From the NCBI GenBank assembly GCA_011037195.1, contig JAAEAF010014562.1, forward strand, positions 40,422-104,421: a DNA stretch of 64,000 bases, read 5' to 3'. The stretch is from Triatoma infestans. Its lineage: Eukaryota; Arthropoda; Insecta; Hemiptera; Reduviidae. Below are positions 1 through 64,000 of the stretch, piece by piece. Below the pieces are notes generated by a model that was given only the letters and a program-made list of their open reading frames with translations, was not told the origin of the DNA and did no database searches. Position numbers and translations under genes: made by a program. Numbering within the stretch: position 1 is the first letter of the stretch; each line of letters starts with the position of its first letter.

Positions 1-600
1 GGATTGGTTACAAAAAAAAAATGGTTTCTCAAACTAAGATTTGATTGGATTGAGTGAAATTAAGGTTTAAATTTATTTGATAAAAAACAAGTTTAAACTA
101 ATTGATCTAGGGTTTAAAAATTAAATTAAGAAAAATCGTATGATTTACACTAATTAAAGTGAATTGCTTATGACTGTTTTGAAATGAGATTAATATCAAT
201 TGAATTGAGAGAATAAGTTTTTAATTACATTGAATTAGTTTAAGCTGCTTTTCATTTAAAATGAAGATTTAATTGAATTAAGAGAATAAGTATAATTTAA
301 CCAAAAACTGGTTGATCAATGCATTTAATAAATTGAGAGAAAAGGTTTAATTATTATTTTTGAGTAAGTCTGATTTGATTGTTTTATACTGCTTGAATGG
401 AAGAGGTTCAATTGGCTTAAGAGAATAATTTTAATTGGTTTAAAAACGAGCCAAATTTGGCTGAATTAGTTTAAACTACTTGAAATGATGGTTTAATTGA
501 ATTTAGAGAAATGATTTAATTAGTTGGATAAAATAAAAATGATTGAATAAGTTGAAACAAGTTTGGAAATTAGCCTATATATTAAGCCAGAGTATACGAT
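1..600. repeat. Degenerate AT-rich tandem repeat
   Basis: A sequence of the type AATTGAGAGAATAAG followed by TTTAATT recurs at about 204, 275, 331, 413 and 498, spaced about 60-85 bases apart. The copies have diverged strongly. No coding signal is seen. Confidence 0.5.
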
Positions 601-639
601 CGTAGAGGGGCACAGGCTAAGGAGGTTATGGCTACTTAG

Positions 640-1345
640 GGAATCGATGAGTATCGACTAGCAGCAAAAAGAATAGTTGAGTCAAGAAAGGGGATGTGTG
701 CTCATGTGTGTGTATACTCAAGGAAATCAGTAGCCAAAATGAAGTTTTACTATTTTGGGTACCCAGGCATTCAGGTTATAAGGGCAACAAGAGGGCAGAT
801 CGCTTTGCCCAAAACGATTCCTTAGAAACCTTTCTGCGGTGTTGCAAAAAATGCCACATGAATACAGCCATCAGAAGTATGGGTGTACGACAGATCATCG
901 CAAGTTTCCAGACCAAGAGGCAGGGAAAAATAGTTCATTCACAAGCTACTCCAACAAGGCGTGCAATTATATAGATGACGTAAGGTCTCCTGACTAACTT
1001 AATGAAGCACATGCGATATGCATTGGCGTGAAAACGGAGAGCCTGTGTTTAGGTTTTGTCAGCAAAAAGAAGAAACAGCACTACATGTTGTACTGTGTCA
1101 ATGTGGAGGGTTGTGTGGCGGAAATTTCTCTTCTTGAGGGAGAAAAAACTGATCACTTCAAGTTTCACCCAGGAAGTCATTCACGGATACCCTGTGTTTA
1201 GGTTTTGTCAAGACCTAAAGAAAAAACACCACTGCATGTTGTACTTTCAGTGTGAGGGGCTTGTGTGGCTGAAAGTTCTCTTCTTGGGGGAGAAAAAATT
1301 GGTGACTTCAAGCTTCACCCAGAAAGTCATTCACCCTAGACTCAT
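640..1345 (+). pseudogene. Non-LTR retrotransposon 3' fragment, zinc motif duplicated
   Basis: The frame at 696-974 contains FWVPRHSGYKGNKRADRFAQ. This matches the last RNase H block of non-LTR elements (WVPGHxGxxGNExAD). About 80 bases further on comes PVFRFCQQKEETALHVVLCQ, the C-terminal C-x2-C...H...C zinc motif. The zinc segment is then repeated: about 1046-1195 and 1196-1345 are near-copies of some 150 bp, both starting CCTGTGTTTAGGTTTTGTCA. Stops and frameshifts make the fragment non-functional. It lies downstream of the CIRL stop codon. Confidence 0.7.
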
Positions 1346-3600
1346 AAGTCTAAATAAAGAAGACAGTCCTGGAGGAGGGTAACTCTACCTTTTGGATGCC
1401 ACAATAGACCCCATAAGGACCCCACAGAATCTAATCTACTCTGTAGTTTAGATTAGATCTGTAGCTTATGGCTCTGAAATGTGAGTGTTGATCAGAACGG
1501 AAAAGAAAAATCCTTAAAACCCATTTTTGGGTGAAGTCAGGATGGTGAATGGCTTTCAAGATTAGGACAAATCGAGAAGTTATGACAACTGTTCGGGGGT
1601 GTATGATCTTAGTAGAGTATTTGTTTGAAGCCAGCAGATTGGGATGGCTGTGGGATAAGGGCATGTGCAATAGAATGGAGAAAAACAAGAGGTACCAAAG
1701 TTAGTTGCTGAAGGAGGAAGGAGAATATTGACGAGTGATTAGGACTTGATTGGTTCATCTTTTGATATTAGTGAAAGAGAGATAGCAAGGAAAAATCTAT
1801 GAAAATTCAGCAACATAGTTTCAGTTCTTTGCCGAAAAAAGAGAAAGAGAAGAGAGAGAGAGGGGGGAATCCCTGAGAAACCCGAAATATGATAAAGTGG
1901 TAAATTCTAATTCTTAAGAGGTGAACAGATCCACACACCCAGCTCGCACATGGCACACACACACACACACACACAGCTTTACCATTGTTTTTTCCGCATC
2001 ACTTCACTATATATCCAACCCTTTCATTAGAAACCTAAATTATTTATAATCGCATCAAATATCCACAGAATTCTAATCTGATTTGTCCAGCCATGTTTGT
2101 TCTTATTTAAATAATTAATACAAAATTACAAAATATCGTTGCGCAACTTAAAACAGAAAAAAAAAACCTAATAAACTTATGACTACTATATATATATATT
2201 TTTTTTGTTTTTTTATTATTTTTAATAAAAATACAACAAATATAATGTATAAAAAAAATATATACAATCCAAAGAATTATTCGAATTTAAAACAAAAAAT
2301 TATATTATTTAATTAATTTTTTTTTTTTTAAGTTGAGATTGTCAGTTCATCTCAGTTAATTTTGTCTATGGTGGATTTTTTTAACTAAGATTGTCTAGGA
2401 TTTTGAACTAAAAAAAATGAAAATTTGAGATTAACAGCTCCGGACTAGAGGTTTCTATGTGTGTGTGTGTGTGTGGCTCCACTGAAGATTATACGATCAG
2501 ATCATAATTGGAAAGGTTGCAAGAAAAATGGAATTCCCTATAAAATGTCTTTTTTCAAAGTGAAGGAGCTACATAAAAAGTCCTCCCCCACCACCACCCA
2601 CCCCCAAAAAAGCGGGAGACTTTTTTAAAATTGGGCCGAAACAAAAGGAGAGTGTAGCCACATAAATTTGTCACAGCATATAAGCTCTGATCAAAGTTTC
2701 GTATGTTCCATCTAAAATTGTTTTGAGTTTTGGAAATTCCCAACATAACAACTTGGCATCTTTGCTGATATCTGCCGCTACAGCATAGCTTCTTTTTTTT
2801 CGGTTCTTAGAAATTTTGGGAATCTAGGAAGATTTCTAGATTGAGGATATCTTCTTTACAAACACCACTGGACACCGTTTGATAGCATCACAGTTCGTCA
2901 GCAGATTTTTTGAAGCTTGCGATATCACCCCCTCAATTTCACCCCAAGAAATAAAATCTGCAGTCACCATCGCCCCGCGTTCTACGCCCAGAAAGCCCCC
3001 TGAGACTACAAAAAGAAAAAAAAAACGAAATCAAAGCCAAAAAATACTTTATCCAAGGTTAAGTCAACACTTCAAAACTGACCGCGAAGTTGTTATTTTG
3101 GATTGAACTTGTTTTAAAACTGGTTGTGGGGAAGGTGGTTGTGAAAAAAAAAGAAGATCTGTTATGAAACACTCACATGTCTATCAATTACTGCAATTTA
3201 TATAGTTATGGAATAAATATGTAGTTGGGTCCACCGCAATCATGCATAACATCATATCGTGCATGCTTCATTTTCTTGGTGCTGACCGATTTCCCCATAT
3301 TCTCATCCATCATCGAATGTTATTATAACCATAATAAACCTCGTAACATAACAATCAATCAGAAACATTAAGTGAATAAAAACTCTCCTCGCTGATAAAT
3401 ACTGGACACCCCCCCCCCCAAATTGAAGCCATGCTACGATGTATAAAAGCATAGGAATTTTGTAAATGTTAGTTAAAAATGTAGTCTTAGAACACTGCTA
3501 TTAGCGTGACTATGAAGGTAGATGTCATGTCGTCAAAAGTTCTTAGGCGTGATTTTTTTTTTTTAGAAATACCTCAGTTTTTTGGGGGGGTTTCTGAGGG
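1346..3600. other. No gene recognised; microsatellites and AT-rich DNA
   Basis: The stretch includes a GA-rich run near 1843-1863, a (CA)n run near 1957-1974, a (GT)n run near 2457-2476 and very AT-rich DNA at 2100-2340. A C-homopolymer occurs near 3410. Short open frames have no recognisable domain. Confidence 0.6.
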
Positions 3601-3654
3601 CAAAATATGGCTATGGAGCTTCCTCTGTTCAGTGTATGTCATCGCCTTGAATGC

Positions 3655-3960
3655 ATAAAAATAACACTATGGCTGTAGATAGTTTGGGACGCATGGGGTG
3701 GGGGACTTAATTTTCCCCTTCCCATGGCTCTAGTTGGCTGACGTTGCAGATAAGATCTAAGCACTCCCCATCCTATTGGCTCTTCTACCAAAGTCGCGTA
3801 GTCTAGTTTTGCGCCGGAAGGAAACCCGTTAATCTTTTTTCCCCCATTTCCTACTTTTCTCCTTTCCTTGAGCAGAGACAACCACGTTCTGCTCATACAA
3901 AGGGTCGCATCATATTTTACTCAAACAGTAACGTAAACGAGCAACGTAAGGCCCAGCCAT
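3655..3960 (-). repeat. Interspersed repeat F, copy 1
   Basis: Shares long blocks with 8985-9255 and with arms of the fold-back at 4200-4985. Shared landmarks include GGGACTTAATTTTCCCCTTC, a TGGCTCTTCTACCA-type block, GGAAACCCGTTAATC and a GTTCTGCTCA block. No coding potential is recognised. The orientation is arbitrary. Confidence 0.55.
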
Positions 3961-4199
3961 TGAATAAGGCTACGCACGTTAGGGCACTTGGTACAGTTGG
4001 AGGCTGGATAGCATTTATGATTTCATTTTCTTGGTTTTGACCGGATTCTCATCCTTCGTCAGAGTAAGACTTAGTCAATTTATGTAGAGAGTTAACCTTC
4101 AACTTATTAATGTTTCTGTGAATGGTCTATATATCAAGATTAAAGGAAACCCCTCGTTGGTAGAATAAATCGCAGAAAATTAAAAAAAAAAAAACCTGT

Positions 4200-4985
4200 T
4201 TAGTAAAACAGTTTTTTAGGTTTCCGCGGCCATTTTCATGAAAAACACTTAGGTTTCCGGGTTGAGGAAGCGTCAGTCGTTTGCTAGAAACTGAATTTTC
4301 GCCCATATTGCACTAGAGCCTCTTTAGGGTCATTGCACCTGCTAATGGAGCAATGAACCTTGGTCGAGAAGGGGGCATGGCTCTTTCCTCCGTCTTCTTG
4401 AACAGCATCTTTGCTGCAGGTGGTAGGTAAGGGCTTAATTTTCTTACTTGTTCATGGCTCGCTGGCGGACAAGGCATGGTGCTTGGCATAAGTCTCCCAT
4501 CCCACTGCCCTCCTACCAACATTTTAACCTTGTTAACGTGTTGTGATTAATCTTTCTGTGACACGTCTTAAAGAACATATTCACAATGTAACGCATAACA
4601 AGACAGAGAAGTCTACTCTCTGTATAAAGAGAGACGATGGACTCCGTCTAAGCAGAACATGGCTCCTCCTGCTCAGAGAAAGGGGTGAAAAAGCAGGGAG
4701 GTTTTCCGAAGCAGGACAAGGTTGAAACTTTAGCAGGAGGGCTGTGTGAGATCTCGTCACTCGCCAGCCAGCCATCCGTGAACAAGAGAAAAATTAAGCT
4801 CCACCCACCACCTATAAGGAAAGATTTTGATCAAGAAGTCAGTCAAGATGGCGCAAGAAGGAGCTATGCACTTAATCTGAAGAGGTTCAATTGTAATATG
4901 TGCAAAACGTCGTCAGTTTCTAGAAACCACTGACACATTCTCAACCCGGAATCTCAAATGTTTTTTCCTGTTTAGTAAACTTTCA
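4200..4985. repeat. Fold-back (large inverted repeat)
   Basis: The left half (GGTTTCCGGGTTGAG, CAGTCGTTTGCTAGAAACTG, GCTCGCTGGCGGACAAGGC) returns reverse-complemented in the right half (CACTCGCCAGCCAGCC, CAGTTTCTAGAAACCACTGAC, CTCAACCCGGAATC). The arms are about 350 bp and diverged. The inner part belongs to repeat F. The motif CGCCCATATTGCACTAGAGC near 4301 is the reverse complement of a decayed hammerhead-like segment also seen at 35075-35115. Confidence 0.65.
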
Positions 4986-6060
4986 ATTCCGGTCAACTGG
5001 AGTTTTTTTTGGTTTTATGTCAAAAAGTGATAGGCCTACATTATGTTATATATACATAAAGTTTAAAGAAAAAAATTTGGAGGCATGTTCAAGAAAAGCA
5101 CCAAAAAAATAATGAAAAATTCATACAGTAAAGTGATACTTTTGGTTGACCGATTTTGACCATATTATTTTGTAAGCCCCCCCCCCCCCCGAAAGTGTGC
5201 CTAAACAATCAAAATATTTTTCAATTACACCTATAAGAAACTGCAGTAAGCTGAAGTGTTGTAAGTGGTTTTCACATCAGATTTGGATTTTTTACTTTAT
5301 CTTGTGTCTCAATCTTTTTAATCATGTTTTTAAAGTCCTCCCTTGGATACGGAAAATCACTGTAAGTTCAAACTTATGTTTAAACCTAACCAACAATGGC
5401 TTCCAAAAATATTCTTTAAACTTCGGTTTGCCATTTAAACCTAGAAACCACTGACATATTCTCAACCCGGAATCTCAAATGTTTTTTCCTGTTCAGTAAA
5501 CTTCCAATTCCGATCAAACGACAAAACGACATATTTATTAAAGCTCTCCTAAAATGCCACTTTGCCCTCTGATACAAAGAATTATGCCAAACACTAATGG
5601 TCGCCAGAATATGAGAGATCAAAAATACTCAAAGGTAAATTTACAGCCAACTCTACCGAAAAGACCATGGTTTCTTCTTAGCCATAACGAAAGTAGACAG
5701 TTCGTCCACTACAATGGTCAAGTGGTACCAAGTGGTACCACATATAAATTATTAAGGAATTGGGTCATTTCTAAAAGTCCTGGATACGAAATTTTTAAAA
5801 GGCCTTATAAAATATAAACATAATTAATCCCCCATGATGTTAGAGAGAGGGGGGACACTTCGAAATTAATTCACTTTAATTTCATCAACAACTTTACTGG
5901 AAGATTTAAAGTTAAAAATATGAGTGATAAAAATGTGCATTTTCAAACATATTATGCTGTATGAGTTTCGGAAGGATTCAAATTGTGATTTGCAAAATTT
6001 AGGTAAAAAAATTTCAACTTGGAAGACCAACTGAAAAGTCTGGTCGCCCTAACTTCTGGT
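4986..6060. other. No gene recognised
   Basis: AT-rich sequence with a C-homopolymer at about 5178-5190. A short second copy of the fold-back terminus is present at 5440-5515 (CCTAGAAACCACTGACATAT and following). Open frames at 5197-5817 have no recognisable domain. Confidence 0.55.
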
Positions 6061-6069
6061 TGAAAAATG

Positions 6070-6600
6070 CAATGAGGGGGTGGCTAGGGAGGGAGCCTCC
6101 TTACCTTTTTGTGGTCCTGGGCCATCCTTTGCTGTCACTAAGCGGTTTTCTGCGATAATCAGATTAGACATTGGGAGAAACGTTGGAAGGACCACGCAGG
6201 GGTGCCTTCAGGCTAAAAGATTTATGAAAGGGACTAAACAGGAAGTTTCGGATTACCTCCTGCTCTGAGCAGGATAAGATGGAGGATTTTAGTAGGTGTA
6301 GGAACACATATGGGTGTAGTCATTTACATAATATAGGTAGGACGTCTAGTCCCGTATGTCAGAATTGTGATGATGGAATTTGGAAAAAAAATGTATCACT
6401 ATTATTTATGTCAGTGTCCCCGTTTTGCTGGTATTAGGTTTCGTATCTTTGGTAGGGCCTCACTCTCACGGGAAAGCCCGGGAGGGCTGGAGCGATAGAA
6501 TATTTTAGGATATTGTAGACAGACCGGTAAACTACCGGGGGAGATTAATTAGGGGGATAAAAGCCACATAGGCTTAGGTCCCATGCCAATAGGCACCCAT
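6070..6600 (+). pseudogene. Non-LTR 3' fragment (RNase H end and zinc region)
   Basis: The frame at 6080 reads AREGASLPFCGPGPSFAVTK, which is the segment following the RNase H active site in several elements here (compare LGASLPFIGP on the minus strand near 18.4 kb). After in-frame stops, a shifted frame gives SSPVCQNCDDG and a YYLCQCPRFAGIRF-like block, which is the C-terminal zinc motif. Heavily damaged. Confidence 0.6.
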
Positions 6601-8480
6601 GACTTAATAATAACATGGTTGATGATATGTCTGAAATTCATATCAACAGCATTTCGTTCCGATGTGTTTCTTTTCTAAGCTTGATGTTTGAGTATTGACA
6701 AAATCATGATCAATTTTTTTTTTTTTTTGTGAACGCATTGCTGATACATGAATTTTGACAGAAACCTTCATATCCAAAGTGGTGGTGTTCTTTAAAACTA
6801 GCGAAATAATAAGTTTGAACTTTCTGCGATTTACCCGTGTAATAAATACATGGGTTCATTGCCACAAACATACAGGCTTAAAAACTTATTTATTTTTTTT
6901 GTCTGCAACCTTATTAATAATTTTTAATAAATTATTGAAATAAATAATAAAATGGTAAATACTTTTAATCACAAACGAAAGAAAGTATATATATATATAT
7001 AAAATATTTTCTCTTTTCTCACAGCTGACGTAAAGAAATATTATTCAACTCTAACTAGCCCGATTGAAGTTATAACAAACAGAGTTAAAAGATTATAGAG
7101 AGATGGAGTCTTCATTTTTTTCATATATTTGTTTACATTCATATTAGATTAAGAAACCAATTTAATACGGTTAAAGGGGGGGGGATTTAATATTCAACAT
7201 ATGAGTATAATTCAGTATAGCGCCACAAGTGCCCCCAAAAAATTTCTAGTTACTCCCCCCCATATACGCCATTATTAGGAAATCCCATTGAAATCAAAAA
7301 ATGCTTACTAGACCAGCCAACGCATAATAGATCATATATAGAAAAATAAAAAAAAATTTGCAAAAATACAAATAGGAAAACAAGTTTATAATTACAAATA
7401 TTTGTTTATCTATAAGTTCAAATTTTATGTTGTATTTTTTTAAGTACATTTTTTTTTTAAATTTTTTTTTAATTAAAATTTTAAATTATTTATAAATTTA
7501 ATTACAGATATTACCTATTATATTTTTTACTGTTTAAATAATTTTTTTTTTTTTTTTTTATTTACGTACTTAAAATGTAACAAAAATATATTTCAATCAC
7601 ATATAATATAACAATTAAGTTATTACAAGAAATACAGCTAGTATTTTTTTTTTTTTTTAAACGTTGCGTCAAATAAATTTTTTTTTTTTTTTAATTATTT
7701 CCTTTTATTTTTATTTTTATTACTCGTGTTCGTATTTTTATTTATTTATTTATTTTTTTGTCAACGGTATATACAAGAAACATACAGTTTTTTTTAAATA
7801 TTACATATCTCCGTATTGCATCTTCATTTTAAATTTAACAATAATACTAAACGAAATTAAAAATTAAAATAAAAAAAAATAAAATAAAATAAAAAATATG
7901 CAATAACTCGTGCATATAAATATACATTATACAAAAGAGGCATTTTTTATTTTACATATATATTTAGTCTCACGAAATAAATATATATATATATATTTTA
8001 AACACTTAGGAAGAACAAAAAGCAAAATATGTTAACTACACACATTTTATATGGGAGGCTCAAAAAAAAAAAAAATTACATTTGAAAAATATTTTATTTT
8101 TGTGGCTCGAAACCGAAAAAAAAAATTAAGGATGTAATTTCTTGATTTATAAATTCAAATGGTGGTAGGGTGGGGTGGATCTCAGGAAATAAGGGATATT
8201 GATTCGTGTTTGGAGTAAAAGTGTTGGTCAATATGGCCGGAGAAAGGATCTACCGGCCCAGCCCCCCTCTTCTTCACTACTAAGAGGTTCATTACTGTAT
8301 TGGCTTTCATGGTGTGAACGATCCTGAAGAGAAAGGTTCAATGCAACATGGGCGGAAACGTCGTTTTTTTTTAAGTAAACCACCGGAAACGCGAAGTGTT
8401 TTTTCAATAAGAATAAATTTAATGTAAATTCAATTTGGGGAAGGGGGAGCAATCCAGCCAGTTTATTAATTTTTTTTTTA
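6601..8480. other. Very AT-rich DNA, no gene recognised
   Basis: Long T and A homopolymers, (TA)n at 6986-7001 and 7979-7996, and low-complexity ATTT repeats around 7400-7760. Open frames such as 7664-7867 are products of poly-T and poly-A. Confidence 0.7.
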
Positions 8481-8481
8481 A

Positions 8482-8712
8482 ATTTAGGGCACGTCAACGG
8501 TCTCTGGTCATTAGCGCCCCCGGAGCCTTCTCAGTGCACTACTGGCTTCTGGACAGTGTTCTCTCGTTACAGGACAACACTGTCCATCACCGAACGTGAG
8601 CTGTATAGAGGCTCCTAGGAAGAAAAAGTCTAAGGGCAGCAGCTAGACTCGAACCCGGCACCTCCGCGTTGCTAGTCCAGTACGCTAACCACTTAGCTAA
8701 TCCCTTCCCTCA
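8482..8712 (-). repeat. tRNA-derived SINE, copy 1
   Basis: Read on the minus strand, a tRNA-like head carries GATTAGCTAAGTGGTTAGCG (A-box region) and GGGTTCGAGTC (B-box region). A body with GAACACTGTCC and GAGAAGGCTCC follows, then a T/A-rich tail. Four further copies occur at 13050, 22380, 32001 and 62141. The anticodon-loop position reads TAGCA, so an Ala-type tRNA ancestor is possible but unproven. SINEs of this kind are transcribed by RNA polymerase III. Confidence 0.85.
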
Positions 8713-8984
8713 GTTTATTAATTAATTAATTAATAGTTAAAATTCTAGTTTAGCAAAATATGTTAACACCTACATTTTATATGGGAGGCTCAAAAAAAGA
8801 AAATAATTTCTTTTGATTTTTTTAAAGAATACAAAACACTTATTATTTTTCAATAGTTCTAAATTTGAAGAAGGGTAACTGTCCACTGTCCCGAAACTAT
8901 AGTATTATGCTTTGAAATAATGTAGAAAAAAATTATGTATAATTATAATTAATTAATAAATTTGCTGGATTGCACCAAAAAAAG

Positions 8985-9255
8985 AAATGGGGGACTTAAT
9001 TTTCCCCTTCCATGCCCCTGGTTGGTCGGCGTTATGAATGAGATATAATATCTCATCCCACTGGCCCTTCTACCAGTGTTTTAGTCTTGTTTTACACCGA
9101 AAGGAAGCCTGTTAATCATTTTTTTCCTTGCGTTCCCCCCCCCTTCTGAGCAGAGGCAGTCATGTTCTGCTCAGACATAGAGTGTATCATTTCTATTTTA
9201 GCAGTAACATAACCATCAGATAGAAGCTCGAAATATAAGGCCAGGCCATTGAAAC
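8985..9255 (-). repeat. Interspersed repeat F, copy 2
   Basis: Aligns by eye with 3655-3960 across GGGACTTAATTTTCCCCTTC, CCCTTCTACCA, GGAAGCCTGTTAATC, CATGTTCTGCTCAGAC and AAGGCCAGGCCATTG. No coding content is recognised. Confidence 0.6.
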
Positions 9256-10840
9256 GATCGAACTAAATAGTTAGTTTAGGGCATTTGCTTCAAATTGTCA
9301 TTTTATCCTATCCTATAAAACCATTGTAAAAGGCAAGCGAAGAAGGTCAGCCTAGGTTAAAATTGGCAGGATGCCTTGCAGAAACGGGGTCTCGTATGGA
9401 GCAAGGGAAGTGAATTTTGGAAGTAAGGGGGCTTTGTAAACTTCTTCCTTATACTGTTTAAGTGGTAGAAAGGGACTTGATTATGAAGATGAAAGTTATT
9501 CTCCTCCTAAATTTCTAATGGCCCTCTTACGATACTTCTCTGAGGACAAAGACTTCAAAATGTCTGCAAAAAAAAAATGCCTAATTGTAGACTAATGTAC
9601 TGCAAGTGCAGGAAATTTTCCAATTTTGTCCTAACCAACGTGCTGCTTTTTGGCATCATTGCAAGGCGATACTATCCTGAAGAAGCTCATTATAATATGG
9701 AGCAAAATGCCAGTTTATAACAAACTAAATATGTGGTGTCAACCCGAAAACCTAAATATTCTAGAGGCATATCAACAGTTTTCACAGCAATCCTTCCCAT
9801 CCCAGCTTTGTGGTGGTGTGCTCAGTTGGTGGAATCCCGAAAATGGAGGCAAATAATGAGATGTTACTGTCTTATATAGACAAACATCTGGTTGGATCTT
9901 CTACAAGGGTCGGAGGCACTGTGGTTTATGGAGATAGCTTTGCTCATGTCCGGGACTACTTTGTATCGAGTTTTTTTTTAGATAAGAGGAAGTAACACCC
10001 AAACCGAAGAGATTAGGGTTCACAAGACTAAGAGGCTTGGAACAAGTAAGTCTATGTTGGATTTTTTTCTAGTTCCGGCTTGTTATTTTTCTTTGGATTT
10101 AAGTTACATGAGAGGCCCAATTCCAAATCACTTCTGGGTAAGAATGTTGTTGTAGTTGTATGCTGTACAGTGTACGGTATGCCAAGACTTAGCCCCTAAG
10201 TGGTCGATGAAGGAGGTTAAAATTATGGATATAACAATAAAAGAAAGGTCCTAGGTATGTGGTATAAATAAATTAGACGTAAATTTTTAGATGCTAAATA
10301 TGAGGGGGGAGAAGTGTTTCAAGGCTAAAAAACTTCTGGGGGACAACCAGAAGCAGAAAAGAGGGGCCATTAAGATATTCGCACTCATTTGGGACACTGT
10401 AGACTTAGGAGCAAAATAGCTTAACAGGGGGGGAGGATAACCTTTTCCTGGGAGAGGGAAAATACTGGCTAATAAAATTCATGTCACTCGTCATAATCTT
10501 AAACATAAAAGAGCAGCCCAAAGACCAAATCTGCCAGACGATGTTTTTTTGCAGGTAAGAATGCCGTGTGGTGATCATGCCTCGGTTCCCAACGCCATGT
10601 CTAGTTGTATCACATCCGCTGTAACTTCTAATTTTTTCTATTCCAAAACATTGGGTTCAACACTGTTTGCACCACCATAGCGAAGAAGGAATCCAAAACC
10701 TTGACATTGATTATGGTGATCTATTACTCCTAAATCTGATTTTTAAAAAAACAGGATTGGCAGAGTGCGCTTTCTAAACGAATAAATGCGTAGAGATTTA
10801 TTTTATTTCTTAGCTTGGGTAGCCTAGTTCCACCTTGTTT
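9256..10840. other. No gene recognised
   Basis: Moderately AT-rich unique-looking sequence. The short frames at 9650-9995 show no known domain and no splice-supported continuation. Confidence 0.5.
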
Positions 10841-10857
10841 CGGCGGCGTTCACCCAA

Positions 10858-10896
10858 CATCCTGAAGTTGAGCCAACACCTGAAACCAGTCGATGA
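10858..10896 (+). ncRNA. Decayed hammerhead-like core (family A)
   Basis: CATC, then CTGAAGT, a short segment, then GAAACCAGTCGATGACCAC. It preserves the family A stem I arms (CATC/GATG), the GAAAC block and the GTC cleavage-site position. The CUGANGA box ends in T and stem II no longer pairs. Predicted inactive. Confidence 0.45.
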
Positions 10897-10899
10897 CCA

Positions 10900-12460
10900 C
10901 AAAATAGTAGCAGGCAATCCAAGATGTGTGGGAGGAAACCTAAACCACCATGTCTCGTAACATGAATAAAATACATCAGGGTTCATCCGGAGACCATTGT
11001 ATAATCCCACGTCTTATAAACGCATGCTGTATCATCCAGGATGAATTATTGTGAAGCTGTTCCCCCCCCAACCTTTCTTCTCTCTGTAGCTTCATTTTAT
11101 CTAAGAGTAATCTCGATGATAAAAAACACTTCAAAGCATTCCTAGGAAACATAATGGGAGCCCAATGTAGCGGCCTAAGAACATCTAAGATCACGATCTA
11201 GAATCCTGCGACTTTTCTTTTCTTATTTTTTAAGTAAACTTCTATTTTTTTCTTTATAAAGTATATATATATAAAAAAAATGACTTAGCAAGACAATTTC
11301 AAAAATCAAGAAATTACATCCCTTCCATACGGTTATTGACAAACTTCATACCTGCACTTTTATTTGTATACAAATTTCAACATCTATATATTCTTGGAAT
11401 AAAAGATTTTAAGTGCATTTAAAATTTGCTTGTATATAATACCACAAAAGTCACACACAAGGTTTACAGGCAAAAAAGTTTCAGGAATGCATTTCTGGGA
11501 GGGGGGCAACAAAAAGTCAATAATGGGATCTTCTTAACTATTAATATATGTCGATTTTATTTTATTTTATTTTTTTTTTTGTGATTAACCAAAGATTTGA
11601 TTGGTGATTTGATAACTCGAAATTCATAAGGTTCGACCAGAAGTAAAAAAAAAAAAAAAATTCTTTGCCAACGTTTCGAATAAATTTTCGAATCTTTTTC
11701 AATACCAACCAAAAAATATGTTTATGTTACAAATCTTTAAAACATATGGGGGATTCACAAAACTGAAATATACCAGAAAAAAATTATATGGTATCTGTCA
11801 TTATGACAAATACGTTTTTTCAACACCCTCCAGAACTCTCTAAACCCGCCCTCCCCCTTCCTCGCTATGTGAAAACGTTCGTTCGCTTTTTACCAAATAG
11901 TGCTTCCCCCCCCAAAAAACGTATTCTACGTTCTAATCTAGAAACTCGGAGCCTCCAAAAGAAGGTTCAGAGCACTAAGACCTCAGCTGGGCCCATTGTG
12001 CACCTATTCTACGTTAATATACTAAGGAACTTACAAAAATGTATTCTGAGTGTGTAGTGTGCGAAATATAATGTAACTGTTGTGTATAGCTGTCTTGTTT
12101 ATTTAAAAATGTAACATTCAAGATTTTTTTTGATCTTTTAGAAAAAAAAGTTCGATTCCCGTCCGTGAGAGCAAAGTCGGTCGGTTGACCCAGCATCGTG
12201 ATAAAAAGTGGGGAAGCTATAGTTAGCTAGTAGTACCCTAGGTAGCGAAGGCTGGAACTTAAACGGCGTGGGAACTGCGGCGTCCTTACCACACCACCCC
12301 TATTCAAATCGCCGTCTAGCAAGCCTAGGGACCCTTCATGGGCAATTGTCCCTTCAGGGGTTTAGAAAGAAAAGCTGGGAATTGGGAAAAAATCAAGGTT
12401 TGCACTAGTATGGTTTGGCAATGTCCAGAGAATTTGTGAGTAAGTAATTGAATATACAAA
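10900..12460. other. No gene recognised
   Basis: AT-rich intergenic sequence. Open frames at 10810-11194 and 11788-12196 show no recognisable domain. Confidence 0.5.
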
Positions 12461-12544
12461 TCTGATAGTTGTAGTGTGGTTGGTTCTGCAGAGCTGGAAA
12501 GTATCAGAAGATATTTTCGGTGAATGCCTGCTACTTTTTGTGAT

Positions 12545-12583
12545 CATCGACCCGGTTTCGGGCGTTCGCCCATCATCAGGATG
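12545..12583 (-). ncRNA. Hammerhead-ribozyme-like core, family A
   Basis: On the minus strand: CATC (stem I, 3' strand), CTGATGA (catalytic box), T, GGGC-GAAC-GCCC (stem II with a 4-base loop), GAAAC, CGG, GTC (cleavage expected after C), GATG (stem I, 5' strand). Every conserved core position of the type I hammerhead is present. The very short stem III resembles minimal hammerheads reported from Penelope-like elements. Activity is inferred, not shown. Confidence 0.72.
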
Positions 12584-12680
12584 TTTGTGTCAAAAGAGTG
12601 TGATAATATAGACTTGCACAGAGCAATTTATATTCTGTGCAAGTCTATATTTATCATACTGTTTTAACAAAAAAATAATT

Positions 12681-12716
12681 CTGATGATGGGCGAACGCTC
12701 GAAACCCGGTTGATGA
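12681..12716 (+). ncRNA. Hammerhead-ribozyme-like core, family A
   Basis: CTGATGA, T, GGGC-GAAC-GCTC (stem II with one G-U pair), GAAAC, CCG, GTT, GATGATC. The core is intact, with U at the cleavage position, which hammerheads tolerate. Upstream AATT replaces CATC, so stem I pairing is weaker than in the opposite arm. Confidence 0.62.
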
Positions 12717-13049
12717 TCACAAAAGAAGTAGGCTGTCACGGAAAATAAATATCTCTCGACAAATTTAATAAGATTTTATTCGTATCATTTCTGTAGTTGA
12801 TTTTTTTTGTATTTTTATGCACATCATTTATGATTCGTTTCGTTTAATTTTCTGTTGTCAAAATCTGTATGTTAGTAAAGTCAAATTTGTTTTTTTTATT
12901 TTCTGACGTGATGTTTTGTTAAGGTTATTAAAAAATATAATAAATTTATCGAAACATTGGTAAGAATTCATTTATAGACCACGAATGTTAAACTATTTTT
13001 AAATTGCATAAAGCTGCATAGAAAGAAAGAGAAGCTGTATTTTTTTTTT

Positions 13050-13252
13050 AAATTTAAGGCGCGTCAACATCTATGGTCATTGGCGCTCGGAGCCCCTTCT
13101 CAATGCACTGCCCCGCCTCCGGACAGTGAGCTGTAGAAGCTCCTAAAAAGAAAAAAAAAATCTAAGGTAGTACAGCACAGCTGGACTCGAACCTGGGTCC
13201 TCCGTGTCATGAGTCCAGTATGCTAACCACTTAGCAAATCCCTTTCCCTAAA
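13050..13252 (-). repeat. tRNA-derived SINE, copy 2
   Basis: Same family as 8482-8712. The head contains GGTTAGCATACTGGACTCAT and a B-box-like GGTTCGAGTCC. The middle of the body is shortened: the block around the repeated ACTGTCC motif is missing. Confidence 0.82.
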
Positions 13253-13369
13253 TAAATGCATAAATTCGTGAATAAAATCCAGAAATGGATTTTTGAGAAA
13301 ACTAACCATAGATAAGTGTAAAAAATTATTAATTAAATTTATTATGGAAATGTGAATTTATTGGCTCCT

Positions 13370-13780
13370 GCATTTAAAACAGGTGGCGGGATTTTGTCCA
13401 GTTAATGTTTAGCGCTGTGATGGCTTTCTATACCGTGGTGAGGGGTTTAAGTACAGACAGCACTATCAGGCTTCCAAGATTTTCTCCGCCCTAGTAGCCA
13501 CTACAAGTAATCCGGCTACCTAAGACCCCCTGCGGGACACCTAATAAATCAAAAAATTAATACTGAACTGAAGCGCGAAGTCCGTTAGTTTGGTTAGAAG
13601 TTCGGCTGGAAGAACCTAGAAGAGATAAGTGCCAAAAATGTGGATATTAGTGGATATATGTGGGACTTAGAAGAAGGTACCAAAGAAAAATGAAAACACG
13701 AAGACCCAGAATATGATGGAAGTGGTATTTTGGAATGGATAAGGTTTAATATAACCAACATTGAATAGCTTTCAGATATT
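13370..13780. other. No gene recognised
   Basis: Unique-looking sequence between a SINE and a fold-back. No frame with a recognisable domain. Confidence 0.5.
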
Positions 13781-13786
13781 TTTAAT

Positions 13787-14022
13787 GTATTTTGCGCAAC
13801 TCGACGTTTCGACAGAACTATATAAACATATTATAATCCATTTTATAATTTACATAAAGTCGGTCCACATACGTATTAACAAATGCAAAAATTAAAATAA
13901 AACTTTTTTTTTAACGTTGTCTTATCATGGACAAAGAAATGAGTAACGAAATTAAGTTACAATCTTAAAAACTCTTGAAAATGACCATGTATTGTGTCGA
14001 AACGTCGAGTTGGACAAAATAA
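13787..14022. repeat. Fold-back unit, family C, decayed
   Basis: GCAACTCGACGTTTCGACA near 13797 faces TGTCGAAACGTCGAGTTG near 13997. The arms carry the GAAACGTCGA end of family C (compare 46567-46604). The CUGANGA box is lost on both sides (GAAAATGACC upstream of the right arm). Confidence 0.6.
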
Positions 14023-14339
14023 ATAATTTCTGGGCGCCAATTATATTATCGGCGCGCCTTAAAAATAGATTTATGCCACATATTTGAAGAGACAACTCTT
14101 CTTCTTACATTCAGAGTATTTTTTTCATCTTTTGATCCCTAGAAATTCATTGCTGAAATTTTTGACAACCCTAAGTTAGACCATGTAACACAGAAAAACA
14201 AAAAAAAGTAAAAAATAAATAAATTAACAAAAAAAAGAGAAATAGATTAAGTGCCTCCTAAGAAATAACGGCCGTGAATCGAAATTTAAAAAAAAATTAA
14301 AGACATTAAATAATGTTCAAAAAAAAAAAATATTTTTTT

Positions 14340-15077
14340 TTAACATTCACTATAGGGCTGATGGTGCAACGTAGTCCGGGAGGTGTAATCTGGTTGTAAA
14401 TGACAGACAACCGTTTCACCATCCAATACGGCAACCGTACCCTGATGCGGTGCAACAACCGTACCATGATGGTGTCCAACAGCAGCCGCAGCTTGCTCCT
14501 TCAACCTTTGCCTATATGCTACATCAAAAGCTGCATGAAAATTACGATCAGTGGCTACAGACGCAGGTGTATATGGTATTAAAGGCCTATGATCACCATA
14601 ACTTCTAGAAGATTGACGCGACATATCTGATACACGTCTACCATCTTCATCCGACATATCGGATACTTGTAATACTTCTGTACATGCGGCCCTTTCACGT
14701 TCACGTTCAATTTCTTCGTATACTGGATCATCGTCTGGTAGTCCTGTAACAACGTTGGCCGCTACACCGCCCATAACACTTCCTGCACCATTAACGCCAC
14801 CACCAACAACACCACCGGCTGCTCGCCTTTCACGTATCTCTGTATATGTATGATTCCATGGTGATGTAGCCCTTAGACTGCCATTAGCTCTCTTTGCGCG
14901 AGCACCAAGGGTAACAGCTCCATGGCTTCCACTGCTCCCGTAACCTCCATAGCCGCTTTTATCTTTATGCCTCAGCAGACTGTTACTAGTTAGTACGGTT
15001 GTCTGCCCTTTTGGAGATTCTTCTTGTTCAGACCCACCATGTCCTGAGTCCCGACTAAACGATTTAAAAGAAATGTT
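14340..15077 (-). CDS. Cirl: Latrophilin/CIRL last exon: distal tail and stop
   Basis: An open frame runs to a TAA stop at 14342-14340. It contains DSGHGGSEQEESP, a Gly/Ser/Ala-rich section, SPWNHTYTEIRERR, DDDPVYEEIEREREREA-type acidic/basic repeats and a C-terminus ending HQPYSEC. Tyrosine motifs such as YTEI and YEEI suggest phosphotyrosine-type docking sites; that is inference. The start is set by a good acceptor (T-rich tract plus CAG at 15080-15078). That gives phase 0, which does not join the phase-1 donor at 30972. A missing exon between 15.1 and 31.0 kb, or the AG inside GACTCAG about 40 bases downstream, could fix this. No polyadenylation signal stands out in the next few hundred bases. 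Confidence 0.82.
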   Translation of the reverse strand, partial: NISFKSFSRDSGHGGSEQEESPKGQTTVLTSNSLLRHKDKSGYGGYGSSGSHGAVTLGARAKRANGSLRATSPWNHTYTEIRERRAAGGVVGGGVNGAGSVMGGVAANVVTGLPDDDPVYEEIERERERAACTEVLQVSDMSDEDGRRVSDMSRQSSRSYGDHRPLIPYTPASVATDRNFHAAFDVAYRQRLKEQAAAAVGHHHGTVVAPHQGTVAVLDGETVVCHLQPDYTSRTTLHHQPYSEC

Positions 15078-15384
15078 CTGTACAGAAAAAACAGAAAACA
15101 TGAAAAAAATAACACAAAACATGTAATTGAATTTTGGCTAGGTAAGAAATAAATTTCAAAAAGAGCATTCTCACGATTGGTACAAAAAAGAATTCTTCGT
15201 ACGAAATTCCCGAAAAACATTGCAAATGAAAAAAAAAGGCTTTATAAAAATATACACTAGATTATACTTGAAAAATTGCAATCGCGAGAATGCACCATCA
15301 ACTGTCATAAACACAAGAAAGTAGTGTACATCTTCCAGAATGAAACTGCATAAGTGGCCTAAGAATGCTAGAAATAAGGACTTT

Positions 15385-17305
15385 ACATAAGCTAACTGGG
15401 GAACAACACTAGACAGGCAACTCTGTCCCACTTGCTATTATAACCTGTTCTATTTTAGGTTACTACCTTACAGTTCCAAGAAGTACAGAACGAGCAACAA
15501 GAGCTAACTGGGGAATAACACTAAAATAGGCAACTTTGTCCTAGTTGCAACTGTAAACTGCACTGTGTTAGTTTACTACCTTACAGTTAGATCGTACAAA
15601 AAGTATGGAACAAGCAATAAAAACTAAACTAGGGAAGGACACTGACACAGACAACATTGTCCTAGTTGCAACTGTAACCTGCTTTGTTTTAATTTACTAG
15701 CTTACACTAAGATCGAACAAGAAGTCTGGGACAGGCAACAAGAGCTAACTGAGGACAACACTGTGACTGGCAACGTTGACTCCTAGTTGCAACTGTAACC
15801 AGCATTGTTTTAGTTTACTACCACCTTACAGTAAGATCGAACAAGAACTCTGCGGCAGGCAATTAGAGCTAACTGGGGGATAACACTGAGACAGGCAATT
15901 TTGTCCTAGTTGCAACAGTAACCTGCATTGTTTTAGTTTACTACCTTACAGTAAGAACGAACAAGACGTCTGGAACCGGCAAGAAGAGCTCACTGGGGAA
16001 CAACACCGGCACAGACAACATTGTCCTACTTGCAACTGTAACCGACACTATTTTAGGTTCCTACCTTACAGTTGCAAGAAGTCTAGAACAGATAACAAGA
16101 GCTCGCCGGGAAAAAACACTGAGATAGGCAACCTTGTCCTAGTTGCATCTGTACCGATTTGTTTTAGTTTACTACCTTACAGATGCAAGACGTGTGCAAC
16201 AGGCAACAAGAGCTCACTGGGGAATAACACTGACACAGACAACTTTGTCCTAGTTATAACTGTAACCTGCGTTGTTTTAATTTACTAGCTTACAGTAAGA
16301 TCGAACAAGAAATCTGGGACAGGCAACAAGTGCTAAATGGGGAACAACACTGAGACAGGCAACGTTGACTCCTAGTTGCAACTGTAACCTGCTCTGTTTT
16401 AGGTTACTACCTTACAGTAAGATCGAACAAGAAGTCCGGTACAGGCATCGAGATCTAACTGCGGAATAACACTGAGACTGACAACATTGTCCTACTTGCA
16501 ACTGTAACTGTATTGCAACTGTATTTTATGTTACTACCTTACAAGAAGTCTGAAACAGGTAATAAGAGCTAACTGGGGAATAATACTGAGGCAGACAACG
16601 TTGACTCCTAGTTGCAACTGTAACCAGCATTGTTTTAGGTTACTACCACCTTACAGTAAGATCGAACAAGAACTCTGCGACAGGCAATTAGAGCTAACTG
16701 GGGGATAACACTGAGACAGGCAATTTCGTCCTAGTAGCAACAGTAACCTGCATTGTTTTAGTTTACTACCTTACAGTAAGATCGAACAAGAAGTCTCGGG
16801 CAGGCAATAAGAACTAAACTGAGGAATAACACTGACACAGACAACTTTGTCCTATTGCATCTGTACCTGCTCTCCGTTAGTTTACTACCTTACAGTAAGA
16901 TCGAAAACGAAGTCTGGGACAGGCAACAAAAACTGACTGGGGAATAACACTGAGATAGGCAACTTTGTCCCAGTTGCAACTGTTACCTGCATTGTTTTTG
17001 TTTACTACCTTACAGTTAGATCTTACAAGAAGTCTGGAACAGGCATCAAGAGCTAACTGGGGAATAACACTGAGACAGACAACTTTGTCCTAGTTGCAAA
17101 CTGTAACCTGCACTATTTTAGGTTACTACCTTACAGTTGCAAGAAGTCTGGAACAGGTAACAAGAGCTCACTGGGGAATAACACTGAGACAGGCAACTTT
17201 GTCGTGCTTGCAACTGTAACTTGCTCTGTGTTAGTTTACTACATTACAGTTAGGTCGTACAAGAAGTTTGGAACAGGAAACAAGAGCTAATGTTATTCCC
17301 ACATT
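15385..17305. repeat. Tandem array, about 17 units of ~118 bp
   Basis: A unit with landmarks GAGCTAACTGGGGAATAACA, CTGAGACAGGCAAC, TTTGTCCTAGTTGCAACTGT, AACCTGC, TTTTAGTTTACTACCTTACA, GTAAGATCG, AACAAGAAGTCTGG recurs about 17 times. Unit starts fall near 15390, 15502, 15622, 15742, 15868, 15988, 16101, 16211, 16332, 16453, 16568, 16692, 16811, 16932, 17051, 17166 and 17285. Spacing is 110-126 bp. The copies are diverged and head to tail. Units contain a partial inverted repeat (GTTGCAACTGTAA versus TTACAGTTGCAA). The array sits inside the CIRL gene, just upstream of its last recognised exon. Confidence 0.92.
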
Positions 17306-17819
17306 GAGACAGACATGATTTTTTACAACCTGTCCTATAATCTTACACTCAAAACTCAATATATTTCATGAAATTCAAATTTTTAACAAAAGTAATTTGA
17401 AATAAAATTAAAAAATATGTTAATTCTAACATAATTGGTTTTACATAATGAATAAAATTTAATTCTATTCATTTTTTAGGGGGAGTTTTTATAATTATTA
17501 GGTGGCAGATATTAGAGGATGTGGCATTTACTTCTATTTTATTGAAGTATTTCGAGTTAAACTTCCAAAAATGTACAAGTTGCCGAGTTTCTACAAACTA
17601 CAAGATCTAAAAAATTTTTTTGTGCAACTGCCCTTGAAAGGTCGAATGCTGTCAATTGTCGCGTTTTAGTGAAGGCCGTGTGGGTTAATACGGAACAGCT
17701 TTCATTGCCTGTGTAAGTTTCTGACGTTTGTTACCAGGTTCCCTGGTAAAATAGGAAGATTAGCTTCCTATTTTTCCTCATAATACTGGCTTCACAACAA
17801 TGTTATTGCCACATAGGGG

Positions 17820-18760
17820 GATCTATTTATTTTTTTTGTCCGTGGGGAGGGACCAAACCTTGCGCTATCCAACGCCCCACTGGGCCCCCATATGGCTACC
17901 CCAAGAAAAACAACAACAAATCGGGTCTAGAACAAATATCCAGACCCGGGTCTAATCCATTTAAGATTCACTGCAATCCGAACAAATCGGCCAATAACCT
18001 TAAGAGGAAATAGCCTAAGCTCTTCCACAGACATTCTGCTCCGATCAAAGGTACTGAACCTAATTTCCTCGCAACCTAGGCAATCTGTCATAAGATTGAT
18101 GTGTGTTTCCTTCTCTATCTCACAGACTCTACGAAATGGATCCAGCATGAGCACCATTACTTAGAGGTGTCTCCTTAAACCACAATGTCGAAGTAAGGGA
18201 TCCAACCAGAGCCTGAGAGAGCTCCCTGAATGACACAGCAACGTCTCACTAGTAGCCCTGTCCGGACCCCCGATGAGCATTTTGGACTGCGGACAACCAA
18301 CTGAGCTCATCCATAAAGATGAATGCTGTGAAGTTGTCCATGACTGGAACCTGACAGGCATGTGCCAGAAGACACGCCAACAGCAGGCTCGGGGGCCAAT
18401 GAAGGGAAGAGAGGCGCCTAATTTGGCACACCTAACCCATTCCCAAAAATGCCCATGTGACCCGGTACTCAGACTAGAAGCATATTCTGCAGAGAAGATA
18501 GCTCTTCCAGTCTTTTAGAACATTCTATCCCCAACCTGCAAGTGAAGACACATGAACTCAGCGCCTTCAGCGCAGCTTGGCTATCCGAGCAGATACAAAC
18601 ACCTTTTAAGTTAGTGTTACGTACCCTCTCATCCAAGATACAATAAAGAATTGCATAAAACTCGGTCTAGAAGACTGTGGTCCATTCACCAAGAGATACT
18701 GTCAATAGCGGGATCTAACTCAGATTACTCTCACGAATGGCAAGAGCGCTTTAGGCAATT
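17820..18760 (-). pseudogene. Non-LTR 3' end (RNase H and zinc region)
   Basis: The minus strand reads CAKLGASLPFIGP near 18.4 kb, a GHCGLRRHL-type block near 18.17 kb, then MVLMLDPFRRVCEIEKETHI and LMTDCLGCEEIRF near 18.1 kb. This is the C-x2-C-like...H...C zinc motif and LxGxCxLxxHL core of RNase H-bearing non-LTR elements. A 3' UTR with GTGGGGAGGGACCAA follows. Stops and frame changes break it. The same 3' end recurs at 20320-20850, 21880-22290, 46990-47560 and 60940-61240. Confidence 0.72.
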
Positions 18761-19330
18761 CCAACATTTCCGATGAGCCTAAATATGCATGGTGGAACCC
18801 GAACTATTTTAAAGGTAAGCTTAAAGATTATTCTTCCAGAACATCCTATAACGTTCTTAGTAAAAATGCAGTACCCCCCCCCCCCGGTACATACCACATT
18901 TTGGAGAAGAAGATATCCACCACAGAATATCCCTCCAGATCTTGAAGTTTCCCGAACGGAAGTTTAACATAAAATACTTGAAAAAAAGACAGAGTTGCTC
19001 AAGAGGGAAAAAATGCCGGGGTCATCTGCAAGTAGCCATAAAAAAAAAGTTAATGTCAGAGGAAGACCCCCCTAGTTTAATCTTTTCGATAGGAACTAGA
19101 TAGCTCCTGGCTATATTTACGAGTATATAGATGGCCATATAAATGGCTACTTAGGCCGTCAAAAACCTCTTATAATATCATTTTTCACTTAATCTATAGT
19201 ATTGCGATCTTGCCAAATTTTTTGGAAATTCAGTTTACACAGATAATACGCATGTTTCGATGTCCCCTGAGTGCGAAAAAAGCGTTCTACCAAATGGTCG
19301 TTAAAAAAACCATTTTTTAATTAATATCCG
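18761..19330. other. No gene recognised
   Basis: Contains a C-homopolymer near 18875. No recognised domain. Confidence 0.5.
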
Positions 19331-19352
19331 CCGTAGCATGCATATTTATATT

Positions 19353-19392
19353 GTTCCTGCGCGGTTTCGGATTTTCATCCATTGTCAGAGCA
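19353..19392 (-). ncRNA. Hammerhead-like core, family D (defective box)
   Basis: Minus strand: CTGACAA (box, G to A at the sixth position), T, GGAT-GAAA-ATCC (stem II closed by a GAAA tetraloop), GAAAC, CGCGC. The box change should abolish catalysis. Confidence 0.5.
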
Positions 19393-19600
19393 CATTCACC
19401 AAGTTCGTGTAGAGACATCACTTCAACTTATTGTTTCTGTTACACTCACACTTGTTGGTTGTATATATGTGAGGAAGGTTATAAAGTTATGTTCAACATA
19501 ATCTTAGAACCTCCCCACATATATACAACCAATAAGTGTGAGTGTAACAGAAAAATTAAGTTGAAGTGTGAACTCTCTACTTGAACTTGGTGAATTTGCT

Positions 19601-19636
19601 CTGACGATGGATGAAAATTCGACACCGGTCAGGAAC
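19601..19636 (+). ncRNA. Hammerhead-like core, family D (defective GAAA)
   Basis: CTGACGA (intact box), T, GGAT-GAAA-ATTC (stem II), GACAC in place of GAAAC, CGGTCAGGAAC. One substitution in the conserved GAAA block predicts an inactive core. Confidence 0.52.
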
Positions 19637-19929
19637 AAAATAAATATGCATGCTACGACGGATAAAATACCAGATGTTATCCAGCATTGCAGACCCATCC
19701 ACATATTCTTTATTAATGTTCATTAAGTGTAGTTATTACATTTCCTCCCATGAAAAAATGTGCCATGAATCCGAAACAAAATGGTAGTCGGATGGAGATA
19801 AATCTGGGACTATAGGGTGGGTGTAAAAAGAAGTTCAATGCCATCAAGTGACGTGGGGAATTGTGTGGCCTAGCATTTTCTTGCTGGAGCGAAACTTATC
19901 TGCGATTAATTAAACGCTGGGGCTATTTT

Positions 19930-20310
19930 CGAATACATTAGATTGGCCCGGGGGGGTCTCCAACCCAGACCCCGCAGCCATTTTGGCAACCCCTTAGTAG
20001 ACGAAACCTCCCCTCTTCATGAGGTCAAAGGGCTTCCCCCCCACTAGTCCTTCTTGCATTACGATATCCTCCGGTCTCAACGTGCCAAAGATCCTCGTAC
20101 CACAATCTGCCGATTGCAACGCACTCAAACAGAAAGGTGAGAGGCCGTCTCCCTCTACTAGGGAGGGTAGTAATATCCGTCTATATCCCTCTATCTAGGG
20201 GGGGTTGATGTTAGACTATCCTAACATAGTCTTCACAAGGGCTCCGAGTTTATTAACCCCACCTTGTGCAGATGATTTTCGAGTAAATTCTATCTAGTTT
20301 TGTTAAAAGT
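19930..20310. other. No gene recognised; GC-richer patch
   Basis: A patch with several C and G runs (for example at 19949-19956 and 20036-20043) unlike the AT-rich surroundings. No domain is recognised. Confidence 0.45.
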
Positions 20311-20319
20311 AAAGATCGA

Positions 20320-20850
20320 AATTCATTGGCGGTCCATCGGGAACTATTATTATTACTTATCTGTGGGGAGGGACCAACCCTACGCTATCCAAAGCCAGAC
20401 CTGGGTTTAATCTATCTAAGATTCACCGCAGTCCGAACAAATCGGACAATAGCCTTAAGGGGAAATAGCCTAAGCTCTTCCACATACATCCTGCTCCAAC
20501 CAAAGGTCCTGAACCTAATCTTCACACAACCCAGACAATCTGTCATAAGATGGATGGGTGTTTCCTCCTCTGTCTCACAGAATCTACAAAATGGATCCAG
20601 CATGAGCTTCATTACGTAGAGATGTCTCCTTAAACCACAATGTCCAGTAAGGGATCCAACCAGATGCCTGAGAGAGCTCCGTGAAAAACACAGCAACGTC
20701 TCACTAATAGCCCTCTTCGGACCTCCGATGAGCATTTTAGACTGCCGACAACCAACTGAACTCATCCATAAGGATGAATGCTGTGAAGCTGTCCATGATT
20801 GGAAGTCTGACAGACCTAATTCATGAAAGTCCATCGGGAACTCCTTCATA
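20320..20850 (-). pseudogene. Non-LTR 3' end, second copy
   Basis: A long minus-strand frame (20849-20412) contains GSLTGHCGLRRHLYVMKLML, then DPFCRFCETEEETPIHLMTD and CLGCVKIRFRTFG. This is a well-preserved C-x2-C...H...C zinc region. Upstream, ASQHSSLWMSSVG is a frame-shifted RNase H segment. It is the cleanest member of the family that includes 17820-18760 and 46990-47560. Confidence 0.78.
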
Positions 20851-21239
20851 GTTCCAGAAAACGCACAATTTTTTTCTCAAATTCCCCCTTGCACTAACTG
20901 GAAATGCCGCTTGTCCACAACTGACCAACTATTGAACCATGTGTCTCAGGAAATCGCCAGTAAATCCACTTCTCATCAAATGCCACTTATTCTTTTGTAA
21001 AAGTACATGTCAGATAGATATTTTTTTTAAAGAGAAGTTGGCAAGTATCCATTTTCCTGTTGAGGTGTAAAGTTCATGCGTCACTAACCTACATCTCCTT
21101 TTAACCTTTCCTATAACATGGAGATGGCGGCTGATGCAAGTCTTTAGACACTGCAGTAAGGCTACGAGTAATTAAGGTTGAATTAGGGACTCGAAAGCTT
21201 CTTGTAAAGCCTCAACTACACATGATAATCTAGGACATC

Positions 21240-21515
21240 TTGTGGTTGTTTCGCAGAGCTGGAAAGCATCAGATATTTTCCATGATACCCTGCTACATTT
21301 TTAGTCATCGACCGGTTTCGGGCATTCGCCCACCATCAGGATGCTTTTTGTCAAACAGTGTGATAACATAGATTTGCACAGAGCATGAGTGTATAAACTA
21401 AATGTGATCTGTGCAAATCTATATTATCACACTGTTTGACAAAAAGCCCGAAACCGGTCGATGACCACAAAAATGAGCAGGCTATCACGGAAAATATCTC
21501 TGAAGGACATACATC
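21240..21515. repeat. Fold-back unit, family A, right arm deleted
   Basis: The left arm GCAGAGCTGGAAAGCATCAG through the hammerhead block and GTCAAACAGTGTGATAACAT faces ATATTATCACACTGTTTGAC through GACCACAAAAATGAGCAGGC and TATCACGGAAAATATCTC. The right arm lacks about 20 bases covering the catalytic box and half of stem II. Confidence 0.8.
21306..21343 (-). ncRNA. Hammerhead-like core, family A (box mutated)
   Basis: Minus strand: CATC, CTGATGG (last A of the box changed to G), T, GGGC-GAAT-GCCC, GAAAC, CG, GTC, GATG. All stems pair, but the box change predicts loss of activity. Confidence 0.6.
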
Positions 21516-21529
21516 TTCTCCTACGACTT

Positions 21530-21870
21530 CACATACGGTACGATGAGTAGCTTAGAAGCCTGTACACACTTTTTTTTCCCCATTAGTGACGTAAAACTAC
21601 CAATATATGGTGAGACAAGATCATGGCTTTCTAAAAAAAGTCAGCTCCCAATTGAAGTGACTATTTGAAGGGGACATAATACGTATAGAAACACTCTACA
21701 CAGTCTAAGATTAATATAATATCGTGTTTTGTAAACATCGAGAGTTATGTGGATGGGTTTTTTAAAGTCCATGGAACTTCTTTATTAGAAAAACGGCCAT
21801 TTTATTTTTTTATACACCCTATTATGTCATACTCCGCTCATATTGAACAATACATGAAATACCTGACAGG
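21530..21870. other. No gene recognised
   Basis: AT-rich unique sequence with no recognised domain. Confidence 0.5.
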
Positions 21871-21879
21871 CAACGATTT

Positions 21880-22290
21880 CATTATTATTATTATTCAAGA
21901 AAAGAAAAAGCGAAACCCTATGCTATACAAAACCTCCCTGGGCCCATATAGCTACCCCAAAAGAATAACAACTACCGGGTTTTGAACAAAAATCCAGGCC
22001 CGGGTTTTACCCATCTAAGTTTTACCACAGTCCGAACAAAGCGGACCAGAACCTTAAAAGGACATAGCTTAAGATCTTCTACCGATATCCTATTTCGGCT
22101 AAAGATCCTAAACCTTATCACCTCAAAGCCCAAACAATCCGTCATAAGATGTATGGGTGTTTCCTTCCCCGTCTCACAGACTCTACAAAAGGGGTCAGGA
22201 TGAGCCCCATTGTATGGAGATGGTCTCCTTAAGCTACAATGCCCAGTGAGGAAGCCAACCAGATATCTGAGAGAGGTCCGTGAAACAACA
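21880..22290 (-). pseudogene. Non-LTR 3' end, third copy
   Basis: Shares the same minus-strand landmarks as 20320-20850, including the CTGTGAGAC...GGAAGGAAACACCC zone, ATGACGGATTGTTTGGGC, and the 3' UTR block near 21900 with AAACCCTATGCTATACAAAA. Truncated and full of stops. Confidence 0.65.
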
Positions 22291-22379
22291 ATTTCATAAA
22301 AACTAAATAAATGATAATTAATAATAATCTATGAATTAATTACAAAACGGCAATATACCAAAATTATCTTCAATATTAA

Positions 22380-22608
22380 GGGAAGGGAATAGCTAAGTGG
22401 TTAGCGTACTGGACTGTCACGCGGAGGATCTTGGTTCGAGTCCAGCTGTGCTGTCCTTAGATTTTTTTTCTTCCTAGGAGCCTCTTACAGCTCATTGTCC
22501 GGTGATGGACAGTGATGTCTGTAACGAAAGAACACTGTCCGGAGGCCGGCAGTGCACTGAGAAGGCTCCAGGCGCCAATGACCATAGATGTTGACGCGCC
22601 TTAAAAAA
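22380..22608 (+). repeat. tRNA-derived SINE, copy 3
   Basis: Complete copy on the plus strand: GGAATAGCTAAGTGGTTAGC, then TTGGTTCGAGTCCAGCTGTG, a body with TCCGGTGATGGACAG and GGAGGCCGGCAGTGCACTGA, and a tail with ATATATATAT. The anticodon-loop position differs (TGTCA) from copies 1 and 5. Confidence 0.86.
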
Positions 22609-22639
22609 AATATATATATATTATTTTTTTAATTATTTT

Positions 22640-23515
22640 TTTCAAGTCTCTACCGATGTGGCTACATTTCTTCAAAGAATCAAGCAACACTATGAAAAAC
22701 AATGTTCATTATCGTCCGCCATTTTGTATGTGTGAAAAAAATATCTCAAAAACAAAAAAGATCGCACGGAGCTCAAACTTGATATTCCGTTTCCAATTTT
22801 TCACTTTTTTTTTAAAAAAAACATCACATATTAACTAGACACATAAAGGCCATCACTTTTATTTGAAGATTTGTGCAGGAAACTCGATTATTTGGGGTTT
22901 TCGGGGTTAACAGTAGGGTAAGATTGTCCCTCTGTGCTCAAATGGTGTAATGGATGCTGGAGCACTACGAGATTAGCACGGCTCCTTGACAAAATAATGA
23001 CTGGTAATCCAAAGGAATGATGGGCTCAATTGTATTGGTCTGCGCGGCGCCGAATGATTCAATTACTACGGCGGGCGTTGGATTAAAAAAATTAAAATAA
23101 AACTTTTTTCTCATATCAATTAATACAATTTAATTGAAAAATTGTCTTTAAAATTGCTTGCTTGCTGACAAACATTAGTTCAGCTGGTGATAAAAAAACG
23201 GTGGTCGGGATTATACATATATATATACCTGAGTGTATACTGTGGGTAACCTCTGTCTCAATACCATGTAGCGTCAGTTGAAGCATAACTAAACAGGCCC
23301 TCCAAAAAACCCTCTAACATAAATGGGAGGGGGGGGGGGATATTTTAAATTTGCAGAAAATCGTTGCAGCTGTTTTAGAGTTTCCAAAAAAATCAAAACT
23401 AAAAAAACCTATTAAATAACGCCGCATTTCTAACTTATTTTTTTCAAATTTGGAATTCAATCAATGCTTCTAATGTATATTATTAATACGATATAGGTGG
23501 TGGTAAAACCATACA
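22640..23515. other. No gene recognised
   Basis: AT-rich sequence with a G-homopolymer near 23330. No recognised domain. Confidence 0.5.
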
Positions 23516-23519
23516 TTTT

Positions 23520-24060
23520 ACTGAAGTGGCACTTTTGGGGATTCTGGGCAACGAAAGGGCGGACGCCCTAGCGAGGGAGGACTCGAAGCAATACCTTTAC
23601 AGGCTGCAAACCCTTAATGCAGGTTGTCCAGGAGCCTGATTCAAGCTTCTATCAAAGAGTGAATAGAAGAACAGCGTCGGCAATGGTGGGAGAGAACACA
23701 CCAAGACAGAGGCAGGATAAACTCTTTATTAAGTGATATTTGCCTAAATTTACCAGGGACCTCCTGAGCCATAGCCGAAAGGACATAAGGCTAATAGTGG
23801 GTCTAATAACCGGGCAACTTGCAGATTAACGCGTTATGCCAATTCTGCAGGGTCGAACCGGTATACATTCTTAGTGAGTGTGCCAGGCCTATATCTAACT
23901 ATATCTTGCCATATACATAAATGCCCTAACGAGGTAGGTGTTCGGAATAAGTTGACACTCGCCTGGGTCCCGGGACATGTGGGGTTCCTTGGCAGCGAAA
24001 GGGCGGACACCCATAGAGGGAGAGCTCGAAGGATACATTTATAGGCCCTGAGCTTTTCTA
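23520..24060 (+). pseudogene. Non-LTR RNase H fragments (two short pieces)
   Basis: Piece one (about 23530-23920) encodes the FLGNERADALAREDS block, the EEQRRQWWERT-like segment and the zinc zone, with stops. Piece two (about 23935-24060) restarts at NKLTLAWVPGHVGFLGSERA. Both align with the longer copy that follows, giving a head-to-tail cluster of the same 3' end. Confidence 0.7.
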
Positions 24061-25115
24061 TGGGTTACCCAGGAGGCCTATGGGCCGCCTCCCATCACCT
24101 CTAGGCATGATCGTAATAACCAGAGGTTGATCGAGGAAATCAAGGCGGACGATCTTCTGGGGATGCCAACGGATAGGATGGTTCCTAAGTATTTCTTCGA
24201 AAGGAACTTCCATATTGTCATACCGAGCAGAGGCGAATGGGCTGTGACCCACCCCTGTTCGGTAACTCGATCTGGTATACAGATGGATCCAAAACTCCGA
24301 CTGGGGTCGGAGCTGGGGGTCAACGGGGGCAGGCCTAAAGTTAAAATTAAGGCCAGCCTAGGGAAGTACGCCACGGTCTTTCAGGCTGAAGTCGTGGCGT
24401 TGCAACTCTGCGCTAGGGAGATTATAAGGCAAAGGATAGTGGGTAGAAGAGTGGCCATATACTCCGACAGTCAGGCAGCCCTGAAGGCACTTTCCTCACA
24501 CCAAGTGGTCTCAAGACTGGTGTGGGACTGCCTACTTGCCCTCACCGAGGTGGGTACTCGGAACAAACTGACACTCGCCTGGGTGCCGGGACATGCGGGG
24601 TTCCTGGGCAATGAGAGGGCGGATGCCCTAGCGAGGGAGGGTTCGCAGGATACCTTTATAGGCCCCGAACCCTTCTGCGGCTTGTCCAGGAGCCTCATTC
24701 AAACTTCTATCAGGGGTTGGGTAGAAGAACAGCGTCTGCGTTGGTGGGAGGGAACACCAGGACAGAGGCAGGCAAAGCTCTTTATCAAAAGACATTTGCC
24801 TAAATTTACCAGAGACCTACTGAGCCAGACCCGAAGGGATATAAGGTTAATTGTGGGTCTACTAACAGGGCATTGTAGGCTGAATAGACACATGCACCAC
24901 CTACAACTTGCGGATAGTGCGGTATGCCGATTCTGCAAGGTAGAGGAGGAGACCCCGGCGCACATCCTTTGTGAGTGCGCCGGCCTGGCGAGGATTAGGT
25001 TTCTTCAATTGGGGACGGGCAATCCCGAAGCTGAAAGCTTCATGACGGAGCCGCTCTCAGCTTTGCTAGGACTGATTAGGAGGGCAAGGCTGGGGGCTGT
25101 TCTGTAACGTAAGGG
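24060..25115 (+). pseudogene. Non-LTR RNase H and zinc domain, best copy
   Basis: An open frame (24127-25107) gives most of an RNase H domain: FQAEVVAL (second acidic residue), IYSDSQAALKAL (third) and WVPGHAGFLGNERADALARE (fourth). Then come HLPKFTRDLL, IVGLLTGHCRLNRHMHHL, and zinc motif CRFCKVEEETPAHILCECAG. The first catalytic Asp (WYTDGS, near 24275) is in another frame. The G run at 24315-24319 carries one extra base, which explains the shift. The domain order fits an RNase H-bearing non-LTR clade of the I/LOA kind; clade assignment is inferred. Reverse transcriptase is absent, so this is a 5'-truncated dead copy, common for target-primed insertion. Confidence 0.82.
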
Positions 25116-25179
25116 GATCCACAATAGACCTCGATTTGTAGGTCGCAGTGGAATGAGGCTCCCCCCCCCCGTTTCTATT

Positions 25180-25625
25180 CTATTCTACCCAGGAGGCCTG
25201 ATAGAAGCTTCTATCAAGGATTGGATAGGTGACCAGCGTCTGCGATGGTGGGAAAAAACAACGAGGCGGAGGCAGGCTAAATTTTTTATTAAAAGACATT
25301 TACCTAAATTTACCAGGGACCTACTGAGTCATAGACGAAGGGATATAAGGCTAATAGTGGGTCTATTAACAGGGCATTGTAGGCTCATGCACCAATTACT
25401 ACTTGCTGATAACGAGTATGCTGATTCTGCAAGGCCAACGTGGAAACCCCAGAAGCATACCATCCTTTGTGAGTGTGCTGGCCTGATGAGGACAAAGTTT
25501 CTTCAACTGGGTTCAAGTAATCCGGAAGCCACAAACTTCATGACGGGAGCCACTTTCAACTTTGCTAGGCTTGATTTAAGAAGGCAAGCTGAAGAATGTG
25601 CAGTGGAATGAGGCCTCATCCTCCT
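25180..25625 (+). pseudogene. Non-LTR 3' end, truncated copy
   Basis: The frame from 25153 reads ASIKDWIGDQRLRWWEKTTR, HLPKFTRDLLSHRRRDIRLI and VGLLTGHCRL. A frameshift breaks the zinc motif, and ILCECAGLMRTKFLQLG follows. It starts in the middle of the same domain as 24060-25115 and ends with the same 3' tail (GTGGAATGAGGC). Confidence 0.75.
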
Positions 25626-25669
25626 CTTCTGTCAACCTAAAGTAAATCTAGGTATTTATGTGTGTAGGT

Positions 25670-25900
25670 TGTATATAAAGTTTAAAAAAAAAAAAATCGT
25701 TAGAACCGTTTCCGAGAAAATCACGAAAAAAATCAAGTCGCACTTCCGTTTGTTGGATTTTGACCGAAACTTTCGTGTCTAATGCAATGGTACTATCTAA
25801 ACAGAATATCAAGTTTAAACGTCCTGTAAGTTTTCGTTTTTGAGACATTTTGTTCCCACACGCATAAACACTTTTTCTATACTCAGGGGGGGAGGGCACC
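25670..25900 (+). repeat. Modular repeat M, partial
   Basis: Contains GCACTTCCG, an ATATCAAGTTTAAACGTCC block and GTTTTCGTTTTTGAGACATT, which match the last module of the repeat at 40893-41960. No coding content. Confidence 0.6.
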
Positions 25901-26830
25901 TCTCAAAATATGTATTGTAAATTTGACATGATTGCAAATAAATTTACAAAAAATAATTCTTAAAATAAAAAAAATTAAAACAAAAAATTGTATTCAGGAA
26001 CAGTAAATAAAAATAATGAAGCATGCAAAAGTTTTGCATTGGGTTATTAAGCTAGGAAAACATAATTTTAATTGAATAAACAAATTGGCCAATATTCTGT
26101 ACAGGGTGTTGCATTTGGTGCACAAATTGTAACAAAAATAATTATGTATTTATTTTTTTATTTATAATTAATGATGAATAGGCAAAATAATGGACTAAAG
26201 CTCGACACAGTCAACCTTAAAAGTAGGAAACATGGAGATAGAGCTATGAATGAAGCATAACCTGGCCATCAAAACCTTTCACATTAAAACTACATAAATA
26301 AGTTTATAAAAAAATCGTTTTAGCCGTTTACGAGAAAAACGCCAGAAATGTCTAGGATCATTACTTTCTACACGTCAAAGGAGGGTAACTCCATAGTGTC
26401 CCATCTTGAAAACATATTCGAATTTGAATTGATTGGCGGCCTGATTATCGGTTTAGAAACACATTTTACCCTAATTCTGATATAATTTCTTGCCATGGTT
26501 GAAAATTTGTATCACACCTTCTAATTGTCTTGGAATGACATGGTAAAGTCCAAGCTGATGTGTCAGGAGGATGTGGTAAGATCACAGGTTATGCTCAGGC
26601 GTTGCGTGACCATGGCTGGGACCAGTGACGATTTCTAGGCCTTTAAGTAGGGGGACTTCTTCCCTCTAAAAAATGGTACCACGGAGTTCTGACTCCACGT
26701 TCACGATTTTTTAGATTTAATGTTGATTTTATGAAGTATCAGGAGTATGTATGATAATTTTATCTGTTCTGTGGGAGAAAGTTGACTGGTTTGCCTTTGG
26801 AAATAGTTCCGCCCTCTTCCATTCCATCAC
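25901..26830. other. No gene recognised
   Basis: AT-rich. A small remnant resembling repeat M (AAAAATCGTTTTAGCCGTTT) lies near 26310. Confidence 0.5.
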
Positions 26831-26861
26831 AATAACATGCCTGGAAGATGTTGGCTGGGCA

Positions 26862-27080
26862 ATTTTCCCATTATCTTCAATGTGTCTCATCAACTCCGTG
26901 GGCCTCTATTAACTAGCCCCAACCCTACAAAAACCATGGACCATGGTGTTAAAAAGAAAGAATCAATTAGCCCATTGTCTTCCAAGTGTCTGATCCACTC
27001 CATGTGGGCCCTTACACAACATACCAGCCCCAGCCTAACAAAAACCATGGTACTAAAAGAGCAAAATCAATTTGCCTGAT
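26862..27080. repeat. Two-copy tandem duplication (~110 bp)
   Basis: CCCATTATCTTCAATGTGTC through ACAAAAACCATGG and GAATCAATTAG is followed at once by CCCATTGTCTTCCAAGTGTC through ACAAAAACCATGG and AAATCAATTTG. The copies are diverged. No protein is recognised. Confidence 0.7.
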
Positions 27081-27099
27081 TAGCTATTATATTTTGCTA

Positions 27100-27690
27100 A
27101 CAATTAGTTATTTAGCTATTATAAATAATTTAATAATTAGGTTTAAATAATCGCACAGACTTTACACAATATACAAGCAACAACTTTACGCAACATAATG
27201 CACAACACTCTTTTGTTTTACTCATTTCGAATTAATGCACAATTATGCAACACCCTGTAAAATCTGTTTTTTGTTTGTTTTTTTTATACAAATAAATAAT
27301 ATTTTATAAGAAAACCACAAACTGAAATGAAGCTGTTTTAAGAATCGTGTTCCTTCGGAAATTAAAAAAAAAAAAAAAAAATTGACTAAAGGGCCTGAGA
27401 GTTAAAAGCAATATATGGCGTGCCTTTATTCTATTTTCTGGCCAACTGTTTGAAAAATCAGGAAGCAGGGATTTGTATATTATGTAAACATGTGTAAGGT
27501 TGAAACCAAATATGGTGCAATGGAGTAACTGGAGCATAGAAAATATTTTATTTATTTATTTTGGCACCCAGCCCAGCCCCAATTGTTTTAGGGTTAGTTA
27601 AAAGAAATAAAAAAAAAAAAATTAAATTAAGTAAATTGGATAAAAAAAATTAAAATAAAATCATTCAGATTCAAATACCTTCTCAATCTG
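27100..27690. other. No gene recognised
   Basis: AT-rich with poly-A and poly-T runs at 27285 and 27365. Confidence 0.6.
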
Positions 27691-27849
27691 AACTTAAATT
27701 TTCAAAAAAAAAAACAACAAAATAACATAACCAATTATATAAAGTAAGAAAATGTCGATATTTGGATAACATATTTTGACAAAAAATCTTCCCACTAAAT
27801 CATTGGGAGCTATTTTTGAGAAAATCACGAAAAACTGAAAAAAAATCTT

Positions 27850-28430
27850 TCTCACGCAACTTTCTCTTACTCCAATTTTCAGAATTGTAATTGACAAAAC
27901 TGAAAAAACTATTCAGTAAAACACGCACTTATGGTTTATTAATTTTTTTGAAACACAGAATTTTAGCAATCAATTATTTATTTCTAATTAATATTATATA
28001 GACGATAGAATTGTGTAAATAAACTGAAATAGCACTTTTGGGGATAAACATAACCCCTACCGCTTCCCCATAAATTGCCCTTAAATGCATTTTCCCAGAA
28101 GAGAAAATCTTTACGAGCCAATTTTCAAGAAAATCGCAAAAAAGTGAAAAAAATTATTCAGTAAAGTGGTAAGTTCCGGTTGATGAATTTCTGATAGGTA
28201 AAGTATGTCCGAAACCCTAGGCGGAATATCAAGTTTGAACATTCTGCGATTTTTTTCGTTTTTTCAGCAATGCTGTTCTCATACGTACACATACACAAAG
28301 AACATTTTCTAAAAACCACTTTTTTGGACTCAATGGACCTCCAAACGGATATTTCCAGTAAAAACTCAATATCGAAAATTTGACACGATTACAATACTTC
28401 CACTTTACTAGGAGTAAAAGAAAGCAATAA
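27850..28430 (+). repeat. Modular repeat M, copy between TIR-like ends
   Basis: Begins at CAACTTTCTCTTACTCC (about 27856) and ends at CTAGGAGTAAAAGAAAGC (about 28409). These ends are inverted relative to each other. The interior has a GCACTT...TAATTTTTTTGAAAC module and the GATATTTCCAGTAAAAACTC / ATCGAAAATTTGACACGATT end module. One internal module is missing compared with 40893-41960. Confidence 0.7.
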
Positions 28431-28439
28431 ATTAATTCA

Positions 28440-28840
28440 GTAAAGTCGTTCTTCCGGTTGATAAAATCACTTCCGGACGAAAAATCACGGTTGTTATTGT
28501 GATTAGGTATACTACCCACACTTACCTCCTTGGCAAAATCAAAGTAGAGTTAAGAATAATCCCTTACCCTACTTACAGCGATTGCCTTTTTAAGGAAGTA
28601 TCTACTTATAATAGTATGGGTCTCTCTGAGGATTCACTCTACAGGACATGTGGCCACAAGTAGGACGATACCGTTTCACCTTCATTGGAGAGTGCGAATA
28701 TTACGCTCCCATACGATTTCTGATTCGGAAATCACTCTCGCCTAAGCTCTGGCGTTTTTTTAAATTGAGACAAGGCTGATATGAGTTCATTGGTGGCCTA
28801 AGTACTGAACTACCCTAAAGAGGTCACCAGTGCTATTCCG
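28440..28840. other. No gene recognised
   Basis: Mixed sequence between oppositely oriented copies of repeat M. No domain is recognised. Confidence 0.5.
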
Positions 28841-28844
28841 TTTA

Positions 28845-29630
28845 GGTATCACCATGGGATCTGACAGTACGTTATCTGTCAAAATTCCTCAACCGGAAGT
28901 ACCACTTTACTAACTTTTTTTTTTTACGTTTTAGCGATTTTCTCAAAACTGGCTCCGACGATTTTCTTCAAACTTGGTACATCAACTACACATAGAAAGA
29001 GCTCCAAATTTTATTTGAAACGTTTCTCCAGAAAATTCATTTAAGGGCACTTTTGGGGAGGGTGGGGTTAGGTTTTTGTAAAGAGCTATTTCAGTTTATT
29101 AGACAATTCTGTCATCTAAATAATGTTAATTAGAATTGAATATGTTGTCGAAATTCCGAGTTACAAAAATCAGATGACCGGAAGTGCATTTACTTTGCCA
29201 CTTTACTACTTTCATTTACATTACTATTTTCACATTTTTGCGATTTTCTCAAAAACAGCTCCAACGATTTTCTTGAAACTTCCCATATAAACTAAACATA
29301 CAAAGATCTACAACTTTTATTTAAAACATTTCTCCGAGAAAATTCATTTAAGGGCACATTCATTTAGGGGAAGGGAGGGGTTTATGGTTTTCCTAAAGTG
29401 CAATCATAGTTGATTATACAATTCTATCATCTAAACAAAATTACTTAGAAATAAATGGATGGCCAAAATTCCGACTTTCTAGAAAATTAGTAAACCGGAA
29501 GTGCGCTTTTACTGAAAACAGTTTTTCAGTTTTCGACGAATTTCATTAAATTTGGTTCACAAACTATAAAATTGGTCAATTATAATTTTGAGATTGGAGT
29601 ACGAGAAAGTTGTGTGAGTGTTTCTCACCA
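28845..29630 (-). repeat. Modular repeat M, reverse copy
   Basis: Read on the minus strand from about 29625 (GTGAGAAACACTCACACAAC) it shows three successive modules. Each has CACTTCCGG, an AATTCTAATTAA-type block, a GCCCTTAAATGAATTTTC block and an AAGAAAATCG block. It ends near 28850 with CCATGGTGATACCTAAACGG. It lacks the terminal AGGAGTAAGAGAAAGT end. Confidence 0.75.
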
Positions 29631-29689
29631 GGTTTTTATTTGTTTCAAAATAATGATGTTATATTTTGCATTACCGAAAAAAAAAGATT

Positions 29690-30300
29690 GAAAATTTTTC
29701 ACAATTCACAATTATTATTCAATTTCATTTTTACATATTGAGAAAAATCACGAAAACTGAAAAAAAAACCACTTCTGGTCAACCAATTCTTTTTTGTCAA
29801 ATTTGAAATATGGGCAACATATTTAATTCTAATTAATATTATTTAGATCAAGGAATCCGTATAATAAAACTTAAATAGCACTTTAGATGTAACTCCCCTA
29901 TCCCCCCCCTTCAGGAGCCAACATAAATGAATTTTCCCAGAGAAATGTTTCAAATAAAAGTTAGTAGCTCTTAATATGTTGTAATTGATTATATGGGGAA
30001 GTTTAGAGAAAATCTTTGAAGTAAGTTTTCTAGAAAATTGCAATAAAAAAAAGAAAAAAGAAAAACTGAATAATCGATTCAATAAAAAGGGTACTTCCGG
30101 TTGAGAAATTTTGACAGATTACATGCTGTCAGATCCCATGGTGATATCTAAATGGAATTTCACGGTTTGATTTTCCTGCAATTTTTCATTTCAATATATT
30201 GCTCGCTTTCAAAACATGTATTTCCCGATGGAAACACAATTTCGTAAATTTGACACCATCGCAATACTTCCTTTTACCAGAAGTAAGAGTAAATAAGAAG
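29690..30300 (+). repeat. Modular repeat M, forward copy
   Basis: Modules are in plus orientation, ending with TCGTAAATTTGACACCATCG and CAGAAGTAAGAGTAAATAAG. With the reverse copy just upstream it forms a large inverted arrangement centred near 29660. Confidence 0.7.
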
Positions 30301-30309
30301 CAGGAAATC

Positions 30310-30960
30310 TGCGGGTGAGGAATTATGATGAGATGTCGCAACAAGAGTAAACCACGAGTTTAAACAAGATACCGGGAAGAATACAGTCAGTAATGCATCC
30401 AAGAGCTTACTGTCAAGAGTTCTCTTCAAAACTACTTGTAATAAGGAAATCATCTATCCCGACTCACTAACTGTCGAATCACTTTTACGGGACACGATAA
30501 CTTCAACAAGTTAGCGCCACCTAATATTTCCAGCCGACTAGCTTCACCAAATGCAACCAACATTATTCACCACGCTACCAACAACAACAGCAACACTCTT
30601 AACTCGGTCACTCAGTTCTCAATACTCGAGAATTGAGGAATTGAGAATCACGACACAAAGTTTGTAAATATGATTGTGAGTGTTAAAGTACAATTAGTGA
30701 GTTTGTCTTTATTTTCATCATAAAAATACCAAAATTCTCCTAACGTTACAAAGTCCTCAGCCTTAAGTACTTAAGTCCTTAAAAAGTCAAAGTGTTAAGA
30801 CGTTTACTTTCAATATCACTCCAAATAATTGGTTATGCTATTTTACTTTTACAGATAGAGAACAAATTAAAATCTGAAATTTAAAAAAAAATATATATTG
30901 AATTATTTTTTTCACGGCCCCAATTTTGAAAAAAACCTGCACCAAAGTAGCGGGCCTGGC
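30310..30960. other. No gene recognised (CIRL intron)
   Basis: AT-rich intron sequence downstream of the proximal tail exon. A short palindrome lies near 30616-30650 (TTCTCAATACTCGAGAATTG). Nothing coding is seen. Confidence 0.55.
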
Positions 30961-30972
30961 GAAGTCACATAC

Positions 30973-31300
30973 CTTGGTGATCGGGACTGGGCATGGGGGA
31001 GATAGGCAATCTATGAGATGGTCTACCCACGCTAGTTCCGTGGTGGTTAGTTGGACCCGGATGATGGCCAGGTGGGTGATGCGATGCTGAACTAATACCA
31101 ACTGGTCCGGCTATACCGGAAGAAGCACCAGACGTGGATTCAGTAGAATGTGCATGGCCTGCATATAAAGATGTACGGCGTTCTTTTGATTCACCACTAC
31201 CAGAACCGCTGGATCCAGGACCACCGCTACGTTCTTCACATCCAACACATCGTGATAACCACGAATGGCGGCGTACAATTTTACGATATTCCTTCTGTAC
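30973..31300 (-). CDS. Cirl: Latrophilin/CIRL exon: proximal cytoplasmic tail
   Basis: The acceptor CAG is at 31303-31301 and the donor GTATGT at 30972-30967. It encodes VQKEYRKIVRRHSWLSRCVG and then a low-complexity Gly/Ser/His/Pro tail (SKERRTSLYAG, SHHPPGHHPG, RLPISPMPSP). The opening block is the membrane-proximal helix of latrophilin tails. The low-complexity part is typical of rapidly evolving intracellular tails. It ends in phase 1, whereas the next recognised exon appears to start in phase 0. The exact junction is therefore uncertain. Confidence 0.88.
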
Positions 31301-31369
31301 CTGTTCAAAAAACAATAAAATCAATATTATATTTTCAAAATAATGGAATATAAACCTAGGTGCATTGAA

Positions 31370-31660
31370 GCCTGAACAGGCAACAAGAGCTCACTAAGGA
31401 ATAACACTGAGGCAGACAATTTTGTCCTAGTTGCAACTGTAACCGGCTCTGTTTTAGTATACTACCTTACAGTTATATCGTACAAGAAGTCTGGAACAGG
31501 CAAGAAGAGCCTAACTGGGGAATAACACTGAGACAGACAACTTTGTCCTAGTTGCAACTGTAACCTGCTCTGTTTCAGTTTATTACCTTACAGTTAGATC
31601 TTACCAGAAGTCTGGAACAGGCAACAAGAGCTAACTGGGAAATAACACTGAAACAGGTAA
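31370..31660. repeat. Outlying piece of the ~118-bp tandem array, three units
   Basis: Unit starts near 31388, 31508 and 31630 share the landmarks of the 15.4-17.3 kb array (GGAATAACACTGAG, TTGTCCTAGTTGCAACTGTA, ACCTTACAGTTAGATCG, AAGTCTGGAACAGGC), in the same orientation. It fills most of the short intron between the TM6-TM7 exon and the proximal tail exon. Confidence 0.9.
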
Positions 31661-31712
31661 CTTTATCTTATGTGTATCTAGTTAGTAAAATATATTAATA
31701 TACAAATATTAC

Positions 31713-31881
31713 CTTATCATTGTGTACACAATGAAATACAAAGATGAATAGTCCTTGCAATGTATTTAGGACGGTGAAAACATATGCCATAATTACGGAT
31801 TCTCTATTAAGATAGAGTAATCCAAATGTCCAAGTTAGACCTAGCAGGAATACCAACACTATAGCTCCACGCAGCCAAGCT
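31713..31881 (-). CDS. Cirl: Latrophilin/CIRL exon: TM6 and TM7
   Basis: The acceptor TTGCAG ends at 31882 and the donor GT is at 31712-31711. The first base completes the arginine codon from the previous exon. The exon encodes [20 protein letters not shown] (TM6), [20 protein letters not shown] and [16 protein letters not shown] (TM7). GLTWTFG and the NTLQGLFIF block are strongly conserved in adhesion GPCRs of the latrophilin group. It ends in phase 0. A three-unit piece of the 118-bp tandem repeat lies in the short intron between this exon and the next. Confidence 0.94.
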
Positions 31882-32000
31882 CTGCAACACAATATTAAAA
31901 AAATATATTTAAAAAAAAATCTGGTATGAAACACTCCAATTTTTTCCCAACTTATAATTATTTTCTGAATGTTTGCTTGTCTTCCTTTTTTCTTTTTTTT

Positions 32001-32226
32001 AATTTTAGGCGCATCAACATCAGTGGTGACTGGCGCTCGGAGCCTTCTCAGTGCACTGCCGGCCTCCGGACAGTGTTCTCTCGTTACGGACAACACTGTC
32101 CATCACCGGACAGTGAGCTGTAGGGGCTCCTTGGAAGAAAAAATCTAATAGCAGCACAGCTTGACTCGAACTCGGGTTCTCCGCGTGGGAGTCTATGCGC
32201 TAACCACTGAGCTATTTCCTTCCCTT
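32001..32226 (-). repeat. tRNA-derived SINE, copy 4
   Basis: Same family as the other SINEs. Minus strand head with GGAAATAGCTCAGTGGTTAG, body with GAACACTGTCC, and 3' end GATGCGCCTAAAATTAAAAA. Located in the CIRL intron just upstream of the TM6-TM7 exon. Confidence 0.85.
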
Positions 32227-32257
32227 TGTCTTCCTTTCTATGTCAATTGGAAAATCT

Positions 32258-32425
32258 AATTTTAATAAAATGAATTTGTTCCTGACCGGTTTCGGATTTT
32301 CATCCATCGTCAGATCAAATTCACTAGGTTCTGTAGAGTTTACTTCAACAAAATGTTTCTGTACCAACAAGTGTGAGTCTAACTCATTCGTTGTTGGTCC
32401 CAATTATAAGTCCATGTCGATAACC
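32258..32425. repeat. Family D fold-back, one arm only
   Basis: Matches the left arm of 19332-19665: TTCCTGACCGGTTTCGGATT, CATCCATCGTCAGATCAAAT, TTCACTAGGTTC, ACTTCAACAAAATGTTTCTG. The pairing arm is missing. Confidence 0.7.
32277..32315 (-). ncRNA. Hammerhead-like core, family D
   Basis: Minus strand: GAT, CTGACGA (intact box), T, GGAT-GAAA-ATCC (stem II, GAAA loop), GAAAC, CG, GTC, AGGAAC. The catalytic core is intact and GTC is a proper cleavage triplet. Stem I flanks do not pair convincingly, so activity is doubtful. Confidence 0.58.
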
Positions 32426-32429
32426 ACTA

Positions 32430-33240
32430 CACCAAAAGCCGCCACTCTAGTGTAGATGATAGTAATCAACGTTCAAAGAAAAATCGTTGAAATCCATTTT
32501 CGATAAAAAAATCGCCCCCCCCCCCAAAGACTGGTGTGAAACACTCACACAACTTTCTCTTACTCTAATTAATATAACTTATTTTTTTTTCATTGAAAAG
32601 CGATTTTTTTAAAAAAAAAAAACTAATTTGTACCAGTGTTCTCTCAATTACGATAATCTTTGTTATTTTTGGCCACTTATTGACTACTCAAGGGAATTTC
32701 TGCAAGGTATAAAAGAAGGAGTAAATACAGGGTTTTCTAACAAAGCCTAAGGACCAAGTTATTATTATGAGATGGTAAGAATCACCTTGAATGGATGGAT
32801 ACAGCATCTGATCAAGTTGATTCATAACTTCAAGATTCTAATTTCTAAAATTAAAATGAGGGGAGAGGGAAGTGTTAAAGAAATTAAAAAAAAAAAATTG
32901 AAAAAGAAATCTATGTGGTAGACAGACATGCAGCCATGTTTTTTGGGCAGGGTTTTTCAAAATTTAAATATAACTATAAAACCTTACAGTTTTGATTGAA
33001 ATTTCAGATGCACGCCAATGTCTTCCCCTCCACTTTTCGACATGCAAATACAGAGCAAGAAAAAAACAAATAAATAAATAATAAATAGATAACTTTATTT
33101 ATTTATTTATTTTTTTTGAATTATATGTGATAAAAAAATCTGTTTATTTATACATTATCAAAAGCGTGCAAAGGCAAATTAAAAAAAAAAATCTGGTGTG
33201 AAACACTCACGCGACATTCTCTTACTGCTGTTATTACAAT
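32430..33240. other. No gene; fragments of repeat M ends
   Basis: Two short matches to the repeat M start (GTGTGAAACACTCACACAAC near 32532, and GTGTGAAACACTCACG near 33198) lie within AT-rich DNA. Confidence 0.55.
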
Positions 33241-33242
33241 TA

Positions 33243-34925
33243 TACAGGTGTCCCATTTAAACGGGCCACTTTTGAAGTAACTCTAAAACGAAGCAAGATA
33301 TCTAAAAAGTGAACATAACGTTTGTTGAAGTATTTTCACTCTAGTTTATGATTGTGTTAATGTTTTTTGATTTTATTGCCGCCTTACAGCTGAAATCGGT
33401 GGTTGAAAGTGACGATTTCCTTTTTGAGCCCCACTTTTTACTACTGTACTGAAAAATTATTATAAAAAAAATGAAGTAAAATGGCGTTAATTTCACTTCA
33501 ATATTTCAAACCGTTGCCGAGATATTCTACCATAAAGATTGAATTTTCTTCATTTTTTTCTTCCTATTTTCTGTTTCGTAAACTGAAATTAAAAGCGGAT
33601 TTTCTTATTAATTTCGAATAAATAAGAGAGTTCAAATGCTGATAAAACTTAAAATCTATTTTAAAACCATAAGGGAATTAAAAATCTGGTAAAACGTCAT
33701 TAAAACAAAACAATTTTCCAGTTTATTTACAAAAATCGAAAAAAAATATTTCCTATTTATTCTAAATGACTTCCTCGGCTTTAACGGCACAACCGCAGTC
33801 TCTGCCCAACATATGAAGTTGCTAATCGTATCATGTCTGCCGGAATTGCTAAGCAGGTTTGGATTAAGTCTTCTCTTAGGTGCTTCTGGATTGTTGGTTT
33901 CTTGGTTTAAAAAATCAAGAGGCTTAAATTTGACGATCTGGAAGGTAATCTTGCCGGGCCCAATCAGCCGTTACTGAACATCTCATTCACTTCTCTCCTC
34001 GCCACTAAGGCATAATGCTCGGGACAACCATCTTGTTGGAACCACATTCTTGTTTTGACATTCAATGGGTCATCCTCCAGCAACTATTGTAACTGTTGGC
34101 GAATAAAGTTAGCGTATTCTTGCCCATTTAAGGTACCTGGCAGAAAGTATGGGCCAATAGTTTTGTCTTCAACCATTCCGCAACAAACATTAACAGATAA
34201 ATGTTCAGTAATCGCTGGATCGGGAGATCAGGGCCAGTAAGCCCCCTCTTGATTTCTCTCTTTGGGGATATCTCGAAGGAAAAATTTATGCCAAGGAATC
34301 TACAACTCCAGAAGCACCTAGAGAAGACCTTATCCAAACCTGCTTAGCAATTCCCGCAGACATGATACGATTAGCAACTTCGGCGCTTGTGCCGTTTAAG
34401 CCGAGGAAGTCATTTTGAATAAATAAATATTTTTTTATCGATTTTTATAAATAAACTGGAATACTGTTTTGTTTTAATGATGTTTTCCCTGATATTTAAG
34501 AAGTCCTTATGGTTTTAAAATAGCTTTTAAGTTTTATCAGCATTTGAACTCTCTTATTCATTCGAAATTAATACGAAAATCCGCTTTTAATTTTAGTTTA
34601 CGAAACAGAAAAACAGAGGAAAAAACGAAGAAAATTGAATATTTATGGTTGAATATCTCGGCAACGGTTTGAAATATTAAAGTGAAATTAACGCCATTTT
34701 ACTTCATTTTTTTTTTTTAATAATTTTTCAGTACAGTAGTAAAAAGTGGGGGTCAAAAAGGAAATCGTCACTTTCAATTACCGATTTCAGGTGTAAGGCG
34801 GCAATAAAATCAAAAAACATTAACACCATCATAAACTAGAGCGAAAATACTTCAACAAATGTTATGTTCACTTTTTAGATATCTTGCTTCGAGTGGCCCG
34901 GTCCGTTTAAATGGGACACCCTGTA
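33243..34925 (-). mobile_element. Tc1/mariner-type DNA transposon, fold-back derivative
   Basis: The ends are TACAGGTGTCCCATTTAAAC and the inverse GTTTAAATGGGACACCCTGT, each flanked by TA, the target duplication of this superfamily. The arms are about 610-660 bp, far longer than normal terminal repeats. Between them (about 34290-33890, minus strand) is a decayed transposase: VNVCCGMVEDKTIGPYFLPG, TLNGQEYANFIRQQLQ, then RMWFQQDGCPEHYAL with the second catalytic Asp. The expected SPDLTPLDFFLWG block is eroded to SSNLSLLIF. The left arm also encodes the transposase C-terminus (LIQTCLAIPADMIRLATSYV). The right arm repeats that region in inverse. It looks like an internal duplication of the 3' half. 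It cannot encode an active enzyme. Confidence 0.85.
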
Positions 34926-34969
34926 TAATAAAATGAAAAAAAATTATTTAAACATTAAATTTTACTTTT

Positions 34970-35200
34970 GTTTCTAAGAATAAATTTAGGCTATCGAGGC
35001 CATTTTCATAAAAAAAAAAATATGTTTCTGGGTTGAAACCGCCGAGTCAGTGGTTTACTAGAAACCCATGTTTCGCCCATATTGCAATGACCTTCTTCAG
35101 CGTAGTTGCACCTTGAAAGCTAATCTTAATCGAGAAAATCGACAAAAAAAAAATTATTCTGAAAAAAGTGATACTTTCGATTGACTGATTTTTGACCAAA
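34970..35200 (-). repeat. Fold-back arm related to 4200-4985
   Basis: Shares GAGTCAGTGGTTTACTAGAA and TTTCGCCCATATTGCAATGA with that repeat. On the minus strand at 35115-35075 it reads GCTGAAGAAGG, TCATTGCAATATG, GGCGAAAC. This is a hammerhead-like CUGAAGA box, a possible stem II, and GAAAC (family E). Pairing is imperfect. Confidence 0.5.
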
Positions 35201-35333
35201 AATCTTATTGGAAATCCCTTGGAAAGATGTTGTGGTTGGATCCACAGAGCTGGGAAAAGTATCAGAGATATAATGAGATGACTATACGGCGACGGCCAGA
35301 GAAGTTTTTAAAGAAAAAGAATTCTTTGTTGCT

Positions 35334-35376
35334 GCTCTACGTTTCGGGTTACCGTTGGTGCCCTTCTTCAGGAGCT
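35334..35376 (-). ncRNA. Hammerhead-like core, family B (intact)
   Basis: Minus strand: GAGCTC, CTGAAGA (box), A, GGGCACC-AACG-GTAACCC (stem II, one bulge), GAAAC, GTA (cleavage expected after A), GAGC (pairs with GCTC). Stem III would be AC-GU with no loop. Such cores are known to work as dimers, because ACGU is self-complementary. Confidence 0.66.
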
Positions 35377-35423
35377 CTGTAAAATTTATAAATTTATACA
35401 GTAATAAAATAAATTTTACAGAA

Positions 35424-35464
35424 CTCCTGAGCAAGAAGGGCACCAATGGTACCCGAAACGTAGA
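35424..35464 (+). ncRNA. Hammerhead-like core, family B (box interrupted)
   Basis: CTGAGCAAGA replaces CTGAAGA (about three extra bases), followed by GGGCACC-AAT-GGTACCC, GAAAC, GTA. Stem II and the GAAAC block are good. The interrupted box predicts inactivity. Confidence 0.55.
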
Positions 35465-35569
35465 CCAACAAAGAATTCTTTTTCTTTAAAAACTTCTCTG
35501 GTCGTCGCCGTACAAACAACTCATTATAATTTTATGGCCTGACGATTTGAATACCATTTAACAGTGATA

Positions 35570-35690
35570 TATTTTCCGTGTTAACCTGCTTCGTTTTGTG
35601 GTCGTCAACCGGTTTTTCAAAGGGCGTTCACCCATCATCAGGATGTTTTGTCAAAACAAGTGTGATAACACAGATTTGCAAAGCAGGAAA
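35570..35690 (-). repeat. Family A arm with decayed hammerhead core
   Basis: TTTTCCGTGTTAACCTGCTT, TTTTGTGGTCGTCAACCGG, then GGGCGTTCACCCATCATCAG, GATGTTTTGTCAAAACAAGT. On the minus strand at 35645-35602 the CTGATGA box and stem II are present. The region after stem II has extra T and A bases around the GAAA block. No matching right arm is seen. Confidence 0.6.
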
Positions 35691-35699
35691 ATCACTACG

Positions 35700-36010
35700 C
35701 CGCCAACCACTTATAAACGCAAACTAACACAAACTCGATGACATTTCCACGACATTAACATCGATACATGAGGGCACAAAAGGATGACGGCTAGACATAT
35801 TTGAACAATTCGAAATATACAAGCATAAGACATAAAAACTTAATATAAATGAACAAATAAAATTCGCTAGTGAACCTTTATTCATCGCCATCTTCCCGCA
35901 ATAAGAATAACAAAAAAAGCGCAATAAACAATACACCTAAATCAATAAGTTTTTTAAGTTTGTATGTACTGTATTGCTGTATGTAAGTTGTGAAAAATAA
36001 GCTTGCTTAT
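35700..36010. other. No gene recognised
   Basis: AT-rich spacer upstream of the RTE-like element. No domain seen. Confidence 0.5.
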
Positions 36011-36779
36011 ACAATTTAATTCCCCGCATGGAGTGATTGAGGCAAGCAATCATCTTGGGGTTAGCAAGCCCACGGGTACCAGCTCATTACACCTTGCCCA
36101 CTCGCCAAAACAGTAAACATCACATAACACGACAACACCCTACATATTCTACAAAGGAAATTACAGGACACACTCTAGGGCTACCTTCCCTGGACCACTG
36201 GCTTTTCAGCCAAGGGGAGTATACCTCTTTAAAAAAACCGTGGTCCTCCAGTGCCTTGGGGGTAGGGCTTGGGGTTAACGTCCCCACCCTGGAAAAACAT
36301 TATTGTTACGAATCGAAAACAAGCAAATTGCCGGACAAATTCAAGGTTGCGACATAGGCGAGAAAATGGACTTTTAAGATTGGCTACTTGGAATGTAAGG
36401 AGTATTTATCAAGCCGGAGCCAGCAGGGTGCTGGAAAAGTAAGTTTTGAGATATGACATAGATATTGCCGCGCTTTAAGAAATCAGATGGAAAGGGTCAG
36501 ATCAAATCAAACTAAAAGATTATACGCTGGTAAATAGTGGCTGGTAGGACCTAGTAATACCTTTGGCACTGGATTCATGATTAGAAATACGATAAAGCAT
36601 GCGTTAATGACATATAAAGCAATAAATGAACGCATATGTTATGCGGAGTAAGAGGCAAATTCCATAATATTTCTCTGATTAGTGTACACGCTCCAACAGA
36701 AGAAAAAGAGGTGGAAGAGAAAGATTAATTCTATAGCGTTTTAGAGAAAATATATGATGAACTTCCAAGCTATGACGCT

Positions 36780-37208
36780 ATGAACACTAATCCAAGCTAT
36801 GAAATAATCCAATGGATGGTGCTCGGAGACTTTAACGCCAATAAAGGGAGAGAAAGTTTCTTTGCTCCTAATATAGGAAGACATAGTAAACACGAGGAGA
36901 CAAGTGAGAATGGGATAAGGCTAGTTGATTTCGCGATAGGCAGAGAACTACGTGTTAGCAGTATGTGTTTTCCACATAGGGAGATACATAAAGTAACTTG
37001 GTTATCCCCGGACTGCACCACCCGAAACCAGATAGATCACGTACTAATTGATGAAAGACATAAGCCTAATATCAGTGATGTCCGCAGCTATAGAGGAGCG
37101 GACTATGACACAGATCACTTTTTGGTGGGAGTAAAGTTTCGGCAAAGGATAGTGAAAGTGACAAAAGGTTATATGGAAAGAGCTAGGAGGATAAGGATGG
37201 ATAGCTGA
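36780..37208 (+). pseudogene. Endonuclease part of the RTE-like element
   Basis: The frame contains MVLGDFNANKGRESFFAPNI and NGIRLVDFAIGRELRVSSMC, VTWLSPDCTTRNQIDHVLID, and RSYRGADYDTDHFLVGVKF. The GDFN, IDHV and SDH-like (TDH) motifs are those of APE-type endonucleases that nick target DNA. The upstream part (WNVRS, an ALxEIRW-like block) is in other frames, so the reading frame is broken at about 36470 and 36730. Confidence 0.82.
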
Positions 37209-37921
37209 ATTTAGAAGAAACGAGGATGCAATTTCAAGAGAAAGTATCAGAACGCCTGAACGCGAGCCACTCAGAAAATACTAGTGTCGATGAGAAATGG
37301 CAGCGAATAAAGCTGGCTCTGAAGGAGGCAGCTGTAGAAGTCCTAGGCTATAAGGAAAGAGATGGTAGACATGATTGGTACAATAGAGAATGCACCCAAG
37401 CAATTGAAGAGAGAAATGAAGCAAGGACCAAACTCTTGAAGAGAAGAACTAGAGCCACGCAGGAGGAGTACAAGAGAAAAAGAAAGATAGCAAAGGATGT
37501 ATGTAGGAAGAAAAAGAGAGCTAGGGAAAAGCAGATAATAGAGGAAATACAACTGCAATATGAAGGAAAAAACAGTAGAAAATTTTATAAGGGTGTCAAA
37601 CAAATAAAGGTTGGATTTACACAGTGCATGGACTTTTGTAAAGATAAAGAAGGAAACATTTTGGGAGCGAGAGCAGATGTAGTGAATAGGTGGGCCGAAT
37701 ACTTCCGTGAAATGCTAAATGTAGTAAGATTAGAAAGTAGAGATATCCCTGATCCTGAAGTAGAAATAAGAGTGGATGAAGCAACGGAAGAAGAGATACC
37801 ACCGGAGAAGGAGGAAATAGAAGAAATGTCCAAGCGCTTAAGAACAATAAGTCGCCAGGAGCTGATGAGATCCCGGCGGAATTACTGAAGTATGGTGGAG
37901 ACAGGCTCATAGAATTCATAC

Positions 37922-38505
37922 ATGACCTCATTCAGCAGATCTGAGTGCATGAAGAGTGGAATACGGCGATGTCCCATATATAAGAAGGGTGACAAGCTAA
38001 ATTGTGCAAATTACAGAGGAATAGCACTTCTGCCGACGCTGTATAAGGTTCTTTCTATAGCAATAAATAACAGATTAACCGTATGGTGTGGAAAAACGAT
38101 CGGAGAATACCAGTGCGGTTTTAGAAAGAACCGATCAACTACATACCTTATATTTTCAGTAAGGCAGATGTTTGAAAAAGCATATAAATATAACATAGAC
38201 CTGCATAATGTTTTCGTTGATTTCAAGCAGCCTATGATTCTTTGCACGGAATGGAACTAATGAAAGCCATGAGAGGTTTGGGAATCCCAATCAAGTTGAT
38301 AGCCCTGGCAGAAATGACTTTAAAAGAAACAAAATGCCGGGTGAAAGTACAAAATGTCCTCTCTGATAGTTTCTCTGTCACTAATGGTTTGAGGCAGGGA
38401 GACCCGCTAGCGCCGGCATTGTTTAATCTAGCACTGGAATGGGCAGTAAGAGCAATAAGGACCAACTCTAAAGGTACTATTTATAATAGACTGACCTAAC
38501 ACCTC
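37922..38505 (+). pseudogene. Reverse transcriptase part of the RTE-like element
   Basis: Two overlapping frames carry the reverse transcriptase fingers and palm: PIYKKGDKLNCANYRGIALL, YKVLSIAINNRL, QCGFRKNRSTTYLIF, VDFKQ (first catalytic Asp, VDFKQAYD-like, at the frame break near 38235), and GLRQGDPLAPALFNLALEWA. The frame changes at about 38240 and there is a TAA near 38498 just before YADD. Confidence 0.85.
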
Positions 38506-39288
38506 GTGTATGCAGACGATGTACACATCACAGGGCGCACTAAAGCAGCATTGGAAGGGGCCTTGGAGGAATTTGAAAGAAAGGCTATGACTCTTGGCTT
38601 GAGAGTCAACGAAAAAACTATTTACATGAGATCATCCAGGAACCAAGCTGCGATGCCTGAGAAGTTGAAAATTAATGTTCATGAGTTCTTAACTGGAGAT
38701 AGTTTCAAATACCTGGGAGCGGTTGTGACGAACAGAAATGAAATAGAAGCCGAAATTAAAGCACGAATAGCTGCTGGCAACAGATGCTTATTTTCATTAG
38801 CGAAGGCTGTTCGCTTAAGAGTTCTGTCACGTGACGCCAAGGTTCTAATATATAGAACTATAATAAGACCAGTTGTAACGTATGCTAGTGAGACGTGGGT
38901 ACTGTCTAAAGAAAGCGAAAGGTTGCTTGGGGTGTGGGAAAGAAAGGTTCTAAGAAAGATATTTGGCCCAAGCTTTGTGAAGGGCCAGTGGAGGATTAGG
39001 AAAAATGAAGAATTGTACCAGCTATACAAGAACGAAGACATCGTGACCTTTATAAAGAAAGGTCGTCTCCGCTGGTTAGGTCATGTGGAGAGAATGGAGG
39101 AGGTTAGACTGCCCAAAAGGCTCCTCTATGGTCGACCCGGTGGTGCTCGCCGGAGAGGAAGACCTCGCTTGCGTTGGCTGGACGATCTCCAAGATGACCT
39201 CACCTCAATGGGTGTTAGGCGGTGGAGAATGAAGGCCAAAGACAGGGATGTATGGCAGAAGCTTGTGGACGAGGCCCGGGTCCTTTAG
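38506..39288 (+). pseudogene. Reverse transcriptase palm/thumb and C-terminus, RTE-like
   Basis: Opens at MYADDVHITGRTKAALEGAL, with the YADD catalytic pair. Then FKYLGAVVTNRNEIEAEIKA (thumb-adjacent motif), KVLIYRTIIRPVVTYASETW and a basic C-terminus RLRWLGHVERMEEVRLPKRL and GRPRLRWLDDLQDD. This 260-codon frame is intact to its stop. Confidence 0.86.
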
Positions 39289-39299
39289 GACTGTAGTGC

Positions 39300-39378
39300 C
39301 ATAATAATAATAATAATAATAATAAAATATATAATAATAATAATAATAATAATATAATAATAATAATAATAATTAATA

Positions 39379-39425
<47 letters not shown>
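39300..39425 (+). repeat. (ATA)n tail of the RTE-like element
   Basis: About 120 bp of ATA/ATT repeats immediately follow the stop codon and short 3' UTR. RTE elements end in such short tandem repeats instead of poly-A. Confidence 0.85.
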
Positions 39426-39426
<1 letters not shown>

Positions 39427-39479
39427 AATTTAATTACAGAAAATTATAGACGTAATATCTTGAATGAATGTAATCACGA

Positions 39480-39600
39480 AATTGGTGCTTTGGGGTTGGT
39501 GCCGCAAAGCTGGAAAGCATCAAACATTTTCCGTGATAGCCTGCTTTGACCTTTGGTCGGGGAACAGGATGTTTGTGGAAGGAGCCTTAGGCTATGACTC
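39480..39600 (-). repeat. Family A outer arm, core deleted
   Basis: GGTTGGTGCCGCAAAGCTGG, AAAGCATCAAACATTTTCCG, TGATAGCCTGCTTTGACCTT then AACAGGATG. It is the family A left arm with the hammerhead block missing. Confidence 0.55.
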
Positions 39601-39609
39601 AGGGTTATG

Positions 39610-40880
39610 ATCCGATTTATCCGGATTAACGTGAATCTTAGCTGGTTAAGACCTGGAGGTCTGGATTCTTGTTCTAATCACGTTAATGTTATTGTTCTTT
39701 GGGATAGCGATATATAAGCCCAGAAAGACTTTAAAGAGCGCAGAATTTGGTTCCACTTCCCACAATTGAATAATAATAATGAGTTTAACTTCCTACGATT
39801 TTCCGTTTTTTTTTAATACTGACAAAACACATACTAAGACCAATTTCTAAAAACCACTTTTTGGGACTCAGCGGACCTCAAAAAAAAAGAAGAAAAAAAA
39901 AGAGGAATTTCTGGCAAAACCTCAATTTGGATGAGTTTTAACATTATCTCTTACAACAGTTAGAGATAGTAAATAAATATGGCGGCCGGTTCTGTGCGGC
40001 CTAGCTTTCTTATTTTTGTGTCCAGGTCATGCTACAAGTTAATTTATACCTTCATGCCTTTATATTTTTTTTTTTTTTATGTAAGCGCAAAAAAAAAAAA
40101 AAAACAATAATAATTAAAACAAAGAAAAGTTGGGAAAATATGGAAGCAATAAAAAAATATGAATAATAAATGAGTTCATATCAAGAAATTAGTAACAAGC
40201 CAATGTCAAAGCATCGCAAGAAAAAATATCCGGCGATAAAAAGAGATTTTCTGTTACAATTTCATCTTGTATGTCACTAAATCATTTCAGCCTTAAATCA
40301 TGTCTCTAAAATTAGGCACACTTAAAAATAAACAAAATCACTTTAACACAACTAGTAGTTTATTATAACTACTCTGTAGTTATGTCAGTTTTGGTCTGCA
40401 ATAACTCGATTCTACTTGGGAATATTTTAATGAAACTGTTATTTAGCCTATACCAGTATATATCTTGATCATATTTAATAATCTATAAAATCGCTTTAAT
40501 AGGCCTGGATGAAAAAAAATGCTGCTAGATCTTAATATTGCATTAGGTCTGAATATGTACCAGATTTTGAAATCTTTTATCCAAAATAAATGACGAGCTT
40601 TAAAATATCCATAAAAATTTACTGCTATAATAAAAATGTAAAAATTTAAGTTTAACTATACTGTTGACTGCAGACTGAATCTATAGAGTTAACGTAAGTA
40701 CTACAGTTCTTCGTTGTTCTATGTATATGAAAAAATAAGCAAGCTAATTGCGTATTTTATGTAAGTTCATACTTTTTATTCCTTTAACTTTCTCTTACTT
40801 GTTTGTTAGATGAAGTATTGCAATTGTGGAACATTTTCTTTATAAAACAGTTTTCTCCGGAAGTACATGTTTTGGGGTTT
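39610..40880. other. No gene recognised
   Basis: AT-rich intron sequence. No domain or other repeat recognised. Confidence 0.5.
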
Positions 40881-40892
40881 CCTGAATACGAA

Positions 40893-41960
40893 AAAAATCT
40901 GGGGTGTGAAACACTCACACTACTTTCTCTTACTCCAGTACTCAAAATTATAACTGACAAATTTTATAGTGTGTGTACCAAATTAATGAAAATCGTCGAC
41001 AACTGAAAAAACTGTTCAGTAAAAGCGCACTTCCGGATTACTAATTCTCATGAAAGTCGGAGTTTTGGTCATCTATTTATTTCTAATTAATTTTGTGTGG
41101 ATGATAGAATTGTATAATCAACTATGATAGCACTTTAAAGAAAAACATAACCCCTACACTTCCCCTAAAAGTGCCCTTAAACGAATTTTCCCAGAGAAAT
41201 GTTTTAAATAAAAGTTGTAGATCTTTGTATGTTTAGTTTATATACGAAGTTTCAAGAAAATCGGCGGAGCTATTTTTGAGAAAATCGCGATAAAGTAAAA
41301 AAATCATTTAGTAAAGTGGTAAAGTAAACGCACTTCCGTTATCCGAATTTTCAAACTCGGAATTTCAACAACCGATTCAATTCTAATTAATATTATTTAG
41401 ATGACAGAATTGTCTACAATCACGGGTGAATAGCACTTTAGATGAAACCAACCCTCCGGTCCCCCTCCCCCAAAAGTACCCTTAAATGAATTTTCTCAGA
41501 GAAATGTTTCAAATAAAAGTTGTAGCTCTTTGTATGTGTAGTTGATATACCAAGATTTAAAGAAAATCGTCAGAGCCATTTTTGAGAAAATCGCAAAAAA
41601 ATAATAAAAAAAACTAGTAAAATGGTACTTCCGCAATTTTGACAGATAACGTCAGATCCCATGGTGATACCTAAACGGAATATCATGTTTCAACTTTCTA
41701 AGGTTTTTTGTTCTTCAGCTATGCCGTTCATATATATATATATATAGATATATATATATATATATTATATATATATTCACGTCACTCACTCACCACAACG
41801 ACACACACACACATGGGGGGGGGAGACCATTTTGCTAAAAGACCACTTTTGTTGGATTCAGGAGACCTCAAAACGGATATTTCCGGTGAAAAACTCGATA
41901 TCGAAAATTTGACACGATTACAATACTGCCACTTACTAGGAGTAAGAGAAAGTAAAAATG
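40893..41960 (+). repeat. Modular repeat M, fullest copy
   Basis: Begins GGTGTGAAACACTCACACTA, CTTTCTCTTACTCCAG and ends TTACTAGGAGTAAGAGAAAG. The terminal ACTTTCTCTTACTCC and GGAGTAAGAGAAAGT are inverted copies. The inside shows three related modules of about 250-330 bp (near 41000, 41320 and 41620). Each pairs CACTTCCG, an AATTCTAATTAAT block, GATGACAGAATTGT, a CCCTTAAATGAATTTTC block, AATAAAAGTTGTAG and AAGAAAATCG. The last module has a different end with GATATTTCCGGTGAAAAACT. A (TA)n run lies at 41728-41775. No ORF is recognised, so it would be non-autonomous. Confidence 0.78.
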
Positions 41961-41999
41961 GAAAAAGTTGGTGTGTGTATGTATGAATGTGTAGGTCAG

Positions 42000-43260
42000 T
42001 ACGATACAAAATCGGACAAAAAAAATAGCAGAAAGCCTGAAACCTGGTATTTTATTTCGAATCTAGCCAGAGTACACGTTAATAAGATTTTCAATAAAAA
42101 TCGGCCAAAAGTACTACTTTTACTGAATAGATTTTTTTCAGTTTTCTGCGTTTTTCTTCAAAATAGCTTCGAAACTGGGTATATCAACTAATATAATCTA
42201 AAAAAAAATAATAATAATAAAAATAAAAAGCTAGATTTTCAATGTATAGCATTTAATCCCGGGGAAATTCCCCGGAAAAGCGGGGTACTGAGGGAATGTG
42301 TATGTGACGTCAGGCTTTCCTCTAAAGTGCCATTTCCTTATATAATACGATTACTATTGTCTATTTAATACTTATACGCTCCTGAGCCGTACCCCGAAGC
42401 AGTAATGTAACGACCAACGGAAGTATGAAAATAGAAGGTATAAAAATATACAGAATCAGAAGTAATAATGTTAGTTGTAATGATAAGGTAAGAGAAGAGA
42501 CAATTATTGACAGAAAGATATATAAAACTGAATTCACTTCGAAGATGATGTAAGCGGAAGCAAGATCGTTGGTACTGGGCCGCGGTGAAGTGACGTAAAG
42601 GGGTTGGTGTAAATGAAGCGTGTGAAAGCTGTTTAGGTGTGAATGTTGTATGTGCGAGTGCAGTAAGATGCCAATGGATGACGCTGAAGAAGGTCTTGAA
42701 GCCGGAAAGGCGATGAAATTAGATGAGTGTTCTTCTTGAACGAGAAAAAGGCGTAAATCAAGTTAATTCTCAGTAAGAGAAATATGCTTACAGCGGATAA
42801 CGCTGGGAGAGTAAGTACACTCGCGAAGGCGAAACAAAATAAGCGAAAAAAAACACTTGATGCACGTAAAAAGTGAACGGCGAATAAACACAGAGCTGTG
42901 TTCTTCACAACAGTAAGAAGAGCAATGAATAATAAGGAACACTAAAGTGAGGGAAGTATGTGAAATTGCGCCGGCGGCAAAAACAACAAAAGAAAAGAGC
43001 GCGATCAGTTAGTTGAACAGGCGGGAAATATAGGTGAAAAGACCGCGTTAAGTTACAGTGAAAAGGCGGGAAACAGAGTTAATCCCTGAAAGAGACCGCA
43101 ACCGAACAATATTAATAAACATTTAATGTATAGTCAAAATTCCTGAGTTCGAAGACAAATCGTTTTACCATCGAAAAATTTCAACTTGAAATTCAGTGTG
43201 AAATTCGGTAATTGCATGATTTGAAGTAGTTACTCCTGAAGTGTGAAACTAAGTCTCTGT
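42000..43260. other. No gene recognised
   Basis: Less AT-rich between 42300 and 43100, with no domain in any frame. A further TAATTAACC-type fragment is not assignable. Confidence 0.5.
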
Positions 43261-43261
43261 A

Positions 43262-43375
43262 CGAGTCTGTGTTGGCACACTGTCTGAAAAGCGCATTCCT
43301 GAAGATGGGCGAACGCCCGAAACCGGTCGATGACCACAAAATGAAGCAGGCTTCCACGGAAAATGTCTCTGAAGT
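43262..43375 (+). repeat. Family A right arm with hammerhead-like core
   Basis: GTTGGCACACTGTCTGAAAA, GCGCATTCCTGAAGATGGGC, then GAACGCCCGAAACCGGTCGA, TGACCACAAAATGAAGCAGG, CTTCCACGGAAAATGTCTCT. The pairing left arm appears about 240 bp away at 43565 but in an outward arrangement. Confidence 0.72.
43299..43332 (+). ncRNA. Hammerhead-like core, family A (CUGAAGA variant)
   Basis: CTGAAGA (N is A), T, GGGC-GAAC-GCCC, GAAAC, CG, GTC, GATGACC. The core is intact. The upstream flank ATTC pairs only partly with GATG, so stem I is weak. Confidence 0.64.
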
Positions 43376-43559
43376 TATTGTAGGGTTAATTTTTTTTTTT
43401 TTTTTTTACAATAACTCTTGATTTGGATTGATATGAAAAATAAAATTTAAAAACAAAAAAAAAATTAAAAATCAGGGCCAATACTAAGGGCCCTGGGATT
43501 TGGGTGGGGTATTGATGAAATCAGGTTTTAAATGGTGTCTAGTCGCAATGACATCCTCT

Positions 43560-43690
43560 TCTTGTTGTGGTGGTTGGTTCCGCACAGCTGGAAAGCATCA
43601 GAGACATTTTCCGTGATAGTCTGCTTCTTTTTGTGGTCATCGCCGGTTTTGGGGCGTTCGCCCATTATCAGGATGTTATTATTACTAGTT
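43560..43690 (-). repeat. Family A left arm with decayed core
   Basis: TTGTTGTGGTGGTTGGTTCC, GCACAGCTGGAAAGCATCAG, AGACATTTTCCGTGATAGTC, TGCTTCTTTTTGTGGTCATC. The minus strand at 43675-43638 gives CATC, CTGATAA (box mutated), T, GGGC-GAAC-GCCC, CAAAAC. Two core positions are altered. Confidence 0.62.
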
Positions 43691-43699
43691 ATACTATGT

Positions 43700-44375
43700 A
43701 ACATATTATTATGTTGGTACAGTTACAGACATAAATCGATCATATTTACACGGATTTCTTCCAAAAAGTGGCATGACAATTCTAGCTGTGTGTGGTCTAG
43801 CGTTAATAATGGATTAGCATGAAACTGTTCTCGGATAAATGGAGCAAACGGTATGGACTGCCTCTAAAAGAATTTCTTCAACATGCCTAGCAGCCTTCTC
43901 CAAATTTATCCTACACCATACACCCATAATTAATAGTATTGCAAAGGAGCACTTCCGCTAGTAGTACATTGAATGAAATTGAATGAAGCCGAGAGGGCAC
44001 TACAGTCAAACAGAGATGGTGATTTGACGAAAAGCTAAGATTCCCGGGTTCCCTGATGCCATCACACCTACTTCTCCCAATTACCTCCCGATCTGTATCT
44101 TAATAAAGGTAATTTAACGATAAAATTAAAAATAAGTGGAATTAAGTAAATCATTACTTACGATGTGTGCGGCAGGACCAGGAAAGCCACACTAAAATTA
44201 ATGTCTACTGTTGTCGGAATGTTTATTCTGCAGAAAGTTAGCAGTCGTTGTGATTAATATAGTTAAAGACATAAATATACCAATGCTAAGCACAAAATAC
44301 ACGGTTATTGTCTTTTTATATAGATAAAAATATAAGTATCCCCAAGTTTTTCTACCGTATGTATATCCGGTGAAA
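43700..44375. other. No gene recognised
   Basis: No recognisable domain. At 44385-44445 a short repeat M end (GGTGAAAACTAG, GAATAAGAGAAAGT) precedes the TM5 exon region. Confidence 0.5.
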
Positions 44376-44529
44376 ACTAGAATTTTAAAAAATTTGAAAA
44401 CATCGGAATACTTCCTTTTTTACCATGAATAAGAGAAAGTAAAAATATTAATAAAAGAGATAGTAATAAATAAAATAATTGCAATAAAAAAGGTCATTAA
44501 AATACTATTTAATTGTTGAAATATCTCAC

Positions 44530-44633
44530 CTGGCTGAAGCAAGGCGTGACTGTTCCTTGCTCTTCATGGCTACTGACGCATTTGCATGTCTACACATCAT
44601 ATATATGGCCATACTTAAAAAGACTAGATTAGC
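44530..44633 (-). CDS. Cirl: Latrophilin/CIRL exon: rest of TM5, loop 3
   Basis: A 104-bp exon between the acceptor CAG (44634-44636) and donor GTGAG (44529-44525). It encodes ANLVFLSMAIYMMCRHANAS followed by VAMKSKEQSRLASA and two bases of an arginine codon. The sequence completes TM5 and gives the basic third cytoplasmic loop that contacts G proteins in this family. The phase-0 start and phase-2 end match both neighbours. The intron upstream is about 14 kb and holds the two large retrotransposons at 47.6-56.7 kb, the solo LTR and many smaller repeats. Confidence 0.9.
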
Positions 44634-44771
44634 CTGTAACAGATAAGTAATTATTTAAGTTTAGTCATGGGTTAAAGAAAAGAACTTTTTAATGAGATGT
44701 TTGTACGGCAATGGCCAGAGGAGTTTTTAAAGAAAAAGAATTCTTTGTTGCTCTACGTTTCGGATACCATT

Positions 44772-46212
44772 TGTCGTGTATTACTACGCGAATTCATATA
44801 AAAGGGATGCTTCTGTGGGGGACTCCCTTTTTTTCTTGTACATTCAGTTGACTGGCCACACTGTTGGGTTAGCCATCTTTAATTTTTATTAATTTTTATA
44901 TTTAGTTAGATTCATTTCAATGGTGTTTTGTTTCAATGTACACCTTTTATTAATTGTCAAATTAAATAAGTGTGCTATACACTTCTTTCAATTATACTCT
45001 TCAGTATATCATGTTGCCTAACTTGGCTAATTCATCAGGCATATTCAAACAGACTCCACCCAGTTGGCAGTGTAGTCTAGTCGCAGTTGCAATCTTGTCG
45101 AGCCAAGTGGAGCGTCTTAAAATTTACTTATAACTGGACTTGTTGCTTTTGGGCACAACGCCATATTGCTTTTCAACCAGCACGTTTTCTGCAATCTGAT
45201 GTTTTTATCTTTTAGCCCCAGCCTGCTTACTTTTGTTGAAACAGCATTACTTTCTTCAATGTGCCATCAAGATTTGCAAGAGGAATTATAATAATTCTTA
45301 TAATTATTAATTTCACAGGTGAAATAATTCTTGAAGCGGTAAGTCAGTCTTTTTTATCCGACCCATCCTTATTACCTTTGGGTTATTATTATTATTATAT
45401 CCTTAACCTGGGATCTGTTCTGACTTATTTGCTGATAATTATTCACCTTTACAACGCAATCAACCATATTGCGCAACACTTCTGCTACTGACTTCCTCAA
45501 CTTAATTGGCACTATCTCCAATGTAATAACATTCTTATTACATTTATTCTGGATTATTATTAATATTGAGCATCCAAGTGTTTAAGGAACCTTATACCAG
45601 AACCTTGGTACCGGTACATTACATCGCAACAGTGTGTGTCCAGTTAACTCCAGCCTACTGCATTAGTGCTGACTAGGGTAGCCTCATTTTTCAGGTATTT
45701 CCCACTTACATTTTATCATTTACCATTTACTATTTTTGTAACAAGTACTAATTAAACTTTTATTAACACATCAGCTAGGGTACATGCCCTATTGCTCTTC
45801 TTATATACTTATATATCTTTTCTTCATTATCACAAGATCTATTCTATCTTTACTCTTTCAGGTGATTTAAGGGTTCTATTTAACATTTGCTCTGATCTCT
45901 TTCTCAGGTTAGAGCTGGTCCTCCATTCTCAGGAAACCGGATCGTGGGGGCTTGCTTCTACATCTGCCGTTTCCGACACCAGTACCTTGGATCTGCATGT
46001 GCTATTACAGCATAATCTAGTCCATTACCAGTGCGTTGAACAACAACGTTGCCCGCTGAAGACTAGGTTTTGGGTTATCATCACCTTAACATGATGTAGT
46101 GATCGAAAATAAATGTATAGTCGCTTGAATCACAAAAAGACTAATTCTTATTTCTCGGCCACCTGATTCCTGATCTCCAGCAAGTGGTGTATTTACAACT
46201 AAATATTCCACA
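44772..46212 (+). mobile_element. Solo LTR of an LTR retrotransposon (~1.44 kb)
   Basis: Starts TGTCGTGTATTACTACGCG and ends AAATATTCCACA, so it has the TG...CA form of retroviral-type LTRs. It is flanked by the perfect 5-bp direct repeat CCATT (44767-44771 and 46213-46217), and removing one copy restores the host hairpin sequence. A TATA-like ATATAAAAGGG occurs near 44796. No gag or pol is present, so an older insertion probably recombined between its LTRs. The superfamily is not determinable; strand is assigned from the TATA-like box. Confidence 0.82.
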
Positions 46213-46322
46213 CCATTGTGCCCTTCTTCAGAAGCTCTGTAAAAATTTATTGGAGAAAATACATTATTATTATTTTCTCCATACAATTATGTTATCTTCT
46301 CCAATAAATTTTTACAGAACTC

Positions 46323-46360
46323 CTGAAGAAGGGCACCACTGGTACCCGAAACGAAGATCA
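46323..46360 (+). ncRNA. Hammerhead-like core, family B
   Basis: ACTC, CTGAAGA, A, GGGCACC-ACT-GGTACCC (perfect stem II), GAAAC, GAAGATC. The box, stem II and GAAAC are intact, but the GUA/GUC cleavage triplet is changed to GAA. Likely inactive or altered. Confidence 0.58.
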
Positions 46361-46484
46361 ACAAAAAATTCTTTTTCTTTAAAAAACTCCTCTGGCCATT
46401 GCCGTACAAACATCTCATTGTAATTTTAAGGCCTGACGATTTGAATACGATTTAAAAAAAAAAAAAAAAAATTATTTGTAAAAG

Positions 46485-46610
46485 TTTATTCGACGTTTCG
46501 GACACCTCTGAGAAATATGATCTCTGAAATTGAACATTCAAACTCTCTACTTTTTCTTAACAGTTCCTGAAGAAGGGCAACAAAAATGTCCGAAACGTCG
46601 AATAATCTGC
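46485..46610. repeat. Fold-back unit, family C
   Basis: TTATTCGACGTTTCGGACA on the left faces TGTCCGAAACGTCGAATAA on the right. The left arm has lost its catalytic box, while the right arm keeps it. Confidence 0.75.
46567..46604 (+). ncRNA. Hammerhead-like core, family C (intact)
   Basis: GTTC (stem I), CTGAAGA (box), A, GGGCA-ACAAAAA-TGTCC (stem II with one G-U pair), GAAAC, GTC (cleavage expected after C), GAAT (pairs with GTTC through one G-U). Stem III ACGU would again need a dimer. This is one of the best cores in the window. Confidence 0.68.
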
Positions 46611-46989
46611 CCAACTTATAATGTTTACTAAATGTTTAATTATCTTCCAATTTTATATCAAATTTGGGAGAATCTCTAAATTTTAATAAAAATGACCTTT
46701 TTTTGACGGAAAGCATAATCTTCAACCACCACCAAGACTTCTTTAAAAGGAACTTTCTCGAAAAAAAATCTCAAATAAATAAAAGTGATAGGCCTCTCTC
46801 TGTATTCATAGTTAGTATAACAAATTTAATAAAATCCGCCGGTTTTTTTTTATGGAAAAAAAATGGTAGGAAAAACTGAAATAATGTACGGTCAACCGAT
46901 TTTCTTTAAACTCATAATTTTGACATCATATTTAATTCTAATTGATATTATTCAGATGATGATAGAATTTTATATAATAAAATTAAAAT

Positions 46990-47570
46990 CGAACTTTTAG
47001 ACCCGAGTCTAATCCATCTAAGATTCACGCAGTCCGAACAAATGGACAGTAACCTTAAGGGGAAATAGCCTAAGCTCTTCCACAGACATCCTGTTCCGAC
47101 CAAAGGTCCTGAACCTAATTTCCTCACAACCCAGGCAATCTCTCATAAGATGGATGAGTTTCCTCCTCTGTCTCACAGACTCTACAAAATGGATCCGGCA
47201 TAGCCCCATTACGTAGAGATAGATGTCTCCTTAAACCACAATGTCCAGTAAGGGGTCCAACCAGATGCCCGGGAACAGCTCCGTGAAAGACACAGCAACG
47301 TCTCACTAATAGCCCTGTCCGGACTCCCGATGAGCATTTTGGACTGCCGACAACCAACTGAGCTCATCCATAGAGATGAATGCTGTGAAGCTATTCATGA
47401 CTGGAAGCCTGACAGACATGTGGGACCAATGAAGGGAAGAGAGGCGCCTAATTTGGCACACCTATCCACCTCCTCATTCCAAAAAATTCCCATGTGACCC
47501 GGTATTCTGCAGAGAAGAAAGCTCTTCCAGTCTTATCGAACATTCTAACACCAACCTGGAAGTGACATGA
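46990..47570 (-). pseudogene. Non-LTR 3' end, fourth copy
   Basis: The minus-strand frame contains LVGPLTGHCGLRRHLSLRNG, AMPDPFCRVCETEEETHPS, then in another frame MRDCLGCEEIRFRTFG. Same family as 20320-20850. Abuts the 5' end of the next non-LTR element. Confidence 0.74.
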
Positions 47571-48100
47571 ACTCAGCGCCTTCAGCTTCGTGAGATGTCA
47601 TCTGAGTCAACAATGCCCCGTGCGGAAACCCCAGAAGAACACGGAGTTTGTTCTTACTAAGGCCGACGCAGGCTTCCGATCTCCGTTGGTTATAATTTAC
47701 CGGGAGCAGATGTTTAGCTTTCGTACACGTCAGACGTGTTTGTCTAGCTCTGTATTTTTAGCTTCTAGCTTCTAGTAGATTTTTGTGTCTTTTTTTGGAC
47801 TAAAATATTTCTTTTAGTTTCCTTTTTGTCTCTGTGAATTTTAAAAGTTTTCTGTCGAGCAGTTTCTTACTAGGAAGTGATTTATTTTCAATATTTTAAT
47901 AAAAATTCAGTGTATATATATGTTATGAATAGTTGTGGTGGGGAGCCTAGTTTACCAGTAAGTAACGAATTACAGTGAGTGACTTTCACTTCTTTATATG
48001 AAAACATTTATACTACTACTTATGACTTCTCATCGCATATCAGCTGTTCTGATGATCTTGAACTAGATTTGTTTTTCATCTCTTTTATAATTATCGTTGC

Positions 48101-48930
48101 ATGCCGCCTAAGTGTGATAATAAGTTTTCCACAAAATCATTAATTTGCAAAGATCAGCAAATTAATCGTCCTAAAAGAGTCAGAAGCTCACCGGACTTAA
48201 TTGAAAAAAGCATGAAGAAAGTTATGGCAGGTTCCTCCGAGAGCTCAGAAAGGACCTTATCCGATGCAGGTATTTATTTGCCAACTTCTCAGTTTATGGA
48301 ATCTATTACGAATATTTTGAATAATTTGCTAGATGTTAAACTGTCCTCTCTTGCCACTAAAGAAGATTTTAAAACTCTTCATGAAGATTACATTACTCTC
48401 AAGGAAGAGAATCGTATCCTTAAAACCGAAATAGAGAATTTGAATGGAGTTCATGAAAAAACAGAAAGGGTATCATCATTCGATGATGATTTGCACGTGA
48501 AATCTCGACGTAACAATTTAATTTTTAGAGGTTTGAGATTTGAAAATCATGTTGATTTGGTGAAACTGGTATCTGATTTCTGTCATAGTGTTCTAAATGC
48601 GGAAGTGAATGTGGATCTCATGTCAGTTGTACCCTTAGGCAGAAGAGATATACCTAATAGATCGCTACTTGCTATTTTCATCCATTTTCAAGATAAGTTA
48701 TCTGTTCTGAGGTCAGTTAAACGTTTGAAGGGCACGGGTATAAGAGTGCATAACGATTTTACAGATAATATAAGTAAGAAACATGGCTAGATATTATTAA
48801 TTAGAAAGGAAATTTTAAGAAGGAAACCGAATATAAAGGTATATGTGAGAGCTGGCAATCTCATTGTACAGTCCCATTTGTTTCAGTGGTCTCACACTAG
48901 GGGCTTGAGATATGGCGAGGAAGCAGGAAC
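48101..48930 (+). pseudogene. ORF1 protein of the non-LTR element
   Basis: A 229-codon frame from MPPKCDNKFS. A basic N-terminus is followed by a coiled coil at about residues 85-120 (DFKTLHEDYITLKEENRILK, TEIENLNG). Then comes an RRM-like segment RRNNLIFRGLRFENHVDLVK and SLLAIFIHFQDKLSVLRSVK. Past the TAG at 48788 the same protein continues as IRKEILRRKPNIKVYVRAGN, so a nonsense change has truncated it. By family knowledge this is an RNA-binding chaperone of the retrotransposon particle. Confidence 0.78.
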
Positions 48931-49124
48931 CATGAAACTCAACAAAATTGTTGATGATGATTTAACTGTATTCATCACTGAGATATTAGACGGCTCTTTG
49001 CCTGCTGATTATTTCTCTAATGCACCATCTACTTCTACAGTTCCTTCTTCGCGTCAATTGACACTCTCTCCAGTGTCCTGGGAAAAAGATGTCGGCCGGA
49101 GTCATTGGTTAGCGAGCAGTGCAT

Positions 49125-49850
49125 GTTCCCGAATAAAGAATTTAAAGATACTCTCATATAATGTGGCTGGTTTGAAAAATAAAGTGACAGATCCTTTTTT
49201 TGTTAATTTTTTATTTAATTTTGATGTTTTTGTTTTATTTGAAACATTTCTTACTGATGATAATTTTTCTTTTTATAAAAAACTTTTTGCAGATTACGAT
49301 ATATGCTTTATTCCAGCAATCAGACTGTCGAAATTTGGCCGAGCTATAGGTGGTGAACTTTATGGGATAAAATCTTCGCTTCCTAGGGATTTAATACATT
49401 TCACACTAATTGGTAATACTAATTTAATTTCTGTTAAATATCTTTCTTTTGAATTTTTAATTCTGCCAATTTACATAAATTGTAATTTTTGGGATGAACA
49501 GTTTTATAAACTGTGCAATTTTTTAAGCGAATATAATTTTTACAAATTTATGTTAATCAGAGATTGCAATGTCAGAATTGCAGCCTCTCAGACTCTTTTC
49601 GAGGATGTGGAGACTGTTAACTGTCGGTTAAATAGAAACTCTAAAGATAAGATTCTAGATAATAGAGGGATTAAGTTCCTAGAACTTTGTGACAATTATA
49701 ATCTGGTTATTTTACTTACATAAGTAAGAATGGCTGCTCTGTAATTGATATTTGTGCCGCTGCTGTAGACTGCCTCCCTCTGATTGAGAATTTTCAAGTA
49801 ATTCCTGTTTATTTTTCTGATCATCAGCCCATAATGGTATCTTTTAAGTT
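49125..49850 (+). pseudogene. ORF2 endonuclease region
   Basis: In the frame beginning at 48845, the APE-like endonuclease starts at LKILSYNVAGLKNKVTDPFF, with VLFETFLTDDN, then SLLKIRD-like MLIRDCNVRIAA (GDFN degraded to RDCN). A frame change at about 49720 leads to GCSVIDICAA and VYFSDHQPIMVSF, the SDH catalytic block. The Glu of FETF and His of SDH are kept; the GDFN block is mutated. Confidence 0.74.
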
Positions 49851-51287
49851 GGATGTATCATTTAACGAAGTTGTGTTGCCTTTAATGCCTCAACTATTTT
49901 GGTCAGTAAATTCGGCTGATGTTTATAAGTTAAATTTGGAAAACTTTTTAAAAAGTACTTCCTATATGCCACTTGATGTCCAGGAGGGGGTGAATACTTT
50001 AACTGACGCTATTAAGTCTTCTCTACCTGTTTCTAATTCATCTTCTTTCATTAGGGCTAGTAGAAAAAGACCTTGGTTTGATGGTGTTTGTCTTAGAGCG
50101 AGGAGGAAATCTTTTAGGCTGTTACAACTTTTTCGTGATAGTAACTCATTGGTAATCAAGGATGCATATCTTATTGCTAACAAGGAGTATAAAACCCTAT
50201 GTTCTAATCGGAAAAAGGATTATTTTGCTTTGATGACAGAACGTTGTAAAACTGTTACGGACTCTAAAGAACTATGGCATATATTTAATCAGTTCAGAAA
50301 GAAAAATTTTATTTGTGGTAATAATATTACCATGATTCAGTGGGTTTCTCATTTCAGTAATTTGTTGAACCCTCCAAGTGATCGCCTATTAATTCATTAT
50401 GCTGAGCCGCTGACTATTGATTCTTTTCTAGATGCTCCCTTTTCGCTTGATGAGTTGACATCCGTTGTTGCTAATTTAAAGAATAATAAGGCTCCAGGCT
50501 TAGACCGTATCACGCATGAGTTTTAAAAAATGCGCCCGATATTCTCTTTGAAAAGCTTTTGTCTTTTTTTAATTATGTTTATAATGTATATATCTCACCC
50601 TCCTCATTTGGTAAGTCCATAATATTTCCGTTGTTCAAGCGGGGTGGGATTAATGACGTCTCCAATTATCGCGGTATCTCCTGCATTGACGCAGCCGCTA
50701 AAATTTTCACAGGAATGCTTCTAGGTCGGTTAGAAGAATTCGTTTCAAAAAATAATCTGCTGAGTGAGTACCAAACAGGATTTAGAAGAGGATACTCTAC
50801 TTTGGATAATTTATCTATTCTAACGAATCTCATTAATTTAAAATTTTTAAAGAGGAAGCAAAAAGTATTTTGTTTCTTTGTTGATTTCTCGGCAGCCTTT
50901 GACAGGATTAATCGTAGAGCGTTGTTTTTAAAATTATTTAATTTAGGTTTATCCTCCAAATTTATATCTATACTTCAGTCCTTATATTTAAACACTTTGG
51001 CGGCTGTTAGAGGTAAAGATGGTATCTCGGAATTTTTCCAAGTAGGAAGTGGACTTGGACAGGGGTGCCAATTAAGCCCGGCTCTTTTTTCACTTTTCCT
51101 GGACGATTTGCCTGCGGTACTTGAGGGAGGTGTTCACGTAGCGAATAAGGTGATTAAAATATTAATGTATGCAGACGACGTTGTGCTTATGGCCGAAAAT
51201 CCATTAAGCCTGCAGCGAAACATTAATATTCTTCAAAATTACTGTGACCAATGGGGATTGTCGGTAAATCCTCGATAAATCCAAAAT
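49834..51287 (+). pseudogene. ORF2 reverse transcriptase region
   Basis: Linker RKRPWFDGVCLRARRKSFRL. Then NLKNNKAPGLDRITHEF (50485), broken by a stop at 50524. Then FKRGGINDVSNYRGISCIDA, YQTGFRRGYSTLDNL, FFVDFSAAFDRINRRALFLK (first catalytic Asp), GLGQGCQLSPALFSLFLDDL and MYADDVVLMAEN (catalytic Asp pair, 51167). All classical motifs are readable across two frames. Confidence 0.85.
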
Positions 51288-52342
51288 TATCGTATTTAGA
51301 AAAGGAGGGAGATTGGCTTCGGTAGAGAGATGGCGTTTTGGGGAGCATGAGATTGAGGTGGTCAATAGATATAAATATCTAGGTGTAATCTTGACTCCCC
51401 GCCTCAGTTTCCACACGCATATCAGAGAGAAGGTCTCTTCGGCTAAGTTGACTCTTAATACAGTGTGGTCAGGTTTTCTCTCGCAGAATAGGGTCCCTGT
51501 GACACATAAATTTCAAGTATTTTGTGCTGTTTCCAGATCCATAGCTTGTTATGCGGCCCAAATATGGGGATTTCAGTATTATGAGGAGTTGGAAAAGTTA
51601 TTCAGGTTTTTCGTTAAAAAACTTTATGGTCTCCCTCAGTTACCCCAAATTATGTGATCCTTTTGGAGACGGGCGTGGACTTGTTATTTATTTTTACTTT
51701 AAAGTTGCATTTCCAGTATATTTCTAAAGTACTGGATTTTCCTGGGCACCGTCTTTCAAGAGCGTTAGTTATGGAGGTCATCTATAGGAAGGTGTTTTGG
51801 TTTGCAAGCTGGTCCAACCTTGCACAAAAGTATGGTTGTAATTTTAGTTTCTCTGCTGATAATATGTCTGTGTGGAAATCTCAGATGACTTCATTAATTG
51901 CAAAGATAGGTTTGGCATGTCGGGAAGAGTCTGAGAGGTGCGCAAGAGAATCTTCCCGCTTTATCTTTTATAAACAATTGGACCTTCAGGCGAAATTGTT
52001 CACCTTTGTTGAAGAGTCTAACTCCGAGTTCTCAGTTTAAATGAATTGCGCTGGCTCTTCAAAATGAGGGCTGAATTACTATTTCTGAATTATATTCCTT
52101 GGATTGAAAGAGAGTCCGAAATTTATTCCTTGTGTAACCTGAGAGTAAGAGAGGACTGTGTGCACTTTCTGGCTGTGTGTCCTATACTTTCAGAGTTCCG
52201 GGTGTGTTATCTCGGGGTTCCTTCTTTGAGTGTGGTTCAGCTCGTCACTATGCTTAACACTCGAAACTGCAAGGATCTTATCAGGTGTGCACGGGCTGCT
52301 TGGCGTTATCGGTACAGTCTGGTTCAGGAATTTAATTTCTGA
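51270..52342 (+). pseudogene. ORF2 thumb and C-terminal region
   Basis: Continues from the frame break near 51278: KIIVFRKGG, EVVNRYKYLGVILTPRLSFH, THIREKVSSAKL, SRSIACYAAQIWGFQYYEEL. A stop at 51655 and another near 52040 divide it. The last piece has CNLRVREDCVHFLAVCPILS, a C...H...C zinc-like motif at the end of ORF2. Confidence 0.8.
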
Positions 52343-52532
52343 TCAAGTTTCCTTTTTATTTTATTAAATTTAATACTTTTGTTTTTACATTTTCACAGTT
52401 TTCTAAATATCTCCCATTTTGTTTTTTTTTTTTTAATTTCATTTATTTATTTATATACTTATTTATTTATTTTTGTTTTATTTTATTTTGTATGCAGGTC
52501 TCCTTATGTAAATGATTTTTCATAATACATTT

Positions 52533-53300
52533 TGTTCGGTCGCGGCGCCTTTGAGACTTAAATTTCATTCTGTTTCTTCATATTTCTATTTTTTTTTTAT
52601 TACTCTGTTTATTGGTGTTTGCACTTTGTTCCCCTGTTATTTTCAAAACATTATTTCCTTTTCATGCCATCGCTAGCCTGGTTCTCACGCTTCCCCGACT
52701 TTCCCATTCTCTCTCATTTGGTGGCGGGTCTGGCGGCGCCTTTTATGTTGCGGGGTTTTGCCCCCTCTTGCTTCCCATATCCTTATATCTCCTCTATCCC
52801 TTTATAACATTTTACTTACTTGCCTTCTTCTGCTGGTTGCGATAACATGCTATATTTTCTTCTGTGCGTTCACGTCTGTGCCGCCTTCTCATAGTGCTTG
52901 TCGCCCTGAGTTATATTTCTTCTCGCCTTATACGCGCCTATTCACCCGGATGGTTCCATTCATTTATTCATCGGTGAATAATAAGAATCACCTCTCGCGC
53001 CATCACCTTCAAGAGGATACATCGTTCGCGCCTTGGTGGACTCACAATCATCTGGCACTTCAACAGCGCGTCATCCGCTTCACGGAGCACTCCAACCCCC
53101 TTCCATTCTGTCGCCACGCGAACACACAAACAAAATACGCCACCTCTTCCTTCTCAGTCCGCATCGGTCTCATAAAACCCTTTTCTATTTATCACTCACC
53201 GTCACCAAAGGGTAAGTCTCGTTTTCATTTGTTTTGTATTATCATTCATTTTGTTTGTCACCCGCTTGTCATCTCGCCTTGGGTATCTGCCGCGCAGACA
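52533..53300 (+). repeat. 5' LTR of the BEL/Pao element
   Basis: Proposed LTR from TGTTCGGTCGCGGCGCC to CCGCGCAGACA (TG...CA). A partial reverse-orientation copy at 57896-58105 starts at exactly the same 3' terminus (TGTCTGCGCGGCAGA), which supports that boundary. The sequence directly after it, TTTTGGTCCTCCGGGCCGGA, is where a primer-binding site is expected. Only the 3' boundary is firm. Confidence 0.68.
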
Positions 53301-53355
53301 TTTTGGTCCTCCGGGCCGGATAAGTACCGGTTTCCTTGATTGTCTGTCGCCTATT

Positions 53356-54690
53356 ATGGCCCCAACAAAGCGTCTCCCCTCCGGGACGCCTCCTATTTCA
53401 GCAGCTGCCTTCGAACGCCAAACTCGTCTAGCTAAGGCGTTTTTCCTCAATCAGATTGATGAAATACTCGTACTAGTATTTCAAAAGGAAAGCGCCATCA
53501 CGCCCGAATTCGCACTTGTCCGTCAAGACCTCTTGGCAAAGGAATTCGAGTCTTACCTCGAGGTTGTTGACCCGCTTAAACATGCGGATAAAGTTTCAGA
53601 CGGCCTCTCCGAGGGGGCTTTCGAGGATAGATGCCAAGAGATTCGCCTTATTTATTTCCGCATCCAGCAAATCCTCGGCGAGACCCGTCCTCAGGTACCA
53701 ACCACGCCTGTTTCCGCCGGCACCGCTTCCTCCAACCCTTTTCCTTACCCGCGCCTTCCTGCCATCCCCATTCATACATTTTGCGGCGACATCTGCGCCT
53801 GGGATGCATTCAGGGATTTGTTCAAATCCCTAGTTATAGACCAGCCCTCTCTGTCTGATGTGGAGCAACTCCACTATTTATTTGGATCCTTGGACGACCC
53901 GGCCAGAGCCATCATTCCTAACATCCCACCGGAGGAGGGACAGTTTCCTCACGCATGGGGCGTCCTCTGCAAGACCTATGATGACCGCCGGCGATTTGCC
54001 GAAATACTCCTGTCCGGTTATTGGAAACCCCCTCGCGTGGTGCTCGGTTGTCCGCCGAATATATCGAGCGGCTCTTGGGAGGTCCGGTCGAGGCTGCTAA
54101 AGCCTTGCTTAAAGTTGTCGCGCCGGACCTGGCGTCCTTTCTAGTTTTTTCGTTACTCGCCAGACATTTAGACCCTCCAAGCAAGGAGGCCTTTGAAGAG
54201 AGGCACATTGGGAATTCCCAACGGTGTCCAAGCTAAAGGGATTTCTGCTACAACGACTTCACGCCTTACAGCTCTCTCCATCGCCATCTGCCGTTCGCTC
54301 TCCCACGCCTCCTTCTCGTTCCACACCACCCCGACGGCTCGCCCTCAACGTCGTCTTACCTCACGCCACACGCCTCCGGTAATATCCTCTCGAGGCTCCC
54401 CCACTACCGCTTCTTCATACCGAAAATCTCCCCCTCCTTCCGAATGTAGTTATTGCCGCCGACCTGACCATAGTATCCGCCAGTGCAAGGATTTCAAAGC
54501 CATGCCAGTTACTTCGCGGCGGACCTTCGTGGTCGAAAATCGTATCTGCCGGAACTGCTTGTCCGGCGGCCATCTTCACTATCGCTGTTGCTCCGAGCAT
54601 TCGTGCCACATGTGCCACCGTCGCCACCATACCATCCTGCATCTTCCGTCTCAAAGTACGCAGCCTCCGAACTCATCTTCGTCACAGTCA
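53356..54690 (+). pseudogene. BEL/Pao gag with zinc knuckles, frameshifted
   Basis: Starts MAPTKRLPSGTPPISAAAFE after the LTR. The Pao-type gag core PRLPAIPIHTFCGDICAWDA, FRDLFKSLVIDQPSLSDVEQ, LHYLFGSLDDPARAIIPNIP lies at residues 130-200. The frame then shifts (about 54020) to LSAEYIERLLGGPVEAAKAL and shifts again (about 54230). It returns with two cysteine/histidine knuckles: CSYCRRPDHSIRQC and CRNCLSGGHLHYRC, followed by HSCHMCHRRHHTILH. In the family gag assembles particles and binds RNA. At least three frame changes make this a pseudogene. Confidence 0.82.
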
Positions 54691-54979
54691 TCCACCAGCC
54701 TTCGGTCATCGCCTCCCCCTTTGCCGCCTCCTCACCCGGAACCTATACCTGCCGTTTCTCCCGCCTGCCTGACCAGTGGGCTGACTGTCCGTCGCCCCCG
54801 CCTCTCATTCAACCCCGGAGTCGCCAACCTTTTCCCCCCACTCGCGGACGCGTTCGCACTAGGTGTCGCTCCGACTCACCTACCCCGGAATGTTGACGGT
54901 CGCTCTCCCTAAACGCCGCAATCCGCTCGTCTTCACCCACCATACTTACGCCCACTGCACGCCTTCGCTTAGAAAATCC

Positions 54980-55335
54980 GCCTTATTATGTCATCGCTCG
55001 CGCCGTTATTCACTCCGGGAGTCACGTGACAATCATTATCCGCGCCTGCGCTCAGCGCCTTCATCTACCGCTCCAGTCGGCCGATCAACATATATACGCT
55101 CTGGGGTCCAACGCCTCCACCCGCTCGCACTACCGCGCCACCGTGTTCATGTGGCATCGCGGTGACACCCTGTCTCTCCATCCCAGTGCTGGTGTTGGAC
55201 AGCATCAGTCCCCCTACACCCTGCAGGGGCCTACCGGACAACTGGGCACGTCTTGCCCACGTCCGGTTGGCTGATAGTAGTTTATAAACTGGTAGTACCG
55301 AGATTCTTCTCGGGAATATTTTTCGTTCACCCCCC
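54980..55335 (+). pseudogene. BEL/Pao protease, active-site Asp replaced
   Basis: The frame around 54985-55165 reads YVIARAVIHSGSHVTIII, RACAQRLHLPLQSADQHIYA. It aligns with the retropepsin start of Pao elements (IDSGSQVSFI type), where the catalytic Asp is expected at the His of IHSGS. Further on, in another frame, HVRLADSSL and TEILLGNIF match the family's LADP...DILLG block. A missing catalytic residue plus frame change means no activity. Confidence 0.66.
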
Positions 55336-55669
55336 ATCTTTGTCCTTCCGGGCACCTCCCGCCCTCGCTTGAGCACACCCGGCCGCCTTTCATCACACCA
55401 CTCTCGGCTGGACCTTTCCCGGACGCCTTATCGCCCTCTTCCACACCCGATCCACGAGTGCGGTTTTTACCGCTTCCTACACCCGCGACAATGAGCGCCC
55501 CCGCTCTCGCCCTTCATGCCAACGCCCTGCGCCACCACCTCCAGCGGACACGACAACCTCTTCTGATTGCCCTTCGGAAGACACCACTGTCTCGCTTCCT
55601 GCAGTTCCGGAGACTTCCTCTCCGATCCCCATTTCTCCGTGCATCTTGCCCCCCTGCCCCCCTCAAAGT

Positions 55670-56715
55670 GAAGAGGAAGATCTTAACCAGATCGTACACC
55701 GCTTCTGGGAGGTAGATAAAGTTCCGGAGAATCTATCTCTCACCGCCAACGAATGCGCCTGTGAGAGCATTTACTCCCGCTCTGTTCAGCGCTCCGCCAG
55801 TGGACGCTACATAGTCTCTTTTCCCCTTATTGACGTCAACCTCGGGGTCTCCGTCGCCACCCGCCAGTTCCTCCGGTTGGATAAGCGCCCTTAATCAAAA
55901 TCCCGCCTTACGCGACGCATATGTCGAATTCATGCGCGACTATTTGGACAGCGGCCATATGGAAGTCGTGCGTTCCGATGACGCGCCGCCCGTTTACACG
56001 CCATACTATATCCGCATCATGCGGTTCACCGCCCAGACGATCCACCTACTAAGTTGCGGGTCGTGTTCAATGCCTCCTGCGCCTCTTCTAACGGCCGTTC
56101 CCTGAACGACCTCTTACTCACCGGTCCCAAACATCAGGCCGATATCGCCACACTCCTCCTACGTTTTCGCCTTCACGCCTTCGTCTTCACCGCTGACATT
56201 CGGCAAATGTATCGCCAAATCCTTGTCGCCCCCGAAGAACGGGACTTTCAGCGCATCATTTGGCGATTCTCTGATCAGGACCCCATCTGTTCCTTCCGCC
56301 TTAACACCGTGACGTATGGCGTCTCGGCCGCTCCCTATCTCGCCCTACGCAATCTCCGTCAACTGGCAATTGATGAAGGGGATAAGCATCCTCAAGCTCA
56401 GGCCCCCTCTCAATGAGTTCGAGTACGTCCGGATGATTCTCACAGCGCTTCGTCAGAGTCGGAAGCCCAAGCCCCACGCGCCCAACTGCAGCTGCTGCTC
56501 GTGGCGGGCGGGTTCGAGTTGCGAAAATAAGCCTCCAACTCTCCCGCCCTCCTGCAGGGTCCCCCGTCTGAGGATCCGCTATGCTTGGATAGAGACCCAG
56601 TCCTCAAGATTCTGGGGCTAGGGTGGAACCCCACCGCAGACATCTTCTTCTACGCCGTCCGCACGAGCGATCCCGCCTCCACCAAACGCACCGTCCTCAG
56701 CCAGAGGCTTTTGGG
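55670..56715 (+). pseudogene. BEL/Pao reverse transcriptase, catalytic DD lost
   Basis: Begins EEDLNQIVHRFWEVDKVPEN, then SASGRYIVSFPLID. After a frame change come NQNPALRDAYVEFMRDYLDS, GHMEVV, then KLRVVFNASCASSNGRSLND, LLLTGPKHQADIATLLLRFR, FVFTADIRQMYRQILVAPEE (first Asp in ADI) and FRLNTVTYGVSAAPYLALRN. Where YVDD is expected (about 56425) the frame reads FEYVRMILTAL, so the catalytic Asp pair is replaced by Arg-Met. The connection DPVLKILGLGWNPTADIFFY ends abruptly at 56715. Confidence 0.8.
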
Positions 56716-57000
56716 CAGGGGTGGGGTTATGTTTATCTCTAAAGAGCTATCATAGTTAATTATACAATTTCTATCATCCAAACAAAATTTTTTAGAAATA
56801 AACAGGTGGCCAAAATTCCGAGTTTCAAGAAAATTAGTAAACCGGAAGCGCTTTTATTGAACGGTTTTTTCAGTTTTCGACGAATTTCATTAAATTTGGT
56901 ACACTAACTATAAAATTTGTCAATTATAATTGTGAGAACTGGAGTAAGAGAAAGTTTGTGTGAGTGTTTCACACCAGATTTTATTTGTTATTAATTCTTA
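56716..57000 (-). repeat. Modular repeat M, reverse copy
   Basis: Minus strand from about 56985 (GTGTGAAACACTCACACAAA, CTTTCTCTTACTCC) through GCGCTTCCGGTTTACTAATT to the block at 56716 (CCCCTGCCC in reverse). It starts exactly where the BEL/Pao sequence stops. A second reverse piece lies at 57065-57330 (ACTTTCTCTTACTCCTAGTA at its 3' edge). Confidence 0.7.
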
Positions 57001-57339
57001 GCTCGTAACAATACCATGGCAAATCTTAGAGTTCTCTGAACAGTCTGTCTTCTCATTTCTTATTCCTTTTTCACTTTCTCTTACTCCTAGTAAGAGATCG
57101 TATATATTACGTTCGAGTCAAATTTTCGCAGTAGAGTTTTCACCGGAAGTACACATTTTGAGGTCCCCCCTGATTTTTAAAAAAAAGGTTTTTAGCGAAT
57201 GGTCTGTATGGGAATGTTTTTTATTTTCCTTCTTCAGTTTTTCGCGATTTTCTTAAACACTACTTCAACGATATCTTTTTAAATTTCGTATACTATCTAC
57301 CTATCACTTTTATTTATAACATCTTTCTGGGAATAAAGT

Positions 57340-57545
57340 CACCCTTTGTCGAGTGGGTGCCAGGGCATGTTGGCATTGAAGGGAATAGATGGCCGACGCT
57401 ATGGCAAGATAAGTGCTGCATCCCCGCTTTTAGGGCCTGAACCTTTTTGTGGAGTCAGCGAATAGTTTCTCTATGGAAGAACTTAGGAAGGAGGAGGAAG
57501 TAAGGAGGTCTCAACTCGGCAGACCAAGATCTTCCTGGTAAATTA
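57340..57545 (+). pseudogene. Small non-LTR RNase H fragment
   Basis: VEWVPGHVGIEGNR followed by a damaged frame with GPEPFCGVS-like bases (GGGCCTGAACCTTTTTGTGG). This is the last RNase H motif of a non-LTR element. It has no flanking domains. Confidence 0.6.
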
Positions 57546-57895
57546 TAATAATAATAATACTTTATTCTGAATTAAATAAAGAAATACAATTTACAAGTAT
57601 ATGTAAGTATTATACGGCTTGGATTTTCCGTCAGCCGGAAGTTAGATGTAAAAATGAAAAAAGAAAAAAAAAAATCACTAAAAAGAAAGAAAACTAAACA
57701 GAACACTAACCTTGAAAAAGTCAAATAAAAATAAATAAATAATAAATGTGAATTAAAAATTGATATAAATAATAATAATAAATTATCTAAAAGAAAATGA
57801 AACTAATCCATTAATAGTTACAAAAATGTAATAAGGTAAATAAACTAAACTCAATTAAACACTATTGACAAAGAAAAGAAAATGAATATAAAATG
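57545..57895. other. No gene; (ATA)n and AT-rich
   Basis: Contains ATAATAATAATA near 57550 and 57766 and simple A-rich DNA. Possibly the tail of an RTE-like element, but no coding part is attached. Confidence 0.5.
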
Positions 57896-58105
57896 TGTCT
57901 GCGCGGCAGACACCCAAGGCGAGATGACAAGCGGGTGACAAACAAAATGAATGATAATACAAAACAAATGAAAACGAGACTTACCCTTTGGTGAGTGATG
58001 AATAGAAGAAGGGTTGATGAGACGAATGGCGGACTGAGAAAGGAAGAGGTGGCGTATGTGTGTGTGTTGTGTGTGCGTGGCGAAAGAAAGGATGTCAGGT
58101 GAAGG
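57896..58105 (-). repeat. Partial BEL/Pao LTR, reverse orientation
   Basis: Reverse complement of about 53103-53300: TGTCTGCGCGGCAGACACCC, AAGGCGAGATGACAAGCGGG and TACCCTTTGGTGAGTGATGA are shared. The match fades near 58090. It is the 3' portion of the LTR with no internal sequence. Confidence 0.8.
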
Positions 58106-58134
58106 GACAGCTCTTTAAAGGACTTCACCAGGAG

Positions 58135-58810
58135 AAATGTTACAAATAAAAGTTATAGCTCTTTATATGTGTAGTTCACATTCCTAGTTTAGAGAAAATC
58201 GTTGGAGCGTTTTAGAGATAAACCAGAAACTGAAAAATACATTTCAATAAAAAAGCACTTCCGTTGTTCTGATTCTCTTCAAACTCGAAATTTCAACAAC
58301 ATATTTAATTCTAATTAATATTATTTAGCTGACAGAATTGTGTAATAAACTGATATAGCACTTTAGAGGACAATCCACCCACCCCTCCCCTAAAGTGCCC
58401 TTAAATGCATATTCCCAGAAAAATGTTACATATAAAAATTGTAGATCTTTGCATGTAGAGTTGATATACCAAGTTTAAAGAAAATCGTTGGAGCCATTTT
58501 GGAAAAAATTGCAAAAAAGTGAAAAAACCATTTAGTAAAGTGGTACTTCCGGTTGAGTAATTTGGAACGCTGACCTACTGTCAGAATCCATGGCGATACC
58601 TAAAAGGACTATCAAGTTTGAACTTTCTATGATTTTTCGTTTTTGAGCTATGCTGTTCAAATATACACACTCACAGACCATTTGCAAAAAATAAAAACCA
58701 CTTTTTTGGGCTCAGGGGACCTAAAAACAGATATTTCCGGTGAAAACTCGATATCGAAAATTTGACACGATTGCAATACTTCCTCTTACTAGGATTAAGA
58801 GAAAGTAATA
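58135..58810 (+). repeat. Modular repeat M, forward copy
   Basis: Two modules (CACTTCCGTTGTTCTGATTC and TGGTACTTCCGGTTGAGTAA starts) and the end module with GATATTTCCGGTGAAAACTC, GAAAATTTGACACGATTGCA, and terminal CTAGGATTAAGAGAAAGT. Lies 60 bp downstream (in gene direction) of the TM4 exon donor. Confidence 0.75.
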
Positions 58811-58867
58811 AAAAGAGCAGTATCAATACATACCAATAACAAAATATATATATATATATATACTTAC

Positions 58868-59082
58868 AAGTATCACAGCAATAACAGGGCCAACAAAGCT
58901 GAATATAAAGAAATTATCAGCTCGCAGCCAGCAGTACCGTTCAGTGCCATAGCTGAGGGGATCGATAAGCGAGGATACGGAGACAATCACTAATGGCGCT
59001 CCATAACCAAATAAGTAATACCATCTCACTCGAGATTTCTCTGCTTCAAATACTTCTATCAGCATTACATACAACTGAAAAC
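58868..59082 (-). CDS. Cirl: Latrophilin/CIRL exon: TM4 and start of TM5
   Basis: The acceptor is the AG at 59084-59083, so the exon opens with GT that completes the glycine codon, then FQLYVMLIEVFEAEKSRVRW. TM4 (YYLFGYGAPLVIVSVSSLID) is followed by extracellular loop 2 with YCWLR, whose cysteine pairs with the TM3 cysteine in this family. TM5 begins at FFIFSFVGPVIAVIL. The donor GTAAGT is at 58867-58862 and is followed by a (TA)n run. A second CAG lies eight bases into the exon, but using it would break the frame and drop the conserved FQ. The exon ends in phase 0. Confidence 0.93.
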
Positions 59083-59171
59083 CTAAATTTGATAAAAAGA
59101 AAAAGGAGTTAATTGATATAAATTAATTAATATATATGTACATGAGTAAAGAGATGAAACAGATATAGAAT

Positions 59172-60075
59172 ATAGAGGGTGTCCCATTTAAACGGGCCAC
59201 TTTTGAAATAACTCCTAAACAAGGCAAGATATCTAAAAAGTGAACATAAGTTTGTTGAAGTATTTTCCCTTTAGTTTAGGATGGTGTTAAGGTTTTTTTG
59301 ATTTTATTGCCGCCTTACACCTTAAATTGGTGGTTGAAAGTGGCGATTTCCTGTTTGACCCCACTTGTACTACTGTATATTAAAACCTATTTAAAAAAAA
59401 TGAAGAAAAAATGCCCATAATTTACTCAATATTCAAACCGAGGGGCGGGGTGTGGGGTAGTGGTTAGAGCATGGGACTTGTAAGTGGGAGGAACCAGTTC
59501 GAGTCCAGAGTTATTATGCTAAATTTTTATTGTTAAAAAATGTAATAATAAAGTAGGTGCTTCCGCCCCCGTCCACGACACCTAATTTGGAAGTTCGACG
59601 TTAAGCCCGCCTGAAAAAATAGGCATTACTTCACTTTATTTCAAACCGTAGCCGAGATATTCAATCATAAAGATTAAATTTTCGTCGTTTTTTTCCTATT
59701 CATTTGTTTCATAAACTAAAATTAAAAGCGGATTTTCTTATTAATTTCTAATAATAAGAGAGTTCAAATGCTGACAACACTTAAAACCTATTTTAGAACC
59801 ATAAGGGACTTAAAAAAACAGGTAAAACATCATTAAAACAAAACAATATTCCAGTTTATTTACAAAAATCTATAAAAAAAATATATCCTATTTATTCGAA
59901 ATGACTTCCTCGGCTTAACCGGCACAAGCGCAGTCGCTGCCCAAGAGACCAAGTTGCTAATCATATCATGTCTGTCGGAATTGCTAAGCAAACAGACAGA
60001 TTTCAAACATTAACAGGCAGATGTTCAGTAACTGCTGGATCGGAAGACTGGGACCGGCAAGCTGGCCTTCCAGAT
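59172..60075 (+). mobile_element. Second copy of the mariner-type 3' arm
   Basis: Starts GAGGGTGTCCCATTTAAACG and follows the left arm of 33243-34925 (GATTTTATTGCCGCCTTACA, AGCGGATTTTCTTATTAATT, GACTTCCTCGGCTTAACCGG). On the minus strand it includes the transposase C-terminus. After GGAATTGCTAAGCA it jumps to the inner region near 34190 (TTAACAGGCAGATGTTCAGT), so the middle is deleted. Interrupted by a SINE at 59441-59624. Confidence 0.8.
59441..59624 (+). repeat. Second tRNA-headed SINE family, with target duplication
   Basis: The head has GGGGTAGTGGTTAGAGCATG (A-box region) and CAGTTCGAGTCCAGAGTT (B-box region). The anticodon-loop position reads TTGTAA. It sits inside the mariner arm. The bases before it (ATTTACTCAATATTCAAACCG) and after it (ATTACTTCACTTTATTTCAAACCG, read in parts) are near-duplicates, as expected for target-primed insertion. 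The body ends with GCCCGCCTGAAAAAATAGGC. Confidence 0.75.
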
Positions 60076-60079
60076 CGCA

Positions 60080-60490
60080 AGATTCCGGTTTACTAATTTT
60101 TTTGAAACTCCGTAAGTTTGGCAATTTATTTATTTCTAATTAATTTTGTTTACATGATAAGAATTGTATGATCACCCATGATAGGACTTTAGAGGAAAAC
60201 AGAACCTCAACCCTCCACCAAAAACCCCCTTTAATGAGTTAACTCCGGAGAAATGTTTTAAATAAAAAGTTGTAGCTGTTTATATGAGTGGAAAAAAAAA
60301 TATTGGTTGGAGCTATTTTCCAGAAAATCGCTTAAAAGTGGAAAAAATCAGTTCAGTAAAGTGGTACTTTAATTGAGGAATTTTGGGCAGATAACTTACT
60401 GTCCGATCCCCATGGTGATACCTAAACGGAATATCAAGTTTCAACTTCCTGCGATTTTTCGTTTTTTGAGCTATACTGTATTTAATAATT
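60080..60490 (+). repeat. Modular repeat M, partial
   Basis: Modules with TTCCGGTTTACTAATTTTTT, AATGAGTTAACTCCGG, GTGGTACTTTAATTGAGGAA, CCATGGTGATACCTAAACGG and CGATTTTTCGTTTTTTGAGC. It stops about 30 bp before the TM2-TM3 exon donor. Confidence 0.7.
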
Positions 60491-60517
60491 CAATTAAAAA
60501 AAAAAATTATACAATAC

Positions 60518-60683
60518 CTTCAAGGAACATCCAAGCAAAGGCGCAGAGAAAGAAAAAATGTAGCAGGCCCGCCACTACAGCACAAATAATAGCCTGATCA
60601 GTTTGGCCAATACCGGCCAAAAACAGTATCTCTGCTATTAGAAGACAACCGCACAAATTTTTGTGAATAGTTGTTCTGTCAGA
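60518..60683 (-). CDS. Cirl: Latrophilin/CIRL exon: TM2 and TM3
   Basis: Too short to stand out as an ORF. Between a CAG acceptor (60684-60686) and a GT donor (60517-60516), the minus strand reads [20 protein letters not shown] and continues through [39 protein letters not shown] after TM1 and [12 protein letters not shown] in TM3 are hallmarks of latrophilins. The cysteine in [10 protein letters not shown] is the expected TM3 disulfide cysteine. The upstream exon ends in phase 0 and this one starts in phase 0. It ends with one base of a glycine codon that the next exon completes. No frame damage is seen. Confidence 0.92.
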
Positions 60684-60939
60684 CTGGAAATAAATAAAAT
60701 AAAATAAAAAAAATGAGTTTAGTTATTTTTTGAAATGAGAGTCAAGTGTACCCACTTTTACACACTCGAATTCAGGTTTACCCGTGTGGGTACTGAATAG
60801 TAAAAGATCTTAACTCTCGCGTAAAAATATTATAACGTTTAAAGATGGTATTGTGTAATGAAAAGAGGAAGGCTTTCTTCAGTAAGGTTGTAAGATCATC
60901 AGGTTAAAGTTAAACAAAAAAGCTTCCATCATGGATATC

Positions 60940-61240
60940 GATGGGTTCGGTGTGTTGTCGGCAGTCTAAGATGCTCATTGAAGGGTTCGAGACATGGCTA
61001 TTAGTGCGTTACTGCTGAGGTACACCTCGTCTTTCAAGGACCCCTCTCAGACATCTAGTAGTTGGATCCCGCTACTGGGCATTGTGATTTAATAAAGGAG
61101 ACATCTCTACGTAATGGGGTTCATGCCAGACCCTTTTTCGCAGAGTTTGTGAGACAGAGGAAGGAAACACCCCATCCATCTTATGACCAATTGTTTGGGC
61201 TATGAGAAAATTAGATTTCAGGATCTTTGGTCTATAAGAA
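60940..61240 (-). pseudogene. Non-LTR 3' end, fifth copy (scrambled)
   Basis: Contains GTCGGCAGTCTAAGATGCTC, GGGCATTGTGATTTAATAAA, CTTTTTCGCAGAGTTTGTGA on the plus strand. These match the plus-sense blocks of 20320-20850 read in the opposite direction. Frames are broken. Confidence 0.6.
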
Positions 61241-61339
61241 TTTTCACTAGAATTTACTTCTTCGTTTAACATCATTTCCATCGATTAAAAAATATAATGG
61301 ATGTATAAAAAAGAAATGTTCAAAAAACCAGGACTATAT

Positions 61340-61960
61340 CTAAACGATATCTTGCCATATACTCCGGTAGTAAGGCATCCCATGAAGGCACTTTCTTCAC
61401 ACCAAATCCCTAACTGCCCTAACAGAGGTGGGTGCTCGGAATAAGTTGACACTCGCCTGGGTTCCGGGACATGCAGGGTTCCTTGGCAACGAAAGGACGG
61501 ACACCCAGGCTAGGAAGGGCTCGAAGGATATCTTTATAGGCCCTGAGCCCTTCTGCGGGTTGCCCAGGAGCCTCATTCACGTTTCTATGAAGGATTGGAT
61601 AAAAGACCAGCGTCTGCAATGGTGGGAAAGAACACTAAGACAGAGACAGCCCAAATTCTTTATAAAAAGGCATTTACCTAAATTTACCAAGGACCTACTG
61701 AGTCATAGCTGGAAGGATATAAGGCTAATAGTGGGTCTATTAACAGAGCATTGTAGGCACATGCGCCAATTACTACTTGTAGATAAAGCGTTATACTGAT
61801 TCTGCAAGGCCGAGGGTGGAACCCCGGTACACATCCTTTGTGATGGTGCCGGGCTGATGAGGGTAAGGTTTCTTCAACTGGGGACAGGCAATCCCGAAGC
61901 CACGAGCTTTACGGCGGAGCCACTTTCAGCTTTGCTAGGCCTGAAGGGCTATCTGTTGCT
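61340..61960 (+). pseudogene. Non-LTR RNase H/zinc fragment, copy
   Basis: The frame at 61428 reads GARNKLTLAWVPGHAGFLGN, ERTDTQARKGSKD, GPEPFCGLPRSLIHVSMKDW, HLPKFTKDLLSHSWKDIRLI. It then stops at the zinc region, which continues as CKAEGGTPVHILCDGAGL in another frame. The catalytic Asp of GNERAD is kept as Asp in GNERTD. Close relative of 24060-25115. A second copy of its 3' end occurs at 62385-62480. Confidence 0.76.
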
Positions 61961-62140
61961 TGCAGTTAGTTGGTGAGTAGCGACGCCACGGGTTACCACA
62001 GCTCAGTACTTAAAGCACTTCATCAGAAAAATACACAATACACTTAAACTACATACACTCTACACTTTACAGACAAGGACAAACACAGTACACAAACTAG
62101 GGTCTCCATCCCTAGTTAATTGGTGAAAGCCAAGGGAGAA

Positions 62141-62338
62141 GGAAGGGATTAGCTCAGTGGTAGCGCGCTAGACTAGCAACGTGGAGGTCCCGGGTTTGAA
62201 TCCAGCATGGTGCCCTTAGATTTTTTCTTTCTGGGAGCCTCTCAACTTACTGTACGGTGATGGGTAGTGTTGTCTGTAGCTAAAGAACGCTGCTTGGAGG
62301 CCGACTGTGCATTGGAGAATGCTCCGGGGGGCACAATA
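62141..62338 (+). repeat. tRNA-derived SINE, copy 5
   Basis: GGAAGGGATTAGCTCAGTGG, TAGCGCGCTAGACTAGCAAC, GGGTTTGAATCCAGC and body GGGAGCCTCTCAACTTACTG. The tRNA head is the best preserved of the five; the anticodon-loop reads TAGCA. It lies within 3' sequence of the non-LTR copy just upstream, whose tail resumes near 62385. Confidence 0.86.
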
Positions 62339-62789
62339 GATCTTTCAGGTCGCAGTGCAATAATCCCCTACAAAAATCTACAATCTAGGCCTGATTAAGA
62401 AGGCGAAGCTGGAGGATGTGCTATAATCACAATAGACCTCGAATGCAGGTCGCAGTGGAAAGAGGCTTGCCCTCCCTGTTTTTCAATCTTCAATGATATC
62501 TTAGTAATTTTATGTCACTTCTGCAAAAAAAAAAAAAAAAAAAACAGTGTACAGCTGCTGATGCTACGCGTGGTCTAAGTGAAATCCATGGGAAAGATGT
62601 GCTATTCTGGCAAATCTATCCACCTCCTCATTTCCCAAAAATATCAGAGGTCAAAAAGTTAAAAAATACAATTGCTTTTTGCACTACCCAATAAATTATT
62701 TTCGTAGAGCAAAAAAACTCTTGTCAAACAAAAAAGTCAAAATTATGGAGTTATTACTCTAGATAATTTGAAAAAAAAAAATTACTTAC

Positions 62790-63015
62790 TTTAAGACCCC
62801 TAAACAAATGGAATGTAGCTATAGCCAATATAAGGCATACTATTGAAACTATACATCCGATATAGGTGATAATTTGCAATGCAAGCTCATGAGGCGGCGG
62901 TAGATAAGTTTGCTGTACATCCATTAGTATAGCAAAATTTGTTAAATGATCACAAACGCATATTGTATGCGTTGTATTTGTTGATTCTTTTCTGCAACCT
63001 TCTTCCGACCATGAA
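62790..63015 (-). CDS. Cirl: Latrophilin/CIRL exon: GPS site and TM1
   Basis: First visible exon of an adhesion GPCR. Read on the minus strand it encodes a GAIN-domain end with the GPS signature CVCDHLTNFAILMDV. In this family autoproteolysis occurs between HL and T, and the freed TNFAILMDV segment is the tethered agonist. A hydrophobic TM1 follows (ITYIGCIVSIVCLILAIATF), then HLFRGLK, typical of latrophilins. The acceptor is a T-rich tract plus CAG ending at 63016 and the donor is GTAAGT at 62789-62784. The exon carries one leading base and ends in phase 0. It lies upstream of all other exons found here. The ectodomain exons (lectin, hormone-receptor and most of GAIN) are not in the window. 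Latrophilins are neuronal or mechanosensory surface receptors. The family call is secure; the exact orthologue is inferred. Confidence 0.93.
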
Positions 63016-63084
63016 CTGAAAAAAATAAAATTAAGAAATTTAAAATAAAAATTTTTAGCGTAAGTAGATAAAGTCGTCATAATT

Positions 63085-63905
63085 TTTTTTTGTTTTTTTA
63101 CGTCCTTTGCAGGGCTTTTTCAGCCAACAGATGTCTAGCAGTCCAGTATATTGCGGAGTTCTTCTCCATGCCATTCCTATAAACTTTATCGCGGACAATA
63201 TCCAGAGACTGGAAGGAGTTTAGATTCCAGCATCCATCGGTTCCTCTAGCAGAGGGAACATATCGGGAAGTCAACAATTCCTATACTATTCAGGTGAACC
63301 CGGAGATAGTCGTGCTCAGTCAGAAGGCGGAAATTGGCCGTGGCTACTTTTCTTGGCAGGCAATTGGGCAGAGCTGCCTAATCAGCCTTTCCCATCGTTT
63401 ACCGCTCGCCTTTTGCTTACGCGATGTGTGTAAAGCTTCGTTGACTCTTTCTTTTATTTCACGACAAGCACCTACCGTGGCTGATAGCTTCTGTAGGAGG
63501 GGGTAAAAGACTGCCTTTTTTGGCCAAATAGTCGGCCTTTTCGTTTCCAGTGGTGCCTCAGTGACTGGGTATCCACTGAAGAACAATTCCAGCCTCCCTT
63601 AATACTCTCGTGGATTTTTGGTGGGCCCACAAAACACCCACTATCAGTACTGGAATGGGGACATAGTGCTTGAATTGCTGCCTTAGAGCCTACGAAAAAA
63701 CAACTTTGCGAGGAAGACGGGTGTTTAAGATAACCTGTGCAGCCGAATCTACAGCCGCAATCTCGCCATCAAAATTGCTACAATGTACTCCCAGCGATCC
63801 GCAGTGGTCCACTTCGAAGCTGTGCACACCATAGCCAACTCTCTTTAAGCCTGCGTCCGTATCAGACGCAGAGCCATAAATATAATTATAAGAGATCATG
63901 AGGAG
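63085..63905 (-). pseudogene. Non-LTR RNase H and C-terminal fragment, distinct family
   Basis: Minus strand from about 63900: YIYGSASDTDAGLKRVGYGV, then HCSNFDGEIAAVDSAAQVIL, NTRLPRKVVF. This is an RNase H domain (first Asp block as YGSASD, Glu in GEIAAVD). Further along are KIKERVNEALHTSRKQKASG, KRWERLIRQLCPIACQEK (63586-63344) and an eroded zinc zone near 63250. The sequence differs from the other RNase H copies in the window. It lies just upstream of the GPS/TM1 exon. Confidence 0.72.
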
Positions 63906-63936
63906 CGGGTCAATAAAAAATATATATTTTTTAAAT

Positions 63937-63978
63937 TATCCGACGTTTCTGACAAATTTATTGTCTTCTTTCAGGGAT
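63937..63978 (-). ncRNA. Hammerhead-like core, family C variant
   Basis: Minus strand: CCCTGAAAGA (box with one extra A), A, GACA-ATAAATT-TGTC (stem II), A, GAAAC, GTC, GGATAAT. Stem II pairs perfectly, but the extra base in the box and the extra A before GAAAC make activity unlikely. Confidence 0.5.
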
Positions 63979-64000
63979 AAAAATTAAGAAAAAAAATTAA

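What the first reader, a model, noticed from the sequence alone, without database searches (positions are those of the whole stretch)
12500..12757. Fold-back units carrying opposed hammerhead-ribozyme-like cores
Seen directly: a palindrome with arms of about 115 bp, each holding a CUGAUGA box, a 4-bp stem II, GAAAC, and a GUC/GUU cleavage triplet followed by GAUG that pairs with CAUC upstream of the box. Known: minimal type I hammerheads occur in Penelope-like elements, usually as direct repeats. The opposed arrangement, in a non-coding fold-back of about 260 bp, is unusual. It may be a self-processing non-autonomous element: transcription of either strand gives one active core plus an antisense copy able to pair with it. 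No Penelope reverse transcriptase or GIY-YIG frame is in the window.
Basis: partly seen in the sequence, partly recalled or inferred. Interest (0 to 1): 0.86.

Follow-up and report, generated by a model that had tools for sequence, protein, structure and literature searches.

The report
Paired inverted Penelope retrotransposon ends
The palindrome is most likely two copies of the starting end of a Penelope-like jumping element, joined back to back and each carrying that element's usual small hammerhead ribozyme, so it is an expected remnant of this element class and probably not a new self-cutting element.

Summary
A fold-back (12468-12758) carries two opposed hammerhead cores with all conserved residues. 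It is one of 7 places (9 arms) of a repeat family in this 64-kb insect-like window; two other families nearby share only the core. The layout fits published Penelope-like element (PLE) pseudo-LTRs. An ATG sits at stem II, the predicted cut lies 24 nt into that frame (26 in Anolis PAc), and arm ends fall in two classes, +66..68 and +98 or beyond, matching the PLE 30-40 bp 'tail'. All three complete fold-backs have the tail at one end only and candidate target duplications (individually weak). Between the two complete family-1 copies, 5 sites group arms by copy and 0 by side, which suggests the arms were made together, not by two chance insertions or as a fixed two-armed unit. Published rotifer PLEs show adjacent inverted pseudo-LTRs with one tail. 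The unit is predicted to fold into a long hairpin that buries both cores, so a self-processing element is unlikely. Against: no PLE protein was linked, no Rfam hammerhead model hits, the frame is broken in this copy, families 2 and 3 lack the ATG, and the genome search did not complete. New member of a known kind.

The parts
12456..12467 (.). candidate left target-site duplication ACAAATCTGATA
   Evidence: Matches 12759-12770 at 10 of 12; p about 0.027 against 2000 random window positions
12468..12503 (-). PLE-like 'tail', 36 bp, present only at this end; on the minus strand its outer end is the AC-rich ACCAACCACACTACAAC
   Evidence: Arm reaches +102 (where my consensus stops), while the other arm stops at +66
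12468..12625 (-). left arm, a pseudo-LTR-like unit read on the minus strand, -51 to +102 relative to the ATG
   Evidence: 142/153 identical to a consensus typed by eye from these copies
12545..12583 (-). minimal type I hammerhead core: CAUC-CUGAUGA-U-GGGC-GAAC-GCCC-GAAA-CCGGGUC/GAUG, predicted cut between 12549 and 12548
12571..12573 (-). ATG overlapping the core (A9-U-G), start of a frame MGERPKP... that is broken soon after in this arm
   Evidence: position compared with PAc
12626..12633 (.). 8-nt loop ATTTATAT at the head-to-head junction
12634..12756 (+). right arm, pseudo-LTR-like unit, -48 to +66 relative to the ATG, no tail
   Evidence: 102/113 identical to the same consensus
12677..12715 (+). 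second hammerhead core: AAUU-CUGAUGA-U-GGGC-GAAC-GCUC-GAAA-CCCGGUU/GAUG, predicted cut after 12711; weak stem I
12759..12770 (.). candidate right target-site duplication ACAAATTTAATA
21239..21503 (.). second complete fold-back of family 1 (tail left, none right), flanked by AGGACAT at 21232-21238 and 21504-21510; both cores damaged
   Evidence: (p about 0.07)
43255..43372 (+). single family-1 arm, ends +68, no tail
43564..43680 (-). single family-1 arm with tail (to +102, where the consensus stops), truncated at -15
35228..35683 (-). family-1 arm with tail (to +100), split by the family-2 fold-back
   Evidence: pieces 35228-35271 and 35566-35683
35272..35558 (.). family-2 fold-back with its own hammerhead core (box at 35371, minus), tail at the right end only (35526-35558, 33 bp; up to 36 if the duplication is shorter), candidate duplication TATCAGAGATAT/TAACAGTGATAT
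   Evidence: (p about 0.027)
10856..10919 (+). decayed family-1 fragment, alignment ends at +51
39490..39557 (-). family-1 fragment with tail (to +98), core region missing

Best explanation
The fold-back is a solo pair of pseudo-LTRs (5' ends) of a Penelope-like retrotransposon joined head to head. Each arm holds about 50 nt of 5' UTR, the minimal hammerhead that overlaps the ORF start, and the first ~22 codons; one arm also has the PLE tail. Most likely mechanism: the PLE protein, bound near the start of its RNA, cut both strands of the target and primed reverse transcription on each, once at the inner start site (+68) and once at the outer AC-rich site (+~100). Both cDNAs ran toward the RNA 5' end, their ends joined, and the staggered cut was filled, leaving a 7-12 bp duplication. 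The hammerhead is carried along as part of the PLE RNA and is probably silent in this palindrome, because each core can pair with its antisense copy. Shown: the anatomy, two end classes, candidate duplications, arms grouping by copy. Inferred: PLE parentage, priming on both strands, silence of the cores. The confidence given is for the identity (PLE pseudo-LTR pair); for the both-strand priming step alone I give about 0.35, and the self-priming rival is a variant inside the same identity.
For: 3' ends relative to the ATG fall in two classes: +66..68 in 3 arms (c1R, c2R, c3R) and +98..102 in 5 (c1L, c2L, c3L, c4, c6); the ninth, decayed arm (c5) stops at +51. My consensus ends at +102, so the outer class means '+98 or beyond'; for c1 and c2 the candidate duplications put the outer boundary there independently. 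This matches the 30-40 bp PLE tail lying between two internal RT start sites, the outer one in an AC-rich stem loop (PMC11167929, main text). ATG at stem II and cut 24 nt into the frame compare with 26 bp in PAc. All 3 complete fold-backs (12468, 21239, 35272) have a tail at one end only. Candidate duplications: p about 0.027, 0.07, 0.027. Between c1 and c2, 5 sites pair arms by copy, 0 by side, 0 crosswise; in family 2 the arms of one copy are 92.7% alike against 87-90% to two other copies. Adjacent inverted pLTRs, a 31-bp tail on one, pLTRs holding 12 aa of ORF (22 with tail) and 8-10 bp duplications where present are described in rotifer Penelope (PMC3846280). A review states that all available PLE sequences carry conserved, usually minimal hammerheads (PMC6155905, passages). 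Stem I differs in sequence between one core of each of the three families (CAUC/GAUG, GCUC/GAGC, GUUC/GAAU with one G-U) and still pairs.
Against: No PLE protein was linked to these arms: two protein searches scored nothing. The frame MGERPKPVDD... comes from a consensus typed by eye; it stays open in c3R and c3L but is broken in c1L, c1R, c2L and c4L. The extra nucleotide is A in families 2 and 3, so they have no ATG there, and it also occurs in viral hammerheads, so the ATG coincidence is not specific to PLEs. Duplications are weak, and a fourth test, on family-2 copy 46218-46455, found none (p about 0.17; its left arm is truncated). Three of the five by-copy sites lie within 4 columns and could be one alignment shift. 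Plain identity does not separate c1 arms (85.5%) from c1R-c2R (86.4%). Later gene conversion between arms would give the same site pattern. The c2 loop matches c3R upstream no better than chance (266 of 1000 shuffles as good). No Rfam hammerhead hit even at E<=10, where one of two control hammerheads was weakly found.
Confidence: 0.82

Rival explanations
1. PLE pseudo-LTR pair made by self-priming: one cDNA snapped back at its end and copied itself, giving the palindrome. (Same identity as the best explanation, other mechanism.)
For: Self-priming was proposed for rotifer Penelope from palindromes at inverted junctions, on an antisense template (PMC3846280 Discussion); loops here are short (8 nt at 12500, about 20 nt at 21239); arms group by copy.
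Against: A snapped-back copy should carry the tail at both ends (my inference); 3 of 3 complete fold-backs have it at one end only.
Confidence: 0.25
2. A self-processing non-autonomous fold-back element: the palindrome moves as a unit and uses its opposed ribozymes, somewhat as retrozymes do.
For: Both cores at 12500 keep the conserved residues; repeat family present at 7 places.
Against: 0 sites group arms by side against 5 by copy; whole-unit folding energies of -134.2 and -158.7 kcal/mol with a predicted long hairpin for the plus strand; animal retrozymes are described as small tandem repeats giving circular RNA (PMC7229834, passages); 5 of 8 arms reaching the core region no longer match the full core pattern; in PAc the hammerhead needed the protein to cleave in vitro and was not needed for insertion (PMC11167929).
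Confidence: 0.07
3. A MITE or fold-back DNA transposon whose inverted repeats resemble hammerheads by chance.
For: Inverted repeats flanked by short candidate duplications; no PLE protein linked.
Against: Three families in the window that share only the core region by BLAST all carry it; the core pattern is expected 0.03 times per window; a one-sided tail is not a usual MITE feature (recalled).
Confidence: 0.04
4. Two independent solo pseudo-LTR insertions that happen to lie head to head.
For: Single arms do occur (43255-43372, 43564-43680); the duplications around the pairs are individually weak.
Against: The same head-to-head arrangement occurs in three separate copies of two families, with candidate outer duplications and arms pairing by copy.
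Confidence: 0.04

Closest known systems
Penelope-like element pseudo-LTRs in inverted orientation, bdelloid rotifer Adineta vaga Pen2a/Pen2 (PMC3846280; passages, Discussion)
   Same: Adjacent inverted pLTRs, 31-bp optional tail on one of them, pLTR includes the ORF start, 8-10 bp target duplication in several (not all) copies, palindromes at inverted junctions
   Different: In the passages I saw, the pLTRs enclose a PLE ORF, a captured host gene or other captured sequence; here only the two ends remain. That paper's main text has no 'hammerhead'
Poseidon of Anolis carolinensis, PAc (PMC11167929; main text read)
   Same: Hammerhead spans the ORF start, ORF begins at stem II, RT starts at two sites inside the early ORF, outer one AC-rich, protein cuts and extends both target strands
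   Different: PAc sits in tandems; cut 26 bp into the ORF against 24 here; initiation 111-118 bp into the ORF against about 98-102 here
Animal non-LTR retrozymes (PMC7229834; passages)
   Same: Small non-coding repeats with type I hammerheads
   Different: Tandem repeats with canonical hammerheads, found as circular RNA; here inverted pairs with minimal cores

Membership tests
Penelope-like element (pseudo-LTR) | Minimal type I hammerhead in the terminal repeat | tested here: met
   Core with conserved residues in both arms; sequence only, cleavage not assayed, no Rfam hit
Penelope-like element (pseudo-LTR) | 30-40 bp optional tail at one end | tested here: met
   Of 9 arms, 3 end at +66..68, 5 at +98..102 (consensus capped at +102), 1 at +51; family-2 tail 33-36 bp
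Penelope-like element (pseudo-LTR) | Terminal repeat includes ORF start overlapping the hammerhead | tested here: inconclusive
   ATG in register and open frame in c3R and c3L, but broken in the 12500 copy and no homologue found; families 2 and 3 have no ATG there
Penelope-like element (pseudo-LTR) | RT plus GIY-YIG ORF between or beside terminal repeats | tested here: inconclusive
   None seen: Pfam on 10 of 23 ORFs of 110 aa or more gave two RVT_1, no GIY-YIG; crude six-frame motif scan gave no GIY-YIG pattern. Solo ends would lack it anyway
Penelope-like element (pseudo-LTR) | Target-site duplication (present in some copies) | tested here: inconclusive
   Four places tested: p about 0.027, 0.07, 0.027 and, for 46218-46455, 0.17
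Hammerhead ribozyme | CUGANGA, stem II, GAAA, UH cleavage site, stem I pairing | tested here: met
   the extra nucleotide before stem II is compatible with a complete three-stem hammerhead in 22 of 28 viral-contig matches
Hammerhead ribozyme | Rfam covariance model above gathering score | tested here: not met
   No hit at gathering score or E<=10. Controls of the same core type: 0 of 7 found at gathering score, 1 of 2 weakly at E<=10
Hammerhead ribozyme | Self-cleavage | not testable with these tools
   needs in vitro transcription
Retrozyme | Tandem repeats with canonical hammerheads | tested here: not met
   Inverted pairs with minimal stem III

The most novel reading that the evidence does not exclude
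These solo fold-backs are footprints of one integration act in which the PLE protein primes reverse transcription on both target strands from the same 5' RNA region, the two priming sites (+68 and +~100) being used one per strand. That would explain the one-sided tail and the origin of inverted pseudo-LTRs, and would replace the self-priming model.
Probability: 0.35. Interest if true: 0.55.

Novelty: new member of a known kind. Interest (0 to 1): 0.36.

Why it matters
PLE integration is poorly understood. If the one-sided tail holds across a whole genome, these short pairs are a cheap natural record of how a PLE starts and finishes an insertion, and they bear on whether inverted pseudo-LTRs come from priming on both strands or from self-priming. 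They also warn that opposed hammerheads in a palindrome need not be a working ribozyme element.

Tried and rejected
Rfam scans of the window: nothing at gathering score; at E<=10 around the fold-back mostly miRNA-hairpin models, none above its gathering score, and no hammerhead model. Exact-pattern searches of viral contigs for the family-1 core: 0 hits twice. Search for a PLE protein with this N-terminus: 26 candidates at E<=0.001 and 1 candidate at E<=10, none scored. A covariance model from viral-contig hammerheads was not built, because the alignment misplaced stem III. Junction homology between c2 and c3R: not better than chance. Family-2 junctions 35370-35435 and 46225-46325 align only with large gaps, so shared or independent junctions could not be decided. 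Plain within- versus between-copy identity was ambiguous for c1; the site-pattern test came after it and both are reported. Cervera and de la Pena 2014 and Lunse et al. 2017 are not held; I know them only as cited in other papers or by recall.

Full report
What is there. The window is insect-like DNA: a latrophilin C-terminal piece (14340-15119, minus) has 134 relatives at E<=0.001, of which 120 were listed; the best named one is from a leafhopper, Graphocephala atropunctata, 50%. Arms 12536-12582 and 12678-12724 are 91% complementary, and pairing extends over 12512-12747 at 81% identity. The pattern CTGATGAN{4,16}CGAAAC occurs twice in the window, once on each strand, against 0.03 expected. 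Minus core: CAUC-CUGAUGA-U-GGGC-GAAC-GCCC-GAAA-CCGGGUC/GAUG. Plus core: AAUU-CUGAUGA-U-GGGC-GAAC-GCUC-GAAA-CCCGGUU/GAUG, whose stem I is only 3 pairs with one G-U.

It is not alone. BLAST of the region against the window finds further copies. I count 9 arms at 7 places: 12468-12758 (two arms), 21239-21503 (two), 43255-43372, 43564-43680, 35228-35683 (split), 10856-10919 and 39490-39557. The split copy is interrupted by a second fold-back (35272-35558) that carries its own core, CUGAAGA-A-GGGCACC...CCC-GAAAC-GUAG. Other pieces of that family lie at 46218-46455 and 44687-44774. A third family at 46483-46608, folding back only through a 22-nt inverted match, with a fragment at 63915-63993, has CUGAAGA-A-GGGCA...UGUCC-GAAAC-GUC. 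Families 2 and 3 match each other only in a 22-nt stretch of the core, and family 1 matched neither. Stem I of one core per family differs in sequence yet pairs (CAUC/GAUG, GCUC/GAGC, GUUC/GAAU with one G-U). A descriptor scan found 5 cores against a mean of 0.3 in 100 Markov sequences; the descriptor was written after seeing the cores, and one hit (43299) chose a distant cleavage site.

Is the core a real hammerhead type? These cores have one nucleotide between A9 and stem II, which could be an objection. A pattern scan of IMG/VR contigs for exactly this arrangement returned 28 contigs. In 22 of 28 the flanks complete a three-stem hammerhead (stem III of 3 or more, stem I of 5 or more), against 15 of 1400 shuffled controls at a looser stem-I limit of 4. 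Several are near-identical: 15 distinct strings among the 23 that gave any fold. The pattern demanded the extra nucleotide, so it shows compatibility, not frequency. Rfam finds no hammerhead in the window at gathering score or at E<=10. As control, gathering scores missed 7 of 7 complete viral-contig hammerheads among eight loci scanned (its two hits there lie elsewhere). At E<=10 one of two was weakly found (L001, 12.4 bits, E 1.9) and one not (L004). The missing Rfam hit is therefore only weak evidence against.

Which element? Published facts fit closely. In the Anolis PLE PAc the ORF begins at stem II, the cut is 26 bp into the ORF, reverse transcription starts at two sites in the early ORF, the outer in an AC-rich stem loop 111-118 bp in, and the 30-40 bp tail is the stretch between them; the protein cleaves and extends both target strands (PMC11167929, main text read). 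Here an ATG lies at stem II and the predicted cut is 24 nt into its frame. The consensus frame, typed by eye, reads MGERPKPVDDHKKKQAITENISDAFQLCGTNHN; it is open in c3R and c3L and broken in c1L, c1R, c2L and c4L. Measured from the ATG, arms end at +66..68 (3 arms) or +98..102 (5 arms); one decayed arm stops at +51. The consensus stops at +102, so the outer class means +98 or beyond, inside the AC-rich ACCAACCACAAC; the candidate duplications of c1 and c2 put the boundary there too. In rotifer Penelope, adjacent inverted pLTRs, a 31-bp tail on one of them, pLTRs including 12 aa of ORF (22 with tail), short target duplications in some copies and palindromic junctions are described (PMC3846280, passages, Discussion). 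Reviews state that all available PLE sequences carry conserved, usually minimal hammerheads lacking helix III (PMC6155905, passages) and that these may cleave as dimers (PMC7761336, passages). The family-1 consensus has the self-complementary ACCGGU as stem III, which would fit a dimer. Against: families 2 and 3 have A, not U, before stem II and so no ATG there, and the same extra nucleotide serves viral hammerheads, so the ATG is not by itself a PLE mark.

How was the pair made? Flank comparison gives candidate duplications for the three complete fold-backs: ACAAATCTGATA/ACAAATTTAATA, AGGACAT/AGGACAT and TATCAGAGATAT/TAACAGTGATAT, p about 0.027, 0.07 and 0.027; a fourth test, on 46218-46455, gave none (p about 0.17). 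The third is nested in a family-1 copy, so its target sequence is known from relatives. Each of the three has the tail at one end only. Across the two complete family-1 fold-backs, 5 sites unite the arms of a copy, 0 unite left with left and right with right, 0 are crosswise; three of the five are within four columns and may be one event. Family 2 shows the same tendency (92.7% within, 87-90% between). Plain identity is ambiguous for the first copy. Together this argues that both arms came from one template at one insertion, or were homogenised later. A snapped-back single cDNA would be expected to carry the tail twice; two initiations, one at each RT start site and one per target strand, explain the asymmetry. 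This last step is inference.

Does the ribozyme work here? Not tested. Both 12500 cores keep the conserved residues, but only 3 of the 8 family-1 arms reaching the core region match the full core pattern. The whole 291-nt unit folds at -134.2 (minus) and -158.7 kcal/mol (plus); for the plus strand of 12500-12757 the structure was printed and is one long hairpin pairing each core with its antisense. In PAc the hammerhead did not cleave without the protein and was not needed for insertion.

Limits. The genome search did not complete (ten tries), so copy number, full-length elements and empty sites are unknown. No PLE protein was linked. Pfam was run on 10 of 23 ORFs of 110 aa or more, and a crude six-frame motif scan found no GIY-YIG pattern. 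I do not claim that a solo inverted pLTR pair with hammerheads is undescribed; my literature searches were made, in an open-licence library that lacks the two main PLE-hammerhead papers.

Noticed in passing
window 35272-35558, 46218-46455, 44687-44774: Second family with a hammerhead core; two of the three places fold back, and the first has a 33-36 bp tail at its right end only.
   Followed up: partly
window 46483-46608 and 63915-63993: Third family with core CUGAAGA-A-GGGCA...GAAACGUC and a 22-nt inverted match; it follows the A-rich end of a family-2 copy.
   Followed up: partly
L001-L028 (IMG/VR contigs): 22 of 28 viral-contig matches complete three-stem hammerheads with one nucleotide between A9 and stem II; Rfam gathering scores miss 7 of 7 complete ones among the eight loci scanned.
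   Followed up: partly
L011 332-397 minus; L025 3208-3270 plus: Separate type II hammerheads above the Rfam gathering score on the same contigs.
   Followed up: no
window 14340-32096 minus: Latrophilin-like adhesion GPCR gene pieces (7tm_2 at 31698-32096; C-terminal region at 14340-15122).
   Followed up: partly
window 37922-38257, 50559-51275, 24127-25104, 53251-54141: Remnants of other retroelements: two RVT_1 ORFs, an RNase H ORF and a DUF1759 ORF; DUF1759 suggests a Bel-Pao element (recalled).
   Followed up: no
window about 13170-13250: tRNA-like stretch (CTGGACTCGAACCTGGGTCC...), perhaps a tRNA-derived SINE; ARAGORN reports no tRNA gene.
   Followed up: no
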